Virus record (IMG/VR): IMGVR_UViG_3300034061_003631
Location: 1-64,000 of that record
Direction: 5' to 3' (one strand)
DNA from: a virus
DNA: 64,000 bases
Shown here: positions 1 to 64,000 of the stretch, one piece after another
How the letters are laid out: every line of letters begins with the position of its first letter
Numbering within the stretch: position 1 is the stretch's first letter
Made by a program: the position numbers and the translations under genes
The notes under the pieces: generated by a model
Databases searched by the model: none
What the model was told of the DNA's origin: nothing
What the model saw: only the letters and a program-made list of their open reading frames with translations

Positions 1-673
1 GGCCCCAGTCTCTTTTTGCTTTTAAGTTACCAAGTACAAGCTCATTGGCCAAACCAAGTTTGATTTTGGCTGCTTGTAAAGCAACTTTATTTGTTACGAA
101 ATTAATACCTCTTCTCGGAGATTCATGGTTAAAAAGAATACCAGAGCAAACAAATAATCCATAAGATTGAGCGTAATTTCTGCATAGGGTATGGGCGTAC
201 AATTTAGCACAACCATATGGGCTTACTGGGATCATCGGTGTCGTTTCTCTTTGAAAGCCATCTGGATCTGAAGAATTTCCAAACATTTCTGAGGTTGCAG
301 CATGATAGACTTTAGAATGTGGAGAAAATCTTCTTACTGCCTCTAAAACGGCAAGCGTACCACCACCATTTACATCTAAAGTATATTGTGGTAACTCAAA
401 AGAAATTTGAACGTGAGACTGTGCAGCCAAATGGTAAATTTCATCTGGTTGCAATTTTTGTATTGCGCTTTCTATACTTATTGGATCTGTTAAATCCGCA
501 TAATGCAGTGTTATTAAATTTTTATCGTGAAGATGTTGAATTCTTGTTGTTTGAGATTCGGGAACAGAATTTCTTCTAATTGTTCCGTGTACTTCATAGT
601 TTTTTTCAATTAAAAACTCTGCTAAGTACGAAGCATCTTGTCCATTGGCGCCAATTATTAAAGCTTTTTTCAT
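1..673 (-). CDS. gmd: GDP-mannose 4,6-dehydratase, N-terminal part (runs off the window)
   Basis: The first 224 residues of a short-chain dehydrogenase/reductase are present; the C-terminus lies outside the window. The family converts GDP-mannose to GDP-4-keto-6-deoxymannose, the common precursor of GDP-fucose and GDP-colitose. Visible are the nucleotide-binding loop GANGQDA at residues 8-14, the TSEMFG segment and the SPYGCAK active-site segment that carries the catalytic Tyr and Lys. The usual GMD loop is GxxGQDG; here the last Gly is Ala, as in some other members. The start is the ATG 13 nt after the stop of the preceding GDP-fucose-synthase-like gene, so the two are probably co-translated. 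The function is well supported by motifs and by the two neighbouring pathway genes. Confidence 0.9.
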   Translation of the reverse strand, partial: MKKALIIGANGQDASYLAEFLIEKNYEVHGTIRRNSVPESQTTRIQHLHDKNLITLHYADLTDPISIESAIQKLQPDEIYHLAAQSHVQISFELPQYTLDVNGGGTLAVLEAVRRFSPHSKVYHAATSEMFGNSSDPDGFQRETTPMIPVSPYGCAKLYAHTLCRNYAQSYGLFVCSGILFNHESPRRGINFVTNKVALQAAKIKLGLANELVLGNLKAKRDWG

Positions 674-686
674 ATTATACTTTGTA

Positions 687-1631
687 TTAGTTTCTATCAT
701 AATTTTCTCTATTTGCCATATACCAGTTTATTGTTTTGGAGATACCTTCATTTAAATTAATTTTAGATTCCCAACCAAGTTTATTGAGTCTTTCATTACT
801 TAACTTTCTAAGTGGTGTTCCGTTTGGTTTACTAGTATCCCAAACAATTTTTCCAGTGTAACCCACTTTTTCTTTTATTGTTTCTGCCAATTCCTTTATT
901 GTAACATCCATTCCCGTTCCAACGTTAATAATGTCTGACTCATTATAGGTATTCATTAAAAATACACAAGCATCTGCCATATCATCTGAGCAAATAAATT
1001 CTCTTGTTGGTGTGCCATCGCCAAAACATGTTACCGTAGGTAAATTGTTTTCTTTAGCATCAATAAATTTTCTAATAAGAGCTGGAATTACGTGACACTT
1101 TTGAATATTAAAATTATCATTTATTCCATATGCATTTGCTGGCATCAATGAAATGCAATTGAAACCATATTGTTGTTTATAATATTGACACATTTTTAAA
1201 CCAACAATTTTAGCCAAAGCATAACCAGCATTGGTTTCTTCCAACTCACCCGTCATCAAATATTCTTCTTTAATTGGTTGTGGTGTGATTTTTGGATAAA
1301 TGCATGCTGATCCTAAAAATAATAGTTTTTTTGTTCCAGTAAGATGGGCGCTGTGTATTACATTATTTTGTATTTGTAAATTGTCGTATGTAAACTCTGC
1401 TGGGCATTCTTTATTCCAGCCGATACCACCCACTTTAGCAGCACACAAAAATACATATTCGGGCTTTTCTTTATTAAAGAAATGCCAGACAGCCAACTGA
1501 TCTCTCAAGTCCATCTCTTGGCGTGTTCGTTTAATAATGTTTGTATAGCCTTTTTCTTCTAGTTTTCTTACTATTGCTGAACCTATTAAACCTCTATGTC
1601 CAGCCACAAATATTTTTGAATTTTTATTCAT
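687..1631 (-). CDS. fcl: GDP-L-fucose synthase or GDP-L-colitose synthase-like epimerase/reductase
   Basis: This is a 314-residue NADP-dependent SDR, close to the length of E. coli WcaG/Fcl. The family 3,5-epimerises and 4-reduces GDP-4-keto-6-deoxymannose to GDP-L-fucose; the related ColC does the same on the 3-deoxy intermediate to give GDP-L-colitose. Visible are GHRGLIG at residues 11-17 and the catalytic set Ser108 (GSACIYP), Tyr137 and Lys141 (YALAK). The start has an AAGGA Shine-Dalgarno 5 nt upstream. It lies between gmd and a ColD-like gene, so the colitose role is as likely as the fucose role; sequence alone does not separate them. Confidence 0.85.
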   Translation of the reverse strand: MNKNSKIFVAGHRGLIGSAIVRKLEEKGYTNIIKRTRQEMDLRDQLAVWHFFNKEKPEYVFLCAAKVGGIGWNKECPAEFTYDNLQIQNNVIHSAHLTGTKKLLFLGSACIYPKITPQPIKEEYLMTGELEETNAGYALAKIVGLKMCQYYKQQYGFNCISLMPANAYGINDNFNIQKCHVIPALIRKFIDAKENNLPTVTCFGDGTPTREFICSDDMADACVFLMNTYNESDIINVGTGMDVTIKELAETIKEKVGYTGKIVWDTSKPNGTPLRKLSNERLNKLGWESKINLNEGISKTINWYMANRENYDRN

Positions 1632-1632
1632 C

Positions 1633-2793
1633 TTATTCCTTTATAATTGTTTCATTTACAATGTTTGCAATGTATTTGATATCTTCTTCTGTCATATCCG
1701 GATTATTTGGCAAATATAATCCATGATTATGGATTATGTCTGAGAACGGAAATACTTGCAAACCAAATTGTTTATAATAAAATGGTTGCCGAGACATACT
1801 GCCGCAAATCAACGGACGACATTCAACATTTCCATTTTGTAAATTGTTTGCTATTTTGCTTTTATTTGGGTGAATTATGGGATATGCAAAATTACTAACA
1901 AAATCAGAGTATTTTATTTTCCAATAATCATTTTTAATTAAAGAATCATACAATAAAAAGTTTTGATATCTTTTTATATTTTTTTCTTTTAATGTTTTGA
2001 GTTGATTGATTCCCAAAAATGCTTGAACATCTGTTGCTCTTAAATTAAATCCCGGATAATAAAAAGTATAAAAATTTCTAAAATCATCTATATTATTTTC
2101 GGCTTGCAATTTTTCTTTTGTTTCTTTAGAAAGATCACGGCTCCATCCATGAGATCTAATTGATTTTAATATTTCATATAATTCAAAATCGTTAGTGCAA
2201 ACAAAACCACCTTCTATTGTAGAAAAGTGGTGGCCGAAGTACGTTGAAAACGATGACATTAAACCAAAGGTTCCGGTTTGTTTTCCTTTGTATTCTGTTC
2301 CAACGCTTTCGCAAGAATCTTCAAGAAGAATTACATCATATTTTTTACAAATATTTTGTATTTCTTCCATTTTATTTGGAAAGCCCAACACATGTACTAA
2401 AATAACGCATGCTGGATTGTGTTCTTTGCAAAGTTTTTCAAAATACTCTATATCTAATCCCAAAGTGTCTTTATCAGTTTCGCAAAGAATGGGCTCCAAT
2501 CCAAGCTGAATGGCTGGACTAATTGTAGTAACCCACGATACGCAGGGTACAATAATTTTATTATTTTTTAGTTTGTTGCTAACCTTTAAAGCATATACCA
2601 TAGCTAAATTAGCGGAGGATCCGGAATTAAGGAATACTGCATGCTTGACCCCAAGCCAATTAGCCCACTCACTTTCAAATTGTTCGGTTAATTTGCCTTT
2701 AGTTAATTGCGGGTAGGTTTTTAACCAATCACACAATTGATCTATTTCATTATTTGAAATGGTGTCTTTTACAAGTTTTATTGTTTGTCGCAT
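1633..2793 (-). CDS. colD: ColD-like GDP-4-keto-6-deoxymannose 3-dehydratase (PLP fold, DegT family)
   Basis: This is a DegT/DnrJ/EryC1/StrS-fold PLP enzyme of 386 residues from the ATG at 2793; a TTG 15 nt upstream extends the frame but is less likely. The fold is shown by the NSGSSAN phosphate-binding loop and the EDSCESVG segment that holds the PLP-interacting Asp. The usual Schiff-base Lys is absent: the segment reads FGHHFSTIEGG and, with this start, His188 occupies the Lys position. A His there is the signature of the sugar 3-dehydratases ColD and E1/RfbH, which remove the 3-hydroxyl instead of transaminating; from memory, the base in E. coli ColD is also His188. It overlaps the upstream epimerase gene by 16 nt. 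Confidence 0.82.
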   Translation of the reverse strand: MRQTIKLVKDTISNNEIDQLCDWLKTYPQLTKGKLTEQFESEWANWLGVKHAVFLNSGSSANLAMVYALKVSNKLKNNKIIVPCVSWVTTISPAIQLGLEPILCETDKDTLGLDIEYFEKLCKEHNPACVILVHVLGFPNKMEEIQNICKKYDVILLEDSCESVGTEYKGKQTGTFGLMSSFSTYFGHHFSTIEGGFVCTNDFELYEILKSIRSHGWSRDLSKETKEKLQAENNIDDFRNFYTFYYPGFNLRATDVQAFLGINQLKTLKEKNIKRYQNFLLYDSLIKNDYWKIKYSDFVSNFAYPIIHPNKSKIANNLQNGNVECRPLICGSMSRQPFYYKQFGLQVFPFSDIIHNHGLYLPNNPDMTEEDIKYIANIVNETIIKE

Positions 2794-3794
2794 ATGTATT
2801 TTTGCCAAGAAATTGTTTTTTCGATTCCTTCTTCAATTTTAATAAATTGTGGTTTACCAAATTCGTTTGTATATCTTTTTAAACTTAGATTTACAGCTTT
2901 TGGATTCCCAGACAATGCATTTTTATCATCTTTAGGAATAGAAAGACTACAATTTAATTTATTACTTATCTTGGAAGCCAACTCACTTATTAAAATTTTA
3001 GAATCTCCGCATACATTATACACTGTATTTTTTCCATGTAAAGTAATATTAAATATCATTTCTACCAAATCCATAACATAACCATATGTTCTCATGGACA
3101 TTCCGCTGTCTAAGAGTGTTATCTCGCCTTGCTCTAGACCTTTTTGTATAATGCTATGCATGACTCTAGAATCATTTATTCTGGTTCCAGGACCGTAAGC
3201 CAAACTAATCCTAGCAATTTTTACATCAAATCCTTTGTCTTTATAAGCGTGACATATGGTTTCACCGCATCTTTTACTTTCAATATAACATGAGCGAGGA
3301 TGATCTGGTGTGGTGGTTCCGATCTCTTCTTCTGTTATGTTTTCCTTGACCAAACCGCTATAAATTTCACTGGTACTACAAAAAACAAATGTGCCGTTTG
3401 GTTTTAGTAAATTAAAAAGATTATTAGTTGTTTCTGTATTTAATTTTATGGTATTTAACTTATCGCCAGTAAATTTTTGTGGCTGGGCATATCCTGCAGC
3501 ATGAATGATCACATCAAATTTTTCATTTACTTCTGCAATTGTTTTTGCATCTGTAAGGTTTCCAAAAATAACATTGCATGTTTCAAACAAATTTGATATT
3601 TTTTTATCTAGTTTAGAATTGACCCAGCAAAATATTTCTAGATCTTTTTTCTTTTTTAGCTGTACCAGAGTTGCAACAATGTGAAGCCCGATTAGACCAG
3701 ATGCGCCGGTAATCAGTATTTTTTTATTTGCTAGTTTAGAAAAATCAATAGAATTGATTGTTTTGTCTGCGTCTTTATAAATTATTTCAAGCAT
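2778..3794 (-). CDS. NAD(P)-dependent sugar epimerase/dehydratase (extended SDR)
   Basis: A 338-residue extended short-chain dehydrogenase. It has the dinucleotide loop GASGLIG at residues 30-36 and the catalytic Tyr171/Lys175 pair (YIESK), preceded by an STSEIYS segment. The overall pattern resembles UDP-glucuronate decarboxylase or dTDP-glucose dehydratase relatives, but the substrate cannot be fixed. It overlaps the transketolase C-terminal gene upstream by 13 nt and the ColD-like gene downstream, so it is a coupled member of the sugar operon. Confidence 0.8.
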   Translation of the reverse strand: MLEIIYKDADKTINSIDFSKLANKKILITGASGLIGLHIVATLVQLKKKKDLEIFCWVNSKLDKKISNLFETCNVIFGNLTDAKTIAEVNEKFDVIIHAAGYAQPQKFTGDKLNTIKLNTETTNNLFNLLKPNGTFVFCSTSEIYSGLVKENITEEEIGTTTPDHPRSCYIESKRCGETICHAYKDKGFDVKIARISLAYGPGTRINDSRVMHSIIQKGLEQGEITLLDSGMSMRTYGYVMDLVEMIFNITLHGKNTVYNVCGDSKILISELASKISNKLNCSLSIPKDDKNALSGNPKAVNLSLKRYTNEFGKPQFIKIEEGIEKTISWQKYICDKQ

Positions 3795-4657
3795 TCCAAT
3801 ACCCTTTTATTTATGCCAACCTCATCCATTTCGATATTAGCATCGTGCTGTTTTTTTGTGCCGTAGTTTGTTAAAAATTTACGAGGAATTCCTATATTGT
3901 ATAATTTATATTTTTGTCCTTCTAATGCCTTTGTTATTAAATAATTTGTAGTTCCTTCATAAAAAGGTTCACAAATTATAATAATCTCGTTGCTATTTTG
4001 CATCAAAGTATCGGCATCAAAAGGTCTTACTGTTGTATAATACAGAATCGTAACATCTAAGTCTTTTGTGGCATTCAATACCGATTGTAAAATATTTCCA
4101 TAACATACAATTGTTGCTTTGGATCCCTTTTTTACAACAATTGCTTTTCCAAAAGAAACTTCAAATTCTTCAGTATTTTCAAATTCACTTAATCTAAAGT
4201 AAGTAGGGTTTCCATTATTGTAACTAACTTTTAATAATTTATCAAAATCTGCTGATGTTCCGGGACACACTATTTCCATATTAGGTATAGACAGCAAGCA
4301 GGAAATATCTGCTGGGCAGTGGTGGGTGCATCCGAGAGATGCATAATCATATGACGCACCAACACTGATAAAATTACCATTTAAACATTGATAACCAAAA
4401 TCGACCTTTAGCTGCTCCAGAGCTCGTTCTACGATGAACGGTGCGATGGTGTGTACAAATGGAATTAAACCCGTCTTGGCCAGTCCTGCTGCCACACCTA
4501 TCGTGGCCTGCTCAAGGATTCCTATATTGTAGGCTCTGGATGGAATGTTTTTTAGTTCATTTCTGAAACCAAATACTCCTATATCCCCAAGAAGCAGACA
4601 AGTTTTTTCATTTGAATATAAAATTTCTTGTATAGATTTTGTAAATTGTTTTCTCAT
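3782..4657 (-). CDS. Transketolase-like protein, C-terminal half (pyrimidine-binding and C-terminal domains)
   Basis: A 291-residue protein corresponding to the PYR and C-terminal domains of transketolase. Segments typical of the domain include GILEQATIGVAAGLAKTG, with the Glu that contacts the thiamine pyrimidine ring, and a C-terminal Rossmann-like half. It pairs with the adjacent N-terminal half: the stop of that gene and this ATG share one base (TAATG). Split transketolases occur in archaea and in sugar-biosynthesis clusters. Here the pair probably transfers a ketol unit to a nucleotide-sugar intermediate or supplies an unusual sugar; the substrate is unknown. Confidence 0.85.
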   Translation of the reverse strand: MRKQFTKSIQEILYSNEKTCLLLGDIGVFGFRNELKNIPSRAYNIGILEQATIGVAAGLAKTGLIPFVHTIAPFIVERALEQLKVDFGYQCLNGNFISVGASYDYASLGCTHHCPADISCLLSIPNMEIVCPGTSADFDKLLKVSYNNGNPTYFRLSEFENTEEFEVSFGKAIVVKKGSKATIVCYGNILQSVLNATKDLDVTILYYTTVRPFDADTLMQNSNEIIIICEPFYEGTTNYLITKALEGQKYKLYNIGIPRKFLTNYGTKKQHDANIEMDEVGINKRVLECLK

Positions 4658-5391
4658 TAATTTAGCTCACCGATAAAAATATTCAACTCATCAATATTTG
4701 GAGACTTGTGATGCCACTCTGGATTATTCTCCATCACTTTAATGCCTTTACCTTTTATGGTATTTGCAAGAATAAAAATTGGCTTGTCTTCTGATGTATG
4801 AGAAAAAGCATCAATCAATTGTCGTTGATCGTGTCCGTCTACTTCAAGACAGTCCCAATTAAATGATTTAAATTTTTCTTTTACATCATCAATTTTTACT
4901 GCTCTATCTCCTGATCTGTTGTGGTCCAATACGCAATAAAGATTGTTTAGTTTGTGGTGTGATGCTAGCATAGCAGATTCCCATATAGAACCTTCGTTCG
5001 CTTCTCCATCACCTATTAAGACAAAAACTTTATTATCTTTATTTTGTATCTTATATCCCATTGCCATTCCAACAGCTATTGGTAATCCGTGGCCCAACGA
5101 ACCAGTTGATGTCTCTACCGATTCTGTTTTATTGCACGGATGGCCACCAAGTTCTGAATTAAAATCACAAAAACTGTTTATATCGCATTTCAGTAAATTA
5201 AAATTATTTAATACAACATAAAGCCCTAAAGATGCATGCCCCTTGGACAATATAAATTTATTGTTTGTGTTTGTAATAAATTTACCGTAAAGAACATATA
5301 AAATATCAAGAATAGAAAGAGAGCTTCCTATATGCCCCTCTTTCTTTTTATGAGCTAGCTCTAATATCTTTTGTATCAGGTGTTTAGTCAT
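4657..5391 (-). CDS. Transketolase-like protein, N-terminal half (TPP diphosphate-binding domain)
   Basis: A 244-residue protein matching the thiamine-diphosphate-binding half of transketolase. The motif GDGEANEGSIWE begins at residue 127, followed about 27 residues later by DHNRSGD, giving the GDG...N magnesium/TPP signature. HKKKEGHIGSS near the N-terminus and the GSLGHGLP segment are also typical. It overlaps the upstream DUF4254-like gene by 4 nt (ATGA) and the C-terminal half by 1 nt, which points to a stoichiometric heteromer. Confidence 0.88.
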   Translation of the reverse strand: MTKHLIQKILELAHKKKEGHIGSSLSILDILYVLYGKFITNTNNKFILSKGHASLGLYVVLNNFNLLKCDINSFCDFNSELGGHPCNKTESVETSTGSLGHGLPIAVGMAMGYKIQNKDNKVFVLIGDGEANEGSIWESAMLASHHKLNNLYCVLDHNRSGDRAVKIDDVKEKFKSFNWDCLEVDGHDQRQLIDAFSHTSEDKPIFILANTIKGKGIKVMENNPEWHHKSPNIDELNIFIGELN

Positions 5392-5747
5392 TTTGTATCA
5401 AAATTTTTATAAACTTTTACACTGTCTTCACGCAATGTTTTTCCATCTTTGATCGCCGCATCAACCATTTTATTAATTGCCTGAACATACATTGGCCTCT
5501 TTTGCTTGAAGCAAATATCAACCTTTCTTTTTATATCAGCCAATTCAGAATCTGTTTTAGCGATACCGGCCATATCTTCTAAGAACCATGTTCTGATGTG
5601 AAGAATCACTAGTTTTTCAATTACTTCTCCTAAATTATCAGAAACGGCTAATTCCAAAGGCAATTCTGGTATCCCGTCTTTTTTATCTAATACTTCTTTT
5701 ACCCTGTGAGTGATTAATTCCTCTATTTTATTTGCTATATCAATCAT
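5388..5747 (-). CDS. Small helical protein, DUF4254-like
   Basis: A 119-residue, mostly helical protein. The central segment (LVILHIRTWFLEDMAG) and the following IKRKVDICFKQKRPMYVQAIN stretch resemble DUF4254 proteins, which occur next to glycosyltransferase genes in polysaccharide clusters; the function is not established. It is embedded in the operon by 4-nt overlaps at both ends. The family assignment is from recalled motif similarity only. Confidence 0.5.
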   Translation of the reverse strand: MIDIANKIEELITHRVKEVLDKKDGIPELPLELAVSDNLGEVIEKLVILHIRTWFLEDMAGIAKTDSELADIKRKVDICFKQKRPMYVQAINKMVDAAIKDGKTLREDSVKVYKNFDTK

Positions 5748-6640
5748 AATATCTCCATAATTTCATTTTGAATTATATTACATATGTGTCCATAATCAAA
5801 ATTATTTGACCAAATTTGTTTTGCTTGTTCTTTTGGCAAATGTTCTGGTAATGCCCATTTACCATCAACCATATAATTTGTAAAAGAAATAAAAGTTTTA
5901 TTTGGATTATATAAGGTTTCTTTGTTATGACAAAAACAAAATGGCCCGCTTCCTTTACCAATTATAATATTGGATTTGGACCCAAGATAAGCAATTTCAT
6001 TTAAATCACCACCATTGGTTTTTATAAAATCCGAAGTATAAAACACATTTGGAAGTTGTATTTTTGATCTATTATCCGTCAATATAAATGCGATATTTTT
6101 ATTTTTGGGTGCTAGCGAAAGTATAATATTATCTAAATTTATATCTGCTGATTGTCCAGATAATACTGGCCCATTTGATATTAAAACATACTTATCGAAT
6201 ATATTATTTTTTAAAAATTCATCAACATGTGTAACATCAAAAAAAGACCAATCTATTTCTGGAATATAAAAATTTATATCCTCTATGGAAATATTTAAAC
6301 ATCTATAAATATTTTGAAATTTTTTATAATTTGTATTTAATGAACAACCCATCATCATTTCTAAATGTTTACCATTTGAAGATCCGACCCAGGTGTTTAC
6401 AAATAATATTTTATTTTCATTATCTACAAAAAATTCATTAGAATTAAAATTAAATAAATTATTATTTTTAAAAATAATGTTTTTTATATCTTTTACTATT
6501 TTTAGTGAGCTTCCCAGTGGCAAATAATATTCAGAATGAATATTTATTTTTTTTTGTAAATCTTTTACAAATTCTCTAGAGTAATGAACATCGCCATTGT
6601 GCCCACCATTATAAAATATCAATGTATTAATTTCACTCAT
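5744..6640 (-). CDS. Unknown protein, possible GT-B-type glycosyltransferase
   Basis: A 298-residue protein not confidently recognised. It begins with a beta-strand and a Gly-rich turn (LIFYNGGHNGDVHYSREF). Near residues 175-235 it has a second Rossmann-like half with an IGKGSGPFCF loop, as seen in the nucleotide-binding domain of GT-B transferases such as heptosyltransferases. The location among glycosyltransferases supports a role in glycan assembly. An alternative is a non-catalytic polysaccharide-cluster protein. Confidence 0.45.
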   Translation of the reverse strand: MSEINTLIFYNGGHNGDVHYSREFVKDLQKKINIHSEYYLPLGSSLKIVKDIKNIIFKNNNLFNFNSNEFFVDNENKILFVNTWVGSSNGKHLEMMMGCSLNTNYKKFQNIYRCLNISIEDINFYIPEIDWSFFDVTHVDEFLKNNIFDKYVLISNGPVLSGQSADINLDNIILSLAPKNKNIAFILTDNRSKIQLPNVFYTSDFIKTNGGDLNEIAYLGSKSNIIIGKGSGPFCFCHNKETLYNPNKTFISFTNYMVDGKWALPEHLPKEQAKQIWSNNFDYGHICNIIQNEIMEIL

Positions 6641-6642
6641 AA

Positions 6643-7272
6643 TTATTTTTCAAAAATAAATATCCCACATCCATTCCACCAACCGTTTGAATCTTCATAT
6701 CCTTGAAATGAAATATGAGAATGAATTTTTAATTTTAAATCATTAATTGCTCTTATAGTCCCATATTGTACATCTGTCCAAGTCCAGTCATCAACCATAT
6801 AAATAAAAGAATTTGCCATAGAAGGGTAATAATACTTTAATGCCAAATAATGATCTTCTTCTTTATGATCACCATCATAAAAGTACACGTCAATATCTTT
6901 CATGTTTTGTTTTTCAAAATCTATTTTAAAACAATCTGAATCGATCAAATTAACAGGACATTTTAAATTTAAATTCCAATTATTTAAAAAATCATCTTTT
7001 GGTGATCCAAATTGAGAAAAATTATCTATAACCCAATGGTTTAATTTATTTTCATTTCCATTTAAAGCTGCTATTACAGTAGATCCATGCCACACACCAA
7101 TTTCTACATAATTTTTTACAATATCTCTTGATAACAATCTGTTAACAAATTTTTTATATTCTTTTCCAGAAAACCCTTTAATATTAAAAATTTGATCAGA
7201 AATATTATATTGATTTTCATTATTTAATGCATAAAAAACTGAATTTTTTAAGTCGTTTATTCTATTATTCAT
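6643..7272 (-). CDS. Class I SAM-dependent methyltransferase-like protein
   Basis: A 209-residue protein with a Rossmann methyltransferase core. YVEIGVWHGSTV is the SAM-binding motif I, followed by a strand ending in VIDNFS and a DVYFYDGDHKEEDHY acidic loop typical of CmcI/Methyltransf_24-type O-methyltransferases. It probably methylates a sugar of the glycan built by the neighbouring transferases; the acceptor is inferred from context only. Confidence 0.7.
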   Translation of the reverse strand: MNNRINDLKNSVFYALNNENQYNISDQIFNIKGFSGKEYKKFVNRLLSRDIVKNYVEIGVWHGSTVIAALNGNENKLNHWVIDNFSQFGSPKDDFLNNWNLNLKCPVNLIDSDCFKIDFEKQNMKDIDVYFYDGDHKEEDHYLALKYYYPSMANSFIYMVDDWTWTDVQYGTIRAINDLKLKIHSHISFQGYEDSNGWWNGCGIFIFEK

Positions 7273-7297
7273 TATTATTTTCCTTTATATTAAAAAA

Positions 7298-8065
7298 TCA
7301 TCTAAACTGTATATGAGTATCTATTTGCTCGCAATCTATCTCAGGCTTAATTATTCTTACATAGGTTGAAACATTGCTGCTGGTAAATATCATTTTGTCA
7401 CATTTAGATAATGCTATTCCTTCTTTAAAAATATCAATAGCTAATTTATCTTTGTCTTCAAAATTGCAAAATGGTATTGTAACATCAGTGCTACTTCGTG
7501 TAATATTTTCATTTATAAAAAGTTTATCTCCATATTTTTTTCTAAATGAATCTACGATTTTATATTCATCCGTAGCCAAAAAAACATTATTATATTTTCC
7601 AGTTTCTAAATTTTTATCTATTTTTTCAAAATAATATTCATCTGGTAAAATATCACCATGTATTGCGTGGTCTGTTCTTCTTACATGCACACCCAAGGTG
7701 TTTGACTTGAATGGAACTATTTCTGATAAATGATTAAAAATTGGATTTGCGAAGTAGTTACACCGTTTTAATGCATCATTTACTTTTATAATTTTTTCTA
7801 TTGGAGTTATTGGAGTATAGTATTGGTGACTAAGATCAAAAACACTTAGTGTCTTTGACCACTGTTCTTCTGTCGGTGGAACAGTTTGTTTAAATATAAA
7901 TTTATCAAAAAGATTTTCATTTACATTATTTTGGTAGGTCTGTGCTTTCCATATAAAATAAAAACTGTTTATATTATTTTCATACAGATGCAATAAGCTG
8001 GCTGCTATGAGATTAAAACACGATAATAATCCACCAGTCCTTCTTTCTATTAAAAGATAAGCCAT
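7298..8065 (-). CDS. GT23/NodZ-like fucosyltransferase
   Basis: A 255-residue protein carrying HVRRTD at residues 127-132, the GDP-fucose-contacting motif of alpha-1,6-fucosyltransferases (FUT8/NodZ superfamily). It is followed by FLATDEYK and a C-terminal FTSSNVSTYVR segment that resemble the second and third conserved regions. The protein is shorter than FUT8. A GDP-fucose, or possibly GDP-colitose, donor fits the gmd/fcl/colD genes in the same operon. Confidence 0.7.
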   Translation of the reverse strand: MAYLLIERRTGGLLSCFNLIAASLLHLYENNINSFYFIWKAQTYQNNVNENLFDKFIFKQTVPPTEEQWSKTLSVFDLSHQYYTPITPIEKIIKVNDALKRCNYFANPIFNHLSEIVPFKSNTLGVHVRRTDHAIHGDILPDEYYFEKIDKNLETGKYNNVFLATDEYKIVDSFRKKYGDKLFINENITRSSTDVTIPFCNFEDKDKLAIDIFKEGIALSKCDKMIFTSSNVSTYVRIIKPEIDCEQIDTHIQFR

Positions 8066-8066
8066 A

Positions 8067-8825
8067 TTACTCCTTTACCTGCAATACCATTTTATTAAAT
8101 GATTTAAAAGTTTTAAAAGATCCACTGTGTGTATATGATGTAAAATACGTTTCTTCTTCTAAACCAAAACATCTATCCAATTTAATTGGAGCGTGTATCG
8201 GCATTATTTTATTTTGACACAGTTTTGTAATCATACAATCATTTGGACCAACATAACCATTCTCTTCTATATAGTCACACATTAACTGGGCTCCAGCCCT
8301 AGTCAACAAATATGCAGCCAATCCCTCACACAATAAAGGCAACTGTGCTTTGTACTCAATCAGATTATCATTTTTTTGTTCAACAAATGGTTGTCTATAT
8401 AAAAATTGTTTAGATTGGTTGTGTGCGGTAACATTTTGAAGATTTATAAAATACAAATCATCACAAATTAATGATTCAAAAAATTCTATATTTGCATTTG
8501 GTTTTGCATCATCTTCGCAAATTAAAATACTTAAATCGTTTGTATTTAAAAAAGCTTTCCAAAGTTTATAGTGGGCTATATAAGCAGCAATCTCTCCAAA
8601 TCTGATCCAATTTCTATTCGTATTTTCTAATAGTTTATCCTCATTAATTTTTATTTTATTATTTTCAAATAAAATATAATGAGTACCATTTTCTTCAATA
8701 AATGAACATTCATTTAAAGCTACACCGCTTTTAAATTCAAAATTAATATTATATTCATTGAAAGATTTGGTTATTTTTTCTTGTCTTTCTTTAGCTTCTG
8801 GTAATGTAATTATTTGAACTTTCAT
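8067..8825 (-). CDS. Glycosyltransferase family 25-like (LPS-type)
   Basis: A 252-residue protein with the GT25 pattern. The N-terminus is a strand and turn, VQIITLPEAKERQEKI; the middle has GEIAAYIAHYKLW and then ILICEDDAKPN, the acidic metal/nucleotide-sugar motif. GT25 members add galactose or related sugars to lipooligosaccharide. It overlaps the upstream gene by 4 nt. The donor sugar is not predictable. Confidence 0.75.
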   Translation of the reverse strand: MKVQIITLPEAKERQEKITKSFNEYNINFEFKSGVALNECSFIEENGTHYILFENNKIKINEDKLLENTNRNWIRFGEIAAYIAHYKLWKAFLNTNDLSILICEDDAKPNANIEFFESLICDDLYFINLQNVTAHNQSKQFLYRQPFVEQKNDNLIEYKAQLPLLCEGLAAYLLTRAGAQLMCDYIEENGYVGPNDCMITKLCQNKIMPIHAPIKLDRCFGLEEETYFTSYTHSGSFKTFKSFNKMVLQVKE

Positions 8826-9688
8826 AATGAAATTGTTTGTTTAATTTGATTTTTTATTTGCTCATATTTTTCATTTATATTATAATGAAAAATTGGACTA
8901 TTATGAATAGTTTGATATAAACTTTCATCATTGTCTACCATTTTTACGTATTCCAAAACATCATGTATCGAATTAAAATTATTTACATAAATAAAACTGT
9001 TTGGATTAAAATCTTTTAATACATATTCCGATCCCCAATAAATTGGTATGCAGCCTGATGTTTTTGCTTGTAAAATTTTTTCAGTAACATAACCCAATTT
9101 ATTAGTATTTTCATATGCCATGCAAAATTTATAAGGTGAAATTACGTAATATTTTTTTAATTGATTTCTTTCGTGATCCCCATTTCCAAAAGGTAATCCA
9201 AAACCATCTGTTTTTTTATATGTGTTTAAGGTTTGCCAAAATTCAATTCTATTTTTATGCACTGCAGAAAATGGTGTTATACAAAAACTTGTTTTTGGTG
9301 TATTATACCATTCATTATTTTGCAAATTGTTTACATTAACTGGAAGTATAGGATTTTGATTAGATACTAGATTATATCGATTTATATAGATCATCCACAA
9401 AGGAAGTCTTATATTACCTCTATTTAAATCTGTTGGATCAAAAGTAAAATGATATTCAGCAGTATCATAAAATGGATCTTTTGGTTCTGCTATGTGTGAT
9501 ATTAATTTTGTTTTTGATCTATCTAAATTTGGTGGTACTAAATTTTCTCCAATCAAACACAAATTAGATTCGTAAGGATTTGTTGTATAACTAAAATCTT
9601 TACCATAAATATCTTGAAATAAAGATTTAAAAAAGTTATCTTCGTAATTAAAATCTGGCCAAAATCCGTATATTGATAATTTAATCAT
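8822..9688 (-). CDS. GT10 alpha-1,3/1,4-fucosyltransferase
   Basis: A 288-residue protein with the full GT10 donor-binding block at residues 187-219: KFCMAYENT, then GYVTEKI, then GCIPIYWG. This block binds GDP-fucose in bacterial and animal alpha-1,3-fucosyltransferases. The length suits bacterial GT10 enzymes without heptad repeats. It overlaps the second GT10-like gene by 8 nt. Donor use fits the GDP-deoxyhexose pathway in the same operon. Confidence 0.88.
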   Translation of the reverse strand: MIKLSIYGFWPDFNYEDNFFKSLFQDIYGKDFSYTTNPYESNLCLIGENLVPPNLDRSKTKLISHIAEPKDPFYDTAEYHFTFDPTDLNRGNIRLPLWMIYINRYNLVSNQNPILPVNVNNLQNNEWYNTPKTSFCITPFSAVHKNRIEFWQTLNTYKKTDGFGLPFGNGDHERNQLKKYYVISPYKFCMAYENTNKLGYVTEKILQAKTSGCIPIYWGSEYVLKDFNPNSFIYVNNFNSIHDVLEYVKMVDNDESLYQTIHNSPIFHYNINEKYEQIKNQIKQTISL

Positions 9689-10502
9689 TTGCTATGCTAT
9701 TAAAAATATAATCATCAGCTGTAGTAAGATTGATAACTTTTTCAAAATTATTTTTTACGTATGGTAAACATTCTTGATATAATTCTGGTGTAAGGTTATC
9801 AAATGTTTCTAGATCGTCAATAAAAATAATACCTCTTGAATCAAAATCCTCTTCTATTGATCTGTCACCATAATAAATGGGAACCGTTCCTGTGGCAAAA
9901 CAATCTGTTATTTTTTCAGTATAATATTTTGGATAAATGCTATTTTCGATTACTATGGAAAACATATAATCTTTTAGACCATCAATTTTATCTGGAAGAT
10001 ATCTATAATCTCTGCCAAAAATATGATCTTGATATTTTGGATTGTTTTTTAGTTTTTCAAATAGCTCCATTCGTTTAATATGGCCAGAAGTAAATTGTTT
10101 AAAACTTGTAATATAAGAACATAACTTATTTTTTTCGTATACTTTTGGCTCTTTTATCCACGGCATGTTTGATGCTGGTGGATTGTATTGAAAAAAATTA
10201 GGATCAATGTTTATTACTCGTCTATCGTTGGTAAATATTTTTTTATAACGTAGTTTTAAAACATCTTTATTTGATGTTATACCCATTAAAATAGATGATA
10301 TAATTTCCGACGATTCCCCCAGCCAACCATATTTTGGCCCAGTGTATCCATCATTTAAATATCTAAAAATAGCATCGTCAAAATATACAACAGGTGCATT
10401 TTGTTCTGGATATTTGTTGAATACCCATTGAAATGTTTTTGGTGGATAATTTAAACAAGAATGTGTAGTAAAAGCGTTAGTAAAAATATTCAACGTATTC
10501 AT
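9681..10502 (-). CDS. Second GT10-like fucosyltransferase
   Basis: A 273-residue protein with a divergent GT10 block at residues 180-213: FSIVIENS, YYTEKITDCF, GTVPIYYGD. The N-terminal acceptor domain is unlike that of the adjacent GT10 protein, so the two probably attach the same donor to different acceptors rather than being a recent duplication. It overlaps the upstream GT11 gene by 4 nt. Confidence 0.8.
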   Translation of the reverse strand: MNTLNIFTNAFTTHSCLNYPPKTFQWVFNKYPEQNAPVVYFDDAIFRYLNDGYTGPKYGWLGESSEIISSILMGITSNKDVLKLRYKKIFTNDRRVINIDPNFFQYNPPASNMPWIKEPKVYEKNKLCSYITSFKQFTSGHIKRMELFEKLKNNPKYQDHIFGRDYRYLPDKIDGLKDYMFSIVIENSIYPKYYTEKITDCFATGTVPIYYGDRSIEEDFDSRGIIFIDDLETFDNLTPELYQECLPYVKNNFEKVINLTTADDYIFNSIAND

Positions 10503-11284
10503 ATAATCACCCAGTCTTTACAATATATATCAGACCATTTTTGAATGTTGGTTTTTTCTCCAAACCAAGATGCGGGTGATATTACTTTATTGGTATTTGA
10601 TAGCCATGCACCCCACCAACTAAAAGTACTATTTCCTATAATGTGATAGTCACAAAGACTCATTAAACACATATCTGTTTTTTCATCAAGATTTTGACCT
10701 AAGTTTTTATTTCTTCCATTATTTTTTAAAACATCGTAAACTTCTAATGGTGTATCACTAAAAATTACATATGGTATATCTTTAGGTAAAAAGTTTAAAG
10801 CATTTAAATAATAGTCTTCTTTGCATATTGGATGATGTCCTGCCAATAATTTAAAATCTCCAATTCTTACATGAATTGCTATCAAAGGGTCTTTAATTTT
10901 TTTTCTTTTTTCTAAAGCTTCGTCATATACATTATCTTTAAATGTAAATTCTTTTTTAATATCTTCTCTGTAATCTGAAAAATATTTTTCACTTTGAAAA
11001 TAACCTCTTATTTCCGTATTATCTTTTACATTAAAAACTTCTTCATTGTAATCCCAGCTAGGGGCTTCATATAAATATGAAGGTAAAAAATTAGAACAAT
11101 CTTTTGCACTTAAATTTTTAAAATATTCTGGTAATGTAAAATTATAATATGGATTTGTGTGTTTATTTTTGTAAGGTACCCCAAATTCATAATTATTTTT
11201 TTTAGCTACTGAATATAAACAGGCATATTGAAACATTTGATTTCCAGTTCTGCCGTGTACACCTAAAGTTTTAAATGATATCAT
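10499..11284 (-). CDS. GT11 alpha-1,2-fucosyltransferase
   Basis: A 261-residue GT11-type protein. It has GRTGNQMFQYA near the N-terminus, HVRIGDF at residues 138-144 (the HxRxGD fucosyltransferase motif) and the diagnostic GNSTFSWWGAWL near the C-terminus. GT11 enzymes transfer fucose from GDP-fucose in alpha-1,2 linkage. It overlaps both neighbours by 4 nt. Confidence 0.9.
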   Translation of the reverse strand: MISFKTLGVHGRTGNQMFQYACLYSVAKKNNYEFGVPYKNKHTNPYYNFTLPEYFKNLSAKDCSNFLPSYLYEAPSWDYNEEVFNVKDNTEIRGYFQSEKYFSDYREDIKKEFTFKDNVYDEALEKRKKIKDPLIAIHVRIGDFKLLAGHHPICKEDYYLNALNFLPKDIPYVIFSDTPLEVYDVLKNNGRNKNLGQNLDEKTDMCLMSLCDYHIIGNSTFSWWGAWLSNTNKVISPASWFGEKTNIQKWSDIYCKDWVII

Positions 11285-11916
11285 TGAAATGTTGTATTTC
11301 TGTTTTCTAGAGGGCGATCAGTAAGCATTTGCCATTTATTGGAACTTTCCCTGTCGTCACATTGATAAATTAAAGGACTATTTGGTGTATAAACTTTAAA
11401 CTGGGTTTGTATTCCGGCTGTTCCAACATCCCAAGGTTTATTCAAAGTATAAAGACAAAACTTCCCAACTTCTGACATAGCTTGCCTATAATTTTGTGTT
11501 ACATATAAAATAGCATGTGCTGCTAATATGCCGCCAATTCTTAAATAATTTTCATCATGTTTACATGATCCATAGTAAATATTGCCATGTGAAATCCCAA
11601 GATAAACACCATCAGCATCATCTGGAATTTCTATAACAGGATTAAAATTGTCTGCAAACTCTACGTCATCTTCCAAAATGAGAAGTGGAGTAGAATACTT
11701 TGCGTCATCTAAAATTTCAATATGAGACATTCCACACCCTCTAAAATGGGCAATACTTTTATCTGTATTGGGGGGAGGTGGAATTACAATTCCTGGTTTT
11801 CTGTGTGTATTTTTAAAACCAAATTTTTGAAATCGTTGTTCCATAGTTTCAGCATTTTTCTTTGCTGAATCTAAATTTATCCAGACTACTGGAATTTCAC
11901 GCAAATCAATAATCAT
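11281..11916 (-). CDS. GT25-like glycosyltransferase, first gene of the glycan operon
   Basis: A 211-residue protein with VVWINLDSAKKNAETMEQRF at the N-terminus and LLILEDDVEF around the middle, the GT25 acidic motif. It is the promoter-proximal gene, with an AAAGGA Shine-Dalgarno and a near-consensus sigma70 promoter upstream. It resembles the other GT25-like gene at 8.1-8.8 kb only in the core motifs. Confidence 0.72.
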   Translation of the reverse strand: MIIDLREIPVVWINLDSAKKNAETMEQRFQKFGFKNTHRKPGIVIPPPPNTDKSIAHFRGCGMSHIEILDDAKYSTPLLILEDDVEFADNFNPVIEIPDDADGVYLGISHGNIYYGSCKHDENYLRIGGILAAHAILYVTQNYRQAMSEVGKFCLYTLNKPWDVGTAGIQTQFKVYTPNSPLIYQCDDRESSNKWQMLTDRPLENRNTTFQ

Positions 11917-11932
11917 TTTAGTCCTTTCAACA

Positions 11933-11960
11933 ATTATAGATCACTCTAAAGAAATGTCAA
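11933..11960 (-). promoter_or_regulatory. Sigma70-type promoter of the glycan operon
   Basis: On the minus strand TTGACA (11955-11960) and TATAAT (11933-11938) are separated by 16 nt. This is a perfect host-type promoter placed just upstream of the first glycosyltransferase gene. No other comparable promoter was noticed in the overlapping gene chain, so it may drive the whole 11.9 kb. Confidence 0.8.
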
Positions 11961-11970
11961 GATTATTTAT

Positions 11971-11998
11971 TTGACTTTACTCTAGAGTACTTTAATAT
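11971..11998 (+). promoter_or_regulatory. Sigma70-type promoter of uvsY-uvsW with internal palindrome
   Basis: TTGACT (11971-11976), a 16-nt spacer and TAATAT (11993-11998). The spacer contains the perfect palindrome ACTCTAGAGT (11979-11988), a possible operator; a partial copy ACTCTAAAG lies at 11943-11951 inside the divergent promoter. Only about 12 nt separate the -10 box from the uvsY ATG. Confidence 0.65.
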
Positions 11999-12010
11999 AC
12001 ATCTTAAAAG

Positions 12011-12448
12011 ATGAATCTAGAGAACCTTAAAGAACTTATTAATAAAGACTCTCAAATAGACTCTACAGAGTTAGGAATAGAGTCTCTTAAGATACCTCAA
12101 ATACACTCAAAGTATCTTACAATTTTAGCAGATGTCAAATTACTTTTGACCAAATATCAAAATGATTTGGCTGTTTTAAAATTGCGTAAATGGAAAATTT
12201 ATACCGGGAAAGTTTCAAGAGAAGAACTTGAAGAATGGAAGGAAGAACCTTCAGATTTAACATTACTAAAAAGTGATGTTGAACAATTTGTGGAAGCAGA
12301 TCCAAAAGTTATAGATTTAAAATCTAAAATAGCAGTTACAGAAGTAAAATTAAAAATGGTTGAAGAATACATACGTTCACTCAATAATAGAAATTTTATG
12401 ATAAAATCTGCCATCGAATGGCATAAAATGATGAATGGTATAGCATAA
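12011..12448 (+). CDS. uvsY: UvsY-like recombination mediator
   Basis: A 145-residue protein, close to the length of T4 UvsY (137). It shares the T4 pattern: an early IDST motif, a SKYL segment, Y-x-GK at the middle and a helical C-terminus with IRSLNNRNFMIKSAI, comparable to IKSRGFAIK in T4. UvsY loads the UvsX recombinase on gp32-coated single strands. It directly precedes uvsW, as in many T4 relatives. Confidence 0.8.
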   Translation: MNLENLKELINKDSQIDSTELGIESLKIPQIHSKYLTILADVKLLLTKYQNDLAVLKLRKWKIYTGKVSREELEEWKEEPSDLTLLKSDVEQFVEADPKVIDLKSKIAVTEVKLKMVEEYIRSLNNRNFMIKSAIEWHKMMNGIA

Positions 12449-12455
12449 ATATTAT

Positions 12456-13955
12456 GTGGACATTGAAGTTGAATCTATTGATGAAGTTCGTTACTACATC
12501 AAAACAGAGCAAGCATTAAAGAAAGAGTTACGGGACTATTTTTCATTTATGGTTCCAGGTGCTCAATATATGCCTATGTTCAAACGCAGACTGTGGGATG
12601 GCAAGATCCGTCTGTATGATATTCTTACATCCACTCTTCCCCGGGGTTTAAAGACTTACTTAAAAAAGTTTTCAGACGAGCGCAAGTATTCCATTTCTTT
12701 CAAAGAAAGCAAAAAAGATCTATGCATAACAACGGAGGAACTTGCTACGCTTTATACTGGACTAAATGTAACGGTGAAAAAGTCTTCTATACAAATGCAT
12801 CCACATCAGTCACAAGCAATCGTCCACGCTATAAACAATCACCGGTGTGTAATTATATCCCCGACAGGCTCTGGGAAAAGTTTAATAATATACGTCTTGC
12901 TCCGATGGCTACTATCCGTAATAAAGCCAGACAGAAAAATATTGATTCTGGTACCTACGGTGGGACTTGTAAACCAGATGGAGTCTGACTTTTTTGACTA
13001 TTCAAAGAATGATCCCAAGTGGAATTGCAGAAAATCAGTACACAAGATTAGTTCAGGGGCAGAGAAAGAAACAAATAAGTCAATCATAGTTTCTACTTGG
13101 CAATCTGTTTATAAACTTCCCAGAGAGTGGTTTGATAAGTTTGATGCAGTGATCTTTGATGAATGCCATCAAGCCAAGGCCGAGTCGATAAACATGATTG
13201 GCCAAAAGATGTCAAAGGCTTGGTTTCGAATCGGAACAACCGGAACCCTTGATCAAGCGCAAGCACATCGTCTAAGCATCGAAGGCATCTTGGGACCAGC
13301 CATACAGTTCATACAGACCAAGAACCTCATGAATAAGGGATTACTTGCCACCCTCGGAATCGATGCCATACTGTTGAAGTACACTGAAGCTGAAAAAGAG
13401 TTGCTTAAGAAGCAAAGATACCCAGACGAAATAAAGTGGCTTATAAGTAATGATAGGCGTAATGAGTTCATCAGAGACCTCGCACTTAACACCAAAGGAA
13501 ACACCCTCGTCCTCTTCAACTACGTTGAAGGACAAGGAAAGCCCTTGCACTCTCTCATTAAGGCAGCGGCTGGCGATAGAAAAGTATATCTTATCTACGG
13601 AAAAACGGATGCAGACGCAAGAGAATACATCCGTCGTGTCATCGACACGGAAAAAAACGCAATCCTTGTGGCCAGTTATGGCACTACTAGTGCTGGCATC
13701 AACATTGTTAATCTTGACAATATCATTTTTGCGTCACCTACTAAGTCTGTAATTCGTTTGCTGCAAAGCATCGGAAGAGGCTTACGTGTATCAGCACACA
13801 AGAAGACACTCAAAGTTTTTGACATTGTAGATGATCTTTGCACCAAGTCGTATAAAAATCATGTATTCAAACATTTTGAAGAACGTATAAAGATATACAA
13901 GAAAGAAAAGTTTGATTACAAGATAGTGTCGATGGAACTACCAAAAGATAAATAA
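12456..13955 (+). CDS. uvsW: UvsW-like superfamily 2 DNA helicase
   Basis: A 499-residue helicase that starts with GTG; an overlapping ATG two bases upstream is out of frame and soon closed. The N-terminal DNA-binding domain matches T4 UvsW (LRDYFSF, then LWDGKIRLYD). Walker A is SPTGSGKS at residues 135-142, motif II is DECH, and SIGRGLR is motif VI. UvsW unwinds R-loops and branched DNA and switches replication from origin-dependent to recombination-dependent initiation. Confidence 0.92.
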   Translation: MDIEVESIDEVRYYIKTEQALKKELRDYFSFMVPGAQYMPMFKRRLWDGKIRLYDILTSTLPRGLKTYLKKFSDERKYSISFKESKKDLCITTEELATLYTGLNVTVKKSSIQMHPHQSQAIVHAINNHRCVIISPTGSGKSLIIYVLLRWLLSVIKPDRKILILVPTVGLVNQMESDFFDYSKNDPKWNCRKSVHKISSGAEKETNKSIIVSTWQSVYKLPREWFDKFDAVIFDECHQAKAESINMIGQKMSKAWFRIGTTGTLDQAQAHRLSIEGILGPAIQFIQTKNLMNKGLLATLGIDAILLKYTEAEKELLKKQRYPDEIKWLISNDRRNEFIRDLALNTKGNTLVLFNYVEGQGKPLHSLIKAAAGDRKVYLIYGKTDADAREYIRRVIDTEKNAILVASYGTTSAGINIVNLDNIIFASPTKSVIRLLQSIGRGLRVSAHKKTLKVFDIVDDLCTKSYKNHVFKHFEERIKIYKKEKFDYKIVSMELPKDK

Positions 13956-13976
13956 TAGGGAAGGGAGGACATTCCT

Positions 13977-14660
13977 ATGTCCGATTCGCTTCCTGAGAAT
14001 TCATTCTCGGGCATATTAAGAGTTGTTAAGCTCCTAACAGGAGAAGAAATCGCAGGTCTAGTTAGCGATTCAATGCCCGACAAAATAGCAATTAAGTTTC
14101 CAGCTAAATTAGAAAATTATATGGGAAAAGATTCAAAAGGAAATCCCATTGAATTTGTTAAACTGACTAATTATGCTGCTTCCACTAAATCATTTGAAAT
14201 ATCACTAAACAAATCTGCAATTGTATTCGTAGCGCAGCCTTCTGCAGAATTAGAAAAAATGTATGAAATTTATTTTATGACTGTTCAAACCGATCCAAAA
14301 TCTATTCAAAATAGTATGCCAGAAGGCATGGTCGATGTTGATACGGGTTTACAACTTTTAAATGACTTATTTACAAATGAAGATTTTGTAAATTTTGTAA
14401 ATGACCTTATGGACACCTATGAGGGTGTAGAAATTTTAGCTGATCTGGGTGAAGATGTAGGCGACGAAGATGTAGGCGACGAAGACGAAGAAGAGCCAGA
14501 ATCCTCTAGGACGGGCACCATAGAAGAAGAGCCTGAGCCCCCATCTAAGAAGAAGAAACGCTCTATAATGAAACCTGAGTCCACTAAAATGCCATATAAA
14601 CCAGAGAACCCACCAGAAGATCCTAAAAGCTGGTCAGACAACCCTATGGATTATATGTAA
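13977..14660 (+). CDS. LSm-like beta-barrel protein with acidic C-terminal tail
   Basis: A 227-residue protein with an AGGGAGG Shine-Dalgarno. The first ~90 residues (VVKLLTGEEIAG onward) resemble small Sm-like barrels and align by eye with the 107-residue protein encoded at 47958: both have an EEI motif, a PA-x-L segment and an EL-x-x-Y helix. The C-terminal third is very acidic, then basic and proline-rich. The function is unknown. Genes of this kind recur in marine T4-like phages; that is recalled and was not checked. Confidence 0.55.
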   Translation: MSDSLPENSFSGILRVVKLLTGEEIAGLVSDSMPDKIAIKFPAKLENYMGKDSKGNPIEFVKLTNYAASTKSFEISLNKSAIVFVAQPSAELEKMYEIYFMTVQTDPKSIQNSMPEGMVDVDTGLQLLNDLFTNEDFVNFVNDLMDTYEGVEILADLGEDVGDEDVGDEDEEEPESSRTGTIEEEPEPPSKKKKRSIMKPESTKMPYKPENPPEDPKSWSDNPMDYM

Positions 14661-15209
14661 TTAAGTTCCGTAGCTTCCACCAAGTTCTGTAGGAGCATCC
14701 GGAGTAAGCTCATAATAAGAATATTTAAATGTTGCAGATGCTTTTATAATAGGAGCATCTGCAGTATCAGATTGAAAAATTAATCCCGACAATCTTACAG
14801 GAATTAAATTTGCAAATTTTACTGTTAATACTGGATTGGGAGTATCACAACCAATAGTTGGATGCAATATTAAAGCACCACTGTAATGCCAGCGTTGATA
14901 TGTTAAATCGTAACTGGTTGCATCTTGAATATTTGTAATATCTCTCATCCAAGAATAAATAATTTTCCAGTTGGCAAGATCGCTGTCTACCATAAACTCA
15001 ACAACTAGAGGTTCATATTGGACCGTCATTGTTGGAACTGGAACTGTTGTACCAAATATTGTTGGTTGTGCTTGATCTGGTACGGTAATACCAGGAAGAT
15101 TTGCCTTTTGAACCATTAACTCAAGAGGATCGCTACCACGCTCAATTTTAAAACTAAAATAGTTTGCGTAAAGATTATTAGTATTACTTTGGCAAGGATT
15201 AGTTGTCAT
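14661..15209 (-). CDS. Tail-tube-fold virion protein (gp19/gp54-like relative)
   Basis: A 182-residue beta-rich protein. NYFSFKIERGSDPLELMVQKANLPG at the N-terminus has the pattern seen at the start of tail-tube and tube-initiator proteins, and a later YEPLVVEFMVDSD strand fits the same fold. It ends next to the convergent LSm-like gene. It could be a second tube or a baseplate tube protein; the structural assignment is moderate. Confidence 0.5.
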   Translation of the reverse strand: MTTNPCQSNTNNLYANYFSFKIERGSDPLELMVQKANLPGITVPDQAQPTIFGTTVPVPTMTVQYEPLVVEFMVDSDLANWKIIYSWMRDITNIQDATSYDLTYQRWHYSGALILHPTIGCDTPNPVLTVKFANLIPVRLSGLIFQSDTADAPIIKASATFKYSYYELTPDAPTELGGSYGT

Positions 15210-15211
15210 TT

Positions 15212-15754
15212 TTATTGAGAGGGTGTTCCGCTACCATAGTAACAAGGACTATTTCCGGAAGTATTTGGAAATTGGTAAATACAACTTCCAGTCATATCTT
15301 TATTATAACGAGTTGCTAAAAATTCTGGCCAACGATAATTTATAATTTCTTGCCAGCCTCTATGATATCCTACAGGACCATAAGGTGGAGTAGTGTTTCC
15401 TTCAGTATATCTTCTATACAAATCAGCATATGTTATCATTCTAGTGGTCTCTGGAATATAATTCCAATTTCGCGCAAGAAAAACCCATTGATTTAACCAT
15501 TGTATCCATTGTTGATAATGTGGATGATTTTGCGGAAGAGTATCTGACAAATTAAAATTAAAAAACCAAAGCATGCTGCGATTTACATCTAAGGGACTTT
15601 GTGCTTCACCAGTTGTCAAAGGATTTAATGAAGATCCCAATTGAATGTTTCTATAATTTGGATCCCAATCATAATTTGTTCCCGCCACCGATTGACCGGG
15701 AGCCAAACTGAATTCCATTTCAGATTCGATTAAATATTTTTTAAAACCATTCAT
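15212..15754 (-). CDS. Putative head protein with short capsid-targeting N-terminus
   Basis: A 180-residue Trp/Tyr/Pro-rich protein of unknown family. Residues 1-10 read MNGFKKYLIE followed by Ser, ending in the Leu-X-Glu type site cut by T4-like prohead proteases. A late promoter box (CATAAATA) lies 6 nt before the ATG. It lies just downstream of the capsid gene, separated from it by a terminator. Its composition resembles the internal-protein candidates at 56-58 kb. The role as an internal head protein is inferred. Confidence 0.5.
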   Translation of the reverse strand: MNGFKKYLIESEMEFSLAPGQSVAGTNYDWDPNYRNIQLGSSLNPLTTGEAQSPLDVNRSMLWFFNFNLSDTLPQNHPHYQQWIQWLNQWVFLARNWNYIPETTRMITYADLYRRYTEGNTTPPYGPVGYHRGWQEIINYRWPEFLATRYNKDMTGSCIYQFPNTSGNSPCYYGSGTPSQ

Positions 15755-15775
15755 ATAAAATATTTATGCAAAGAA

Positions 15776-15805
15776 AAACCCCTCCCGATTTCTCGGGAGG
15801 GGTTT
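15776..15805 (-). terminator. Terminator after the major capsid gene
   Basis: A perfect 13-bp stem (AAACCCCTCCCGA/TCGGGAGGGGTTT) with a TTTC loop lies between the end of gene 23 and the next minus-strand gene. On the minus strand it is followed by a short T-containing tract, so it can stop high-level capsid transcription. Confidence 0.85.
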
Positions 15806-15826
15806 ATTCGTCTCTTTACTTACCTA

Positions 15827-17260
15827 TTAACCTTGGGTCATACCGTGGAGGTTATTGACTTGAGTTAGGCGGTAGTATTGGTTGATACCTTGAGTGAGAG
15901 CTTCACCGTCTGGTGTGGTTCCGTTTAGGACGTATGGGTTAGCAACTACGCCGTAACGGGTCTTGAATCCAATTCTTGGTTGGAAAGTATTTGGATCTAC
16001 TGCACGGACCATTTGGAGAGGAACGTATGGGCAGTAGAAGAGACCAGCGTCATATGGAGACTCGCCCTTATAACCAGCGCAGAAGAAGTTTACGCCGAGT
16101 GGGGTGTAAGGATCGATATATACGCGGACTTTTCCATTTAGCAATCCAGCAAAGGTGCTTTGGGTATCATCAACATTGAGTTGTGGTGCGATGCCGGGGC
16201 TGAGGCTCATGAAGCCAGACATGGCTAGAGCAGCAGCAGTATCGCTGTCAACGATGACGAAGTTACCTTTACCACGACGGGTTTCCTTGGCAATTGCGTT
16301 GCATTCACGTTCAATTTGGAAAGTGAGGCCACGGAATCTTTCGGCAGACCAACGACCGTCAGAGTCTTGGTTAAGATCGTATATACCAGCAGAGGTGATA
16401 TCGTTTTGGACAGTTCCTCTACGAGCAACATAATAGATGGTTCTGACGATTTCGCGGTTGATTTCAGCAAGAATTTCTGTGCTGAGGAGGTTTGCGAGTT
16501 CGGCTTCTGCATCTAGACCGTGAACAGCCTTGAGGTCTTGTGCCAATTCAATTGTGTAGTTGCTGCTTAGAGCGCGAGTACGAGCTTGGACGGCAACGCG
16601 GTCAATTGAGAAGGCCATTTGGTTAAATTGGCTGTAAGGATTAGAAGTTCCGCTACCCAAACCTTCACCGTTAGCAGTCAACATACCACGGAATGAGCTG
16701 AATTGAGCTGCAGTGGCGTTGTTTCTGAGGTAAACTGGGTTGTTAAATGCGCTGTTTCCGCATGAACCGCAGAGACCAAAGAATCCGCAGATACCCTTCT
16801 CGGTTGAACCGAGTGTATAACCAGAACCACCGAATCCAGGAATTGCTTCTTGGAACATGGCTTCGGTATATGAAGTGGTATTGCCGTATTGGAATCCACC
16901 ATAGTTAGCGCGCATTGCAAAGATGAGTCCGGTTGGGGCGGTCATTGGTTGGACGCCGCAAACATCATAGGCCATCAAGTTTGGCATTGCACGACGAACT
17001 AAGCTGATGAGAACTGGGTCATAACCTGCAACTCCACCGTTATTGGTGAAGCTGGTTGGCATGCCCAAGTTTGCAGAGTTCATCAAACCATCGGTTTCGG
17101 TGAGGTACTGAGAACGAAGAGATTGTTCTTGGTTCTCAAGAAGGACAGCTGTGACCTTCTTACGGTAGTCATCAGAGATGTTTGGAAGAGCGCCGTGATC
17201 AAGCACGGGATTCCACTTCTCTGTTAAAATATCATATGGGGTATTGTCTTGAAAGTTCAT
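15827..17260 (-). CDS. 23: Major capsid protein (gp23-like)
   Basis: A 477-residue protein at the gene 23 position, after protease and scaffold. The sequence is the gp23 type: SLVRRAMPNLMAYDVCGVQPM near residue 85 and a C-terminal CPYVPLQMVRAVDPNTFQPRIGFKTRYG. An early Leu53-Thr54-Glu55 followed by Thr fits removal of an N-terminal propeptide by the gp21 protease; T4 gp23 is cut after Glu65. It has both a TATAAATA late promoter and an AGGAG Shine-Dalgarno, unlike most leaderless late genes here. Confidence 0.95.
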   Translation of the reverse strand: MNFQDNTPYDILTEKWNPVLDHGALPNISDDYRKKVTAVLLENQEQSLRSQYLTETDGLMNSANLGMPTSFTNNGGVAGYDPVLISLVRRAMPNLMAYDVCGVQPMTAPTGLIFAMRANYGGFQYGNTTSYTEAMFQEAIPGFGGSGYTLGSTEKGICGFFGLCGSCGNSAFNNPVYLRNNATAAQFSSFRGMLTANGEGLGSGTSNPYSQFNQMAFSIDRVAVQARTRALSSNYTIELAQDLKAVHGLDAEAELANLLSTEILAEINREIVRTIYYVARRGTVQNDITSAGIYDLNQDSDGRWSAERFRGLTFQIERECNAIAKETRRGKGNFVIVDSDTAAALAMSGFMSLSPGIAPQLNVDDTQSTFAGLLNGKVRVYIDPYTPLGVNFFCAGYKGESPYDAGLFYCPYVPLQMVRAVDPNTFQPRIGFKTRYGVVANPYVLNGTTPDGEALTQGINQYYRLTQVNNLHGMTQG

Positions 17261-17285
17261 TTGTTAAATATCTCCTAAGTAAAAT

Positions 17286-17293
17286 TATTTATA
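17286..17293 (-). promoter_or_regulatory. Late promoter of the major capsid gene
   Basis: A perfect TATAAATA on the minus strand, 25 nt before the ATG, with AGGAG (17272-17276) between. This is the T4 late promoter consensus and the conventional, leader-containing arrangement. Confidence 0.85.
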
Positions 17294-17304
17294 ATTTGTT
17301 ATTT

Positions 17305-18351
17305 TTATACTTTTTTGTTAAGTTTTCCGATTACATTAGCGTAATTTTCTACGGTGGAAGATTCCATTGGTCTTACTGCAGAAAATGTCATTTCTTCATT
17401 AATTGGTTTTGCTCTTTGAAGTGGAGCTGGTCTTACAAAATTTGCTTGAGAAGTAAGGTAATTATTCTTAATTCCAAGTAATTTTGCTTGATATTCGCCA
17501 ACATTTTCAAAAGAGACGTTTTCCATCAATGATTGAAGTTTTGCAACTTGAGTGTCAGCCAAATCTCTAGTTTCAGCAACAAAGATGGTTGCACACTCGT
17601 TCAACATAAGTTGTTTCTTGATGTTGAGATTTTCGTTAATTGTGGCGTTTAAAGAATTTTCCAAATTTCTATTTTGTGCATAAAGCTCATCTAAAGCGTT
17701 ATACTTTTCATTTGGAACATCAATGTAGTGATTTTCAAAAAGATTCTTCAAACCAGTGATAAAGTTTTCAGCGATTTGAGTTTTGATTCCTTGTTCAACG
17801 GCAATATTGTTGTCTTGCATCCATTCTTCGACAACGTAATCAAGGTAATCGTCAACTTTTTCAACTAGAGTTGTTGTCACATTCTCAAGATAAGAAGCAA
17901 CGTTTTCGTCTAATTGATTGACAATTTTGTTTACTTTATTGTTTGTTTTTTCTGTTACCGCTGCTTCAAAAATTGCATGAAGTTGTGAAATAGTTTCACC
18001 AGAAACACTTTCACCTAGTAATGAAATTAAAGCATTTCTAAATTGCTCAGAATTGCTTTCTTCTACTTCAGTTACATCGGGTGTTTCGTTTTCGGTTTCT
18101 TCCTCATCTTCTTCTTCTTCAGCTTCATAACCAACAACGTTTTCTCTTTGTGAGGTTCCGTAATCGGCAGTATTCATCGAAGAAGGAAAAGCACCTGCAG
18201 CGGCTGCTGCTGGAGTTGGTACTTGTGCCTTAGCTAAATTATTAGCCTTAACAACAGGTCTTGGGATGTAAGTACCTTTTCCATCTGGGGTACGAGCATC
18301 ACCATTTACTGGGAATTGTCCTTGCATAAATTGTGGGTTTAGATTATTCAT
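17305..18351 (-). CDS. 22: Prohead core scaffold protein (gp22-like)
   Basis: About 348 residues from the ATG at 18351; the frame extends 15 nt to a TTG, but the ATG has AAGGA upstream. The protein has an acidic Glu/Asp run around residue 80-95, long helical segments and a basic C-terminus. It lies between protease and capsid genes, as T4 gene 22 does. Several Leu/Ile-X-Glu sites (such as LLGE and INE) would allow its destruction by gp21. It is probably the scaffold around which gp23 assembles. Confidence 0.8.
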   Translation of the reverse strand: MNNLNPQFMQGQFPVNGDARTPDGKGTYIPRPVVKANNLAKAQVPTPAAAAAGAFPSSMNTADYGTSQRENVVGYEAEEEEDEEETENETPDVTEVEESNSEQFRNALISLLGESVSGETISQLHAIFEAAVTEKTNNKVNKIVNQLDENVASYLENVTTTLVEKVDDYLDYVVEEWMQDNNIAVEQGIKTQIAENFITGLKNLFENHYIDVPNEKYNALDELYAQNRNLENSLNATINENLNIKKQLMLNECATIFVAETRDLADTQVAKLQSLMENVSFENVGEYQAKLLGIKNNYLTSQANFVRPAPLQRAKPINEEMTFSAVRPMESSTVENYANVIGKLNKKV

Positions 18352-18374
18352 TATTTTATCCTTCAAACTTTAAT

Positions 18375-18382
18375 TATTTATA
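18375..18382 (-). promoter_or_regulatory. Late promoter of the scaffold gene
   Basis: TATAAATA on the minus strand, 23 nt before the gene 22 ATG, with an AAGGA Shine-Dalgarno in the leader. Confidence 0.75.
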
Positions 18383-18386
18383 TTTT

Positions 18387-19130
18387 TTAATATATTCCTT
18401 TTCTTTTGCCTCTCTCAAGATAGCCACCTGCTCCAACAGCAGCGGCAGCTGTCTGAGAACCAATATTTGCCATATGTGATAGTGCAGATTGAGCACCAAA
18501 TGCTTTTGTAGCCCAATCTAGTGGATCTATTCCCATCATGGCCAATTGTGGTAACTTAGCAGAAACTTCTATACCAAGTCTACCAAATCTTCCTGTTGGA
18601 ACGCCAGCCATACCAGCTACAGTTGGGCTTAATCCCAACATACTTGCAATTGCTGTGGTTCCTCTTATGGCTGCAGAAGCAGCTGGTCCCGCAGCACCCA
18701 AAGAAGCAACTAATCCTGTCGTGGGAGCCATACCACCCAAATATCTTGCAGCCAATTCAGTTTTAATTAATTGTTTTGCACCAGACTTAATTAATGGATC
18801 TGGAACCCAACCAAGATAATGATTTAAAACAGAGTCAGCATTGGCTGCAACATTTCCCCAATATCCCTGTGATACAATATCAGAGCCAGATGGCATTGCT
18901 GTTCCGGGAGCAGCGGGTGTTCCTGCCCAAGGAGTTGACATGGATGCTCTTGAAGAACCACCTGTGATACCTACACCAGAGCCACCACCACCAGCAGTAA
19001 TTCTAGAAGGTCCGGAAGAACTTAAAGTTCTTGCTGGTTTGCCAACTAAACCATATCTTCTTTTTACTCTGGGTGGTTTACTAGCAGCTTCTAATAAAAT
19101 TTTATTGGTGTGGGGATCAAATAATGGCAT
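18387..19130 (-). CDS. Gly/Ala-rich prohead protein with a cleavable N-terminus
   Basis: A 247-residue protein between the protease and scaffold genes. Residues 1-14 end in Leu-Leu-Glu followed by Ala-Ala-Ser, a good gp21 site. The rest is basic, then Gly/Ser-rich, then strongly hydrophobic Ala/Gly helices (about residues 125-230) that could insert in a membrane. The canonical T4 head cluster has nothing of this kind here. It may be an internal protein that enters the host envelope with the DNA; that role is inferred. Confidence 0.5.
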   Translation of the reverse strand: MPLFDPHTNKILLEAASKPPRVKRRYGLVGKPARTLSSSGPSRITAGGGGSGVGITGGSSRASMSTPWAGTPAAPGTAMPSGSDIVSQGYWGNVAANADSVLNHYLGWVPDPLIKSGAKQLIKTELAARYLGGMAPTTGLVASLGAAGPAASAAIRGTTAIASMLGLSPTVAGMAGVPTGRFGRLGIEVSAKLPQLAMMGIDPLDWATKAFGAQSALSHMANIGSQTAAAAVGAGGYLERGKRKGIY

Positions 19131-19774
19131 TAGATATTCCTAAAATATTGTTCAAAAACTTTTACAATGTTTTTTTCTAGGTTTTTTGAACCAGATTTTT
19201 TAATAATTTTTCTTGCAGAATCTAATTGTCGTTCAGACCAAATACCATTTTCAAAAATCCATTCACGGCCTTCCATTATTCCGTTGACAAAAGCATTTGG
19301 TGCAGAAGGGTCAGCTACAATATCGATTGCAGCTAACATAAAATCTTCTTGAACTTCTTGATAACCATTTTTTGATTTTAGCGAACCCATACCTCTTGTA
19401 GATACACCAAGTTGGGCACCCTCATCAATAAGGTTTTTTACAATTTTGCCCATTGGCGTATCAAGAACTTTAGCCTTACCGTAGACATTTCTGCCATCTT
19501 CATATAGTTCTTTTACAATGTGCGAGACTCTATCAAGATTTACAGTAGGACCTGTTGGGTGGTTTAATTCACCCATTGCACGACCTTTAGCAACATATTC
19601 GTTAATATACCTTTTGCATTCTTTTAATAAGGTATTTTTTGGATAGATTCTTCCATTGCGGTTTTTAACGTCAGATTGCATAAATACACCTTCGATAAAA
19701 TAATGTTTATCGCCATTTCCGACATTTTCTTTGACGTATTTAATATCTTCAGTTAATTCTGTAATTAGTTTCAT
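19130..19774 (-). CDS. 21: Prohead maturation protease (gp21-like)
   Basis: A 214-residue serine protease of the T4 gp21/herpes assemblin type. GELNHPTGP carries the catalytic His (residue 72) and GVSTRGMGSL the nucleophilic Ser (residue 125); RNGRIYPK and DIVADPSAPNAFVNG are family landmarks. T4 gp21 cuts after Leu/Ile-X-Glu in scaffold, capsid and internal proteins. This matters here because many proteins in the window carry such a site near the N-terminus. Confidence 0.93.
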   Translation of the reverse strand: MKLITELTEDIKYVKENVGNGDKHYFIEGVFMQSDVKNRNGRIYPKNTLLKECKRYINEYVAKGRAMGELNHPTGPTVNLDRVSHIVKELYEDGRNVYGKAKVLDTPMGKIVKNLIDEGAQLGVSTRGMGSLKSKNGYQEVQEDFMLAAIDIVADPSAPNAFVNGIMEGREWIFENGIWSERQLDSARKIIKKSGSKNLEKNIVKVFEQYFRNI

Positions 19775-19783
19775 TGTTTTCCT

Positions 19784-20296
19784 TTAGCGGCCTGGTCCGG
19801 TGTCATCTGATCCTGGTTTTTTCTTTGGAAATTTTTTATTGTGTACATATTGAGCGTGTTTTTTAGAATAATAATCCCACCTTTGCTTGGCTCTATCCCA
19901 AGCTTCTCTAGCTCTTTTATATCCTTCTTTATCATCTGGATAGTCAGATGATTTTGGTGGATTAGTTGGGCTAAGTGGATGAGGGAAAAAATCTCTTATT
20001 CCTGGTGGGGCTGAATAGTTATCAGGATCTGGTCCGTAATAAGGTGGATCTGGCCAATCATAGGTTGGACTGCCCATAGCAGCACTAATTTCTCCTTCAC
20101 CAGTATCTGTTAAAGCTGTAAAATTTGGATTAGCGACTTCATTTACACTTTTAAAAACATTTTTTGCAACATTTGCATATTCATTTTTTAAACGATCTGA
20201 TAGCTTTTTGTATAATTCTTTAGAAGCATTTTCTTTAAATTGAACAATGTTTTCTTCCAATACATTTTTTACTAGGTTGTTTACTTTATTTTCCAT
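19784..20296 (-). CDS. Prohead core protein candidate (gp67/gp68 position)
   Basis: A 170-residue protein with a helical N-terminus (NLVKNVLEEN onward, containing a Leu-X-Glu site), a Pro/Tyr/Asp-rich centre and a basic C-terminus. T4 has the small core genes 67 and 68 between portal and protease; this gene and the next are at that place. No sequence match was recognised, so the call rests on position. Confidence 0.45.
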   Translation of the reverse strand: MENKVNNLVKNVLEENIVQFKENASKELYKKLSDRLKNEYANVAKNVFKSVNEVANPNFTALTDTGEGEISAAMGSPTYDWPDPPYYGPDPDNYSAPPGIRDFFPHPLSPTNPPKSSDYPDDKEGYKRAREAWDRAKQRWDYYSKKHAQYVHNKKFPKKKPGSDDTGPGR

Positions 20297-20302
20297 TTTT
20301 TC

Positions 20303-20728
20303 TCACTTGTAGATAGTTTGTGCGTTTCTATAAAACTCTAAGTGGTTTTTTAATTTATGCGGAGTTTGTAATATTTCTTCCAACATAAATTTTCTATTTT
20401 TTGGTGATAATGAATTAAAAAGCCCTGTTAAAGCTTTTAAATCAGATTCACTAATATTTATATAAGTTTCATTCTTCAATTTTAAACGATTATTAAATTT
20501 TAAATCATATTTTTCAACAAATTCTATAAAATAATTTAAATCTTCATTTGATTCAGTAGTTTCTGTTTTATTGAAAAAATTATTGTGTAGCTGCTCATTT
20601 ACTTCTGAAAGAGCATAATTTAATTTTAAAGATAAACAATCGGTAAGACTCTTTTTAAAAGCCAAATCTTCCTCTAATAAAAGATCTTTAATGCCTTGTT
20701 TTAATATTAGGGATGAAAGTTCATTCAT
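20303..20728 (-). CDS. Second prohead core protein candidate (gp67/gp68 position)
   Basis: A 141-residue, mostly helical, charged protein overlapping the end of the portal gene by 4 nt. The N-terminus (LKQGIKDLLLEED) contains a Leu-X-Glu site. The location between portal and protease suggests a core protein. The family was not recognised. Confidence 0.45.
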   Translation of the reverse strand: MNELSSLILKQGIKDLLLEEDLAFKKSLTDCLSLKLNYALSEVNEQLHNNFFNKTETTESNEDLNYFIEFVEKYDLKFNNRLKLKNETYINISESDLKALTGLFNSLSPKNRKFMLEEILQTPHKLKNHLEFYRNAQTIYK

Positions 20729-22284
20729 TGTTGTTGCCCTTCAGTTTGAGCTTGCATCTGCTGTGCCATTATTTGTTGCATTTGCTCTTGTCTCATTTTT
20801 TCAATATCAACCTTCATTTGTTGATCTATTTCTTGAATATCTTCATCAGTTTGTTTTAGAATCTTTCTTCTAATAAACTCTGAAGAGAAATACTTACCAA
20901 CATAAGGTTCTACAATAGATAGCATCTTAATTCTTTCAGCTAAAATTTCTGATTCTTTTAAATCCCAGAAATAATTATCGGTATTGTATACAAACTTAAT
21001 ATGTTCTTTGAGAACAGTCCAATCATCTTCTGTTATTACTCCACGTAGAAGCAATTGTACACGTAAAAAGTCATAGAATAACTTAGAAAAATGTGTTCTC
21101 AGTCTCTCAATAAATTTATAAAATTTTACTTCTTCTCTGGTAATTTCCACAGATCTTCCCATATTAAATCCGGTTTGATCTGCTACTAAACGACTCAATG
21201 GAACGTTTAAAGAATTATAAAGTTTCTTTTTAAAGTAATCAACGTCCTCAATTTGGGACATAGCATTGCCACCCGGCAATGTAGTAATTTGTGTTCCTTG
21301 TGAACCTTCTCTTCTTGGAAGCCAATAATCTTCCAAAACAGAAAGATGATTTCTTTCATCACGAATTTCACCACTGTTTTGATTATAGATGATTCGATTT
21401 CTAAATCGACTCATCATATCACGCATATACTGTTCAGCTTTTTGTTTTGGCAATTGTCCCACGTCAACATAAAATACTCTGCGTTCTGGTGCGCGAGCTA
21501 CGCGGTAAACTAGAAGAGCATCTTCTAGTTGTCTTAGCATGTTTAATGACCTTATGGCTTTGTGCAGATATCCCAAGACGCGCTTGGTGTTCATGTCAAT
21601 TACACCAGATGGAACGTAAACAACGCTGTCCAAAGAAAGGTGTAAACCACCAGGTCCAGTCAAAAGATAGGAATCTTTATCGGAATCAGTATAAAGATAA
21701 TATTCTTCAATTTCTTTGATCAAAGAAACTGGTTGATGAAAACCTTTTTGTGGTTCTTTTTTTACTTTACGAACCTTTTTAATTTTCATCGGATCAATTG
21801 GTAATATTTCTTTGATGCCTTCTTGAGGATTGTCTTTATCTATGACAATATTATAAAAAAGTTTTGAATCAATATACCATCTTCTAAAAATTTCATAACC
21901 ACGATCTTGAAAATCTAATAGACTTACAATTTTATCAAATTCTTTATAAATTTTAGTTTTGATTGCTTCGGATATTGGAACTTCTCTCAAATCCATTTTA
22001 ACTGGACGTTTTTCAGTTCCTTTGACAATCGCAGAATTAACAATTTCTTCAATTGCATTATCAATTTCTGGATATACAGCCATATTTCTATACTGTATTA
22101 CGGAACTAGATTCGTCTTTTAAAGTTCCAGTATAATCAATTGCGCTACTAAAAAAGCCACCAGCTTCAACAGTTACGGTACCATCGAAAGTTTCTGGTAC
22201 TGAAAACTTTTGTAAAACCTCTTCTTGGTTTTGATCTGCGGTTTTTTTCTTTCCAAACTCAAATCCAAATAGTTCAATTTCCAT
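20725..22284 (-). CDS. 20: Portal protein (gp20-like)
   Basis: A 519-residue protein, about the length of T4 gp20 (524). Characteristic stretches include YRNMAVYPEIDNAIEEIVN, LPIDPMKIKKVRKV, YVPSGVIDMNTKRVLGYLHKAIR and NVPLSRL. It forms the DNA entry vertex, binds the terminase and nucleates prohead assembly. The Gln/Met-rich C-terminal tail is unremarkable. A TCTAAATA late box is 5 nt before the ATG. Confidence 0.93.
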   Translation of the reverse strand: MEIELFGFEFGKKKTADQNQEEVLQKFSVPETFDGTVTVEAGGFFSSAIDYTGTLKDESSSVIQYRNMAVYPEIDNAIEEIVNSAIVKGTEKRPVKMDLREVPISEAIKTKIYKEFDKIVSLLDFQDRGYEIFRRWYIDSKLFYNIVIDKDNPQEGIKEILPIDPMKIKKVRKVKKEPQKGFHQPVSLIKEIEEYYLYTDSDKDSYLLTGPGGLHLSLDSVVYVPSGVIDMNTKRVLGYLHKAIRSLNMLRQLEDALLVYRVARAPERRVFYVDVGQLPKQKAEQYMRDMMSRFRNRIIYNQNSGEIRDERNHLSVLEDYWLPRREGSQGTQITTLPGGNAMSQIEDVDYFKKKLYNSLNVPLSRLVADQTGFNMGRSVEITREEVKFYKFIERLRTHFSKLFYDFLRVQLLLRGVITEDDWTVLKEHIKFVYNTDNYFWDLKESEILAERIKMLSIVEPYVGKYFSSEFIRRKILKQTDEDIQEIDQQMKVDIEKMRQEQMQQIMAQQMQAQTEGQQQ

Positions 22285-22289
22285 ATATG

Positions 22290-22297
22290 TATTTAGA
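22290..22297 (-). promoter_or_regulatory. Leaderless late promoter of the portal gene
   Basis: TCTAAATA on the minus strand ends exactly 5 nt before the portal ATG. With T4 late spacing this puts the transcript start on or next to the A of ATG. No Shine-Dalgarno fits. Confidence 0.6.
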
Positions 22298-22306
22298 ACG
22301 ACTTTA

Positions 22307-22885
22307 TTATGGTTCGGCTGTTAACCTGTTTCCAGCGTTATAAGCGCCGGAATAAAGTTTAATGTAGTCAAAAACCAAAACAACAGTAAATTGATTTAAC
22401 GTATTTGGGGTGGCCATATTTAAATTTACGTCCATTATAGCTCTGGGCCATACACCAAACATTTCAAATGTTTTTAATGAAGGGTCTATTTCGCCATTCA
22501 AATTTAATTGTTGAACTGTCCACGAATCAGCTTTATAATTTTTAAATGAATCTGAAATATTGTTGCTGTGTTGGTTTATTTGATTATGCCAATAGCTAAA
22601 CTTTTTCCACATATCATAAAGTTCTGGAGTATCGTCTATGACAGCAACGCTCCACGCTGGATATTGTTTTTCTCCAGGATAATACCCTTTACGACCAAAA
22701 TAATTATATTCCATTGTTAACGTTGACAAAGCTGGCATTTGCGTAGCTCTTATATGAAATTTACTCACAGAAGAAGGACCACCTCCCTGTACCTCTCCAT
22801 AAGGAAAATTACCAGTTACAACAAATCTATTTTGTCTTGTTCCACCACCGAATGCTGTTTTAAAATCATTGATATGTATTGTCAT
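22307..22885 (-). CDS. Tail tube protein, second copy (gp19-like)
   Basis: A 192-residue tail-tube protein. INDFKTAFGGGTRQNRFVVTG matches the start of the adjacent gp19 and the two can be followed along their length, so this is a tandem paralogue. T4 has one gp19; two may mean a mixed tube or a tube-end variant. It is separated by 2 nt from the upstream copy. Confidence 0.85.
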   Translation of the reverse strand: MTIHINDFKTAFGGGTRQNRFVVTGNFPYGEVQGGGPSSVSKFHIRATQMPALSTLTMEYNYFGRKGYYPGEKQYPAWSVAVIDDTPELYDMWKKFSYWHNQINQHSNNISDSFKNYKADSWTVQQLNLNGEIDPSLKTFEMFGVWPRAIMDVNLNMATPNTLNQFTVVLVFDYIKLYSGAYNAGNRLTAEP

Positions 22886-22887
22886 GG

Positions 22888-23457
22888 TTAAATACCCTTT
22901 ACAATTTCAAACCAATCAAAAGTTAAAACAACGCTAAAAACACATTGATCGGCTTTTGCCATATCTAAGTCCAACGCACTTATTTGACTTGGCCAACAAT
23001 TAATTAGCTTAATAGTTCTAATGGGCGGTATGCTAGCCGAAGGGCTACCATTTAATCCAAGTTGATTTACAGTCCAGTCAACTTGCAAGTCGCCATAATC
23101 AAAATCGCTACCAGCAACAGTGTGAGTTACGTGACCGTCTAAAAGTTCTTTCCACTTATTAAAAGCTTTCCATAAATTTTGTGTATTATTATCATCGTAT
23201 ACGGATACAGTCCAAAAACCATAAGCCCGATCACCAGCAAAATTTAATAGTCTGCCACGATATGGGACTTGAATCGTTCCTAACTCGGCTTTTGGTAAAC
23301 TTGCAGCAAATATTTTAAATTTAGTTTCATTTGCCGGAACACTTATCCCCGTAGCAGAACCACCAACGGTAGTTGGAAAGGCACCTACAACTTCAAATCT
23401 GTTGGCTCTTGTTCCACCACCAAAGGCAGTTTTAAATGCTGTAATTGAATTACTCAT
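22888..23457 (-). CDS. 19: Tail tube protein (gp19-like)
   Basis: A 189-residue protein directly after the sheath gene, the canonical gene 18-19 order. The N-terminus ITAFKTAFGGGTRANRFEVVG and the C-terminal ALDLDMAKADQCVFSVVLTFDWFEI are typical of T4-like tube proteins. It polymerises around the tape measure to form the inner tube of the contractile tail. Confidence 0.88.
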   Translation of the reverse strand: MSNSITAFKTAFGGGTRANRFEVVGAFPTTVGGSATGISVPANETKFKIFAASLPKAELGTIQVPYRGRLLNFAGDRAYGFWTVSVYDDNNTQNLWKAFNKWKELLDGHVTHTVAGSDFDYGDLQVDWTVNQLGLNGSPSASIPPIRTIKLINCWPSQISALDLDMAKADQCVFSVVLTFDWFEIVKGI

Positions 23458-23462
23458 TTATT

Positions 23463-24764
23463 TTATGATCCAGAAACTGAAACTGTTACTGTATAAGATG
23501 TTGTTGATAATATTGGTTTTACTGTTACGCTAGCATTTAAAGTAGAACTGTTATCTGTGTTATTGGTTGTGTCACAAATAATTTGTGTATAATTTGTATC
23601 AATATAATTTGATATTGTTGATATAAATGATTCTATTTGTGTCGATGCCGATGATCTTGTAGTGCTATTATTTAAGCTGAAAACATATTTTAAGAGAATT
23701 GCATTAACATTTTTTTGAATGTAATTTTGTAAGTATGCTGGACCAACTCTTTCTCCAGATGTGTATGTAAATCCTGCTGCAGCAGTTGCTCCAACAAGAT
23801 CAGATCCCAAGAAATAACTTGTAGATGTACCAGTATCTACTTTTGTATAAAAATTAACTCGATTTTTCTTGTACACATTTTTTGTACTATCATCAGTCCA
23901 ACTGACAATATTGTTAATTTTTGTGTTAAGTGGTGTCGAAAAATTTGAACCAGCAACAGTTAATGGCAAACTATTTGTATTTTTAGATCTAGTAAAAGCC
24001 CCAGCTACATCGGAAACAGATGAGATTGTGTATTCTAAACTTGTTCCGCTCTGCAAGCTATCTGTAGCAAAACTTGCTTTGAAGCTTTGGGCACCAACAT
24101 TAAAGATTCTATCCGATGCTGTTGCACCTTCGCTATATGGAACAAAAGCTGGACCCATAAAAGAGTCATAATTTATAGCAGTAAATCCTACACCATTTAA
24201 AGTCGATGCAAATACACCAAAAATGTAATCATTATCTCTTACAAAAGATACGTTTGAAGCATTTCCGGTTTGGCCCAAGAACAAATCAAGACCGTTTGTA
24301 TTTTCATTTAGATAGTCTTTCAGACCACTAGTAGAGCCTGCAATTATTAGATTACCGCCGTATGCCAAATAATTTAAAGCGTATATGAAATCATATCCAT
24401 TATTTTTTGGTGTTACTACAGTTCCTGCATACGAGAAGAATCCATGAGTACCACCCTCGGTGGTTTTGGATATTAAGCAATAAGTCACACCCTGCAAAAG
24501 GTTTAAATCGTTTATAAATGAATTGTAATCTGTATACAAAAGATAAGTTTCGCCTGTATTTCCTCTGGTTGGGTTTGCAAGCTGAGTTCTACCATAGATC
24601 AACCACCCGAAAAGACCACCTGGGTCATTTGAAGTGGCAGAAGAGGCCCCGTTAAACGTTGGCTGAACATATGTTGACCCAGCCAACATACCCGCATAGA
24701 GAGGATTTGTTGTTAGTTCGTTGCTAAAAATTAATGGTGCAATAAATGAATTTAGCGTTGGCAT
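23463..24764 (-). CDS. 18: Contractile tail sheath protein (gp18-like)
   Basis: A 433-residue protein between large terminase and tail tube genes. The C-terminal VNAILLKYVFSLNN...SFISTISNYIDTNYTQ region is the sheath handshake domain pattern. It is far shorter than T4 gp18 (659), so the outer protrusion domains are probably reduced. A late box TCTAAATA (24787-24794) and an AAGG Shine-Dalgarno precede the ATG. Confidence 0.82.
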   Translation of the reverse strand: MPTLNSFIAPLIFSNELTTNPLYAGMLAGSTYVQPTFNGASSATSNDPGGLFGWLIYGRTQLANPTRGNTGETYLLYTDYNSFINDLNLLQGVTYCLISKTTEGGTHGFFSYAGTVVTPKNNGYDFIYALNYLAYGGNLIIAGSTSGLKDYLNENTNGLDLFLGQTGNASNVSFVRDNDYIFGVFASTLNGVGFTAINYDSFMGPAFVPYSEGATASDRIFNVGAQSFKASFATDSLQSGTSLEYTISSVSDVAGAFTRSKNTNSLPLTVAGSNFSTPLNTKINNIVSWTDDSTKNVYKKNRVNFYTKVDTGTSTSYFLGSDLVGATAAAGFTYTSGERVGPAYLQNYIQKNVNAILLKYVFSLNNSTTRSSASTQIESFISTISNYIDTNYTQIICDTTNNTDNSSTLNASVTVKPILSTTSYTVTVSVSGS

Positions 24765-24786
24765 CGTTTTACCTTAGTTATATTAT

Positions 24787-24794
24787 TATTTAGA
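24787..24794 (-). promoter_or_regulatory. Late promoter of the sheath gene
   Basis: TCTAAATA on the minus strand with a 22-nt gap to the ATG; AAGG lies in the leader. This is a conventional late arrangement. Confidence 0.55.
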
Positions 24795-24797
24795 AAT

Positions 24798-26441
24798 TTA
24801 TGCCGGATACCAAATTACCTCCCCATCAGAAAATTTGTCTTCGTCGTCAAAAGGATTTAACATAAACAAGGTATTATCTTCTTCTGGATCTTTGGCATTT
24901 TCAAAATTTAATTTAGCAGACTCAATTAAATCTGAATAATATTCTTGACGACACAACCAAGCAAAAAATACTAACGTCATGACCATGTCATCATTGTGAC
25001 CTTCGTCCGCTTTAAAAGTATTTGATCTGGATACGAAAGTCATCAATTCATTTATGATTCTTTCGTCATTTAATAAAATTTTATCTTCTTCAATTAATCT
25101 TTTTAAAATAGAACATCCTAGTTTTTTTGTTTGAGCTGTTGTCCTGAGACCAAATTCACTTCTGTTACTTGCAAATCCTTGGGACAACATTTGCCCTTTT
25201 CGACCTTTTATAATGGTCATCAATAAATTTTCATATTCTAAATCATTATATAATATAGAGGCCACTTGCCCACCAATATCATTTGTTTCTACTAATACAT
25301 AAGCATTATTATATTTTTCAGCAACATTTTTTATTACTGTTGGAAAATGAAAAGGGCTAACTGTGTTGTTTTTGTATGTTGCAACAACTTCATACGGTGT
25401 TTTACTTCCGTTGACAACTGTTATGGCGGAATAATCTGATCCCTGTCCCCTAGATACATCTGCCATGTTAAAATAGATATCATCTTTATTTGGCTCTTTA
25501 AAAATTCTCAGACCTTCTTTATCTTCCGACAAAAACTGTTCCGAAGCTAAAACATTTAACTTTGTAGAAGATATTAAAGTATTTGACGAACCTAAAAAGC
25601 TACAACCATATTCTTGTTGAAACTGCTCTTCGCTAGTGTTTGCTATTTGTTCTGCTGCCCACTTATCATCTCTTCGTGGTCCGCCTGGGGTTATTGGAAC
25701 GTCCCGCCAAGAAACTTCTATTGGTACGAATTTATTTTTAAGTTTATGCCCCTCAGGTCTATTTGCATCTATCCAAAGTTTGTGAAAGTGATTCATTCCA
25801 TTTGGGGTTGATACAATAATAAGTTTAGTGGTAGTTCCCGCTGAAATAGTCGGATAAGTAGACGAATAAAATTCTTCTGCTACGTGAGAAGGCAAGAATG
25901 CGTATTCGTCAAGAAGAAGTAAATTAAAAGAACCACCACGGATTGCACTTGAAGAAGTTGCATCACATATTACTCTAGAACCATTTTCTAGTTTAAATGA
26001 TGTTTTGTTCCATTCCACAACACCTTGTTGTAAAAACTGTGGTAAATTTTCATAAGCCAATTGAAGTTTTGCAAACAACTCGTCTTTGGCTGTTTTAAGT
26101 TTGTTTGCAAGAATTGCCACGCTAACGCTTTGATTAAACGTAACATAATGACAAATATAACCAATTACAGAAGTAGACTTACCGGATTGGCGCGGCCACT
26201 TTGAAATTGTAAATCTGTTGGCGTGTATTGTATTGACGAATCTTTGTTGATAATCGTATAATTCGAAGGGCATTACACCTTTATCAAGAGTTTTAACTTT
26301 TACATATTTTTTGCAAAAATATACAGGGTCATTGGCACAGCGAACATATTCTTTTAACTGTTCTTCTGTATAATTTAATTGAATCCCCGGTGGTTTTAAT
26401 TTTGGATTATTTCGGTAACCCTGGTTATTGTTTTGGGACAT
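24798..26441 (-). CDS. 17: Terminase large subunit (gp17-like)
   Basis: About 547 residues from the ATG at 26441; a TTG 21 nt upstream extends the frame, but GAGG precedes the ATG. The N-terminal ATPase has Walker A RQSGKST at about residues 84-90 and Walker B LLLLDE at about 174-179. The C-terminal RNase-H-like nuclease has the acidic residues in MADVSRGQGSDYSA, LVETND and HNDDMVM. It packages DNA through the portal. The gene overlaps gene 16 by 17 nt. Confidence 0.95.
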   Translation of the reverse strand: MSQNNNQGYRNNPKLKPPGIQLNYTEEQLKEYVRCANDPVYFCKKYVKVKTLDKGVMPFELYDYQQRFVNTIHANRFTISKWPRQSGKSTSVIGYICHYVTFNQSVSVAILANKLKTAKDELFAKLQLAYENLPQFLQQGVVEWNKTSFKLENGSRVICDATSSSAIRGGSFNLLLLDEYAFLPSHVAEEFYSSTYPTISAGTTTKLIIVSTPNGMNHFHKLWIDANRPEGHKLKNKFVPIEVSWRDVPITPGGPRRDDKWAAEQIANTSEEQFQQEYGCSFLGSSNTLISSTKLNVLASEQFLSEDKEGLRIFKEPNKDDIYFNMADVSRGQGSDYSAITVVNGSKTPYEVVATYKNNTVSPFHFPTVIKNVAEKYNNAYVLVETNDIGGQVASILYNDLEYENLLMTIIKGRKGQMLSQGFASNRSEFGLRTTAQTKKLGCSILKRLIEEDKILLNDERIINELMTFVSRSNTFKADEGHNDDMVMTLVFFAWLCRQEYYSDLIESAKLNFENAKDPEEDNTLFMLNPFDDEDKFSDGEVIWYPA

Positions 26442-26865
26442 CTTTAACAACCTCAGCTTCAATCACTTCTTTTTCAGTGCTTCTATCTTTATTTAACAAG
26501 TTTTGAAGATCTTTGGTTGAACCAACAAATACAGCATTGTTTGTTTGTTTTACGGTTGTTTTATCTGTTCCAGTTGTTGCTTTTGCTTTTTTATGCACAT
26601 CTAAAACGTTATTATTCAAATCTGCCATAGTTTTTAATAAGATTGCAACAACTTCAAAGGCTCTTGGAGAATCTGATTCAGTTGCAACCTTTAAAGCGCT
26701 TTCCAGAGCAACATTACCATTTTGAATAAGATCTTTTAAATTTGATTGAACTAGTTCATAATCTTTTTGAAAATTACCAAGATCAAATGTACCACCAGAA
26801 ATTTCTTTTGATGGTTTTTCATTTTCGTTTGGTAAATTAAAAAACTGTGTTAAATTTTTATTCAT
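26425..26865 (-). CDS. 16: Terminase small subunit (gp16-like)
   Basis: A 146-residue protein from the ATG at 26865, overlapping the end of gene 15 by 8 nt. The central helical pair (DYELVQSNLKDLIQNG...ALKVATESDSPRAFEVVAILLKTMADLNN) is the oligomerisation core of T4-like small terminases. The order 15-16-17 supports the call. Confidence 0.88.
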   Translation of the reverse strand: MNKNLTQFFNLPNENEKPSKEISGGTFDLGNFQKDYELVQSNLKDLIQNGNVALESALKVATESDSPRAFEVVAILLKTMADLNNNVLDVHKKAKATTGTDKTTVKQTNNAVFVGSTKDLQNLLNKDRSTEKEVIEAEVVKDVPKQ

Positions 26866-27532
26866 CGTATTCCACACCAAAAGAAAATCCAGCAGTTGTA
26901 ATGGCACTTATGCCTGTATTGACTTTTCCGTAAATATAGCTCTTCGCAACAAACGATAAAGATGATATGTTTATTCTTCTATTACCAAAGTCACCATCAA
27001 ATCTTTCACTTATATTGCTTGAAGTCATTATAATTGGAATTTTTACATTGTCTTGAACATCATTTAAATCTAATTCAATAACGTGATCAGGGTTAAAATA
27101 AGGTATTATTTGTTCAACAATTTGCAAAGTATCATCTATGTGTCTCGTATACACGTATAAACTAAAACCTATATTTACTGGAACTTGTTCGTTTATTGAA
27201 TCGCCCGTTGACAAACATTGACCGCCCGATTGTGAAGAAGAAAAAATGGGCATGGTTTTAACTCTTCTTCTTGAGGCATCAGGAGTTATAGTTGTCATGA
27301 TATAACTCATCTTAGGAAGTTGTGTTTCTATCCTAGTGTTATCATTAATTGAAGATGGTTCTAACAATCTTCTAATAAATTTTTCTTGTGGGGCATAAGT
27401 AATCGGAACACGAATATTTAATGGATTGTTTATATTATCTGGATTTTCATGACTAACATAAACATTATTAAATAATGCGCCAAATCCCACAACCATTTTT
27501 CTTAAACTTTTATTGTAAAATTGCGTAAACAT
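26858..27532 (-). CDS. 15: Tail terminator / sheath stabiliser (gp15-like)
   Basis: A 224-residue protein with VPITYAPQEKFIRRLLEPSS, LPKMSYIMTTITPDASR and a C-terminal NRRINISSLSFVAKSYIYG, typical of T4-like gp15. It caps the finished tail and docks to the neck. The genes run 13-14-15-16-17, as in T4. Confidence 0.88.
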   Translation of the reverse strand: MFTQFYNKSLRKMVVGFGALFNNVYVSHENPDNINNPLNIRVPITYAPQEKFIRRLLEPSSINDNTRIETQLPKMSYIMTTITPDASRRRVKTMPIFSSSQSGGQCLSTGDSINEQVPVNIGFSLYVYTRHIDDTLQIVEQIIPYFNPDHVIELDLNDVQDNVKIPIIMTSSNISERFDGDFGNRRINISSLSFVAKSYIYGKVNTGISAITTAGFSFGVEYDE

Positions 27533-27538
27533 AATTTT

Positions 27539-28189
27539 TTAATCGCATTCAGCAAAAGGGTTATTGGGATCGAAAGTATATCCTGCGGCTTCTGTTTGAA
27601 GTATATCGTTAGACCCAGCTGTTGTGCCTAGGCCATTGTTTAGTGGGATGATGTTGGAACCAGAAAGCCCTCTTGTATTTGATACAAGAGCATCAACCGC
27701 ATCAATAGATGTAGACATTTTTTCGTAACTGTAAGTAAAGAGTTCTGCTGTTATAAAGTAAGAATACAATCTTCCAAGTGGATAAAAAGGATTTTCGTGT
27801 TCTACAAAGTTTATTTCAAATAATGATTTTGAAGGTGGAAAATAAATTAAATCGCCTTCGCGGGGTCTTGTGATTGAACTGTTTTTATCTGTTACTTCTT
27901 GCTTAAATCTTTTTCTAGCAAAAACTAAATTTACTTTGTCTTTTATTTCCAAACCAAACTGAGTAATTACATCATTTCCTTCAAAGCCTTTAAATGATTG
28001 AAGATACATTTCTAAAACATATGCATTGTCAAAATAAGAACCAGGGTCTTCACCAAAAATTTTATCAATCGAAAGATAGTCTCTTGGAATGTAGTAACAA
28101 TCCACACCAGTAGCTTGAATAATTTCAATAGTTATTCCTTCTACTAAATCTTGTTCACCTTGATAATTTTGAAAGTATGGGTTTTTCAA
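27539..28189 (-). CDS. 14: Neck protein (gp14-like)
   Basis: A 216-residue protein with NYQGEQDLVEGITIEIIQATGVDCYYIPRDY at the N-terminus and REGDLIYFPPSKSLFEINFVEHENPFYPLG in the middle, both landmarks of gp14. It joins gp13 in the neck that connects head and tail. Confidence 0.9.
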   Translation of the reverse strand: MKNPYFQNYQGEQDLVEGITIEIIQATGVDCYYIPRDYLSIDKIFGEDPGSYFDNAYVLEMYLQSFKGFEGNDVITQFGLEIKDKVNLVFARKRFKQEVTDKNSSITRPREGDLIYFPPSKSLFEINFVEHENPFYPLGRLYSYFITAELFTYSYEKMSTSIDAVDALVSNTRGLSGSNIIPLNNGLGTTAGSNDILQTEAAGYTFDPNNPFAECD

Positions 28190-28192
28190 AGT

Positions 28193-29023
28193 TTATCCTA
28201 TAAGTGGATCAGGTGGCAATTCTTGAGTCTTAGTCAGCATTACTTCAATCGTATTGAGTTCATTTACCGCTTCAGCCATGATTGCCGCAGCATTAAGCTG
28301 CGCCCCACCGGGTAGTGGAACTCCAGCAAATTTCATTAAATTTTGAGCCCATTGCTTCTTTAAAAGAGCTGTATAGTATTTTTTAAATACTCTGTCTTGC
28401 CAAACTTTTTGATATTGGTTTGGATCTATTTGCACATAAGCTTCGACCAATAAATATGAACCAGGAATTAAAGTAGAGTTGTCCATATCCAAAGTTAATC
28501 TATCTGTTGTTCTTGTATAAGTGTATGAAACTGGATAATTAAAAACATCATTTACAAGTTTCAAATAACTCATTGATTCCATATAATTGGCCATTGGACC
28601 AATGTTTAATCCACCTTGATTAAAATAAAGACCAAAGAAATCAAAAAGGGTCAATTGGTAACGCAGATCAAACATATAATCACCAGAAACATCAGATGGT
28701 CTATAGACTTTAGTGATTGTTCTTATGTCGGTTGCAAGGGGCCAATCACCAGTAACACCTGTTGTTGGATCATATTTTGGCTGGGCGCCCACAGCACTTC
28801 CAAATGTTGTAGTATCAAAATATTTGTTAGCAACATCGCTTTGAGATATTTGATACAAAAATAAAGCTCTTTGATTAAAATCAAAATGCCTTTCATACAT
28901 ATACTCCAGCGCTTCATCTAAACGGTCTTGAGCCTGTTGGGGATCTATATTTACTTGAATAACCGGAGCACCAAGTGATCTAAAACAGTAATCGATGAAT
29001 TCTTGACGGGTTGTTGCTGCCAT
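28193..29023 (-). CDS. 13: Neck protein (gp13-like)
   Basis: A 276-residue protein. The N-terminus TRQEFIDYCFRSLGAPVIQVNIDPQQAQDRLDEALEYM and the C-terminal QDRVFKKYYTALLKKQWAQNLMKF are gp13 features. A CATAAATA late box lies exactly 5 nt before the ATG, so the transcript may be leaderless. Confidence 0.92.
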   Translation of the reverse strand: MAATTRQEFIDYCFRSLGAPVIQVNIDPQQAQDRLDEALEYMYERHFDFNQRALFLYQISQSDVANKYFDTTTFGSAVGAQPKYDPTTGVTGDWPLATDIRTITKVYRPSDVSGDYMFDLRYQLTLFDFFGLYFNQGGLNIGPMANYMESMSYLKLVNDVFNYPVSYTYTRTTDRLTLDMDNSTLIPGSYLLVEAYVQIDPNQYQKVWQDRVFKKYYTALLKKQWAQNLMKFAGVPLPGGAQLNAAAIMAEAVNELNTIEVMLTKTQELPPDPLIG

Positions 29024-29028
29024 AAAAT

Positions 29029-29036
29029 TATTTATG
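29029..29036 (-). promoter_or_regulatory. Leaderless late promoter of gene 13
   Basis: CATAAATA on the minus strand ends 5 nt before the gene 13 ATG and overlaps the stop codon of the upstream Cys-rich gene. Confidence 0.6.
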
Positions 29037-29475
29037 AATTTTCAATTATTTTATTAATTTTATCAAACATCTCTTCTTTTTGTTTGTTAACAGAAACTGT
29101 AAGTTGTACTTTTTGAATATTTTGAGGATCCATGTTTTCTACTTTTCGTTTTCTGCTAATGCTTTCTTCGGGGGAGTGGGGATCATAATTTGTAAACCCG
29201 GGCATTTTGAGGGGACAAGTTAAATATGGATAATCAAGTTTTGAATATACGCCTGGTTCTCTCAAAAGCCATGTGTGTTTATGGTCACCGCAACCACAAC
29301 CACCACAATAATAAAAATTTGATTTACTGCTTTGTTTCAGCATATGGCATGGTGAAAGATTGTCTAAACCAAAGCAGGAAACATATCTTAATTTTTTAAC
29401 ATCATCACCAATTTTATTATTGTCTTTGCCCCGAGAGGCTATAGACATAGCAAACATCATAATTTTTGTTATCAT
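29032..29475 (-). CDS. Cys-rich, zinc-binding-like small protein
   Basis: A 147-residue protein with a Cys/His cluster YYCGGCGCGDHKHTW and a later YPYLTCPLKMPGF. The CGGCGC...CP pattern recurs in the C-terminal domain of the protein encoded at 52310-53038 and in small metal-binding phage proteins. It overlaps the upstream gene by 4 nt. The function is unknown; the structural metal is inferred from the Cys spacing. Confidence 0.5.
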   Translation of the reverse strand: MITKIMMFAMSIASRGKDNNKIGDDVKKLRYVSCFGLDNLSPCHMLKQSSKSNFYYCGGCGCGDHKHTWLLREPGVYSKLDYPYLTCPLKMPGFTNYDPHSPEESISRKRKVENMDPQNIQKVQLTVSVNKQKEEMFDKINKIIENS

Positions 29476-30095
29476 GGAGTTTCGTATATAATATAAGTTC
29501 CAGCTGGATAAACTGATCTATTTAAAAATGGTTTATATTTTTCTGGAACATTTGCCCTAACAATCATAAAACCAGGACTTCCTGTTTGAACTTTGCATTG
29601 TGAAATTGGAAGATTTAAAAGTGTAGTTAAAACATATTTTACAGAATCACAACTACCTTTTATATTAAAATAATTTTCATCAACATTTAATGCAAATTTT
29701 TTAATATTTGGAAGCAAATCATTTAAGTCTGAGGTTGAAGAAAAATCTTCATAAGGAAAATATTTATCAGCTAAAGCTTCTAAAAATTTATTTTTAATAG
29801 AAAAAGGGCATTGTATATTTTCCCAATCAACTTTACCACCATATCCATAATCTTCACTAAAAAGCCATCTTAGATAAGATTTTACTATTTGGACAATCAA
29901 TACGTTTGAAGAATCTTGTTCTGCTTTTTTATAAATCCAATTTGGAAATAAAGATTTAACTGTTAGTTTATCGCCAAACCAAGGATTTCCTGAAAGATTA
30001 TAAAAATTAGAACCAAGAATAGCCTGAACAGATTCGACCATCTGTTTTATTTTTATCTCTAAAGAAACTTGAATTTTGTTAAATAATAAAATCAT
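29472..30095 (-). CDS. Baseplate-linked protein of unknown family
   Basis: A 207-residue protein directly after the gp6-like gene. The segment YFNIKGSCDSVKYVLTTLLNLP resembles the N-terminal region of wedge proteins such as gp7, where an FxxKGTxxSxxFL pattern occurs. It may be a reduced gp7-type wedge subunit; the evidence is position plus this weak pattern. Confidence 0.4.
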   Translation of the reverse strand: MILLFNKIQVSLEIKIKQMVESVQAILGSNFYNLSGNPWFGDKLTVKSLFPNWIYKKAEQDSSNVLIVQIVKSYLRWLFSEDYGYGGKVDWENIQCPFSIKNKFLEALADKYFPYEDFSSTSDLNDLLPNIKKFALNVDENYFNIKGSCDSVKYVLTTLLNLPISQCKVQTGSPGFMIVRANVPEKYKPFLNRSVYPAGTYIIYETP

Positions 30096-30098
30096 TTT

Positions 30099-31175
30099 TT
30101 ATTGAGAATAAATTACGTTAATTCCCGCAACGGCTCTTTCTGCAATATAAGTCATAAGTTGGGATATTATTGTTGTGTCAGTAACACCATCAACATATAC
30201 TTTTATTGTTGATGGTTCATCTGCGTTTGCTACAGTAACATTAGACTCACTTGCTATAACTATTCCAGAAGCAAGAATTGCAGTTTTAAAGTCATTTAAT
30301 GTGACACACCTGTGTTGTGCAGTAGCAGCAAAATTAACTTTTGATCTAGCCAATCCAACAGAAAGGTTATCGTAACCTCCAGTCGGAGTGTTTATTGTTA
30401 AAAACCCTAGATAAGAATTGCTAGTTTGTATTGTACTTTCATTGCCAGCTGATCCATCTGATATTACTGCCGTACAAGAAACTGTATAATCTGTAGTTAG
30501 ATTAAAAGATTCTGGCAAATTTGATGTAACCAAATATCCGTTAACTGTGTTTAATACTGTAAAATAATAACCTGTGGTGGTTAATGCTATATTAGATTTA
30601 TCAACCTTTTCCCACTGTATCAAATTTCCAGAAGAGTCTACGGTTTTCATTGTAATTGTAGAAGGATCTACAGTTAGCGGCAGTGCCATTGATTGCGTTG
30701 TAAAATCCCAGTTTGTATATTCAACTGCCTCCGTACCACAGTAAAAAGTTATTGTGTCAATTGCATTTGCAGGAAGTTCTTCGGTGTTAAAAAACAATAA
30801 AGACGATCCGCTTGTGCTAGTTGCTTGAAATGGAGTATATGCTGATAAAGTTGCGCCATATACAATTACATTTCTTGTAGTTGATGCTGATTTTTTAACT
30901 TCTAGTAAAACAGACGAGTTCGAAGCTAAACCAACAATAGAGGGCAAAAGTGTAGCGGTACTTAAAAAAGATTCTTTATAACCCATTTGGGCATAAATTC
31001 CATTGTATGCAGTAGCTGTAGCCAAAATATTTACAAGCATATTTACCGCACTGGCTTTATTTTCATAATCTAAATCTGCTAAAGTCGGTTCTGATTTTAA
31101 AAATGTAGTTAAAGATTGAACAATATCATTGTAATCTAAAGAAGCTACATCTAAATTTTTAAAATTTAAAGTCAT
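30099..31175 (-). CDS. 6: Baseplate wedge protein (gp6/baseplate J-like)
   Basis: A 358-residue protein. The N-terminus (DYNDIVQSLTTFLKSEPTLADLDYENKASAVNMLVNILATATAYNGIYAQ) and the C-terminal half with RCVTLNDFKTAILAS are diagnostic of the gp6/gpJ wedge family. It is shorter than T4 gp6 (660). It overlaps the gp25-like gene by 4 nt, the usual partner in contractile baseplates. Confidence 0.85.
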   Translation of the reverse strand: MTLNFKNLDVASLDYNDIVQSLTTFLKSEPTLADLDYENKASAVNMLVNILATATAYNGIYAQMGYKESFLSTATLLPSIVGLASNSSVLLEVKKSASTTRNVIVYGATLSAYTPFQATSTSGSSLLFFNTEELPANAIDTITFYCGTEAVEYTNWDFTTQSMALPLTVDPSTITMKTVDSSGNLIQWEKVDKSNIALTTTGYYFTVLNTVNGYLVTSNLPESFNLTTDYTVSCTAVISDGSAGNESTIQTSNSYLGFLTINTPTGGYDNLSVGLARSKVNFAATAQHRCVTLNDFKTAILASGIVIASESNVTVANADEPSTIKVYVDGVTDTTIISQLMTYIAERAVAGINVIYSQ

Positions 31176-31555
31176 TGTAATGGGACCTCAATTGTGCATT
31201 TCATTTTTTGTTGTTTTAAATACTCTGATTTTTCAAATGCAATGTCTACTATTATTTTTGTATCATCAATATACGAAATAAAAGTTTTAACATTGTTTAT
31301 TTCTTTTATAGCGTCTTCTATATAATTTTCTAAATCTGTTTCAGTAAAACTTTTATTGCTAACTGGATCAAAAATAAGATTATAATAGTTAGACCCCAAA
31401 TAAGGACTTGACGGCAATTCTCCCTTTTGTGTTTTACAAACATTTTCAATTTTTTGAACAATAGAGTTATACCCACTAACAACTCCTATATCTTTTTTAG
31501 AAGCTACAGTGCTAACTTTATATCCCAAAATATTAAAATCTCTGTACGTTGCCAT
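31172..31555 (-). CDS. 25: Baseplate wedge protein (gp25-like)
   Basis: About 127 residues from the ATG at 31555; the open frame extends upstream to 31621, but a late box 5 nt before the inner ATG favours it. KKDIGVVSGYNSIVQKIENVCKTQKGELPSSPYLGSNY is the gp25/gpW signature. It sits with gp6 in the baseplate wedge and starts sheath polymerisation. Confidence 0.85.
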   Translation of the reverse strand: MATYRDFNILGYKVSTVASKKDIGVVSGYNSIVQKIENVCKTQKGELPSSPYLGSNYYNLIFDPVSNKSFTETDLENYIEDAIKEINNVKTFISYIDDTKIIVDIAFEKSEYLKQQKMKCTIEVPLQ

Positions 31556-31560
31556 CCTAA

Positions 31561-31568
31561 TATTTAGT
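31561..31568 (-). promoter_or_regulatory. Leaderless late promoter of the gp25-like gene
   Basis: ACTAAATA on the minus strand ends 5 nt before the ATG at 31555 and helps decide that start over the longer frame. Confidence 0.55.
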
Positions 31569-32286
31569 AAAGCAATTCGACGGCAGTAACGGAAGTTTCT
31601 CCAACTCCACTGTTTGTACATGTATGTTTTGTAGATAAAACATAATACTTTTTGCTTAAACTAGATGTTGATGTAGATGTGCTATATCCGCTTATTGCAT
31701 TTACAGCAATATCAATAACATTTCCCGGTCTAAGTTTTAAATCTGCAGCTACAACTAAAGTTACTTTTGGACCATATGTAATTGCATCCAAAAACCTTTT
31801 TCTTTTTATTGGAGTTTCTTTTGGTGTATTCCAAAACGTAGCAACATTTAATCTTAATTTTAAATAATCAAGATATTTACTTCCAATTTCAGGACATTCG
31901 CAGCTTATTATTGAGTCAGGAGCAGCCCAAAAACAACCTTTCCAACTTGCTCCAAGATCGCTTTCTATTTTTTCACATTCTGGAGACTTTTCACCAATTA
32001 AAGGACTGTCAATTTGGTTTGGCTGTGGGTCTATTAAAGATGGCGGACCAGACCAATTTGGATTAAATCCTGTAATGTTATCCACAATGTCTTGGACTTT
32101 AGAACCATATAACTCATTTGCTAAACAATCTTCGTAACTTAAAGCACCGGTTGTCAAACCTCTAGTAATAAAAGGATTAGCACATTCATAAGTTGAACGC
32201 GATCCGGGTGGGTATATTAAAGTTTGCACCTCGGTGGCATTTACTGTTTTTATTTGTTGTGCAAAGCCGTCAAATCTTTCTGCCAT
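31564..32286 (-). CDS. Baseplate hub-associated protein
   Basis: A 240-residue protein between the gp27-like hub and gp25. The C-terminal ~80 residues (LVVAADLKLRPGNVIDIAV, KKYYVLSTKHT, TAVELLY) have the strand pattern of the hub/late-control domain that ends gp27-like proteins. The N-terminal half is Cys- and Pro-containing and unrecognised. It may be the split-off C-terminal part of the hub. Confidence 0.45.
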   Translation of the reverse strand: MAERFDGFAQQIKTVNATEVQTLIYPPGSRSTYECANPFITRGLTTGALSYEDCLANELYGSKVQDIVDNITGFNPNWSGPPSLIDPQPNQIDSPLIGEKSPECEKIESDLGASWKGCFWAAPDSIISCECPEIGSKYLDYLKLRLNVATFWNTPKETPIKRKRFLDAITYGPKVTLVVAADLKLRPGNVIDIAVNAISGYSTSTSTSSLSKKYYVLSTKHTCTNSGVGETSVTAVELLY

Positions 32287-32298
32287 AAATCTCCTTAA

Positions 32299-34254
32299 TT
32301 ATGTAACCTCATTGCATTTACCGTCTGTAATATTAGATAGTTCAAAGCAATACAAATATTTTCCCTCAGAAGCTTTTATATATTCCAATAAACGGTCTCT
32401 GTCTGCACCAATTGCACTTTCATAATTTTTAGAATTTAAAATAATTTGTATATATGGTATTTTTCTCATTAATACAATATGCAAACAGCTAGATTGATTT
32501 TGAAAAGTTTCAAGTTCGCCTGTATCGTTGCCAACAGGTCTATAAGTTATCGAACCATCAAAAACAGGCTCATTTAAATTTTCAGCATACCACCCCGGAC
32601 CATAATATTCTAAACTATTTTTTCTTTCATTTAAATTAATTGCCAAAGTGTTAAGATAATTATTAGAACCCTCATCCATCTGACTCCAGGGACTATATTC
32701 TGGATAATTAAAATTATCAAAATTAGTTATTTCACTTGGAAGGTTTACACCTATCCGTTTCCACCTATATCTATAGACTAAAGGTTCATTATTGACACCA
32801 GTTACATCATTATTTACATCTTGTTCCCATCCTGTAATACAAGCAAAAAAAGTTTCCTCTTCTTCAATTACAGGTTTACGCAAACAACAAAGAACATAAT
32901 ATACAAAGTTTTGAATTTCAATATCTCTTATTTGATCCAGTTTTGCTGTATCTGTTTTTGTATCATTTCTCAGTTTATAAATTTTTTGTAAATTTGTATT
33001 TGGACCATTTATTGTTCCAGATGTAGACGACCCCTGGTTTGGGTGGACTGGAGTCATATCCCACATATTTTTCCACATTTCCGGATTGTCAATGAATGGA
33101 TATGGATCAGCAACTCCCATTAAATTTTTATTTTCATATGCATTTTTGTTTCCATATTCCATTCCTAATAGTGTTGAATTGGAATAAGGGGTAAAAGAAT
33201 CATTTTGTTGATAGTAGCCGAAGTGTTTTCTTTCATACTCCAGATCACTTAAACCAATAGTACCAGAAAGATTGGACACCACACCAGATTCAGTAACAAT
33301 TTCGATATCGTATTTTTTACCATCATCTAAAAATTGATGATTTATTAGTAAAACTTCTTGAGTTTCTGTTGATGCTGCTTCGGGTTTATTTAAAATTTTT
33401 GGTGTTTTTCTAATGTAGTAATATTGTCTATTTAAATATTGTGCTGCTGGTGCTGTTGTAAAAACATAAATCTTTTTTCTTCCAGCACTGTTTGTTGGGG
33501 TATCTTGTGGAAAAATTGCATAAGACCCATACGTAGATTCGCCAGATGCATTTTCAGTAAAATATTTAAAATTTATTTGATTATTGAATCCAGTCCAAAA
33601 TAAAAATCTTGGTTTCTTGCTTGTATTTTCACAAGCCAAGCTAGTAATATAATTCATATATTGAATTGGGTTTTCGCTTAATTCTTCAATTTTTTCTTTA
33701 AGTGGATTTATTGGTCTATATGTAATAACATTAGAACACTTTTTATTTCCCCAATTTATTAATTTCACAGCATCCACACCACTATTCAAACCCGTGCTAA
33801 TTTTTATTTTATCTGTTAGTGTTTCTAAAAATGTTTCTATATTTAATACTTGAGGAAAAGTATAAGATGACACTAAATTGGTTGTAGAAATATTTTGATT
33901 TACAAAAAACAATTTATTTGTAAAATTAATTCCAACAAAATTTTCTTCTGTTTGAGAAGCTGCATTATTTAAATAAGAAACACCACTGATATAAAATGTT
34001 TCTGCTGGATCTCCATTCAAATATTCAATGACAATTTTTTTGTCAATTGGATTTGTTGATAATCTATTGACAAATGTTACCACATCATCTAAATCCCTAA
34101 CAGTTAGACACCCACTAGGAAACAAATCAAAAACACTTTCACTAAATTCAATTTTTTCAAATTGACAAATCGTATTTGGGCGTGTTATAACCAAAGAACC
34201 GAGGCTGATACTTTTAATTGGTGAAGATAAAGGATTTGTAGGAGAAAATGTCAT
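32299..34254 (-). CDS. Baseplate hub protein (gp27-like)
   Basis: A 651-residue protein. The N-terminal ~230 residues (KIEFSESVFDLFPSGCLTVRDLDDVVTF, then EENFVGINFTNKLFF and PIQYMNYITSLACENTSKKPRFLFWTGFNNQINFKY) follow the T4 gp27 fold pattern of a phage-tail hub. The C-terminal half is longer than in gp27 and has no recognised lysozyme domain. It forms the trimer between tube and spike. Confidence 0.6.
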   Translation of the reverse strand: MTFSPTNPLSSPIKSISLGSLVITRPNTICQFEKIEFSESVFDLFPSGCLTVRDLDDVVTFVNRLSTNPIDKKIVIEYLNGDPAETFYISGVSYLNNAASQTEENFVGINFTNKLFFVNQNISTTNLVSSYTFPQVLNIETFLETLTDKIKISTGLNSGVDAVKLINWGNKKCSNVITYRPINPLKEKIEELSENPIQYMNYITSLACENTSKKPRFLFWTGFNNQINFKYFTENASGESTYGSYAIFPQDTPTNSAGRKKIYVFTTAPAAQYLNRQYYYIRKTPKILNKPEAASTETQEVLLINHQFLDDGKKYDIEIVTESGVVSNLSGTIGLSDLEYERKHFGYYQQNDSFTPYSNSTLLGMEYGNKNAYENKNLMGVADPYPFIDNPEMWKNMWDMTPVHPNQGSSTSGTINGPNTNLQKIYKLRNDTKTDTAKLDQIRDIEIQNFVYYVLCCLRKPVIEEEETFFACITGWEQDVNNDVTGVNNEPLVYRYRWKRIGVNLPSEITNFDNFNYPEYSPWSQMDEGSNNYLNTLAINLNERKNSLEYYGPGWYAENLNEPVFDGSITYRPVGNDTGELETFQNQSSCLHIVLMRKIPYIQIILNSKNYESAIGADRDRLLEYIKASEGKYLYCFELSNITDGKCNEVT

Positions 34255-34256
34255 AA

Positions 34257-35078
34257 TTAAACGATATAGTTTTGTTCAACTTTTGTAAAATTTAAAGAAT
34301 TAAATGTATAAGGTAAAAAGTATTTTATATTTGTATCTGTAGTTTGAGCCGCTTCTTTATAAGTTATTGCCTGACTTACACCAGGGAGGCCAAAGTTTTC
34401 TCCGGATGTAATAGGCAAATCATCTTCCAATGCACCAAATACTTGTAAATTGCCAAATGTTTTGTATTTAACTTCTTTTGTTGCATCTGTCTGTGTTTGA
34501 ATATAATTGATTTTATTTGTAGCACCTCCATACGTACCTTTGTACGAATAGGTGCTACCATTTACTATAAAATTTACATCTTGATTGAGACCAAATGAAA
34601 TGCCACCATAAGTTTCTACAATTGTATTTTTGGTAAATGGGTTATAACTTTTTACAAAACCAAATCCACCTGTTAAGCTAAAATTTCCGGTTGACCCATA
34701 TTGCCAAGTTGGACCAGAGTTTGCAATATATGGTAATACCAAAGAACCTTCAGTTACGATTACATCTTGATTTGTTAAAGTATTTATTGTACTAATTTCT
34801 GAATTAATGCTGTATTCATCTAATAAATCAACTGTGTCTGGACTCAACAAAGTAAATGGATTAAAAGTATCATTGGCATATAAGAAAAGCCAATAACTTT
34901 CGATATCGGAATAAACAGTATTAGCAAGTTCTAAAAGAGTTGTATTTGACGATACATCAATTAAAGCAGTTTCTCTATTTTTTGAATCTAAAACATAATA
35001 AGAAGATATGTCTGTAACCTTTATATCTCCCAGTTCGGTTGTATATTCTATTTTCGGTAAATTTTTTGAATAATTCAT
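34257..35078 (-). CDS. Baseplate wedge protein, gp53-like
   Basis: A 273-residue protein. DVSSNTTLLELANTVYSDIESYWLFLYANDTFNPF resembles the LysM-like segment of gp53 (a long helix, then YWLxLxxND). The middle is beta-rich and the C-terminus is unmatched. It lies between the tube-cap gene and the hub. gp53 links wedges in the T4 baseplate. Confidence 0.55.
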   Translation of the reverse strand: MNYSKNLPKIEYTTELGDIKVTDISSYYVLDSKNRETALIDVSSNTTLLELANTVYSDIESYWLFLYANDTFNPFTLLSPDTVDLLDEYSINSEISTINTLTNQDVIVTEGSLVLPYIANSGPTWQYGSTGNFSLTGGFGFVKSYNPFTKNTIVETYGGISFGLNQDVNFIVNGSTYSYKGTYGGATNKINYIQTQTDATKEVKYKTFGNLQVFGALEDDLPITSGENFGLPGVSQAITYKEAAQTTDTNIKYFLPYTFNSLNFTKVEQNYIV

Positions 35079-35091
35079 CTAATACTCACTA

Positions 35092-35913
35092 TTACAATAT
35101 TATTTCAGACTTCGATTGCAATCCACCCTGACCACCATCACCAGAAATATTTGGATTATATGTACCAGTTTCAAATTCTCTAAATGTTAATCCTAGTAAA
35201 GTAAGATTTGATCTACCATTTGGCAAAGTTCTTACAACAGAATCGGCAGCATCACTATATTTAACAGTCATTGAAGTTAATACTAGTGGCATTGGTTCTC
35301 CAAGCCAATCTGCAGTATAATTAAGATCATTTTCCAAACCACTTTGTCCTAAAGGTCTTCCTCTAGAAACTCTTAAAGTCCAAATTGGCTGTGGATAACT
35401 TCTTTCAGGTAAACCTGGAACAATTTGTGGATAGGATGCTTTTCTAAAACTGCCAACAATTCCCCTGACAGCTTCACTTTCTGCTTCAGATTTAGGAACA
35501 AAAATATATTCAAAATTATATTCTTTTCTTGCTTCGGAAACCATAGTCGCTTCTGTTACGTTAGAAAATCTCCTATAAGTTGTGGTAGCATACATATATT
35601 CATTTTGAAATTTTGCTGGATCTATGATTCTATTCCACAAAAGTTCAAAATCACCACCAGAGTTATTAAGTGCAGCCATAGATAAAACTGGGCCCACTGG
35701 ATTTGTACCTTCACCAAATTCGTGACGAACTGTATAACCAGGTTCTTTGGGCAAAGGCAAAACAATTTGCACTTGTGCTCTATTGTAAATGCCTGATCTG
35801 GTTCTGTCTGCAGCTTGCAAACTATAAGGAGCTGCAAAAAATCTTAACCAATGTGGTATTTCCTGTGCAGGATCACTACCAGAAATTGGATATTGGTATA
35901 TTGTTGCTGCCAT
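35092..35913 (-). CDS. 48: Baseplate tail-tube cap protein (gp48-like)
   Basis: A 273-residue protein with HWLRFFAAPYSLQAADRTRSGIYNRAQVQIVLPLPKEPGY at the N-terminus and a central YEFEYIFVPKSEAES-type strand region, as in T4-like gp48 tube caps. The C-terminus ends with LTLLGLTFREFETG. It starts tube assembly on the baseplate. An ACTAAATA box (35922-35929) lies 8 nt before the ATG. Confidence 0.65.
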   Translation of the reverse strand: MAATIYQYPISGSDPAQEIPHWLRFFAAPYSLQAADRTRSGIYNRAQVQIVLPLPKEPGYTVRHEFGEGTNPVGPVLSMAALNNSGGDFELLWNRIIDPAKFQNEYMYATTTYRRFSNVTEATMVSEARKEYNFEYIFVPKSEAESEAVRGIVGSFRKASYPQIVPGLPERSYPQPIWTLRVSRGRPLGQSGLENDLNYTADWLGEPMPLVLTSMTVKYSDAADSVVRTLPNGRSNLTLLGLTFREFETGTYNPNISGDGGQGGLQSKSEIIL

Positions 35914-35921
35914 TATATTAC

Positions 35922-35945
35922 TATTTAGTGAAAATTACCTAAATA
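35922..35945. promoter_or_regulatory. Divergent late promoter pair (gp48-like / gene 4)
   Basis: ACTAAATA on the minus strand (35922-35929, 8 nt from its ATG) and CCTAAATA on the plus strand (35938-35945, exactly 5 nt from its ATG) face away from each other in a 37-nt gap. Both fit the phage late octamer. Confidence 0.6.
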
Positions 35946-35950
35946 ATTTT

Positions 35951-36379
35951 ATGGCATATAAAACATTATTTAAACCCAAAAATGTAAAAAAATATATTGG
36001 TGATTCCAATAATATTGTATGCCGATCTTTGTGGGAACGACGTGTTTGCAAATTTTTAGATGAAAACAAAAACATATTAAAATGGTCTTCTGAAGAAATA
36101 GTTATTCCATATTTAAGCCCAATAGACCAAAAGATACACAATTATTATCCCGATTTTTTAGTTCAATTTAATGATGGAAGTAAAGTAAAAACTTGGTTAC
36201 TTGAAGTAAAACCATCAAAACAATTGGTATTAAAAGAAAATAGCAGCAAAAAAGAAAAAATTACATGGATTGTAAATACCGCAAAATGGGAAGCTGCAAA
36301 AAATTATTCTTTAAAAAACAATATGGAATTTAAAATTTTAACAGAAAAAGAAATATTTACTAATGCCAACGCCAACTAA
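35951..36379 (+). CDS. 4: Head completion protein (gp4-like)
   Basis: A 142-residue protein. VCRSLWERRVCKFLDENKNILKWSSEEIVIPYLSP and YYPDFLVQFNDGSKVKTWLLEVKPSKQ match the nuclease-fold gp4 family of head completion proteins, with the ExK-type core (LLEVKP). In T4, gp4 acts after packaging so that tails can join. It overlaps the next gene by 17 nt. Confidence 0.88.
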   Translation: MAYKTLFKPKNVKKYIGDSNNIVCRSLWERRVCKFLDENKNILKWSSEEIVIPYLSPIDQKIHNYYPDFLVQFNDGSKVKTWLLEVKPSKQLVLKENSSKKEKITWIVNTAKWEAAKNYSLKNNMEFKILTEKEIFTNANAN

Positions 36380-36980
36380 TCCAATAACTTCAATTAAAAC
36401 ATATTTTGAAAACCATAATGGTTTACAATTGGCAAATAGATTTTCCGTCTCCTTTGCTGGATTACCCGGAGGTATTTCTATTGGTGATAATTCTGATGGG
36501 TTTGTACAGGCCGAATATATGGCTTTAGGACCAAGAGCACTAAACACTGTACAAGACAATTTAAATGGTTTTGGTTTTGGTAGGTTTGTGCCAAGAAGCC
36601 AAGATTTACTTAGCGGTGGATTTGGTGTTCAATTAATATTTCCCGTAACAAATGACCATCATCTTATTAAATTTTTTAATGATTGGTTTTCTTACTTTTA
36701 TAAAAGCCCCCGCCAAGCTGGTGGTAATCCTTTAAATGTATATAAAATTCCATATTACAATGATGCAGTAAGGCCAGTCACAATGACTGTAAATATGTTA
36801 AATCCAAATGGTGGTGTTAATAATTCAATAACATTTTATGAAGTTTTTCCTGTAGAGACACAACCAATAGAAATGAGTATGGCCTTTACCGATAAATATT
36901 TAAAATATGCTGTTACATTTGCATACAGAGATTTTGTTCAAACTATAGGAATACAAACACCCAGTAGCCCTGAAGGTTAA
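36363..36980 (+). CDS. Tail-tube-fold baseplate protein (gp54-like)
   Basis: A 205-residue protein. LANRFSVSFAGLPGG and the C-terminal PIEMSMAFTDKYLKYAVTFAYRDF are of the tail-tube type. Its location next to gp4 and gp26, away from gp18/gp19, suggests the tube-initiator (gp54) rather than the tube proper. This is a third or fourth tube-fold gene in the window. Confidence 0.55.
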   Translation: MPTPTNPITSIKTYFENHNGLQLANRFSVSFAGLPGGISIGDNSDGFVQAEYMALGPRALNTVQDNLNGFGFGRFVPRSQDLLSGGFGVQLIFPVTNDHHLIKFFNDWFSYFYKSPRQAGGNPLNVYKIPYYNDAVRPVTMTVNMLNPNGGVNNSITFYEVFPVETQPIEMSMAFTDKYLKYAVTFAYRDFVQTIGIQTPSSPEG

Positions 36981-36988
36981 TAGTAATT

Positions 36989-37669
36989 ATGGATAAAGAT
37001 GATATTAAAACATTGATAGATTCATTAAGTCCCACTTATGAAACTATTTTGCCTGTTTCAGGAAAAACAGTTTTATTTATTCCATTTAAAGTTAAAGATG
37101 CAAAAAACATCTCAATTATTTTAAATGAACAAAATAAAAAACTTTCATTAATTGCAATGGTAAATTTGCTAAAGGCAAATACAAAGGGAATTAATATTGA
37201 AGAACTTTGTCTTGCAGATGCAGAATACTTGTATTTAAAAATAAGATCTAAAAGTGTTGGCGAACTAATAAATATTAAAATTGGTGAAGAAAAATACAAT
37301 ATAAACATTGATGATATCAAATGCCGCAATACCCCAACAGAACAAAATTTGTTAATAAAAGATGGTGTTTATGCTGTAATAAAAACACCACAAATAAAAA
37401 CAATACTAAATTCTGATTTTAATGACGAACACTCAGTACTTAAAAAATACATACACACAATAATAATAAAAAATGAAATATTTAATTTAAGTACTTTTGT
37501 TCCTGACACTCTAAAAGAACTTATAGAAAATTTACCATATTCCTTAATCAAGGATATTCAAGAAATATCAAAAAAACAACCTGAACTATATTTTTCTATT
37601 CCAGCAAAAGATGGAGAAAGAGAGGTGTCAGGTACACTAAATTTTTTTACTTGGCTTCAAACTTCATAG
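36989..37669 (+). CDS. 26: Baseplate hub assembly protein (gp26-like)
   Basis: A 226-residue protein of the T4 baseplate-assembly gp26 type: an N-terminal LPVSGKTVLFIPFKVKDAKNISIIL, a helical centre and LCLADAEYLYLKIRSKSVGELI. It resembles tail assembly chaperones. The 3' end carries a run of seven T at 37642-37648 placed as a slippery heptamer (T TTT TTT) in its frame; a -1 slip would join it to the next ORF. Confidence 0.75.
   Translation: MDKDDIKTLIDSLSPTYETILPVSGKTVLFIPFKVKDAKNISIILNEQNKKLSLIAMVNLLKANTKGINIEELCLADAEYLYLKIRSKSVGELINIKIGEEKYNINIDDIKCRNTPTEQNLLIKDGVYAVIKTPQIKTILNSDFNDEHSVLKKYIHTIIIKNEIFNLSTFVPDTLKELIENLPYSLIKDIQEISKKQPELYFSIPAKDGEREVSGTLNFFTWLQTS
37642..37648 (+). promoter_or_regulatory. 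Candidate -1 ribosomal frameshift site
   Basis: Seven consecutive T form a T TTT TTT heptamer in the gp26 frame, seven codons before its stop. The -1 frame is open from here through the next ORF to 37839. This mirrors the G/GT-type frameshift of tail assembly chaperones. Confidence 0.5.
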
Positions 37670-37839
37670 ACCTATTTGACTACTACAAAACTAATTTTTC
37701 ATTGATAAATTATTACAAATGGTCAATCGAAGATATTGAAAATATGATGTTTTGGGAAAGAGAAATTTATATAAATCTTTTGGCTGAAGAAAAACAAAAA
37801 GAAAGTCAATTAAAAATGTCACAGCAATTTGGTAGGTAA
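37651..37839 (+). CDS. gp51-like baseplate hub assembly ORF (own TTG start or -1 frameshift product)
   Basis: A 62-residue ORF (or frameshift extension) with a helical, aromatic N-terminal stretch, DLFDYYKTNFSLINYYKWSIEDIENMMFWEREIYINLL, similar in type to gp51-like and tail-chaperone C-terminal modules. The only independent start is a TTG inside gene 26 and no Shine-Dalgarno is evident, which favours production by frameshift. T4 genes 26 and 51 are also neighbours. Confidence 0.55.
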   Translation: MASNFIDLFDYYKTNFSLINYYKWSIEDIENMMFWEREIYINLLAEEKQKESQLKMSQQFGR

Positions 37840-37842
37840 AAT

Positions 37843-38346
37843 ATGGAAGCAAACAATACGGGATTACCGGAACCAACAAAAGAAACTATAAATGTTGAGC
37901 AAGTAGTTCAAAATTATTTAATTGAGCCAGATATGCTTTTTTCAAATACAGAAAAAGCAACAACAACATTAGGCGAAGTTAAATTTTCAGAAGAAGATTT
38001 AAAGCAGTCAAATGTAAACAATAACTTTCAAAACTTGTCTGCCAGTGGCCAATATATACCACCATTCAACAATTCTGCCAGTTTAAAATTAACAGCACCA
38101 TCAGTTGTTTTAGAAAAGCCAATTGAACCTCAAAATGTTTCAAAAAAAGAATTTCAAAATGTTTTAAATCAGTTGACTGGAACTATAAATCCTGCACTTC
38201 AAAATCTCTATAGTTCAGTATCTGCTGTAATGGAAAAGGGTAAAGATCCAAAAGGATTTACAGAAATTAGACCAACATATAATGGTGATGCATTTTTCTT
38301 TGCTGACGAAGTAAAAAGAACAAGTCAAAAATTTTTATGGTCATAA
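37843..38346 (+). CDS. Unknown protein in the baseplate-assembly operon
   Basis: A 167-residue protein, acidic with an unstructured N-terminal half and a helical segment (KKEFQNVLNQLTGTINPALQNLYSSVSAVMEKG). It ends in FADEVKRTSQKFLWS. It follows the gp51-like ORF by 3 nt and precedes a terminator. No family was recognised. Confidence 0.6.
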   Translation: MEANNTGLPEPTKETINVEQVVQNYLIEPDMLFSNTEKATTTLGEVKFSEEDLKQSNVNNNFQNLSASGQYIPPFNNSASLKLTAPSVVLEKPIEPQNVSKKEFQNVLNQLTGTINPALQNLYSSVSAVMEKGKDPKGFTEIRPTYNGDAFFFADEVKRTSQKFLWS

Positions 38347-38369
38347 AAAAAGCCCCTTTCGGGGCTTTT
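38345..38369. terminator. Bidirectional terminator
   Basis: A perfect 9-bp stem AAAAGCCCC/GGGGCTTTT with a TTTC loop lies between convergent genes and is flanked by A/T runs, so it can act on both strands (after the baseplate operon and after gene 32). Confidence 0.85.
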
Positions 38370-38370
38370 C

Positions 38371-39225
38371 TCACTCATTCTCCATTTCGGAGAAGTATTG
38401 CAGTGGATCTTTTTCCTCTGCTTCTGTAATTGATGGTTCCTCTACATCATCCTCAACACTCTTAGATTCATTGTATTGAGAACGAATATCATCACCAACA
38501 GCTTTCTTGAATCTCTCTTTAAGTTCATCAAAGCTCTTAAATTGAGACTTATCAATAAATGGCTTGAGAGGATATTGCTTTTTCCAAAGCTCCTCAAGTT
38601 TCTTATCGTCACCACCAAAAAGAGGTGCAGGTGATGCAAATTCACTTCTATCGTAATTTACATATCCACCAACGTTTCGGATCTTTAGCTTAAAATCAGC
38701 TCCAGTCCAAAAGTTAAATGGGTCTACAGCAACTTCATCTTGAAATTCCGGGTGAGCTAGACTTTGGATTTTTTGAAAAATCTTCGTGCCATATTGGTAT
38801 AGGAACACCTTACCCTTGTTTTCTGGATTTGCAGGATCTTCAATTACCAAAATATTAGAAATGTAAGTTAGCTTACGCTTACGGTTCCGAGCGATGTTTT
38901 TATCATCTTCGATACCGCTATTCCAAAGTTCGGTGTTTGCTGCACAAACTGGGCACTTTTCACCAATAGTCGTGGGGCAGTTTTCATAAAGCCATCCACC
39001 CTTGCCCTTGAATGTGTGACTATAAAGAGAAACAAAGGGGGTATCTTCGCCAGCAATTTCTGGAAGAAAACGGATAACCGCATAGCCGTTACCTGCTTTA
39101 TCGATACCGGGCTTCCAAACCCTTTCGTCTTTATAGCTTTCCTTGGAGGTCATCTTTTCAAGACGCTCTGTTAAATTTGCGACTGAGTTCTTACTTTTCT
39201 TTTTAAAATCTGAAAAACTTGCCAT
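38371..39225 (-). CDS. 32: Single-stranded DNA-binding protein (gp32-like)
   Basis: A 284-residue protein with the gp32 zinc-binding cluster: His70, Cys83, Cys91 and Cys94 in SLYSHTFKGKGGWLYENC...CPVC. The basic N-terminal B region is SDFKKKSKNSVANL and the C-terminus is acidic (the A domain that recruits partners). It coats single strands in replication, recombination and repair. The leader has a strong hairpin at 39235-39251, possibly for the autoregulation known for T4 gene 32. Confidence 0.93.
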   Translation of the reverse strand: MASFSDFKKKSKNSVANLTERLEKMTSKESYKDERVWKPGIDKAGNGYAVIRFLPEIAGEDTPFVSLYSHTFKGKGGWLYENCPTTIGEKCPVCAANTELWNSGIEDDKNIARNRKRKLTYISNILVIEDPANPENKGKVFLYQYGTKIFQKIQSLAHPEFQDEVAVDPFNFWTGADFKLKIRNVGGYVNYDRSEFASPAPLFGGDDKKLEELWKKQYPLKPFIDKSQFKSFDELKERFKKAVGDDIRSQYNESKSVEDDVEEPSITEAEEKDPLQYFSEMENE

Positions 39226-39234
39226 ATTAATATC

Positions 39235-39251
39235 CCGAGGATCTACCTCGG
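39235..39251 (-). promoter_or_regulatory. Hairpin in the gene 32 leader (possible autoregulatory operator)
   Basis: CCGAGG and CCTCGG pair across a 5-nt loop, 9 nt upstream of the gene 32 ATG on the minus strand. T4 gp32 represses its own mRNA through a structured leader. This element is a candidate analogue; no T4-like pseudoknot was traced. Confidence 0.5.
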
Positions 39252-39264
39252 CCTTTCTACTTTA

Positions 39265-39292
39265 ATTATAAGCCAACTAATATGTTAGTCAA
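39265..39292 (-). promoter_or_regulatory. Sigma70-type promoter of gene 32
   Basis: Minus strand: TTGACT (39287-39292), 16-nt spacer, TATAAT (39265-39270). The -35 box overlaps the stop of the gp33-like gene. Confidence 0.75.
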
Positions 39293-39518
39293 TTGGTAAT
39301 TTTGGCTTTTTTTTATTTTTTAAAATATTGAGCATTTTACCTTCTTGCTCAATCTTTTCGATAATAGGTTTAGTTAAAAGTTTACCAGCAGCGGTAGGAT
39401 CTATTCCCATTTCCTCGCTTAGTTCTAAAATACAATCCATAAAGGATAATTTTGTTTTTAAAACTCTTTGTAATACTTTATTTGAAAATTTTTCTTTTGC
39501 CGAATCATCTATATACAT
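39285..39518 (-). CDS. 33: Late transcription coactivator (gp33-like)
   Basis: A 77-residue helical protein. LKTKLSFMDCILELSEEMGIDPTAAGKLLTKPIIEKIEQEG follows the compact gp33 pattern of marine T4-like phages (IDAIL...EE-x-x-IEP-x-x-x-x-KL). gp33 connects host RNA polymerase with the sliding clamp for late transcription. An AAGGA Shine-Dalgarno precedes the ATG. It fits the many TATAAATA-type promoters here. Confidence 0.7.
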   Translation of the reverse strand: MYIDDSAKEKFSNKVLQRVLKTKLSFMDCILELSEEMGIDPTAAGKLLTKPIIEKIEQEGKMLNILKNKKKPKLPID

Positions 39519-39608
39519 GTGTAATCCTTATATTAATATACGGGCTAAACTAAAAAGAGCAATCATTATTCACTGCTAAATATTCTAGAACTATTTATAG
39601 GATAACAA

Positions 39609-40556
39609 ATGGCTTCTGACAACAACGAAAACATTATTATTGAAACTTCTGGTCTTACTGCTGCAATTGCTACAGACGTAGCACAATTTGCTGGTGTAAC
39701 AGCCCACTATCAAATTTTTAAACTAGCATATGGAATAACTGGTGTAGCTACTTTAGCTTCATCAACCAACCCACTTCCAGTTAGTTTCGGAAGCGGACTT
39801 ACAGCCACAATTTCTGGATTTAGTGGTCTTGTAACAGTACAGGGAACCGGTGGTGGTTATCCTCTTCCTGTTAGCGGAACAATCATAGCAACAGGCTCTA
39901 CTGCATCCCCTGTATTTGTTAAAACATATACAGGTAGCCAAATAGAAATTACTGGTGGTAAATTATACACAACTGCAGACTCTATTTCTTGCTACGGACC
40001 CTCTGGAGCCACATCTATCTTTGTAAAGTTAGTTGGTTCTACCGGATGGTCAATAGGAACAAATGGTGATGCACTAAAAGTTTCAATCACAGGAGCCACA
40101 TTTGAAGCTACCATTCCAGCTACTGTAACTGTAGCGGGTATTTCTGGTGCTACTGCCGTTGCTGTTACCGTAGGAAATACAGTTGGTATTTCTAATACTC
40201 AAATTACAGATGGCATAACTGCTATTTATGGCCAAGTGGTCGGCTTAAGAACAGATTTTAGTGCTCTTGGAGTTGGAAGAGCAACCACATTTAAAACAGG
40301 TAGAATTTCTCCAACATCAGCTGCAGTTCTTCAAATGGACAGTTCTGGGTTTACTTGCTTGGCTGGTATCAATGTAAAAGCTCTTTCAACAAATACAGAT
40401 TTTATATATCTCGGAAATACATCTGGCTTGATTGGATCCTCTTATGGGTATGCTTTAGATCCTGGTGAGGATGTATTCTTAAATATTCAAAATACAAATA
40501 AAATATTTGCAGTATCAAACACAGGCACACAAGTAATCACATACATGGCCTCATAA
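39609..40556 (+). CDS. Beta-rich repetitive virion protein (fibre-like)
   Basis: A 315-residue Gly/Thr/Ser/Ala-rich protein of alternating strands (for example ATIPATVTVAGISGATAVAVTVGN), with hardly any charged helices. This composition is typical of phage fibre shafts or decoration proteins. A GCTAAATA late box lies about 27 nt upstream. No family was recognised. Confidence 0.55.
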   Translation: MASDNNENIIIETSGLTAAIATDVAQFAGVTAHYQIFKLAYGITGVATLASSTNPLPVSFGSGLTATISGFSGLVTVQGTGGGYPLPVSGTIIATGSTASPVFVKTYTGSQIEITGGKLYTTADSISCYGPSGATSIFVKLVGSTGWSIGTNGDALKVSITGATFEATIPATVTVAGISGATAVAVTVGNTVGISNTQITDGITAIYGQVVGLRTDFSALGVGRATTFKTGRISPTSAAVLQMDSSGFTCLAGINVKALSTNTDFIYLGNTSGLIGSSYGYALDPGEDVFLNIQNTNKIFAVSNTGTQVITYMAS

Positions 40557-40557
40557 T

Positions 40558-41862
40558 ATGTTGTCTTATGCATTAAATGCTTGTAAAACACTTATCAATT
40601 ACGGAACCAATATACGAGGTTCTACATTTGATCCAAGCTTTTCACAGGGATTTATTTCTTCAAAACCAAATGTATCCTTAATAGGGTCTAGTTGTTTTAT
40701 AGACTATACTGGCTCTTTTAATATTTCTGATTTAACTTATCTTAAAAAATTATTTAAAAACACTCCGGTTGGAACGACTTTTGCATTTTCAGATGCTTCT
40801 TATTATGATCCCAATTATGAATATACTGTAGATCCAAGTGGTGTGTTTCGTTTTGAATCTTTGACAGGCAATGATAAATTAATAGTCGGGGGTGTACAAT
40901 CTGGATTTACAAGTTTAACAAACTATAAATTTTATAATGCAAATAACTTTGTAAACGCCCCTCAATATAGTTCTGGATATAGTGGTGGTGCAACAGCGCA
41001 CAATTACATAGAAAATAATTTAACAATTAATGCTGGTAAATCTTTTATAAGTCTTGGTATAATTGGAAATCAATTTGGCAAAGAAGAATACGTAGAAGTT
41101 GGTGGCTCTTCCACCAATACAGGAAAGCTAAAAATTGATTCAGTAATAAAATTAAAAGATAACCGCGAACTTGTTTATCTGACTTCTACAGCTCAAAATG
41201 AAAATTTAGCAATATCGGGGATTACTTATAACCATTATTTGCGCGGAAACGCCAACCCAGAGATTTTATCAAAAAGCCGAAGACAAATAGGTTGCTACGT
41301 TGTTTATGATTCATTGGGCAATCAAATTAGTTGTTTTGAAAATCAAAACCAACTTCAAGCATTTTTGAGATCTCAATATGAAACTTCAACTTATACGGCT
41401 GAATGGGTTCCATCCCTATCATGTTCAAGACTTTATGATATAGGATTTAGTGCCTCTACTGCCGATAAAGCATTGCCTTACGATGCTTCGGTATTCGTTT
41501 ACATAGATCAATTTACGGCTGGAAATTACGATCCAAGTGGAAATTATAATGAATCTTATGTTTATTTGTTAAAAACAAACAATGGCGAAAATGGAGCCTT
41601 GCAAGTTACTAGTGAATTAAACTTTACAATAGATACCGGATTTAAAATCGATCTTAGTCACCCTTCATTGAAAGGATTTGCTGTAAATTATTACATAGAC
41701 CCAGCAAAATCTGTTCCAATGACAGAAAACATTTACTTGCTCGGTGTACCCGGTTTTGATCAGTCGGGCATTTTGTATACTAAAACAGAAACAAGTTCAC
41801 GTTCAATTTATATTGAACTTGTTGGTCCAACTTTATTAGGACTGCAAGTTACAATACAATAA
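40558..41862 (+). CDS. Putative virion structural/fibre protein
   Basis: A 434-residue protein, Ser/Gly/Asn/Tyr-rich with long strand-forming stretches and no recognised enzyme motif. It follows the fibre-like gene by one base and precedes a terminator, so both are probably parts of the same host-contact structure. Confidence 0.5.
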   Translation: MLSYALNACKTLINYGTNIRGSTFDPSFSQGFISSKPNVSLIGSSCFIDYTGSFNISDLTYLKKLFKNTPVGTTFAFSDASYYDPNYEYTVDPSGVFRFESLTGNDKLIVGGVQSGFTSLTNYKFYNANNFVNAPQYSSGYSGGATAHNYIENNLTINAGKSFISLGIIGNQFGKEEYVEVGGSSTNTGKLKIDSVIKLKDNRELVYLTSTAQNENLAISGITYNHYLRGNANPEILSKSRRQIGCYVVYDSLGNQISCFENQNQLQAFLRSQYETSTYTAEWVPSLSCSRLYDIGFSASTADKALPYDASVFVYIDQFTAGNYDPSGNYNESYVYLLKTNNGENGALQVTSELNFTIDTGFKIDLSHPSLKGFAVNYYIDPAKSVPMTENIYLLGVPGFDQSGILYTKTETSSRSIYIELVGPTLLGLQVTIQ

Positions 41863-41867
41863 AAAAA

Positions 41868-41887
41868 ACCCCCGCCGAAGCGAGGGT
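41868..41887. terminator. Terminator between convergent genes
   Basis: An 8-bp stem (ACCCCCGC/GCGAGGGT, one mismatch) with a CGAA loop directly follows the fibre-like operon. It is preceded by eight A, so it may also act on the minus-strand HTH gene. Confidence 0.75.
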
Positions 41888-41908
41888 CTTTCACAAACCG
41901 TCTTTTTA

Positions 41909-42145
41909 TTATCGTGAGCGATTTCGCGCTACACGATAATAAGTACGACCATTACGAAGCTCGCGAACTACAGTGTAGTTCATATCAAAACGATCAAATG
42001 CCTCACGAAGGTCATGCATCGTTGCACGCATATTTCCAACTCGGAAACGCTTGCGAGCTTCGCATGCACTCAGAGGCGTCCCTCTGCGCATATAATCAAA
42101 AACTCTTTGAATCTTGGTCGGACGGTCAACATTAGTAATCTCCAT
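41909..42145 (-). CDS. Small winged-helix/HTH protein
   Basis: A 78-residue basic protein. RPTKIQRVFDYMRRGTPLSACEARKRFRVGNMRATMHDLREAF reads as a winged helix-turn-helix of the kind found in phage and plasmid proteins, with a C-terminal strand pair (NYTVVRELRNGRTYYRV) as the wing. It has a sigma70-type promoter and an AAGGA Shine-Dalgarno. Its GC content is higher than that of its neighbours. It is a possible DNA-binding regulator. Confidence 0.6.
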   Translation of the reverse strand: MEITNVDRPTKIQRVFDYMRRGTPLSACEARKRFRVGNMRATMHDLREAFDRFDMNYTVVRELRNGRTYYRVARNRSR

Positions 42146-42196
42146 ATGGTTCCTTTCTAAAAGAGATAGACCATTATGGCTTAATATTTTTGTATG

Positions 42197-42883
42197 TCAA
42201 ATATTATTTGGTATTTTTATCAAATTGTGTGTAAATAATGTATCTGCCAAAAATTTAGATATTTCGTTATCAGATGGATAATGCAGACCTGCAACGTATC
42301 TACTATAAGCCATATCGTTACAAAATTTGTTTATTTCTAAACTTTTTTCTGGTTTAAAATTTGTTAAAACCTTATTAACTATAAATGAATCAAGTGCGTG
42401 TCCAGAAGGATATGCGGGGTGCATAGCTTCCGATGGCACATTGAATTTAAGTTGTATTCCATAATAGGGAGCAATTTGGTATGGTCTCGCTCTATTAAAA
42501 TGGTTTTTCAGTAACATTAAAATTGGATCGCTTTGATTAAAAAGTTTATGAAAAAATTGTGTTTTTAAATTTAATCCTAAAAATGTTTTGCAAAAATTGA
42601 CATAACATTTTTTTTCATCAATTTCTGCATTTATTGCAAATTCAATTTCTTCTTTTGTTGCATTTGCAGTAACTCTCTCTAAAAATAAAAGTTCATTTAT
42701 AGTCTGTTCACTGGAATTTTTTGGAGGCTTCATTGCAAAAAATTGATTAATTATTCCCGTAGCAAAAAAATAACCAATAATTGGATCTGCGCAAGTTATT
42801 TTAGATTTATCATCGTACAATAAATCGCCATAAACTATTGTGTCAATGGCATTATTTGGTGTATTATATCTATTGTCCAACAT
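42197..42883 (-). CDS. PAP2-superfamily phosphatase
   Basis: A 228-residue protein carrying all three PAP2/haloperoxidase motifs: K126-x6-R133-P134, P159-S-G-H162 and S194-R195-x5-H201-x3-D205. These build the phosphate pocket of phosphatidic acid, undecaprenyl-diphosphate and acid phosphatases. There is no clear multi-helix membrane core, so it looks like a soluble or peripheral member. Phages rarely carry it. A role in envelope lipid or polyprenyl-phosphate recycling for the glycan operon is speculative. Confidence 0.82.
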   Translation of the reverse strand: MLDNRYNTPNNAIDTIVYGDLLYDDKSKITCADPIIGYFFATGIINQFFAMKPPKNSSEQTINELLFLERVTANATKEEIEFAINAEIDEKKCYVNFCKTFLGLNLKTQFFHKLFNQSDPILMLLKNHFNRARPYQIAPYYGIQLKFNVPSEAMHPAYPSGHALDSFIVNKVLTNFKPEKSLEINKFCNDMAYSRYVAGLHYPSDNEISKFLADTLFTHNLIKIPNNI

Positions 42884-42926
42884 ATTAATATCTATATACT
42901 AAATATTGTTGACTGAGGAGGTTTAC

Positions 42927-43526
42927 GTGGCAAAGACCCACCATCAGTTTGTAAGATTTGTGAAACAACATCTTGCAGAATACGGCATGAAACTAATCAT
43001 TGGCCGTGGAAAGCTCGTCAATACCGGACACGGTCGATGTGAAGGCTATTTCAATGAAATTGAAAAAGTAATAAAAATTGCCGGTAACAACCAATATTTT
43101 TTGCAAACTTTAGTCCACGAATACGCCCACTTTTTGCAATACATAAACCAAGTTCAGGTTTATACAAAGTCTGACAAAGCGGGATTAATTGTAGAAAATT
43201 GGTTTAACGGCAGAGAATATAACAAAAAAACCTTAAAAAGAGCCTTTTTGCTTGTTAGAGCAATGGAAAGAGACTGCGAAAAGCGTGCTTTAAAGTTGAT
43301 TGATGAGTTTAATCTTAAAATTGACAAAAAACTTTATGCAAAGCGCGCAAACTGTTATATCTACACCCATTTTTTGATGGAAAAAACCAGAAAATATGGA
43401 ACTTATAAGAAAAGCCCATACTTTAGCAAGTATGTTCTCAAAATTATGCCATCAAATATGGCAGTTTTGAGTCACAGATCTATTCCACCCAAAATTTACT
43501 CAATATTAGAGTCGTTTACTCTTTGA
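42927..43526 (+). CDS. HExxH zinc metallopeptidase-like protein
   Basis: A 199-residue protein from the GTG at 42927, chosen because GAGGAGG lies 5-6 nt upstream; the frame opens 21 nt earlier. TLVHEYAHFLQ (residues 61-71) is a zincin HExxH motif, followed by a helical region and basic C-terminus. It resembles SprT/ImmA-type small metallopeptidases of phages only in the motif; a third ligand was not identified. Confidence 0.6.
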   Translation: MAKTHHQFVRFVKQHLAEYGMKLIIGRGKLVNTGHGRCEGYFNEIEKVIKIAGNNQYFLQTLVHEYAHFLQYINQVQVYTKSDKAGLIVENWFNGREYNKKTLKRAFLLVRAMERDCEKRALKLIDEFNLKIDKKLYAKRANCYIYTHFLMEKTRKYGTYKKSPYFSKYVLKIMPSNMAVLSHRSIPPKIYSILESFTL

Positions 43527-43861
43527 GATTTTAAGTATTGTGGTATAAATTTGGTAAATTTTTCATTACCATAAGGCCAACGGTCATCTTTTTCCATAAA
43601 ATTGTAATGAACTAATGAGTCTATGTGCTCTTCTAGCATTTTAAGAGTCACATCATCCACATTCCATTTTATTTCTGTGTCTGTCTCTATGGAAGGTTTT
43701 TCTGCTGACCTATGTTCAGCAACAGCGAGATCGGAAATTTTTGCAATATTTCCAAGAATTTCCATGGATTTGGCGCATTGATAAAAAAGATCCTTTTTGA
43801 CTGGATCTTCTTCTTTGCGAGCCAAGTTGCGAATTTCATAAACTAGCTCTGGGATTTTCAT
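43496..43861 (-). CDS. Unknown helical protein
   Basis: A 121-residue charged, helical protein with an AAGGAG Shine-Dalgarno. Its 3' end overlaps the convergent metallopeptidase gene by 31 nt. No family or motif was recognised. Confidence 0.55.
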   Translation of the reverse strand: MKIPELVYEIRNLARKEEDPVKKDLFYQCAKSMEILGNIAKISDLAVAEHRSAEKPSIETDTEIKWNVDDVTLKMLEEHIDSLVHYNFMEKDDRWPYGNEKFTKFIPQYLKSQRVNDSNIE

Positions 43862-43870
43862 AACAACTCC

Positions 43871-44080
43871 TTATTTTTTATGAGCTTGATTAAATACAAT
43901 GAAGTCTATCGGAACATCCTCTTGATTTTTATTTGCTCTTTTTTTTGCTGAAACAAATTCTCTGTCGGTCAACAGTAGCGGGGTAACTTCCCCAGTGGAA
44001 TCCACGTGCGCTGCAAAATAATAACTGTAGTTTTCTGTAGGTTTTCTTTTTTTGTTTATTATTTTCTTTTTGTTTTTCAT
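43871..44080 (-). CDS. Small basic protein
   Basis: A 69-residue, strongly basic protein with a Lys-rich N-terminus (KNKKKIINKKRKP) followed by a short strand-rich domain. It overlaps the upstream ferritin-like gene by 4 nt. The function is unknown. Confidence 0.5.
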   Translation of the reverse strand: MKNKKKIINKKRKPTENYSYYFAAHVDSTGEVTPLLLTDREFVSAKKRANKNQEDVPIDFIVFNQAHKK

Positions 44081-44439
44081 TTCAAAGTCAATAGATACTT
44101 TGTTTTTTGGACTGTTGCCAGTATCTCATCTCTTATATTCAAAAGAGCTGTTTGATGTTCATCAATTTCTTTTGGTAAACCATTTATCAAATAATCTTCA
44201 AAAGAATCTAAAATTGTTTTAGGATCAATGTCTTCCGGTCCATTAAATTCTAATTGTTTTATATTATAAATCTCACCTCTCCCATAAACACCAATATAGG
44301 TTTCAGTAAAGGTATCTAAAAGATCATCTATGGCTTCATATGCTTTACCCAATGCTTGGTGTGCTGGATAAGATTGTGTACCCCAGTGATGGAGTCTTAA
44401 TTCATTTTGAAAGTTTAATATTATTTTTATGCATGACAT
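44077..44439 (-). CDS. Ferritin-like/DUF5856 protein
   Basis: A 120-residue helical protein. LRLHHWGTQSYPAHQALGKAYEAIDDLLDTFTETYIG matches the four-helix phage family annotated as DUF5856, which resembles Dps/ferritin helices (HxxH, then Asp/Glu pairs). Iron binding is not established. A CATAAATA late box is 8 nt before the ATG and overlaps the box of the divergent gene. Confidence 0.6.
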   Translation of the reverse strand: MSCIKIILNFQNELRLHHWGTQSYPAHQALGKAYEAIDDLLDTFTETYIGVYGRGEIYNIKQLEFNGPEDIDPKTILDSFEDYLINGLPKEIDEHQTALLNIRDEILATVQKTKYLLTLK

Positions 44440-44447
44440 AACAATAC

Positions 44448-44462
44448 TATTTATGATAAATA
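44448..44462. promoter_or_regulatory. Overlapping divergent late promoters
   Basis: CATAAATA on the minus strand (44448-44455) and GATAAATA on the plus strand (44455-44462) share one base. The gaps to the start codons are 8 nt (minus) and 5 nt (plus). Confidence 0.6.
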
Positions 44463-44467
44463 ATTAC

Positions 44468-44842
44468 ATGCGATTAAACAATAAACAATTTAAGAACGTG
44501 TTGCAAACCATAACTTTAGTTGAAGGCAATTTTGGTCACGGTTTTGCTGATTCAAAAATTACACCAATTAGTACCAAAGCTTCGATGGACAATATTATTG
44601 GTAGGGTTTTATCAGATCAATCAATACCGATTAAATCAGAAATTGTAAAAGCATTAGAAAATTTAATTGATTCTGTCACATCAATTCAATATCCCCCAGA
44701 CACAAAAGAATACGCAATTGAATTGGGCAGATTAATAAAAACTAATGTACCATCTCATTTACAAGGTGATGTTGTAGGATTGCTTTCAAGAAAGCTCAAT
44801 AGTGATATTAGAGATGCAATTTTTAAAGGATACAGTGCATAA
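44468..44842 (+). CDS. Putative virion protein with N-terminal protease-type site
   Basis: A 124-residue protein from the ATG at 44468; the frame extends upstream to 44429, but GATAAATA lies exactly 5 nt before the inner ATG. The first 19 residues form a basic helix ending Leu17-Val18-Glu19 followed by Gly, matching the gp21 cleavage rule. The remainder is a small helical domain without family match. It may be a head-packaged protein; inferred. Confidence 0.5.
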   Translation: MRLNNKQFKNVLQTITLVEGNFGHGFADSKITPISTKASMDNIIGRVLSDQSIPIKSEIVKALENLIDSVTSIQYPPDTKEYAIELGRLIKTNVPSHLQGDVVGLLSRKLNSDIRDAIFKGYSA

Positions 44843-45021
44843 TGAAAAAATTAGAAGATACAATTCGCGAATTGCAAAAAAAATATAAAAACAAACCATC
44901 ACCTTTAAGTGAAAATTATCAAAAGTTTGCTCCAAATGTAGTTCCACAGCAAAATGCAAAACCTGAAGATGCAAGGTCTTTTTTGTTGGGCGACTTTAAA
45001 CCAACTTCAAAATCATGGTGA
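44842..45021 (+). CDS. Small charged protein
   Basis: A 59-residue ORF starting on the last base of the upstream stop (TAATG) and overlapping the next start. It begins with a Lys/Glu helix (KKLEDTIRELQKKYKNK) and ends FLLGDFKPTSKSW. Its place in an unbroken overlapping chain supports it as a real gene. The function is unknown. Confidence 0.55.
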   Translation: MKKLEDTIRELQKKYKNKPSPLSENYQKFAPNVVPQQNAKPEDARSFLLGDFKPTSKSW

Positions 45022-45257
45022 TTAAAACAAATAATTTAAAAGAAACTGAAATACTTTTAAAGCCTGAAAATAAAAATTTAGAAAACGAAATAAAAACTTT
45101 ATTTAAAGAAATAGAAGAAATTAAAAAAACTCCATTTCATGATGTTTTTGTTTATATACCAAAAGAATTTCCAAAAAACTATTTTTATAAATTTTTAAAA
45201 GAAATAAAAATAAAAGAAATAAAAACAAATAAAGATAATTTTTTGATTAAAATTTAA
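45015..45257 (+). CDS. Unknown small protein
   Basis: An 80-residue Lys/Glu-rich protein overlapping both neighbours (7 nt upstream, 1 nt downstream). It has a helical N-terminal half and two short strands near the end. No family was recognised. Confidence 0.5.
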   Translation: MVIKTNNLKETEILLKPENKNLENEIKTLFKEIEEIKKTPFHDVFVYIPKEFPKNYFYKFLKEIKIKEIKTNKDNFLIKI

Positions 45258-45943
45258 TGAGTGTATTCCAAAAAAATCCAAATGATGACGATGGGTTTTT
45301 AGATCCAATCAACATGGAGGAAAAATATCCTCCACTAGATCCACTATTAAATAAACCATTAAATCAACAATTAGAAACAAATTTAGTAGAAGAACTAGAA
45401 ACTTCTTTTTTACAAAGCAATTTATTTGATGTTAATAAAAAAGAAGGAAAAAAAGAAGAAGATTATTTAAGTTCAGAATATAGAAAAAACAAATATAAAA
45501 ATATAACCCAAAAAGATGTTGAGTTTAACAAATATCTCAGAGGAATTTATGGATCTGCCGAAAATTATTTGGAAATGAATAATTTTTTAATTGAAAATAA
45601 AATTTACGATCCTACTAGCGACTACTTAGCAGAAGTAGAAATTATAACAAAAGACTCATTTTACAAATCTTCATTTATTTCACAGACTGAAACTGTTTTA
45701 GAATTAATAGATGGAGTTTGCACAATAGATTATTTCCAAAAAAATGGAAGTATTGATAGATTAGTTGTGTCACTTTCTGGTGCACATGTACCACAAAATG
45801 AATTAAGAACTCGTTTATCTGCTTTTGCTGGATTACAGGGAGAAAGAGTTTTAGTTTGGAATATTGTAAAAAAAGGTTGGTCTTCATTTTATATGTCTAA
45901 CATGACAAGATTTATTAGAGATGATACTAGTGACGTTAGATAA
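45257..45943 (+). CDS. Protein with SH3-like C-terminal domain (DUF2693-like)
   Basis: A 228-residue protein. The first ~75 residues are acidic and look disordered. The C-terminal part (DRLVVSLSGAHVPQNELRTRL, then VLVWNIVKKGWSSFYMSNMTRF) follows the DUF2693 pattern, a small barrel with a VWD-x-x-x-x-GWRSF strand. The protein encoded at 61794 has the same type of domain. The function is unknown. Confidence 0.5.
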   Translation: MSVFQKNPNDDDGFLDPINMEEKYPPLDPLLNKPLNQQLETNLVEELETSFLQSNLFDVNKKEGKKEEDYLSSEYRKNKYKNITQKDVEFNKYLRGIYGSAENYLEMNNFLIENKIYDPTSDYLAEVEIITKDSFYKSSFISQTETVLELIDGVCTIDYFQKNGSIDRLVVSLSGAHVPQNELRTRLSAFAGLQGERVLVWNIVKKGWSSFYMSNMTRFIRDDTSDVR

Positions 45944-45946
45944 ATA
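45939..45946 (+). promoter_or_regulatory. Leaderless late promoter before a GTG-start gene
   Basis: GATAAATA ends exactly 5 nt before the GTG at 45952, the same spacing as at the ATG-start genes. This supports GTG as the real start. Confidence 0.55.
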
Positions 45947-45951
45947 TTAAT

Positions 45952-46134
45952 GTGGAAACTCCTTCATCAAAAAAAGACCATCTTTACGCAATACTTTTTC
46001 GTGAATCTAAATTAATAATTTCTAATTATGAAAATTATTTAAGAGATAGACTATCTTCAAAAGAATTAGCAGAAAAAATGTTGTCTTTGAGAGATGCTAT
46101 TAAAAAAATAGAAGAGTTCAATAAAAATAATTGA
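45952..46134 (+). CDS. Small helical protein with GTG start
   Basis: A 60-residue protein that is mostly one helical hairpin (YAILFRESKLIISNYENYLRD, then KELAEKMLSLRDAIKKIEEF). An ATG two bases upstream is in another frame. The late box spacing fits the GTG. The function is unknown. Confidence 0.5.
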   Translation: METPSSKKDHLYAILFRESKLIISNYENYLRDRLSSKELAEKMLSLRDAIKKIEEFNKNN

Positions 46135-46165
46135 CTAATTCTTTTTGTGTGACATAGTTTGTACG

Positions 46166-47200
46166 ATGATTGTAAACTACGAACCAAAACTAGATTATTC
46201 TGATGTTTTGATTGTTCCAAAAACATCAAAAGTAAAATCCAGAAAAGAAGTTAGTTTAGAAGCGACTACCACTTTTAAATGTGGCTCTTCTTGGAGCGGT
46301 GTACCCATAATGGCTGCTAACATGTCTACTGTTGGTACGCATAATATGGCATTGGCTTTATCTGAATACAAAATGATTACTTGCCTTAAAAAAGGTGGTG
46401 ATTACTATTCTAGTTTTGCAACCAGCTATCCAGAAAAAGAAAAATATGTTTCACTTACGCTGGGTTTGGACGCTGATAGTAAATTGTTTGTAGATACCGC
46501 AAATATAAAAGATCCAACATTTGTTTGTCTAGATGTAGCCAATGGTTACATGGTTGAGTTTCACAATTTTACAAAGAAAGTAAGAGAAAAATGGCCAACT
46601 TCAATTTTGATTGTAGGGAATGTAGTAACCCCAGAGGGGGTAGAGGCATTGTCACTAGCTGGAGCAGACCTCGTAAAAGTGGGAATTGGTTCGGGGTCGA
46701 TGTGTCTGACACGCAGAGTCGCAGGGGTGGGGTATCCACAGCTCTCTGCGGTACTAGAGTGTGCACCAATAGCCGAAGCATTAGGTATTGGGATCGTTGC
46801 TGACGGTGGTATTATATACCCTGGTGATTTTGCTAAATCTTACATCGCTGGATCTGCATTTGTAATGGCCGGAGGAGTTTTTGCAGGTCATGATGAATGT
46901 GGTGGAGAAATCCGCCACGGAGATCACGGTGAACTAAAAATGATTCATTATGGAATGAGCAGCAAAACAGCAAATGAAAAATATAATGGAGGTCTATCAG
47001 ATTATAGAGCTTCTGAGGGCAGAACTGTTGAAGTTCCTTATAGAGGTCCTGTAAAAAATACAATCCAAGATATTTTTGGTGGTATTAGATCTGCCTGTTC
47101 TTATGTTGGATCATTTAATTTAACTGAACTATATTCTAATGGAACTTTGGTTAAAGTAAATCGAACAATTAATACGGTATTTGAACACAACGAAATATAA
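46166..47200 (+). CDS. guaC: GMP reductase
   Basis: A 344-residue IMPDH/GMPR-type TIM-barrel enzyme, close to E. coli GuaC (347). From the ATG at 46166 the N-terminus (YEPKLDYSDVLIVPKTSKVKSRKEVSLE, then SWSGVPIMAANMSTVGT) aligns with GuaC. The active-site loop SGSMCLTRRVAGVGYPQL has the catalytic Cys. There is no CBS domain, which argues against IMP dehydrogenase. It reduces GMP to IMP with NADPH and could redirect host purine pools during infection. Confidence 0.88.
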   Translation: MIVNYEPKLDYSDVLIVPKTSKVKSRKEVSLEATTTFKCGSSWSGVPIMAANMSTVGTHNMALALSEYKMITCLKKGGDYYSSFATSYPEKEKYVSLTLGLDADSKLFVDTANIKDPTFVCLDVANGYMVEFHNFTKKVREKWPTSILIVGNVVTPEGVEALSLAGADLVKVGIGSGSMCLTRRVAGVGYPQLSAVLECAPIAEALGIGIVADGGIIYPGDFAKSYIAGSAFVMAGGVFAGHDECGGEIRHGDHGELKMIHYGMSSKTANEKYNGGLSDYRASEGRTVEVPYRGPVKNTIQDIFGGIRSACSYVGSFNLTELYSNGTLVKVNRTINTVFEHNEI

Positions 47201-47237
47201 ATATATTAACCCCACAGGAGATAGCATCTCTTGTCCG

Positions 47238-47267
47238 ACAACTCCCGAAAGGGAGTTGTTTCTTTTT
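47238..47267 (+). terminator. Terminator after GMP reductase
   Basis: A perfect 9-bp stem ACAACTCCC/GGGAGTTGT with a GAAA loop, followed by TTCTTTTT. Confidence 0.9.
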
Positions 47268-47293
47268 GACAAATGCAGAACTGGGTATATAGT
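47266..47293 (+). promoter_or_regulatory. Sigma70-type promoter with a very short leader
   Basis: TTGACA (47266-47271), 16-nt spacer, TATAGT (47288-47293), and the ATG of the next gene 8 nt later. The transcript would have almost no 5' leader. Confidence 0.65.
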
Positions 47294-47301
47294 AGAAATC
47301 T

Positions 47302-47862
47302 ATGAACATCTTTGTACTTGACAATGACGCCGCTACGTCCGCTCGCATGATGTGTGATAAGCATGTAGTTAAAATGATTCTTGAATCCTGTCAGTTGCTT
47401 TCAACCGCACATCATGTGCTTGACGGGGATTCCTTGTACGTAAATACAGGTAAGCGCAAGTACAAAACTTATATTTGTACTAAGAAAAATATTTGCAAAG
47501 CAACTATGGTAAATCATCCATGTACTATATGGACGCGTGAAACAAGATCAAATTATATTTGGCTTTGGAGACATGCATATGCTTTGTGCAAAGAATATAC
47601 CCGCCGATATAATAAAGTTCATGCAATGGAACAAATGCTTATGGATGAACTTTATGATCCGCCATTGAATATTGCTAAAGGTAAAATTACACCATTTGCA
47701 CAGGCGATGCCAGATCAGTATAAAGATGAAAATGCTGTGGTTGCTTATCGCAAATACTATATCAACGAGAAGGTGCGTTTTGCGAAGTGGAACTACTCTG
47801 AGGAACCTGAGTGGTTTTCAAAAAAAGTTTTTTCTCTGTCCGAAGAGTACCTTCCCTTTTAA
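47302..47862 (+). CDS. Conserved phage protein of unknown function
   Basis: A 186-residue protein beginning MNIFVLDNDAATSARMMCDKHVVKMILESCQLLSTAHH, a recognisable opening of a protein family seen in many T4-like and marine phages, with a later NHPCTIWTRETRSNYIWLWRHA. The function is not known to me. Conserved His, Cys and Trp suggest a catalytic or metal-binding role, but this is speculative. Confidence 0.65.
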   Translation: MNIFVLDNDAATSARMMCDKHVVKMILESCQLLSTAHHVLDGDSLYVNTGKRKYKTYICTKKNICKATMVNHPCTIWTRETRSNYIWLWRHAYALCKEYTRRYNKVHAMEQMLMDELYDPPLNIAKGKITPFAQAMPDQYKDENAVVAYRKYYINEKVRFAKWNYSEEPEWFSKKVFSLSEEYLPF

Positions 47863-47957
47863 AAATTTTATAAATGTCATATAAATGACATTTTTTATGT
47901 GTTTATATTTGTTATTTTGATTTGTTGGAGTATATTGTATATAACAAAAGGATTACA

Positions 47958-48281
47958 ATGAACGTAAAAGTATTTAGACTCAATTCAAATGAAGAAATTT
48001 TAGCTCGCTTTGAAGAAACTGAAACCTCTTATATTCTCAAAGATCCTGCTATTCTTGTACCAATGCAACGTGGACAAATTGGACTTATGCCTTGGTTGAT
48101 GTATACTAAAGCATCCAAGGGCGTGACAATTCCAAAAACTTATGTTGCATTTATTCTAGATCCTCTAGATGAACTAAAAGAACAATATGATGCAAGTTTG
48201 AATCAAGGTATCGTGACCCCAAGTAATAAGCTTGATCCTTCTCCTACGAACAACCCGCCTAAACTGAAGCTGACGTATTAA
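47958..48281 (+). CDS. LSm-like small protein
   Basis: A 107-residue protein from the ATG at 47958, which has AAAGGA upstream; the frame opens at 47922. VFRLNSNEEILARF and GLMPWLMYTKASKG with a final ELKEQY helix align by eye with the N-terminal domain of the protein encoded at 13977. It is probably a small beta-barrel. A nucleic-acid role is possible but unproven. Confidence 0.5.
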   Translation: MNVKVFRLNSNEEILARFEETETSYILKDPAILVPMQRGQIGLMPWLMYTKASKGVTIPKTYVAFILDPLDELKEQYDASLNQGIVTPSNKLDPSPTNNPPKLKLTY

Positions 48282-48655
48282 TGAACATTGAGACCGTAAT
48301 GCAAAATTACATACCCATAGCCAAGCCTCTTTCTATGGCCATGGAAAGACAAAAGAAGCACATTTCTCTTGTCATCTACAAGCGTAAAATTATTGCAATC
48401 GGTCAAAATATATTTAAAACTCATCCAGAGAGTGTTCGTCTGGGATATCGTTGTGCTGAAATGCATTCCGAACTTGATGCATTTCGCAAGATACCAAAAA
48501 GTCTTTTGGATAAAAAACTTATTCTTTTGAATTTTAGATTTAATAGATTTGGCAATTTTAGAAATTCAAAACCTTGTCCGGTCTGTGAAAAGTGGTGCAG
48601 TGAAACTTTTCATAAAATTTATTATACTACCGACGAGGGTCTAATTCGTCTATAA
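48281..48655 (+). CDS. Cytidine/deoxycytidylate deaminase-fold protein
   Basis: A 124-residue protein with the zinc deaminase signature: His62-Ser63-Glu64 (CAEMHSELDAF) and Pro98-Cys99-x-x-Cys102. The family uses these to deaminate cytosine-type bases or nucleotides. The substrate is uncertain: dCMP, cytidine or a base in nucleic acid are possible. It overlaps the LSm-like gene by one base. Confidence 0.7.
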   Translation: MNIETVMQNYIPIAKPLSMAMERQKKHISLVIYKRKIIAIGQNIFKTHPESVRLGYRCAEMHSELDAFRKIPKSLLDKKLILLNFRFNRFGNFRNSKPCPVCEKWCSETFHKIYYTTDEGLIRL

Positions 48656-48658
48656 ATA
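48651..48658 (+). promoter_or_regulatory. Late promoter of the 1204-residue gene
   Basis: A perfect TATAAATA, 18 nt before the ATG with GAGG between, overlapping the stop of the deaminase gene. This is a conventional late arrangement. Confidence 0.75.
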
Positions 48659-48676
48659 AAGAGTGCCGAGGTTTTA

Positions 48677-51600
48677 ATGACTAAAAAAGGTTGCTGCTGT
48701 AAAGAAGAAAATTCAAATGTAAAACATTATATTGCTGTAAGATGTTTCGAATATGAAACAGAGTTTTACGAGCAACCAAAAATACATAATGTTTATGATT
48801 CTTTTCCAAGTAATTCTAGAATTTTTGGTCTTGGCGATGAACCTGATTTTCCTTATAGAGTAACCGGATTAGATTCTGGAAACAGTTTACTTGTAATAGA
48901 AAAAGATCCATCAAGAAAAATTAAATTTATGTTAAAAGGTGGTGGCGGTGGCGCACCATTTGATTCATTTGGCGGCAATGCTGCTTATATTGATTTTAAT
49001 GTAATTCCATTTAGTGAAAGTAAATTAAATTCAATGTCACTATTTGTTGGTGCTGGTGGCACCGGTGGTCCGCATTTTGATTTTAGAAATACCACACCAT
49101 TATATGGTGGTGGCCCTGGGTTTGGATTTGCTGGATGGGGAGGAGGTGCGGCTGCTTATGGTGATAGCGTTCAATCTTTACAAGCAGGTGGCCAATATGT
49201 TGTTGGTTCTGGTGGCGGTGCGGGAGCAGATATAGATACAAATACCAGATATGGTGGACATGGTGGCGTTTCGGATGGAGAGGCTGGTGATGGTCTGTTT
49301 GGCGGAGGTTCAGCATCAAGCACTGCGCCTGGATTGGGCGGCGGTGCTGGAGGATTTGGGGGCGGATTTAGAATTGGTGGCCTTGGATTTAGATTCAGTC
49401 CTCCACCATCGTTTCCAGTTAGTGTAGTTGGTGGAGGTGGAGGCTCAGGGGTTTTTGGTGGCGGTGGTGGAGGTTCAAATAGTTCTGGGGGCGGAGGAGC
49501 TTCTACCGTAGCTGATATATTTTCTAATAAACCAATTGACAACGGATTCGATGGGACATTCAGAGGTCCCGGTAGTCGCTGTAGTCCGTTTTTTAGTAAA
49601 ACAATGGATGCTGGTTTGGGTGCTAATAGACCTGGAAGATTTATAGAAAATTTAGATACTGTATATACTTCATTGTATAACGGAGGAAACGCCCAAGCAG
49701 CAGAATATCACAGAACAAGGTGGTGTCCTTGTTTTGAAAGCCAAGTATCAAATATTGATAATTCTACTGGTTATTTTTCAAATGGGTTAAACTATATTTG
49801 TTTAACAGAAGGACAATATAATCTTATAATTGCCCAGACACTTTCTTTACCAGACTATAATAATATCTTTGCTGCGGGAGCAGGTTATGTAAAAACTTCT
49901 TTTGTTTTAAACGGAGCAAGGTATATTTTATTGCCATGGGAAGAGGATATTTATGGTGATCCAACTGCAAATCATTATTATTGCAGCGTAGGATGTGAAA
50001 ATGATTATATTGCTAATGGAATACCAACAGATGTAAAATGGTACGTTTCAACACAATATAATTTTGCAAATTATTCAGATTCAAGAAATTTTTTCAAAAA
50101 TCTATACTTATCATATGGTATGGATCTATCCTCAGTAACAAGTTGCTGTGATATTTTTATCGGTGAAAGAATTTGTTTTCCAGAAAATTCATCAAACTGT
50201 TCAAATTCTGTAGATCAAGATGGAAATGTATATGGATGTTATTGTCAAAATGTAGAAACACCACCAAAGTATAAATCTATATGCCGTTCACAAGTTTCTA
50301 CAGATAGTCCATTTATAGCGGTAGATCCCGATTCCCAATTTTATTATCTCTGCATTCCAGCATTTGGTTGGAGCAGATTTGGATCAGAAACCGTAAATGG
50401 GCTTTTCAATTATTCTGATGGCATTAATGATGAAAATAAAATAAATTTGGGAAGCGATTTACAATATTTTAGTGATCCACCATCATTAGAAATTGAAGAG
50501 TTGAGACAATTGCTTTGTGAGCAGACGCAAACTGGACCTGGTGGCGAATGCAATAAAAATCCAGATCAAGATTGTGTATGCAGAGTAATTGTAAGCCGAC
50601 CATATGAAGAACAGGATCCCGAAGGAATAAACGCTCCTATTACATTTACTCACACAGGTGGTATAGTTTGTTCAAGAGATCTATATGGATCAGGTCCAAA
50701 TTCTTGTGAAACATGTCCAGAAGAAACAGCCCAACCACTTCCTCTTGATGATAATACTTTTAGTTTTCAAAAATGCACACAACCTTCTATATGTGAAATA
50801 ACTGGTTGCTATACAATAGATCCAAGTATACCAAATTGTGGACCAACAAATCCACAACAATGTGGTGAGTGTACAGATCCTTGTTCTGGCGATCCCATTC
50901 TTTTGACAAAAAAAGCCTTCGCCACATTTAAAAAATTGTTTTCATTCTTTGAAACAAATTTATATAGAGCAGGCAATCTACTTTTAAATCCAAATACATC
51001 AACAGTAAGCAAAATACAAGTACCGCCATTAAATCCTTGCGATGTAATTCCCGGTGAATGTCAATTTGCAGGTACTTTTATTGGTTATAAATCAAAAATT
51101 GAAAGAAATAGTTGCCCACCTGATAATTGGATTCAGTCACAAACTTGTAAAGATTGTGGATGTATAAAAGAACAAACACAAACTGTATTGCGCTGCAGTG
51201 CAACCGATTTAATAAAAGAAGAAAAATCTTGGGAAACCTGGATGTGTGTTTTGATACAAGAATCTACAGCCAATAATGGTGAAGATTATTATGAAGGCAC
51301 AGCAATGGAAATTACTTTAAATCCTTGCTTGTTTGCCGGTTTGACACCTGTAGAAGCTTTAGCAAAAGCAACACAACTTATAAAATTAGAAGAAAAATCT
51401 ATACAAACTTCTTTATGTGGTGAAGAACAAATAACAATAAATGGGTATCGTTTAACTGCATGTCTTCTCTGCTTGGACTTAGCTAGTTCTTCAGCCTCTG
51501 ATGCAGCTGCATATATAAATGCCTGTGTGGGTGGATTTGCTTATGCAACTGTTTTAGATGATTTGGCCTGGTTTGGTGAAAGAAGAATGAATTGTAATGT

Positions 51601-52291
51601 ATGCGAAGAATTTAAAAAGAGACCCGGTGATATTTTTGAAATAGAATATTCTCTTTACAATGGTGGTGTAAAAGCTACAATTAAATTTAAATCAAAAAAA
51701 TACGAAGCATGCGTTCTTGTAAAAAGCAACCCAGTCTGCGATACCCAATTGGGAGGCAGTGCTGATGACTGCTATAATTTTGTATTGTCTGAAACAAAAG
51801 GCAATATATTTGTTCAATATAAAAGTAACGAAGCTGTGAGTTATCCTGAGTGGGCAAATGGGACTCGTTGGGAATTTACAACAATTTCTGGTGATGGAGA
51901 AAACCCAAATTTTCAAGCTTGCGCACCCTTTAATGAACAAATAGGTCCGCAAGACTGTATATTATACAAAAGATCTGATTGTGTTTATAGAAAACCAGAT
52001 CTTGAAGGGTATACAGGAAAATGTTGTACAATTAACACAAATTGTTCGGACAATGAAATAGAGTGCACAAGCATTAATAGCATTGGAGATTATTGTACTT
52101 TTTGTGAAAATCAACAATGCACAAGTTCTGGTAGTTGTTCTACAAATGGAGACGATGCTTGCTGCAATTTAGATCAACCACCAGATTGCCAATATCCTCC
52201 ATGCACTCCTTTTCAAGGTTGCACTATAATTTCTTCACCAATTCCAAGTGATGTTTGCACTACACAAATAGGATCATTGTTTATTTTTTAA
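48677..52291 (+). CDS. Giant Gly-rich/Cys-rich probable adhesin or tail-fibre-tip protein
   Basis: A 1204-residue protein. Residues from about 90 to 275 are dominated by Gly (runs such as GGGGGSGVFGGGGGG), like the polyglycine sandwich of phage adhesins and some eukaryotic Gly-rich domains. From about 345 to the end it has dozens of Cys, often in Cys-x-x-Cys or Cys-x-Cys pairs, and little regular repeat. It has a late promoter and Shine-Dalgarno. A host-contact role is inferred from composition; an enzyme is not excluded. Confidence 0.5.
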   Translation: MTKKGCCCKEENSNVKHYIAVRCFEYETEFYEQPKIHNVYDSFPSNSRIFGLGDEPDFPYRVTGLDSGNSLLVIEKDPSRKIKFMLKGGGGGAPFDSFGGNAAYIDFNVIPFSESKLNSMSLFVGAGGTGGPHFDFRNTTPLYGGGPGFGFAGWGGGAAAYGDSVQSLQAGGQYVVGSGGGAGADIDTNTRYGGHGGVSDGEAGDGLFGGGSASSTAPGLGGGAGGFGGGFRIGGLGFRFSPPPSFPVSVVGGGGGSGVFGGGGGGSNSSGGGGASTVADIFSNKPIDNGFDGTFRGPGSRCSPFFSKTMDAGLGANRPGRFIENLDTVYTSLYNGGNAQAAEYHRTRWCPCFESQVSNIDNSTGYFSNGLNYICLTEGQYNLIIAQTLSLPDYNNIFAAGAGYVKTSFVLNGARYILLPWEEDIYGDPTANHYYCSVGCENDYIANGIPTDVKWYVSTQYNFANYSDSRNFFKNLYLSYGMDLSSVTSCCDIFIGERICFPENSSNCSNSVDQDGNVYGCYCQNVETPPKYKSICRSQVSTDSPFIAVDPDSQFYYLCIPAFGWSRFGSETVNGLFNYSDGINDENKINLGSDLQYFSDPPSLEIEELRQLLCEQTQTGPGGECNKNPDQDCVCRVIVSRPYEEQDPEGINAPITFTHTGGIVCSRDLYGSGPNSCETCPEETAQPLPLDDNTFSFQKCTQPSICEITGCYTIDPSIPNCGPTNPQQCGECTDPCSGDPILLTKKAFATFKKLFSFFETNLYRAGNLLLNPNTSTVSKIQVPPLNPCDVIPGECQFAGTFIGYKSKIERNSCPPDNWIQSQTCKDCGCIKEQTQTVLRCSATDLIKEEKSWETWMCVLIQESTANNGEDYYEGTAMEITLNPCLFAGLTPVEALAKATQLIKLEEKSIQTSLCGEEQITINGYRLTACLLCLDLASSSASDAAAYINACVGGFAYATVLDDLAWFGERRMNCNVCEEFKKRPGDIFEIEYSLYNGGVKATIKFKSKKYEACVLVKSNPVCDTQLGGSADDCYNFVLSETKGNIFVQYKSNEAVSYPEWANGTRWEFTTISGDGENPNFQACAPFNEQIGPQDCILYKRSDCVYRKPDLEGYTGKCCTINTNCSDNEIECTSINSIGDYCTFCENQQCTSSGSCSTNGDDACCNLDQPPDCQYPPCTPFQGCTIISSPIPSDVCTTQIGSLFIF

Positions 52292-52309
52292 AAACTTTAT
52301 TTAAATTTT

Positions 52310-53038
52310 ATGAGCTATCAAAATAATACAACTTTAGTTTTACCAAAAGTAGTTACTTGCAAAGAAAAGGGAATCAATCTTCCAGTTATAAATTGTGAAC
52401 ATTGGGAAGCAAAAGATAATTGCAATCCTGTTTGCAAATTAAATCTTGTAGACTCTCCAGATTATAAAAAATGCAAAGATTGCAAAGAAAGAAAACCAAT
52501 TAAAAGTGAAACTATGGAAAATTATAAAAGAAAAGAGTTTGTTAATATTAATGAAAATGTAAGACAAACTTTAGAAGCACAATCAAAAAAATTGCAAGAA
52601 ATACAAGAGAAGTTTGCAAAGCAAAAAAAAGAACAAGAAGAAAAAATATTAAATGAAAAATCATTTTTAGATAAAGCAGTTTCATATCTAAAAGCAGAAT
52701 CATCACAAGCCACACAGGGCAAAATATCAAATAGCAACTTTGAAAAGAGAAAAGAAATATGTATGAGTTGCCCCTTTAAAGTAAACGATGTTCTATTAAA
52801 AAATGGAACAACGGCTCACGATTCTGTTGGATGGTGTAAGGGTGGATGCGGCTGTAGTGTTGGTTCCGAAAGAGCCGCCTTGTCAACCAAACTTTACATG
52901 CCAACGTTATCTTGTCCAAAAGGAAAATTTGGTGTCGAAAAGGGAGCTGGTTTTGAAATTTCTGATGCCGTAGATTCCGCAAAAGGAATTTTAACTTCAG
53001 CAATTAGTATTTTTAAGAAACCTCAGACAGATAAATAA
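52310..53038 (+). CDS. Protein with two Cys clusters and a coiled coil
   Basis: A 242-residue protein. The N-terminal Cys cluster (CKEKGINLPVINCEHW...CNPVCKLN...CKDCKERK) is followed by a Lys/Glu/Gln-rich coiled coil (about residues 78-115). A C-terminal zinc-ribbon-like domain reads ICMSCPF, WCKGGCGCSVG and TLSCPKGKFG. The last domain matches a small metal-binding motif common in T4-like phages and is related to the protein encoded at 29032. The function is unknown. Confidence 0.5.
   Translation: MSYQNNTTLVLPKVVTCKEKGINLPVINCEHWEAKDNCNPVCKLNLVDSPDYKKCKDCKERKPIKSETMENYKRKEFVNINENVRQTLEAQSKKLQEIQEKFAKQKKEQEEKILNEKSFLDKAVSYLKAESSQATQGKISNSNFEKRKEICMSCPFKVNDVLLKNGTTAHDSVGWCKGGCGCSVGSERAALSTKLYMPTLSCPKGKFGVEKGAGFEISDAVDSAKGILTSAISIFKKPQTDK
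53030..53037 (+). promoter_or_regulatory. Leaderless late promoter (internal-protein cassette, gene 1)
   Basis: GATAAATA ends 5 nt before the ATG at 53043 and overlaps the end of the upstream gene. Confidence 0.6.
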
Positions 53039-53042
53039 TTAC

Positions 53043-53570
53043 ATGCTCAAATTTAAAGACTTTTTGTTAAATGAAGATCTTGGTATCGGCCCAGAAGGAA
53101 CAGCAAACAATCCTTCTATTAAAAATTATTTGGATTCGCTAAGAAAAGAAAAAAAAGATCTAGTTCAACAAAAAAAATTAACTGTAAATAACCCAGAAGA
53201 AAAAGAAAGATTGTCTGATTTACTTAATCAAAAACAACAAGAAATTTATCAAACTCAAATTTTAAGTAATCCACAAACTTCTACTACTACTCCAAGTTTG
53301 CCAACACCACAGCTCAGTACTTCTTTAGGGTCACCAGCTGGAAAGGAAAGTGCTTTTGATAAACTTATAAAAGGCAAAACAGTTTCAACTATTGGATCAT
53401 CGTCACCAACACCATCTCTTGCTTCTCCAGCTTTGAGTACAGCCACACCATCTCCTGAAAGCTCAATTTATTCAGGATATAAAGTTTTTAACAATTTAAT
53501 AAGCAGCATAACAAACCCTCAATTAGATATTGAAGTTTTAGGCAAAACTTCTAAAAACATAAGATTATAA
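53043..53570 (+). CDS. Internal-head-protein candidate with short targeting peptide
   Basis: A 175-residue protein. The N-terminus MLKFKDFLLNE is an 11-residue basic/hydrophobic helix ending Leu9-Asn10-Glu11, a gp21-type site, followed by Asp. The rest is Ser/Thr/Pro/Gln-rich and looks disordered (TSTTTPSLPTPQLSTSLGSP). It is the first gene of the 53-59 kb cassette. Packaging in the head is inferred. Confidence 0.5.
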   Translation: MLKFKDFLLNEDLGIGPEGTANNPSIKNYLDSLRKEKKDLVQQKKLTVNNPEEKERLSDLLNQKQQEIYQTQILSNPQTSTTTPSLPTPQLSTSLGSPAGKESAFDKLIKGKTVSTIGSSSPTPSLASPALSTATPSPESSIYSGYKVFNNLISSITNPQLDIEVLGKTSKNIRL

Positions 53571-53573
53571 ATA
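53566..53573 (+). promoter_or_regulatory. Leaderless late promoter (cassette gene 2)
   Basis: A perfect TATAAATA ends 5 nt before the ATG at 53579; it overlaps the stop of gene 1. Confidence 0.65.
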
Positions 53574-53578
53574 TTTTT

Positions 53579-54040
53579 ATGAATTACCTTCTAAATTATT
53601 ATAAAAATATTTGTGAAAAATACCAACAAAAAATTATTATTTTACAAAATTATTTAAACGAGGTTGCTGAAAGTGGTATAAATGTTGCTGGCGGTGGTTT
53701 GGCCCAAGAACCAATTCCTCAAGAAGGGGCACCAATCGGTATACCGGATATGCAAGGACCACGTGATCCATCCATTCCACCAAGTCCAATTGATTATTTT
53801 TATTGGTGTGAGGACGCTGGTTGTGATATCAATACTCCACCAGGTATAGGATTTTACGATAAAGATGGTGATGGTAAAATAAGTCCTGAAGAACGCCAAG
53901 AGTGGAATATTGATACAGAGAGATGGCATCAACAAAAAAATTTATATACAAGACATTTTAAAGAGCATTCAAAATGGAAATCTAGCCAAAAAAGAAGAAG
54001 AGTTTCTTCTATGGCAACAGATAGTCAATACTACTCATAA
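53579..54040 (+). CDS. Internal-head-protein candidate with an EF-hand
   Basis: A 153-residue protein. Residues 1-28 are the shared targeting helix (MNYLLNYYKNICEKYQQK...) ending Leu26-Asn27-Glu28, followed by Val-Ala. The predicted mature part has a canonical EF-hand calcium loop at residues 94-105, DKDGDGKISPEE, with Asp at positions 1, 3 and 5 and Glu at 12. The C-terminus is basic (KSSQKRRRVSS). A calcium sensor or structural role is possible; only one hand is seen. Confidence 0.6.
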   Translation: MNYLLNYYKNICEKYQQKIIILQNYLNEVAESGINVAGGGLAQEPIPQEGAPIGIPDMQGPRDPSIPPSPIDYFYWCEDAGCDINTPPGIGFYDKDGDGKISPEERQEWNIDTERWHQQKNLYTRHFKEHSKWKSSQKRRRVSSMATDSQYYS

Positions 54041-54058
54041 CAAATAAAATAAAATCAA

Positions 54059-54868
54059 ATGATAAATCCATTCAACGATCAATCAAATATTTTTATAAAC
54101 CCATATGACAATGCAATAAAAAAATTGCAAGAACAAAATCTTTTTAAATTCGAAGAAATATATAAAAAAAGATGTGATTTTTTAAATAAAAAAAATATAA
54201 AACTTAAAAAATATTTAGAAGAAGCAACTTCGTCATTAAACGATAGAGAATTTGGGATTAATTATGATTCCGCAGTTAACAATACTAGCTCTTCTGCTAA
54301 TTTAATGATGCCTAGCCCACCACCACCAAGTTGGTGGGGTGGAAAAAATAGAATTTCATGGAATTTCGAAAATATGCCAGATTGGTATAGAAAAATGTTT
54401 GGTAATACTAATGATTTCTCCCCAGCACCTGCAGATCGCCCCAAAGTAGGCCCAAATGAACGTGGAGTAGATGTAGAAAAAGCACCCCGTGGCCCGGGAT
54501 CAAATTTTAATCATTATCCTGGAGCAGGACAGAAAAGCAGTGGATTTTATAACGGCTGGTACAAGCCACCAAAAGAATTTCCTGTATATAGCCATCAATC
54601 ATCAGTGCACACTATATTTAACTTAGACCGTTCAAGATATGTAACTACTTTGGATGGACAAGACTTACCACAGGGTGTATTTGCAGATACTCAACCACCA
54701 TATTGGCTTTGGACTTTAGGCGCACCAACACCACAATATCCACAAGGTGTACCATATTGGTTGGATATGAATGGAGGCGCTGAGAATATGGGAGTTTGGC
54801 AGATGGCAAGTCAAGGTAGTCCGGGATATTTGAATCCTTGGGGAATATTTTTACAAAATCCGAACTAA
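54059..54868 (+). CDS. Internal-head-protein candidate, Pro/Trp-rich (copy A)
   Basis: A 269-residue protein. A longer N-terminal helix ends Leu53-Glu54-Glu55 followed by Ala-Thr, a gp21-type site. The predicted mature part (SSLNDREFGINYDSAVN, PPPPSWWGGKNR, PRGPGSNF, SHQ, LDRSRY, WTLGAPTP) is shared block by block with the next gene, so these two are tandem paralogues. No catalytic motif was recognised. Confidence 0.5.
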   Translation: MINPFNDQSNIFINPYDNAIKKLQEQNLFKFEEIYKKRCDFLNKKNIKLKKYLEEATSSLNDREFGINYDSAVNNTSSSANLMMPSPPPPSWWGGKNRISWNFENMPDWYRKMFGNTNDFSPAPADRPKVGPNERGVDVEKAPRGPGSNFNHYPGAGQKSSGFYNGWYKPPKEFPVYSHQSSVHTIFNLDRSRYVTTLDGQDLPQGVFADTQPPYWLWTLGAPTPQYPQGVPYWLDMNGGAENMGVWQMASQGSPGYLNPWGIFLQNPN

Positions 54869-54877
54869 AATACTAAA

Positions 54878-55588
54878 ATGCTTTTTTATCAATCCGACAT
54901 TAATAATACTATTTCAAAAATTTTTATTAAAAAATATTTAAAAGAAGCATATTCGTCAATAAATGATAGAGAATTTGGAATTAATTATGATTCCGCAGTC
55001 AACAGTACTAGCTCTTCTGCTAATTTAATGATGCCTAACCCACCACCACCAAGTTGGTGGGGTGGAAAAAATAGACTTTCACAGTGGTTCGCTGGTGAAC
55101 GAATGCCAGATTGGTATAGAAGAATGTTTGGTTATGGTGATCCCCCAGCAGATCGCCCTAGATTAGGCTCAAGTGAACGTGGAGTAGAGAGAGCACCCCG
55201 TGGCCCGGGATCAAATTTTAGTCATAACCCTCTTATATTTCGTAAACCGGGTGGACAATATAATGGCTACTGGTTGCCACCAAAAGAATTTCCTGTGTAT
55301 AGCCACCAAGCAGAAGCACACACTTTATTGGGCTTAGACCGATCAAGATTTTTAACTACTTGGGAAGGACAAGCATTACCACAAGGTGTATTTGTAGATA
55401 GTCATGGACCACCACATTTATTCTGGACTTTAGGGGCACCAACACCAGATTACCCAGAAGGTGTACCATATTGGATAGATTATGCTGGAGAATTTACTCC
55501 TGATAATCCAGGAGTATGGCGCATGATAAATCCGGAGCTACCGGGAAATCCTTGGGGAATTCAACCACCAGATTATAACCCCAACTAA
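54878..55588 (+). CDS. Internal-head-protein candidate, Pro/Trp-rich (copy B)
   Basis: A 236-residue protein. The mature part is paralogous to the preceding gene, but the N-terminal peptide is different: MLFYQSDINNTISKIFIKKYLKE with Leu21-Lys22-Glu23 followed by Ala. That peptide is shared, also at DNA level, with the next gene instead. The domain therefore appears to have exchanged targeting peptides. Confidence 0.52.
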   Translation: MLFYQSDINNTISKIFIKKYLKEAYSSINDREFGINYDSAVNSTSSSANLMMPNPPPPSWWGGKNRLSQWFAGERMPDWYRRMFGYGDPPADRPRLGSSERGVERAPRGPGSNFSHNPLIFRKPGGQYNGYWLPPKEFPVYSHQAEAHTLLGLDRSRFLTTWEGQALPQGVFVDSHGPPHLFWTLGAPTPDYPEGVPYWIDYAGEFTPDNPGVWRMINPELPGNPWGIQPPDYNPN

Positions 55589-55602
55589 ATATACTAACTA
55601 AA

Positions 55603-56262
55603 ATGCTTTTTTATCAATCCGACATTAATAATACTATTTCAAAAATTCTTCTTGAAAAATTATTAGATGATACACCAGATCCAAGACCTCTAAAACCAAA
55701 AACCCCTTGGATGGTGGAAGGGGATTTTGTGTTTTATGGTGATCCGCCACCACCTCCTCCTTCTGGTGTCGGACAAGCACTTGAACTTATAAATGATTAT
55801 GGTATAGGTTTTCATCCATACGACTGGTTTAATAATACAAATAATCAAAATACGACACAGGGCGAAATGCATCCAGCCATACAGTGGTTACTTGGTACAG
55901 TGGGTACTGCTGAAGGACCACTTTTATTGAGAGTATTGCAAGGATTGGCACCAATTCCTCTTGAATGGATTCCATATTTAGCGGCTTTGGGAGTATTGGT
56001 TGTTGGTGTCGGAGGTGCTATGTATATAACTGCTGAATCTGGACAAATAATTTTAAATAATTTACCAGGTTTGCAAGAAGTAGGCTCAGGTAATGCAACT
56101 GCTTTTCAAAGAATTGATGCACCTGTATACAATGATTCCATCTACCAAAACAGCGGTATCGATCCTTTGACGGGATTGCCTTGGAATGTGATTCCACCAC
56201 CTCCCCCATCTTCTTCCGGTAATGATTCTTCTTCAGGAGATGGTATAGCAGTAATACCTTAA
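55603..56262 (+). CDS. Internal-head-protein candidate with one membrane segment
   Basis: A 219-residue protein. The first ~50 bases of the gene are almost identical to those of the preceding gene (MLFYQSDINNTISKI). The site is weaker: Leu16-Leu17-Glu18, then LLDD. Residues about 120-143 (LEWIPYLAALGVLVVGVGGAMYIT) form a clear transmembrane helix, and both ends are Pro-rich. If delivered with DNA it could sit in the host membrane; that is speculative. Confidence 0.45.
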   Translation: MLFYQSDINNTISKILLEKLLDDTPDPRPLKPKTPWMVEGDFVFYGDPPPPPPSGVGQALELINDYGIGFHPYDWFNNTNNQNTTQGEMHPAIQWLLGTVGTAEGPLLLRVLQGLAPIPLEWIPYLAALGVLVVGVGGAMYITAESGQIILNNLPGLQEVGSGNATAFQRIDAPVYNDSIYQNSGIDPLTGLPWNVIPPPPPSSSGNDSSSGDGIAVIP

Positions 56263-56282
56263 AGTTTTTATATATTTTGTTT

Positions 56283-56290
56283 TATAAATA
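56283..56290 (+). promoter_or_regulatory. Leaderless late promoter (cassette gene 6)
   Basis: A perfect TATAAATA ends 5 nt before the ATG at 56296. Confidence 0.65.
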
Positions 56291-56295
56291 CTTTC

Positions 56296-57000
56296 ATGGA
56301 TTATTTGACAAAATATTATAAAAATTTAGCTGAAGAGCTTCAACAAAAATGTAACAAACTTTATTTAACTTTAAATGAAGTTGCTTCACCAGTTCAATTA
56401 ATGCCAGGGCAGGGTCCTGGTACTCTTGAAGGCGATCCAAATTATAGATTTGTTGGTGGTGTGGAATCCGCAGGTGATAGCGTAAGACCACAATTAATGC
56501 AATGGAACAACAATGCACAAGTTTGGAAAACTAATTTTTATAATAGTGGTTACGCAAATGCTCCTTGGAATAATTGGGCAAGTTGGATAAATGCACTATA
56601 CCAATATTGGAATAATAATGCATTTTGGAATGCAGGAATGCAAGATTTTATGGTTGGGTTGTTTGGTGATGGCTACAATTATCAATTTTTGCCAAATGGC
56701 GATATTCTTTTTACAGAAGAAATGAAACAAATTGCATATAATTGCATACAATCAATGGTTCAAGCAGGCAGTCAATCGCCAAACCAAAATGCTTCTAACG
56801 CTGCAGCACAATCTGTATTTAATTATTTCCAAGAACAATATGGAATAAAAACATACCCGTGGTACAACGGAGAGTTTGCTCCATTCTTTACAAACTATTA
56901 TCTACCAGGAGCAACTTCATTCCCACCCACACCACCGTGGCAATGGAATCCCGGTATGGGACTTCCTTTTGCAAATGCACCAACCGTTCCTGCGCCATAA
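56296..57000 (+). CDS. Internal-head-protein candidate, Trp/Asn-rich
   Basis: A 234-residue protein. The shared targeting helix MDYLTKYYKNLAEELQQK ends Leu26-Asn27-Glu28, followed by Val-Ala-Ser. The mature part is rich in Trp, Asn, Tyr and Pro (for example WNNNAQVW, APWNNWASW) and has no recognised family. It shares only the N-terminal module with its neighbours. Confidence 0.55.
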   Translation: MDYLTKYYKNLAEELQQKCNKLYLTLNEVASPVQLMPGQGPGTLEGDPNYRFVGGVESAGDSVRPQLMQWNNNAQVWKTNFYNSGYANAPWNNWASWINALYQYWNNNAFWNAGMQDFMVGLFGDGYNYQFLPNGDILFTEEMKQIAYNCIQSMVQAGSQSPNQNASNAAAQSVFNYFQEQYGIKTYPWYNGEFAPFFTNYYLPGATSFPPTPPWQWNPGMGLPFANAPTVPAP

Positions 57001-57011
57001 TATATAACAAC

Positions 57012-57470
57012 ATGAAATACGAAGAATATTATTACAAAAATCTTTGTGAAAAGTATCAAAAAAGAATTGATATTCTTGAAAGATATCTTTCTGAGGCTGG
57101 ACTAAAGAAAGCTTTAAAGACCGGAAAGCCAGAACTTCTTGCAAAAGAAGGTATAAAGCAAGGCGAAAGAAGAGAACGGCTTCTTTCAACTGCCACGGAA
57201 ATGGGTCAAAGAGCTTCAGATAGTGCTCGCAAATATGGTCCAATGAGCAAACAAGTAGGTGCTGCTGGTCTACAGCAACAAGCTGCTCTTTCAAGCGCAC
57301 AACAAATTGGACAAAATATCGAAGATATTGATATACAACTGGCTTCAGAAGATCCAGAGCTAAGAAAGCGTTCAAGCGGAATGTATATGAGACAATCAAT
57401 GCTGGGACCAGATGTATTCCCAGAAAGACCAATGCAAGATTATCCTCATGTTGGTTCGGCACAATATTAA
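57012..57470 (+). CDS. Internal-head-protein candidate, basic helical
   Basis: A 152-residue protein from the ATG at 57012; the frame is open upstream into the previous gene. The targeting helix MKYEEYYYKNLCEKYQKR ends Leu26-Ser27-Glu28, followed by Ala-Gly. The mature part is Gln/Glu/Lys/Arg/Ala-rich, helical and basic, with AALSSAQQIGQNIEDIDIQLASEDPELRKR. DNA-binding inside the head is possible from the charge but is not shown. Confidence 0.55.
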   Translation: MKYEEYYYKNLCEKYQKRIDILERYLSEAGLKKALKTGKPELLAKEGIKQGERRERLLSTATEMGQRASDSARKYGPMSKQVGAAGLQQQAALSSAQQIGQNIEDIDIQLASEDPELRKRSSGMYMRQSMLGPDVFPERPMQDYPHVGSAQY

Positions 57471-57473
57471 ATA
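57466..57473 (+). promoter_or_regulatory. Leaderless late promoter (cassette gene 8)
   Basis: ATTAAATA, a variant octamer, ends 5 nt before the ATG at 57479. It was accepted mainly because the spacing equals that of the other cassette genes. Confidence 0.45.
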
Positions 57474-57478
57474 AATTT

Positions 57479-58024
57479 ATGGACTACCTAACAAATCATT
57501 ACAAAAATTTATCGGAACAACTGCAAAACAAAATAAACATTTTGCAAAAAGTTTTATTAGAATCTGATATGCCACCAGTTGGTCCAGACATAGAGGGTAT
57601 TGGTGATACTGCACCAATAACATCCAGAAAAGAATTTCAAGATAATGGTTTGTGGATCACACCAACTAACTGGCAAGGTCTTTATAATCAATGGCAAAAA
57701 TTAAGAAACGGACCAGTTCCAAACTGGTTCCTTGCCGAATATTGGGGAGGGCTTCAATCAAATGGTGGGACTTGGGGATCAGTAGCAGATGCTTGGGACA
57801 ATTTCTGCGCACAATTGTTGGGAGCAATAAGCAGAGCTGGTCAATACAATAATCCAGAAATATACTGGGACATTCAAAGCCAGTGGCAGTATTATACAGC
57901 CCAAGCAAATAATGGTCAACCACTACCATTCCCCGTACGACACGGTGGACGCTACACTCCACAAATTGGCATGCACCAAGTAGGCGGAAGAATAAATTAT
58001 ATTGAACCACATCCAAATATGTGA
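57479..58024 (+). CDS. Internal-head-protein candidate, Trp-rich
   Basis: A 181-residue protein. The targeting helix MDYLTNHYKNLSEQLQNK ends Leu26-Leu27-Glu28, followed by Ser-Asp. The mature part has many Trp in an evenly spaced pattern (NWQGLYNQWQKLRN, NWFLAEYWGG, WDIQSQWQYY), somewhat like the protein encoded at 56296. It is followed by a terminator. No enzyme motif was found. Confidence 0.55.
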   Translation: MDYLTNHYKNLSEQLQNKINILQKVLLESDMPPVGPDIEGIGDTAPITSRKEFQDNGLWITPTNWQGLYNQWQKLRNGPVPNWFLAEYWGGLQSNGGTWGSVADAWDNFCAQLLGAISRAGQYNNPEIYWDIQSQWQYYTAQANNGQPLPFPVRHGGRYTPQIGMHQVGGRINYIEPHPNM

Positions 58025-58056
58025 TTATTATTCAATAATTCAAAAACAAAAAATAA

Positions 58057-58084
58057 GGGTCCCCAAAAGGGACCCAAATTTTTT
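58057..58084 (+). terminator. Terminator inside the internal-protein cassette
   Basis: A perfect 7-bp stem GGGTCCC/GGGACCC with a CAAAA loop and a T-rich tail. It separates cassette gene 8 from gene 9, which has its own late promoter. Confidence 0.85.
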
Positions 58085-58106
58085 GTTAAAATTTTTATAA
58101 CAATAT

Positions 58107-58155
58107 ATCTATCTAAATATTCTTATGGATTATTTGACAAACTATTACAAAAATC
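58107..58155 (+). repeat. Promoter-plus-targeting-peptide direct repeat, copy 1
   Basis: About 49 nt covering the TCTAAATA box, the start codon and the first ten codons. It is repeated almost base for base at 58596-58644, with a T/C change just before the ATG as the clear difference. The two downstream mature domains are unrelated. Confidence 0.8.
58112..58119 (+). promoter_or_regulatory. Leaderless late promoter (cassette gene 9)
   Basis: TCTAAATA ends 5 nt before the ATG at 58125. Confidence 0.6.
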
Positions 58156-58580
58156 TCTGCGAGCAACTTCAAAATAAACTAAATTATCTGGAACAAATGA
58201 TCGCAGAGGCCAGACGGGGAACCGTCATGGTAGATGTAGATGACATCGAACGCGACGAGGGAGGTGACAGTATCATCGTCGGCAGACTCGCATCAGGCAA
58301 GGGTGCCAAAACCGAAAGAACGATCACCTTCTACCCACAAAAAGAGCATGACATGGATGACTACCGCAATGCAGCCAAAATCGGCGCAGAGCCAATGGAA
58401 ATTCGTTCAAACGAGATCATGCACGAACCAAGGGAAAGAGGACACAATGTACGTGGCGCAGGCGCAAAGAGAGTAAAGAAAGAAATCGCACAGCACGGCG
58501 CAGAACTCAAGAAGCCAATGAGCGAACGCGGCGAAATCAGCTTCGACGCAAGAAACGCCCGTCGCCAAGCAAACAGATAA
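58125..58580 (+). CDS. Chimeric internal-head-protein candidate: AT-rich targeting peptide, GC-rich charged domain
   Basis: A 151-residue protein. The targeting helix MDYLTNYYKNLCEQLQNK ends Ile26-Ala27-Glu28, followed by Ala-Arg. From about codon 28 the base composition changes abruptly to GC-rich codons. The mature part is highly charged and Arg/Lys-rich (RERGHNVRGAGAKRVKKE, FDARNARRQANR), and its codon use is like the 59-64 kb block. This looks like a recent fusion of a foreign or early-region domain to the targeting module. Confidence 0.55.
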   Translation: MDYLTNYYKNLCEQLQNKLNYLEQMIAEARRGTVMVDVDDIERDEGGDSIIVGRLASGKGAKTERTITFYPQKEHDMDDYRNAAKIGAEPMEIRSNEIMHEPRERGHNVRGAGAKRVKKEIAQHGAELKKPMSERGEISFDARNARRQANR

Positions 58581-58595
58581 TTTTTATACGAATAA

Positions 58596-58644
58596 ATCTA
58601 TCTAAATATTCTCATGGATTATTTGACAAACTATTACAAAAATT
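58596..58644 (+). repeat. Promoter-plus-targeting-peptide direct repeat, copy 2
   Basis: Second copy of the 58107-58155 repeat, spanning the octamer, the start and the first ten codons of the next gene. Confidence 0.8.
58601..58608 (+). promoter_or_regulatory. Leaderless late promoter (cassette gene 10)
   Basis: TCTAAATA ends 5 nt before the ATG at 58614. Confidence 0.6.
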
Positions 58645-59015
58645 TATGTGAACAATTACAACATAAAGTGAATAAGCTTTCTTTTACAAGAAAATTGTTA
58701 AATGAAAGTGATACCCCCACCCAATTTCCAGTTCAAGATAAACCAGGCGGTCCTTTGTATGTGCCCGGGAATCCTTATTGGGAACCAGCTCGGCCACCAA
58801 TTCGGCCATCAGTTTGGCCACAAGATTGGCGACATCCTGGCGGAATAATTGATCATGAATACCCGACTCTGCCTACTCTGCCTCCTTACCCTGTCTGGGA
58901 ACATGATAGTGACCCCCCTCCAGGTTGGGATGGATGGTGGCCCGATGCCCCACCCGGTGATCCAAGAAGTATTCCACCTGATACTTGGCCTCGTAAACCC
59001 CCCGCTGTAGGATAA
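58614..59015 (+). CDS. Internal-head-protein candidate, Pro/Trp-rich, last of cassette
   Basis: A 133-residue protein. The targeting helix MDYLTNYYKNLCEQLQHK is extended by three residues and ends Leu29-Asn30-Glu31, followed by Ser-Asp. The mature part is Pro/Trp/Asp-rich with no regular secondary structure expected (WEPARPPIRPSVWPQDW, PPPGWDGWWPDAPPG). A terminator follows. Confidence 0.52.
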   Translation: MDYLTNYYKNLCEQLQHKVNKLSFTRKLLNESDTPTQFPVQDKPGGPLYVPGNPYWEPARPPIRPSVWPQDWRHPGGIIDHEYPTLPTLPPYPVWEHDSDPPPGWDGWWPDAPPGDPRSIPPDTWPRKPPAVG

Positions 59016-59044
59016 CATAATACTTTAAAATTTTTCGAATAAAC

Positions 59045-59079
59045 TTTTGGGCTCCTTCCGGGGGCCCAAAATTTTTTTA
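59045..59079 (+). terminator. Terminator at the end of the internal-protein cassette
   Basis: TTTTGGGC pairs with GCCCAAAA, extended inward by TCC/GGG with one G-T wobble, followed by seven T. Confidence 0.88.
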
Positions 59080-59287
59080 GGGCATACCATGTATTTTAAG
59101 GTTTGGGGTGGAGGGGGGTGGCCAAAAAATTTTTAGACCATCAAGGATATTTGAAAAAATTTGAGAAAATTTGAGAGGGACGGGGAGCTAGCCGTTTTTA
59201 TCGGACGCCGCCAGATGGGACCCAAATTACTACTCGGACACCGCTAAAATAACTAAAATAATTTTTTCAAATAACTTTGAAAACAAA
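59080..59287. other. Gene-free junction between AT-rich and GC-rich DNA
   Basis: About 200 nt without a supportable gene. Composition swings within it: a G-rich stretch near 59110, repeated AAAATTTGAG near 59150-59175, a GC-rich patch near 59190-59220 and AT-rich again to 59287. Two short similar units (CGGACGCCGC and CGGACACCGC) are present. This is the boundary to the GC-rich block and could be a recombination or assembly junction. Confidence 0.5.
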
Positions 59288-59314
59288 GATGCCCCCGCCT
59301 TCGGCGGGGGCATC
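59288..59314 (-). terminator. Terminator of the first minus-strand GC-rich gene
   Basis: A perfect 12-bp stem GATGCCCCCGCC/GGCGGGGGCATC with a 3-nt loop. On the minus strand it is followed by TTTGTTTT. Confidence 0.88.
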
Positions 59315-59327
59315 TGGTGGGCTGGGG

Positions 59328-59471
59328 TTACTGGCCCCAGTACCAGTCCCAGTAGGTGTCCTCCTCTGGGGCCTCGGCGTATTCCCTTTCTTCGTCCGGA
59401 TTCGCGTTGCGCTTGGCGAGACGAATCTCAACGGGGCGGGTGGTTTCTTCGATGTGGGTGGTGCTGTCCAT
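59328..59471 (-). CDS. Small acidic protein, leaderless
   Basis: A 47-residue protein from the ATG at 59471, chosen because TATCAT lies exactly 6 nt upstream. It starts MDSTTHIEE, like the other MxSTT-type starts in this block, and ends in an acidic, Trp/Tyr-rich tail (EEDTYWDWYWGQ). The function is unknown. Confidence 0.55.
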   Translation of the reverse strand: MDSTTHIEETTRPVEIRLAKRNANPDEEREYAEAPEEDTYWDWYWGQ

Positions 59472-59477
59472 ACGCGT

Positions 59478-59506
59478 ATGATACCAGATACCTGCGTGTA
59501 TGTCAA
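59478..59506 (-). promoter_or_regulatory. Leaderless sigma70-type promoter 1 of the GC-rich block
   Basis: Minus strand: TTGACA, 17 nt, TATCAT, 6 nt, ATG. Confidence 0.8.
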
Positions 59507-59519
59507 CCCTCAAAGTAAA

Positions 59520-59545
59520 ACACCACCCAAATTTTTGGGTGGTGT
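59520..59545 (-). terminator. Terminator of the 108-residue gene
   Basis: ACACCACCCAAA pairs with TTTGGGTGGTGT around a 2-nt loop. On the minus strand it is followed by TTTACTTT, just before promoter 1. Confidence 0.8.
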
Positions 59546-59568
59546 GGCTAAGGGGTAGGCGGTGGGCT

Positions 59569-59895
59569 TTACATCTCGCCCCATCCCGCGCTCGCTAGCC
59601 AGTCGTTGTCTGCGTCCCAGTCCTCGCGGCTCATCCGGCTAGCCGCATCGCTGAACGCTTGGTTGTCGGCATCGCGCTCCGCGTCATCCTGCGCCTTGCG
59701 CTCCTCGCCGTACCCGGCGATCTCCCATCGGTTCTCACGGGAACCCGTGGGCTTGGCCTCGCGCTTCGCCTCGCGCTCCCGCTCCTCCTGCTCCTCGCAG
59801 GAGGGGCACGGGCGATCATCGTAGGCGTACTCCGGGCGGTGGCACTGGCAGGGGAAGTGTTCGTGTTCGTGGTTGTGGGTGGTGCTGTTGTGCAT
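59569..59895 (-). CDS. Charged His/Cys-containing small protein, leaderless
   Basis: A 108-residue protein from the ATG at 59895, placed 6 nt after a TATCAT box. The N-terminus is His/Cys-rich (NHEHEHFPCQCHRPEY, CPSCEE), possibly metal-binding. The rest is a very charged helix (EEREREAKREAKP, then KAQDDAERDADNQAF). The function is unknown. Confidence 0.55.
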   Translation of the reverse strand: MHNSTTHNHEHEHFPCQCHRPEYAYDDRPCPSCEEQEEREREAKREAKPTGSRENRWEIAGYGEERKAQDDAERDADNQAFSDAASRMSREDWDADNDWLASAGWGEM

Positions 59896-59901
59896 GGCGG
59901 T

Positions 59902-59930
59902 ATGATACCATGCCTCGCCTTCCTTGTCAA
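59902..59930 (-). promoter_or_regulatory. Leaderless sigma70-type promoter 2 of the GC-rich block
   Basis: Minus strand: TTGACA, 17 nt, TATCAT, 6 nt, ATG. Confidence 0.8.
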
Positions 59931-59967
59931 GCCCTTCGTAGAATATTTTTTTCTTTGTTCCTACCCC

Positions 59968-59996
59968 TTGACAGCGTAGGCGGAGTCTGGTACAAT
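59968..59996 (+). promoter_or_regulatory. Leaderless sigma70-type promoter 3 of the GC-rich block
   Basis: TTGACA (59968-59973), 17 nt, TACAAT (59991-59996), 6 nt, ATG at 60003. Confidence 0.85.
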
Positions 59997-60002
59997 CCAC
60001 CC

Positions 60003-60197
60003 ATGAGCACCACTCTCCGCATCGCTTCCATCGTCTCCGTTCTCTGCGTCATCCTCTCCGCGTTCCTTGCCTTCGGGCTTGCCTACAACGGCGACTACAT
60101 CCGCGCCACGGTCTGCCTTGCCTTCTGCGGCTTTGGTGTTCTGTTGTGGCGGCTCACCGACATGGCGGACGAAGAGTACTACCGGGGTATGAAATAA
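60003..60197 (+). CDS. Small two-helix membrane protein, leaderless
   Basis: A 64-residue protein starting MSTTLRIAS. Two hydrophobic segments (about residues 7-27, ASIVSVLCVILSAFLAFGLA, and 35-50, TVCLAFCGFGVLLW) suggest an inner-membrane hairpin. The position in an early-type gene set suggests host takeover or superinfection control; inferred. Confidence 0.6.
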   Translation: MSTTLRIASIVSVLCVILSAFLAFGLAYNGDYIRATVCLAFCGFGVLLWRLTDMADEEYYRGMK

Positions 60198-60218
60198 CTG
60201 GGTGGTGCCAGTAACAGC

Positions 60219-60303
60219 CGAAGAGGATTCGTTCCCTGCCCCGATTCGTTCGGGGCTAGGTTGTTTTAAGCTACTATCAGCGTGGGAGGGCCACGCTGAT
60301 AGT
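60219..60303 (+). repeat. Two-hairpin element, copy 1
   Basis: First hairpin: GCCCCGA/TCGGGGC (60238-60256), within a GGATTCGT...GGGGCTAGGTT segment shared with copy 2. Second hairpin: 13-bp stem starting ACTATCAGCGTGG and ending in its complement (60273-60303). It lies upstream of promoter 4. Confidence 0.75.
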
Positions 60304-60349
60304 TGTTACCGGACGCGAAGAAATATTAGAATATTCTCGCCGCTGGGGG

Positions 60350-60378
60350 TTGACTGGACGGGCGGCGTCTGGTACAAT
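60350..60378 (+). promoter_or_regulatory. Leaderless sigma70-type promoter 4 of the GC-rich block
   Basis: TTGACT, 17 nt, TACAAT, 6 nt, ATG at 60385. Confidence 0.85.
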
Positions 60379-60384
60379 TCGGGC

Positions 60385-60948
60385 ATGAACAGCACCACCA
60401 CCCACCGTTACCTCACCGTCCGCAACCGCGCCACCGAATCTTTCATCGGGCTTCTCGCCCAGGCTACGCTCTTCGACCTCCACGCTGCCGAGCGTTGGTA
60501 CTCCGAGGCGCAGGGCTTCGCTAACTCGCTGCGCCCGATGACCGGATGGAACATGGAAGTCGCCGCGTCCGTTGTCTCCGCGTTCTCGCCCCGCGTTACT
60601 TGGGCGCACAACAAGGCAAAGGCGACGCAGTACGCGCAGGGGATCGCCCCGAAGGGTCTTCGCTCCCATGTCGCTGCGGCGGATCGCTGCATCGTGGAAG
60701 GCTTCAACGGTCTGCGCGGTCTGAAGACGAATGCGTTCGCCCGTGCTATCGCGGGTGATCCTAACGCGGTCGTGGTGGATGTGTGGATGTGCCGCGCTGC
60801 GGGTCTGTGCAAGGACGCGCCGAACGCGACCGAGTACCGTGCCATCGCGGACGCGATCACCGCCATCGCGGGTACGCCGACCGTGAACATGGCACCTGCC
60901 ACGCTTCAGGCTCTGCTGTGGATCATCGTCCGGGGCAAGGCGGACTAA
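60385..60948 (+). CDS. Phage protein, DUF7178-like
   Basis: A 187-residue helical protein starting MNSTTTHRYLT. VVSAFSPRVTWAHNKAKATQYA, LKTNAFARAIAGDPNAVVVDVWMCRAAG and the C-terminal PATLQALLWIIVRGKAD follow a phage protein family with a helix-hairpin-helix-like core (annotated DUF7178, recalled). The layout, with an Asp-Val-Trp-Met core, hints at a DNA glycosylase-type fold. No activity is known to me. Confidence 0.6.
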   Translation: MNSTTTHRYLTVRNRATESFIGLLAQATLFDLHAAERWYSEAQGFANSLRPMTGWNMEVAASVVSAFSPRVTWAHNKAKATQYAQGIAPKGLRSHVAAADRCIVEGFNGLRGLKTNAFARAIAGDPNAVVVDVWMCRAAGLCKDAPNATEYRAIADAITAIAGTPTVNMAPATLQALLWIIVRGKAD

Positions 60949-60968
60949 GGGCGGAGGCTGGGAAATAA

Positions 60969-61061
60969 CCGAAAAGGATTCGTCCCTGCCCCGATTCGTT
61001 CGGGGCTAGGTTATTATTGGACAACTATCAAATTTGGCTTTAAGCGGCCAAATTTGATAGT
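60969..61061 (+). repeat. Two-hairpin element, copy 2
   Basis: First hairpin GCCCCGA/TCGGGGC (60988-61006). Second hairpin 61024-61061 with a 15-bp stem starting ACTATCAAATTTGGC. The first-hairpin region is nearly identical to copy 1. It lies upstream of promoter 5. Confidence 0.78.
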
Positions 61062-61105
61062 AGACGGGACGGACGGATTATTTTTTATTTTTTCCACCCT
61101 ACCCC

Positions 61106-61134
61106 TTGACAGGACGCCACCTGCGCGGTACAAT
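61106..61134 (+). promoter_or_regulatory. Leaderless sigma70-type promoter 5 of the GC-rich block
   Basis: TTGACA, 17 nt, TACAAT, 6 nt, ATG at 61141. Confidence 0.85.
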
Positions 61135-61140
61135 ACGCGC

Positions 61141-61416
61141 ATGAGCACCTCCTCCACCATCGTCCTTGACACCCCCGCACAGATCAACGCCTTCCGCGCC
61201 CACACCCTCCGCATCGGTCTGGAGTCCGAGATCAAGCACAACATGCGCCTGACCGGAAAGGCTCCTTCCTGCTACAGCATCATCAAGCGGGAACTGGGCT
61301 TCAAGGGCAACAAGGTTCGCGTCTACGCCCAGTACGTCCTCTGGATGGGCGAGAAGGGTCTGCTCGACATCACCCCCACGGATCGGGCGACCCTGACGGC
61401 GTGGGCAGTCAAGTGA
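61141..61416 (+). CDS. Small helical protein, leaderless
   Basis: A 91-residue protein starting MSTSSTIVLDTPAQINAF. It is predicted helical, with SCYSIIKRELGFKGNKVRVYAQYVLW in the centre resembling a small HTH-like bundle. The N-terminal pattern (hydrophobic, then PAQI) occurs in other small phage proteins. The function is unknown. Confidence 0.55.
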   Translation: MSTSSTIVLDTPAQINAFRAHTLRIGLESEIKHNMRLTGKAPSCYSIIKRELGFKGNKVRVYAQYVLWMGEKGLLDITPTDRATLTAWAVK

Positions 61417-61461
61417 CCAGGAGGGGGAGGAGAGAATAAAAAAAATATTCTCTCCTCCCCC

Positions 61462-61490
61462 TTGACTTTCGCACCCCAAACTGATACAAT
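61462..61490 (+). promoter_or_regulatory. Leaderless sigma70-type promoter 6 of the GC-rich block
   Basis: TTGACT, 17 nt, TACAAT, 6 nt, ATG at 61497. Confidence 0.85.
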
Positions 61491-61496
61491 ACCGAC

Positions 61497-61721
61497 ATGA
61501 GCACCACCAAGACCGTCAAGATGATCCCCAGCGGAGTTTCCGACCGCTACGCCTACGCCTACGGCTACCTCTCCGGCTGCATGAGGAATGTGGAGTACGC
61601 CGTGCAGCAGATGCGCCGCCGCGATGACCCCGAGTGGGTGGCATTGTGGATGCACGAAATTCAGCGCGAGATCGCCTCCTTCAAGGCAATGGACGACGCC
61701 CTCCACAACGAACACGACTAA
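61497..61721 (+). CDS. Small helical protein, leaderless
   Basis: A 74-residue protein starting MSTTKTVKMIPSG, with a continuous helical region (YLSGCMRNVEYAVQQMRRRDDPEWVALWMHEIQREIASF). No family was recognised. Confidence 0.55.
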   Translation: MSTTKTVKMIPSGVSDRYAYAYGYLSGCMRNVEYAVQQMRRRDDPEWVALWMHEIQREIASFKAMDDALHNEHD

Positions 61722-61793
61722 AGGGTGGTGCTAGGGGGGCGGATGACTTGTTGTCTCCGCCCTCCACCCGACCCCCAACAAGAAAGAAAAAAA

Positions 61794-62087
61794 ATGAACG
61801 CAACCGAATCACTCGCGAAACTCATTCGTACGGCCCTCTCCAACGGGGAGACTGTGCGAGTCTCGTTCCTAAAGGTGGACGGCACCCTCGCCGTTGACCG
61901 TCAGATCACCCGGAACATGATCGTCATTCCAAAGGACAAGCACCCGAAGTTTGTCCGTGGTGAGAACCCCGACTACATCACCGGGTTCGACATCAAGAAG
62001 GGTGACTGGATTCGCTTTCACAAGGACAATGTCCGCAGCTGCATGGAATTCAGCCGTGCCGCAGAAAACATGGCTTTTGCCTCTTGA
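61794..62087 (+). CDS. DUF2693-like SH3-fold protein
   Basis: A 97-residue protein with ATLSNGETVRVSFLKVDGTLAVDRQ-type strands, a VIPKDKHPK segment and FDIKKGDWIRFHKDNVRS, the small-barrel pattern of DUF2693-type phage proteins. It is the one gene of the GC-rich plus-strand series without its own obvious -35/-10 pair close to the start; an A-rich leader precedes the ATG. It is probably read through from promoter 6. Confidence 0.6.
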   Translation: MNATESLAKLIRTALSNGETVRVSFLKVDGTLAVDRQITRNMIVIPKDKHPKFVRGENPDYITGFDIKKGDWIRFHKDNVRSCMEFSRAAENMAFAS

Positions 62088-62112
62088 CACTCGCACCACA
62101 GTTCGGTACAAT
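62084..62112 (+). promoter_or_regulatory. Leaderless sigma70-type promoter 7 of the GC-rich block
   Basis: TTGACA, 17 nt, TACAAT, 6 nt, ATG at 62119. The -35 box overlaps the upstream stop codon. Confidence 0.85.
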
Positions 62113-62118
62113 ACCGCC

Positions 62119-62472
62119 ATGAACAGCACTACCCCCAAGCGTCTGCCCATCGTTGATGACCTCGTTCGCTCCCTGATGGTCTGCGCGTCCACGATCAAGG
62201 AGATCAAGGATCAGCCGGATGAGGTCAACTGCTCTCTCGCCTTCTGTGAGGTTGCCGTGAGCCTTCCTCCTGCTTGGTTCAGCCTCCCGGAGCGTCTGCT
62301 CATCGTGAGCGTGATTCAGGAACTCACGGGCAAGAACGCGATTGAGTTCATCGACAACCTAGACGATGACTCCATCTCGTACTACAACAAGTGCCGCAGT
62401 CCAAACGGAAAGGACATCAACGAGGTGGTGGAGCAGATTTTCATGGCTCACGCCGCTGCGTTCCCCAATTAA
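62119..62472 (+). CDS. Small helical protein, leaderless
   Basis: A 117-residue protein starting MNSTTPKRLP. It is helical, with two Cys in the first half and an acidic stretch FIDNLDDDSISYYNKC. No family was recognised. It is one of the MNSTT/MSTT-type starts. Confidence 0.55.
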   Translation: MNSTTPKRLPIVDDLVRSLMVCASTIKEIKDQPDEVNCSLAFCEVAVSLPPAWFSLPERLLIVSVIQELTGKNAIEFIDNLDDDSISYYNKCRSPNGKDINEVVEQIFMAHAAAFPN

Positions 62473-62643
62473 ATACAGTCCCCGACCTTGACCGGATACT
62501 GGGTCGCAAACTAGGGCGCGTTGCAAGGCGTTCTAGCACGAAAGGATGACTGTGCCTTTCAAAACCTCTGACCCGTCCCTCTTTAGGGCGGGTCATGTTT
62601 ATTTGACAACTATCAAATCGCGTTTTTTCCGCGATTTGATAGT
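62473..62643 (+). repeat. Gene-free stretch with two-hairpin element, copy 3
   Basis: No ORF is supported. A weak hairpin lies near 62510-62535. The conserved pair follows: GACCCG-type stem (62570-62594) and a 14-bp stem starting ACTATCAAATCGCG with a T-rich loop (62609-62643). The second stem shares GACAACTATCAAAT with copy 2. It lies upstream of promoter 8. Confidence 0.72.
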
Positions 62644-62679
62644 AGCCCGGACAATCTGAAAAAATATTTGCTTTACCAC

Positions 62680-62708
62680 TTGACACCCACCGGACGGCAT
62701 GATACAAT
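62680..62708 (+). promoter_or_regulatory. Leaderless sigma70-type promoter 8 of the GC-rich block
   Basis: TTGACA, 17 nt, TACAAT, 6 nt, ATG at 62715. Confidence 0.85.
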
Positions 62709-62714
62709 CCGCGC

Positions 62715-62969
62715 ATGACCTACCTTCCTTACAACAGCGACCCCGGTGAATACGACAACGAAACTCTCCCCTACGCCGATGGCTACAGCGAGGAGGACTT
62801 CGTGGCAGAACTGATGTCCGAGGGCTACTCCGAGGACGAGGCTCGTCGCATGGCGGGTGACTACGATGCCGATGACTACAGCGGCAGCGAGGTTGACCTT
62901 GATCGGGATGTCCCCGAGATGGATGACTTCGATTCCGAGGACTTCGTTGACGAGGAGGACTTCGGATGA
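62715..62969 (+). CDS. Highly acidic small protein, leaderless
   Basis: An 84-residue protein dominated by Asp and Glu (EEDFVAELMSEGYSEDEARRMAGDYDADDYSG). Such acidity is typical of DNA-mimic or RNA-polymerase-binding phage proteins, but there is no family match. It is coupled to the next gene by an ATGA overlap. Confidence 0.55.
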   Translation: MTYLPYNSDPGEYDNETLPYADGYSEEDFVAELMSEGYSEDEARRMAGDYDADDYSGSEVDLDRDVPEMDDFDSEDFVDEEDFG

Positions 62970-63274
62970 TCGTCAAGGTAGAAGCAGCGTTCCCTGGAAC
63001 CGTGAACCGTGGATGGACTACCCGCAGGTACAAGAAGTGTACTGGGAGCCTCCTCCATGCTCTGTCTCTCGCCTTCCCTAACGATGCAAGCATGATCGTC
63101 ACCCTTGAGGTGAACCACACCTCCGGAATCGACAACTTCATCTACATGGTGGAGTTTCCGGAGGGAGCCAGAAGGCAGCAGGTTGACTTCTTCATCCGCC
63201 TCGCAAAACAAGTTAAACATTTCTACGCCGTGGACTTGATTTCCGCCCCCGAACCTGCTACAATACCCGCATGA
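62966..63274 (+). CDS. Unknown protein coupled to the acidic gene
   Basis: A 102-residue mixed alpha/beta protein (MIVTLEVNHTSGIDNFIYMVEFP) overlapping both neighbours by 4 nt. Its 3' end contains promoter 9 for the next gene. No family was recognised. Confidence 0.5.
   Translation: MIVKVEAAFPGTVNRGWTTRRYKKCTGSLLHALSLAFPNDASMIVTLEVNHTSGIDNFIYMVEFPEGARRQQVDFFIRLAKQVKHFYAVDLISAPEPATIPA
63236..63264 (+). promoter_or_regulatory. Leaderless sigma70-type promoter 9 of the GC-rich block
   Basis: TTGATT, 17 nt, TACAAT, 6 nt, ATG at 63271. The whole promoter lies inside the upstream coding sequence. Confidence 0.8.
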
Positions 63275-63516
63275 GCAAGCACCGCCCCAACAAGCCAACC
63301 ACTTGTGACATCTCCGATCTCCTGAACGAGATCTACGCATTCGTGACGGAGAATCCCCTGTGGTACGAGGACGAGGATAGCCTTCTCAAGATGGGAATGG
63401 CACTCGCAGCACTCAAGGCAATCAGCCAACCGGAAGATGTCACGCAGGAGGAGTACGACTTCTGCATCACCCTGTTCAACACCTTCAACGAAAGCGTTCG
63501 GAGCAACAATGAGTAA
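63271..63516 (+). CDS. Small helical protein, paralogue of the next gene
   Basis: An 81-residue protein starting MSKHRPNKPTT. IYAFVTENPLWYEDEDSLLKMGMALAALKAI and EEYDFCITLFNTF align by eye with LYTVMLMEPHWYKRTDLRMVVLSSLKGLALL and EAAFLCILGDLAL in the next protein. The two are probably diverged tandem copies. The function is unknown. Confidence 0.55.
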   Translation: MSKHRPNKPTTCDISDLLNEIYAFVTENPLWYEDEDSLLKMGMALAALKAISQPEDVTQEEYDFCITLFNTFNESVRSNNE

Positions 63517-63865
63517 CCCCACCAACAAGTTCGGCAACTTCTTCAACGATCCCAAGCCCGTGATGGGGACGATCAAGCCCAAGCCTGGGCAGATCCTTGA
63601 AGCCCTCTACACCGTGATGCTGATGGAGCCGCATTGGTACAAGCGGACTGACCTGCGGATGGTCGTTCTCTCCTCTCTCAAGGGTCTGGCGTTGCTCGTT
63701 CAGGAGGAGAAGGACAAGGGCATCGAACACCCGATCAACTCTGCCGAGGCTGCGTTCCTCTGCATTCTTGGCGACCTCGCACTCGCAACCCGAGAGCAGT
63801 ACGCCACGGACGAGGAGCGGGAGATGTTCCCGATAGACGAGGAAAACGAGGAAGAAGGAGATTGA
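63509..63865 (+). CDS. Small helical protein, paralogue of the previous gene
   Basis: A 118-residue protein from the ATG at 63509, overlapping the preceding stop by 8 nt; an upstream in-frame ATG lies deep inside the previous gene and is not favoured. It has a basic N-terminus, a helical core related to the previous protein and an acidic tail (DEENEEEGD). The function is unknown. Confidence 0.55.
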   Translation: MSNPTNKFGNFFNDPKPVMGTIKPKPGQILEALYTVMLMEPHWYKRTDLRMVVLSSLKGLALLVQEEKDKGIEHPINSAEAAFLCILGDLALATREQYATDEEREMFPIDEENEEEGD

Positions 63866-63890
63866 CAAACCCGCGCCCATCGGTTACAAT
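63862..63890 (+). promoter_or_regulatory. Sigma70-type promoter 10 of the GC-rich block
   Basis: TTGACA (63862-63867), 17 nt, TACAAT (63885-63890). Unlike promoters 1-9 there is no ATG after 6 nt; structured, non-coding-looking sequence follows. Confidence 0.8.
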
Positions 63891-63896
63891 GGGCAA

Positions 63897-64000
63897 AGCC
63901 AATGAGCCTGACCGTAATCCCAGTTGGCGCCCCATAGGGGCAACGCTTCCCGCAAGGGAGAAACTGGTAGGCGCGGCGAATAGCAGTCAAGTCCCGACTG
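63897..64000 (+). ncRNA. Candidate structured RNA (cut by window end)
   Basis: From the expected start of promoter 10 the sequence folds into a three-way junction. The outer stem is CCAGTT/AACTGG (63920-63925 with 63962-63967). Hairpin one is GCCCC-ATA-GGGGC (63929-63941). Hairpin two is CTTCCC/GGGAG with a GCAA tetraloop (63946-63960). A further CAGTC...GACTG pair ends the window. Only an 11-codon ORF is present (from 63902). It is not a recognisable tRNA. Confidence 0.45.

Follow-up and report, generated by a model that had tools for sequence, protein, structure and literature searches.

The 64,000 nucleotides of viral DNA analysed here (the window) come from a T4-like (Kyanoviridae-type) aquatic virus of bacteria, and they carry an exchangeable glycan cassette that fills the interval between uvsY and gp55 with 15 minus-strand genes, from gmd to gt25b. 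With about even confidence we favour the reading that this cassette remodels a glycan on the surface of the host, rather than glycosylating the virion. An initial annotation had reported four fucosyltransferase-type genes (two GT10, one GT11 and one GT23-like) and two GT25 genes in a tight chain at positions 7298-11284. The chain itself holds, as Pfam supports the families and neighbouring genes share 4-8 bp or directly adjoin each other (the spacing of gt23 and gt25a is 1 bp). The four fucosyltransferase-type genes do lie within that interval, although the second GT25 gene falls mostly outside it, and these six genes are part of the larger cassette, whose features are as follows.

2-700, minus strand: gmd, GDP-mannose 4,6-dehydratase, truncated at the edge of the window (342 aa long in L018)
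687-1631, minus strand: fcl-like GDP-4-keto-6-deoxymannose epimerase/reductase (top PDB match GDP-fucose synthetase, E = 3.5e-98)
1633-2808, minus strand: ColD-like PLP 3-dehydrase (top PDB match ColD, 2gms, E = 2.6e-63)
2778-3794, minus strand: SDR nucleotide-sugar reductase/epimerase (8v4g, "putative nucleotide sugar dehydratase", E = 8.8e-34)
3782-4657, minus strand: tkC, C-terminal chain of a split transketolase (NCBIfam dxs/transketolase models, top E = 9e-24)
4657-5391, minus strand: tkN, N-terminal chain of the split transketolase (PDB 6yak, split-transketolase N-terminal component, E = 1.1e-48)
5388-5747, minus strand: small protein of unknown function, 119 aa, conserved in relatives at 62-77% identity
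5744-6640, minus strand: probable GT-B glycosyltransferase, the seventh transferase (AF2 pTM 0.84)
6643-7272, minus strand: SAM methyltransferase (Methyltransf_24, Pfam 26.4 bits, cut-off 26.3; PHROG 1458)
7298-8065, minus strand: gt23, GT23-like fucosyltransferase-type gene (Pfam FUT8_N_cat, PF19745, 30.6 bits, cut-off 27.6)
8067-8825, minus strand: gt25a, GT25 glycosyltransferase (Pfam PF01755, 66.8 bits)
8822-9688, minus strand: gt10a, GT10 fucosyltransferase-type gene (Pfam PF00852, 69.0 bits, cut-off 23.9)
9681-10502, minus strand: gt10b, GT10 fucosyltransferase-type gene (Pfam PF00852, 37.5 bits, cut-off 23.9)
10499-11284, minus strand: gt11, GT11-family transferase, second gene of the cassette (Pfam PF01531, 66.5 bits, cut-off 23.9)
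11281-11916, minus strand: gt25b, GT25-type transferase, first gene of the cassette (Pfam PF01755, 24.1 bits, marginal to the cut-off of 24)
11933-11960, minus strand: sigma-70 promoter of the cassette, TTGACA-N16-TATAAT, a perfect match 16 bp upstream of the gt25b ATG
12011-13955, plus strand: uvsY and uvsW, the divergent right-hand border of the slot (PHROG helicase for uvsW, gene order in relatives, isolate annotation)

The left edge of the window truncates gmd; in a contig with 100% protein identity over the shared genes, gmd is the final cassette gene and gp55 follows. The cassette therefore lacks no tailoring genes, which settles a search to the left that had been recommended at the outset. 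Relatives at 50-83% protein identity preserve the gene order, so neither chance nor faulty assembly can account for it. The GC jump near 59 kb was also considered as the seam of a chimeric assembly, an idea rejected because homologues of the GC-rich region share contigs with cassette phages. The uvsY-uvsW block at the slot border is inverted. No tRNA was found in the window, and a Pfam search with the 119-aa protein gave no match.

A comparison set of about 100 contigs from related viruses identifies the uvsY-gp55 slot as a glycan locus. Of 39 unbiased distinct islands, 34 start with the pair gt25b-gt11 and vary downstream; the remaining five have no such root pair in the slot and, as read, hold other genes resembling transferases and epimerases. 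The genes tkN, tkC and SDR are gained or lost as one block while the ColD and Fcl genes remain. The identity of gt25b correlates with that of gt10b (rho 0.62) and not with that of gp23 (0.08) or uvsY (0.07), and the phylogeny of the phage core is not mirrored by the cassette. At the same time the genes are under purifying selection, pN/pS being 0.09-0.51 in all 13 cassette genes compared, with strongly diverged synonymous sites. Sullivan et al. 2010 (PMC3037559) left open the option that cyanophage LPS clusters are "stuffer DNA", and passengers kept for headful packaging would account for the different content of different phages, but we give this explanation the least credence of all, given the selection on every gene compared and the conservation of both promoter and catalytic motifs.

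Those motifs are retained in nearly all relatives. The GT25 genes carry EDD (14/14 for gt25a, 47/47 for gt25b), gt25a being a clear member of the family and gt25b, which is 32-40% identical to P-SSM2 and S-CAM7, lying at the threshold. Both GT10 genes match PF00852 and have the donor motif EN..Y.TEK, here ENTNKLGYVTEK and ENSIYPKYYTEK, in 15/15 cases for gt10a and 25/28 for gt10b; among solved structures they match the H. pylori FucT 2nzw (E = 2.1e-20 and 2.2e-8, respectively). The GT23 (NodZ/FUT8) assignment of gt23 is borne out by profile, motif (HxRR, retained as HVRRTD) and fold, the top Foldseek matches of its AF2 model being NodZ with GDP-fucose and FUT8 (TM 0.53-0.64). The donor sites thus appear intact by motif in the GT10 and GT23-like genes, while in gt11 motif I reads HVRIGD and the second Arg of HxRRGD is gone, as in 41 of 42 relatives; the GT11 genes of S-SRM01, S-SSM7 and S-SCSM2R keep HVRRGD. 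For gt11, which covers positions 34-296 of the 298 in PF01531, scores 254.7 bits against PHROG 2644 and found no match among solved structures, membership in GT11 is by profile and not by activity, and its exact activity is uncertain because of the lost Arg. The Foldseek match of the putative GT-B model is WaaC/GT9 (E = 9e-6, TM 0.48). DNA is a known target of phage glycosyltransferases, and DNA glycans are diverse (Pyle et al. 2024, cited in PMC12619734), so that the glycan might hypermodify phage DNA against host restriction. We regard this as highly improbable, as the families GT10, GT11 and GT23 are those usually associated with glycans of cell surfaces and glycoproteins, and no base-modification gene was present among the window genes examined, the genome being incomplete.

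The initial annotation had placed the transferases beside a matching GDP-deoxyhexose pathway. The match with the transferase families stands, but the donors probably include more than fucose alone, given the ColD-like enzyme and the split transketolase. The gmd gene is 53-54% identical to gmd-type genes of S-SRM01, S-SKS1 and ACG-2014f. The fcl-like gene reaches 438.6 bits against the NCBIfam equivalog NF047922, under its cut-off of 500, and may act as GDP-L-fucose synthase or possibly in the ColC role. The ColD-like enzyme has ColD (GDP-4-keto-6-deoxymannose 3-dehydrase) as its closest match and carries His at the position of the PLP Lys: its GHHFSTIEGG aligns with SHHIATMEGG of ColD, and this His with the ColD catalytic His, where the PDB entry 3b8x reads N. 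The transketolase has separate, adjacent N and C chains, with tkN closest to the split type and showing the GDG...N TPP motif. Together, the predicted set would supply GDP-L-fucose, GDP-colitose or both, and perhaps also a branched sugar; in the literature searched we found nothing on branched nucleotide sugars made by transketolase.

What the glycan is attached to had been left between virion and host surface, and our results lean towards the host, neither acceptor being proven. The cassette promoter, conserved in 47 distinct relatives, is early-type by sequence, which does not in itself prove early expression. The genes gp23, gp22 and three others have the late promoter TATAAATA 5-25 bp upstream of the ATG; none precedes the cassette, for which a late promoter was therefore rejected. 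With 11 copies observed against 8.9 expected, only the placement of this box before late genes is informative. A 7/8 match to it, AATAAATA, is found in the interval that separates the two divergent promoters. The alternative, that the cassette glycosylates capsid, tail or fibre proteins and so hides epitopes or alters adsorption, would suit enzymes that all look soluble and come with no membrane export genes, as well as a root pair found clade-wide, as expected of a phage-borne acceptor. The GT25 family also includes protein (collagen) glycosyltransferases. Some mycobacteriophages glycosylate their virions (cited in PMC12619734), and enzymes produced early could still modify virion proteins later, a point against host recoating. 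We nevertheless consider virion glycosylation rather unlikely, since the cassette has a sigma-70-type promoter where the capsid genes have late boxes, gt25b identity does not correlate with that of gp23, and the root pair is missing from some islands.

Under the host-recoating reading, the early-type promoter would drive transcription of the cassette. Gmd would make GDP-4-keto-6-deoxymannose, which the Fcl-like enzyme would convert to GDP-L-fucose; the ColD-like enzyme would produce a 3-deoxy intermediate that the Fcl-like enzyme may convert to GDP-colitose, and the split transketolase and SDR may attach and then reduce a two-carbon branch. The soluble GT25, GT11, two GT10, GT25, GT23 and GT-B enzymes and the methyltransferase would then assemble an oligosaccharide that is short, branched and rich in deoxyhexoses, the root pair probably acting first. 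Hydropathy over 19 residues gave no likely transmembrane segment in the cassette proteins (top values below 1.5 except 2.03 in the SDR, in an apparent Rossmann strand), so the glycan would be assembled in the cytosol, where it would extend an existing acceptor, most likely a lipid-linked or LPS-core host glycan that faces the cytoplasm. The cassette has no ligase, flippase or polymerase, and LPS attachment would thus rely on host machinery. The resulting change of the host surface early in infection would mask the receptors used by competing phages. Counting against this reading are the missing Arg of gt11, the sub-threshold score of the Fcl-like protein and the near-late box.

The combination of fucosyltransferases is not unprecedented, similar sets occurring in S-SRM01, S-SCSM1, S-SSM7 and P-SSM2. 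The freshwater T4-like Synechococcus phage S-SRM01 (NC_070963, 191-205 kb; PMC8557907) likewise has a compact glycan cluster, sharing the gmd and fcl types, NodZ/GT23, GT10, two GT11, a methyltransferase and further glycosyltransferases. However, its cluster adjoins hli, ferredoxin and psbA rather than occupying the uvsY-gp55 slot, it has one GT10 instead of two, neither ColD nor split transketolase was detected, and the proteins are 31-57% identical. The marine cyanophage S-SCSM1 (PMC9602691) has GMD, GDP-L-fucose synthase, alpha-1,2-fucosyltransferase and NodZ in common with the cassette, and differs in an additional POFUT-like gene and a GDP-mannose-3,5-epimerase. The LPS clusters of P-SSM2, S-SSM7 and S-SM2, in which T4-GC 260 and 266 co-occur (PMC3037559), also combine nucleotide-sugar genes with transferases, those of S-SM2 and S-SSM7 including GT10, GT11 and GT25; the examined stretches of these two gave no GT23-type match. 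The cassette shares with such clusters a contiguous run of nucleotide-sugar genes and several transferases, but not the location near hli03, phoH and tRNAs, nor a known host genus. The Synechococcus phage ACG-2014f (NC_026927) shares gmd, fcl, a ColD-like DegT gene (35%) and GT11, which are consecutive there, whereas it gave no GT10 or GT23 match and, in the stretch examined, no split transketolase match. The pelagimyophage host-recognition cluster (PMC7029224) is also a hypervariable island with LPS-type transferases, interpreted as host recoating, but it lies in the tail-fibre region, from VrlC to gp14, with GT8 as its commonest glycosyltransferase family. The cassette differs from these known kits in occupying a fixed slot, in its gt25b-gt11 root and in carrying the ColD/transketolase module.

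As to the host, the cyanophage marker psbA was absent from the window and from contigs of 22 relatives (up to 126 kb). The closest match of uvsW is a Methylophilales phage (46%) and that of gp23 a cyanophage (55%). Searching bacterial genomes with gp23 gave no match, and the ColD-like gene, used as a host/donor probe, gave only one distant match, in Polaribacter (25%).

Whether phage LPS clusters have any function was left open when T4-like cyanophages were compared in 2010 (PMC3037559). In this clade a single slot holds dozens of distinct islands, and their purifying selection, conserved early-type promoter, conserved root and swapped tips make the question testable. More tentatively, the slot may be a "glycotype" locus of lytic phages in which the conserved pair GT25-GT11 primes a constant acceptor and whole distal modules are swapped as in O-antigen clusters, with the ColD/split-transketolase/SDR module yielding a GDP-linked branched 3,6-dideoxy sugar that has not been described before; the ColD and split-transketolase genes may be a source of a new nucleotide sugar.

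All six transferase genes described in the initial annotation are real; they lie on the minus strand and overlap or abut one another:

7298-8065, minus strand, GT23-like gene
8067-8825, minus strand, GT25 gene (gt25a)
8822-9688, minus strand, GT10 gene (gt10a)
9681-10502, minus strand, GT10 gene (gt10b)
10499-11284, minus strand, GT11 gene
11281-11916, minus strand, GT25 gene (gt25b)

They form the promoter-near portion of a 15-gene run (the cassette), which continues after the GT23-like gene with a methyltransferase, a 298-aa protein, a 119-aa protein, a split transketolase (chains tkN and tkC), a nucleotide-sugar reductase/epimerase-type gene (SDR), a ColD-like dehydrase, an Fcl-like gene and gmd, truncated by the window edge. 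Similar sets are known: S-SRM01 has gmd- and fcl-type genes, GT23, GT10 and two GT11 in one cluster, GMD, fucose synthase, alpha-1,2-fucosyltransferase and NodZ were published together from S-SCSM1, and S-SSM7, S-SM2, S-SCSM2R and ACG-2014f carry related gene sets. Thus, the combination of four fucosyltransferase types singled out initially is nothing unusual among large T4-like aquatic phages. What is distinctive here is the fixed slot in the replication module with its kept promoter, the nested root-to-tip conservation of the cassette, and the ColD and split-transketolase module.

The virus record of the window comprises 64,010 bases, and T4-like phage genes (gp23, prohead, portal, terminase, baseplate, gp32-type) occupy 14-45 kb of the window. 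Proteins 100% identical to those of the cassette are found on three IMG/VR contigs; in one, L018, gmd directly adjoins gp55, gp47, gp46, gp45, gp44 and more replication genes. Since gp55 directly follows gmd there, the cassette is complete, and the tailoring genes for which the initial annotation left room beyond the left edge are absent from L018. Two isolates, Melnitz (Methylophilales) and HTVC008M (Pelagibacter), have uvsY-uvsW and one further gene leading into gp55 with a gap of <200 bases, whereas in the present clade this block (uvsY-uvsW-downstream gene, 12011-14660) is inverted and the cassette occupies the gap before gp55.

To sample the slot without bias, loci were fetched by uvsW alone, a query not selecting for the cassette, giving 39 distinct islands (slot contents) of at least 1.5 kb after uvsY. 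The root pair, gt25b and gt11, was present in 34 of them; gt10b was found in at least 22, gt10a in at least 10, gt25a in at least nine, the GT23-like gene in at least six and all four fucosyltransferase types in at least five, the distal counts being lower bounds as many contigs stop early. The other five islands hold other transferase- and epimerase-looking genes (families read by eye). In L048, L060, L068, L102 and L108 an alternative cassette follows uvsY in this slot, with different root genes (MIPKIIHQIWLGDQ-type, among others). Because gt25b identities track those of gt10b (rho 0.62) and not those of uvsY, uvsW or gp23 (0.07-0.14), cassettes appear, from these sequence comparisons, to move between phages. 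uvsW also seems to recombine separately (L066 is 99% identical to the window in uvsY, 78% in uvsW). Between the window and L006, pN/pS was 0.09-0.51 across all 13 cassette genes compared and 0.13-0.19 for gp23, uvsW and uvsY, figures that are rough, with synonymous sites near saturation, though clearly below 1.

Both GT10 proteins have H. pylori FucT as closest PDB entry and retain the EN..Y.TEK motif. The GT23-like structure model (pTM 0.80) has as top predicted structural matches NodZ with GDP-fucose, and FUT8; in L129 (8411-8847) this gene is split into two pieces, a pseudogene or an assembly error. The GT11 profile match covers nearly the full length, with the motif reading HVRIGD, as opposed to HVRRGD forms in S-SRM01, S-SSM7 and S-SCSM2R; 41 of 42 GT11 relatives of the clade lack the second Arg of HxRRGD, mostly having a hydrophobic residue in its place. 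FUT8 cannot do without the first Arg, whereas the second matters less, which offers a lead for this variant. The 298-aa protein is a predicted GT-B fold, perhaps nearest to GT9 heptosyltransferases (weak TM, 0.48).

As for donors, Gmd and the Fcl-like protein, which scores under the equivalog cut-off yet is closest to GDP-fucose synthetase, would imply GDP-L-fucose. The DegT protein has ColD as its nearest match, with His as the catalytic residue (N in the 3b8x entry), so it is, judging by its sequence, a 3-dehydrase; aminotransferases of ColD-like fold carry Lys there. GDP-colitose would be a likely product. Three lineages (window, L006, L129) share tkN, tkC and SDR at close identity; the whole block is missing from L009, L131, L135 and L099, which keep ColD and Fcl. 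From this pattern, the proteins of the block may act jointly on the ColD product, giving a branched sugar. An IMP dehydrogenase/GMP reductase-family gene (46145-47200) could affect the guanine nucleotide pool feeding GDP-sugars.

The TTGACA/TATAAT pair 16 bp upstream of gt25b is the only perfect one found in the window, and 47 distinct relatives keep it, with no more than one mismatch in either hexamer, back to back with a uvsY promoter. Between these divergent promoters (11917-12010) the 47 relatives conserve a GTCAA(A/C)TAAATA-TTGACA element, possibly an operator or hybrid early/late box. The late promoter box TATAAATA lies 5-25 bp upstream of the next ATG at five genes, gp23 and gp22 among them; none was found upstream of the cassette, whose transcription we infer to be early-type. 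Elsewhere, at 59200-64000, GC jumps from about 0.35 to 0.55-0.59, and TTGACa-N17-(TACAAT or TATCAT) occurs at seven plus-strand and two minus-strand sites, most of them with an ATG 6 bases further on, as if each early gene had its own promoter; a chimera was rejected, as homologues share contigs with cassette phages. At least five proteins at 53579-59015 have a common N-terminus like MDYLTNYYKNLCEQLQxKINxLxxxLxE(A/S); its likeness to a capsid-targeting leader of the kind that the prohead protease removes suggests that internal or injected proteins are numerous. A Gly-rich, Cys-rich 1204-aa protein (48677-52291) that lacks a Pfam match and lies downstream of a late promoter is a possible adhesin.

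Because all cassette proteins are predicted to be soluble and flippase, polymerase and ligase genes are all lacking from the cassette, assembly of the glycan would take place in the cytosol on a pre-existing acceptor: a lipid-linked or LPS-core host glycan, protein or DNA. A PAP2-type phosphatase gene (42197-42883) has a possible link to lipid-carrier recycling. The strongest case for a phage-borne acceptor comes from the constancy of the root pair, which keeps virion proteins a live, if rather less likely, alternative; the early-type promoter and the absence of linkage between gt25b identity and the capsid gene gp23 speak against them. On these same two grounds we favour the host surface, which has about an even chance of being what these phages glycosylate.
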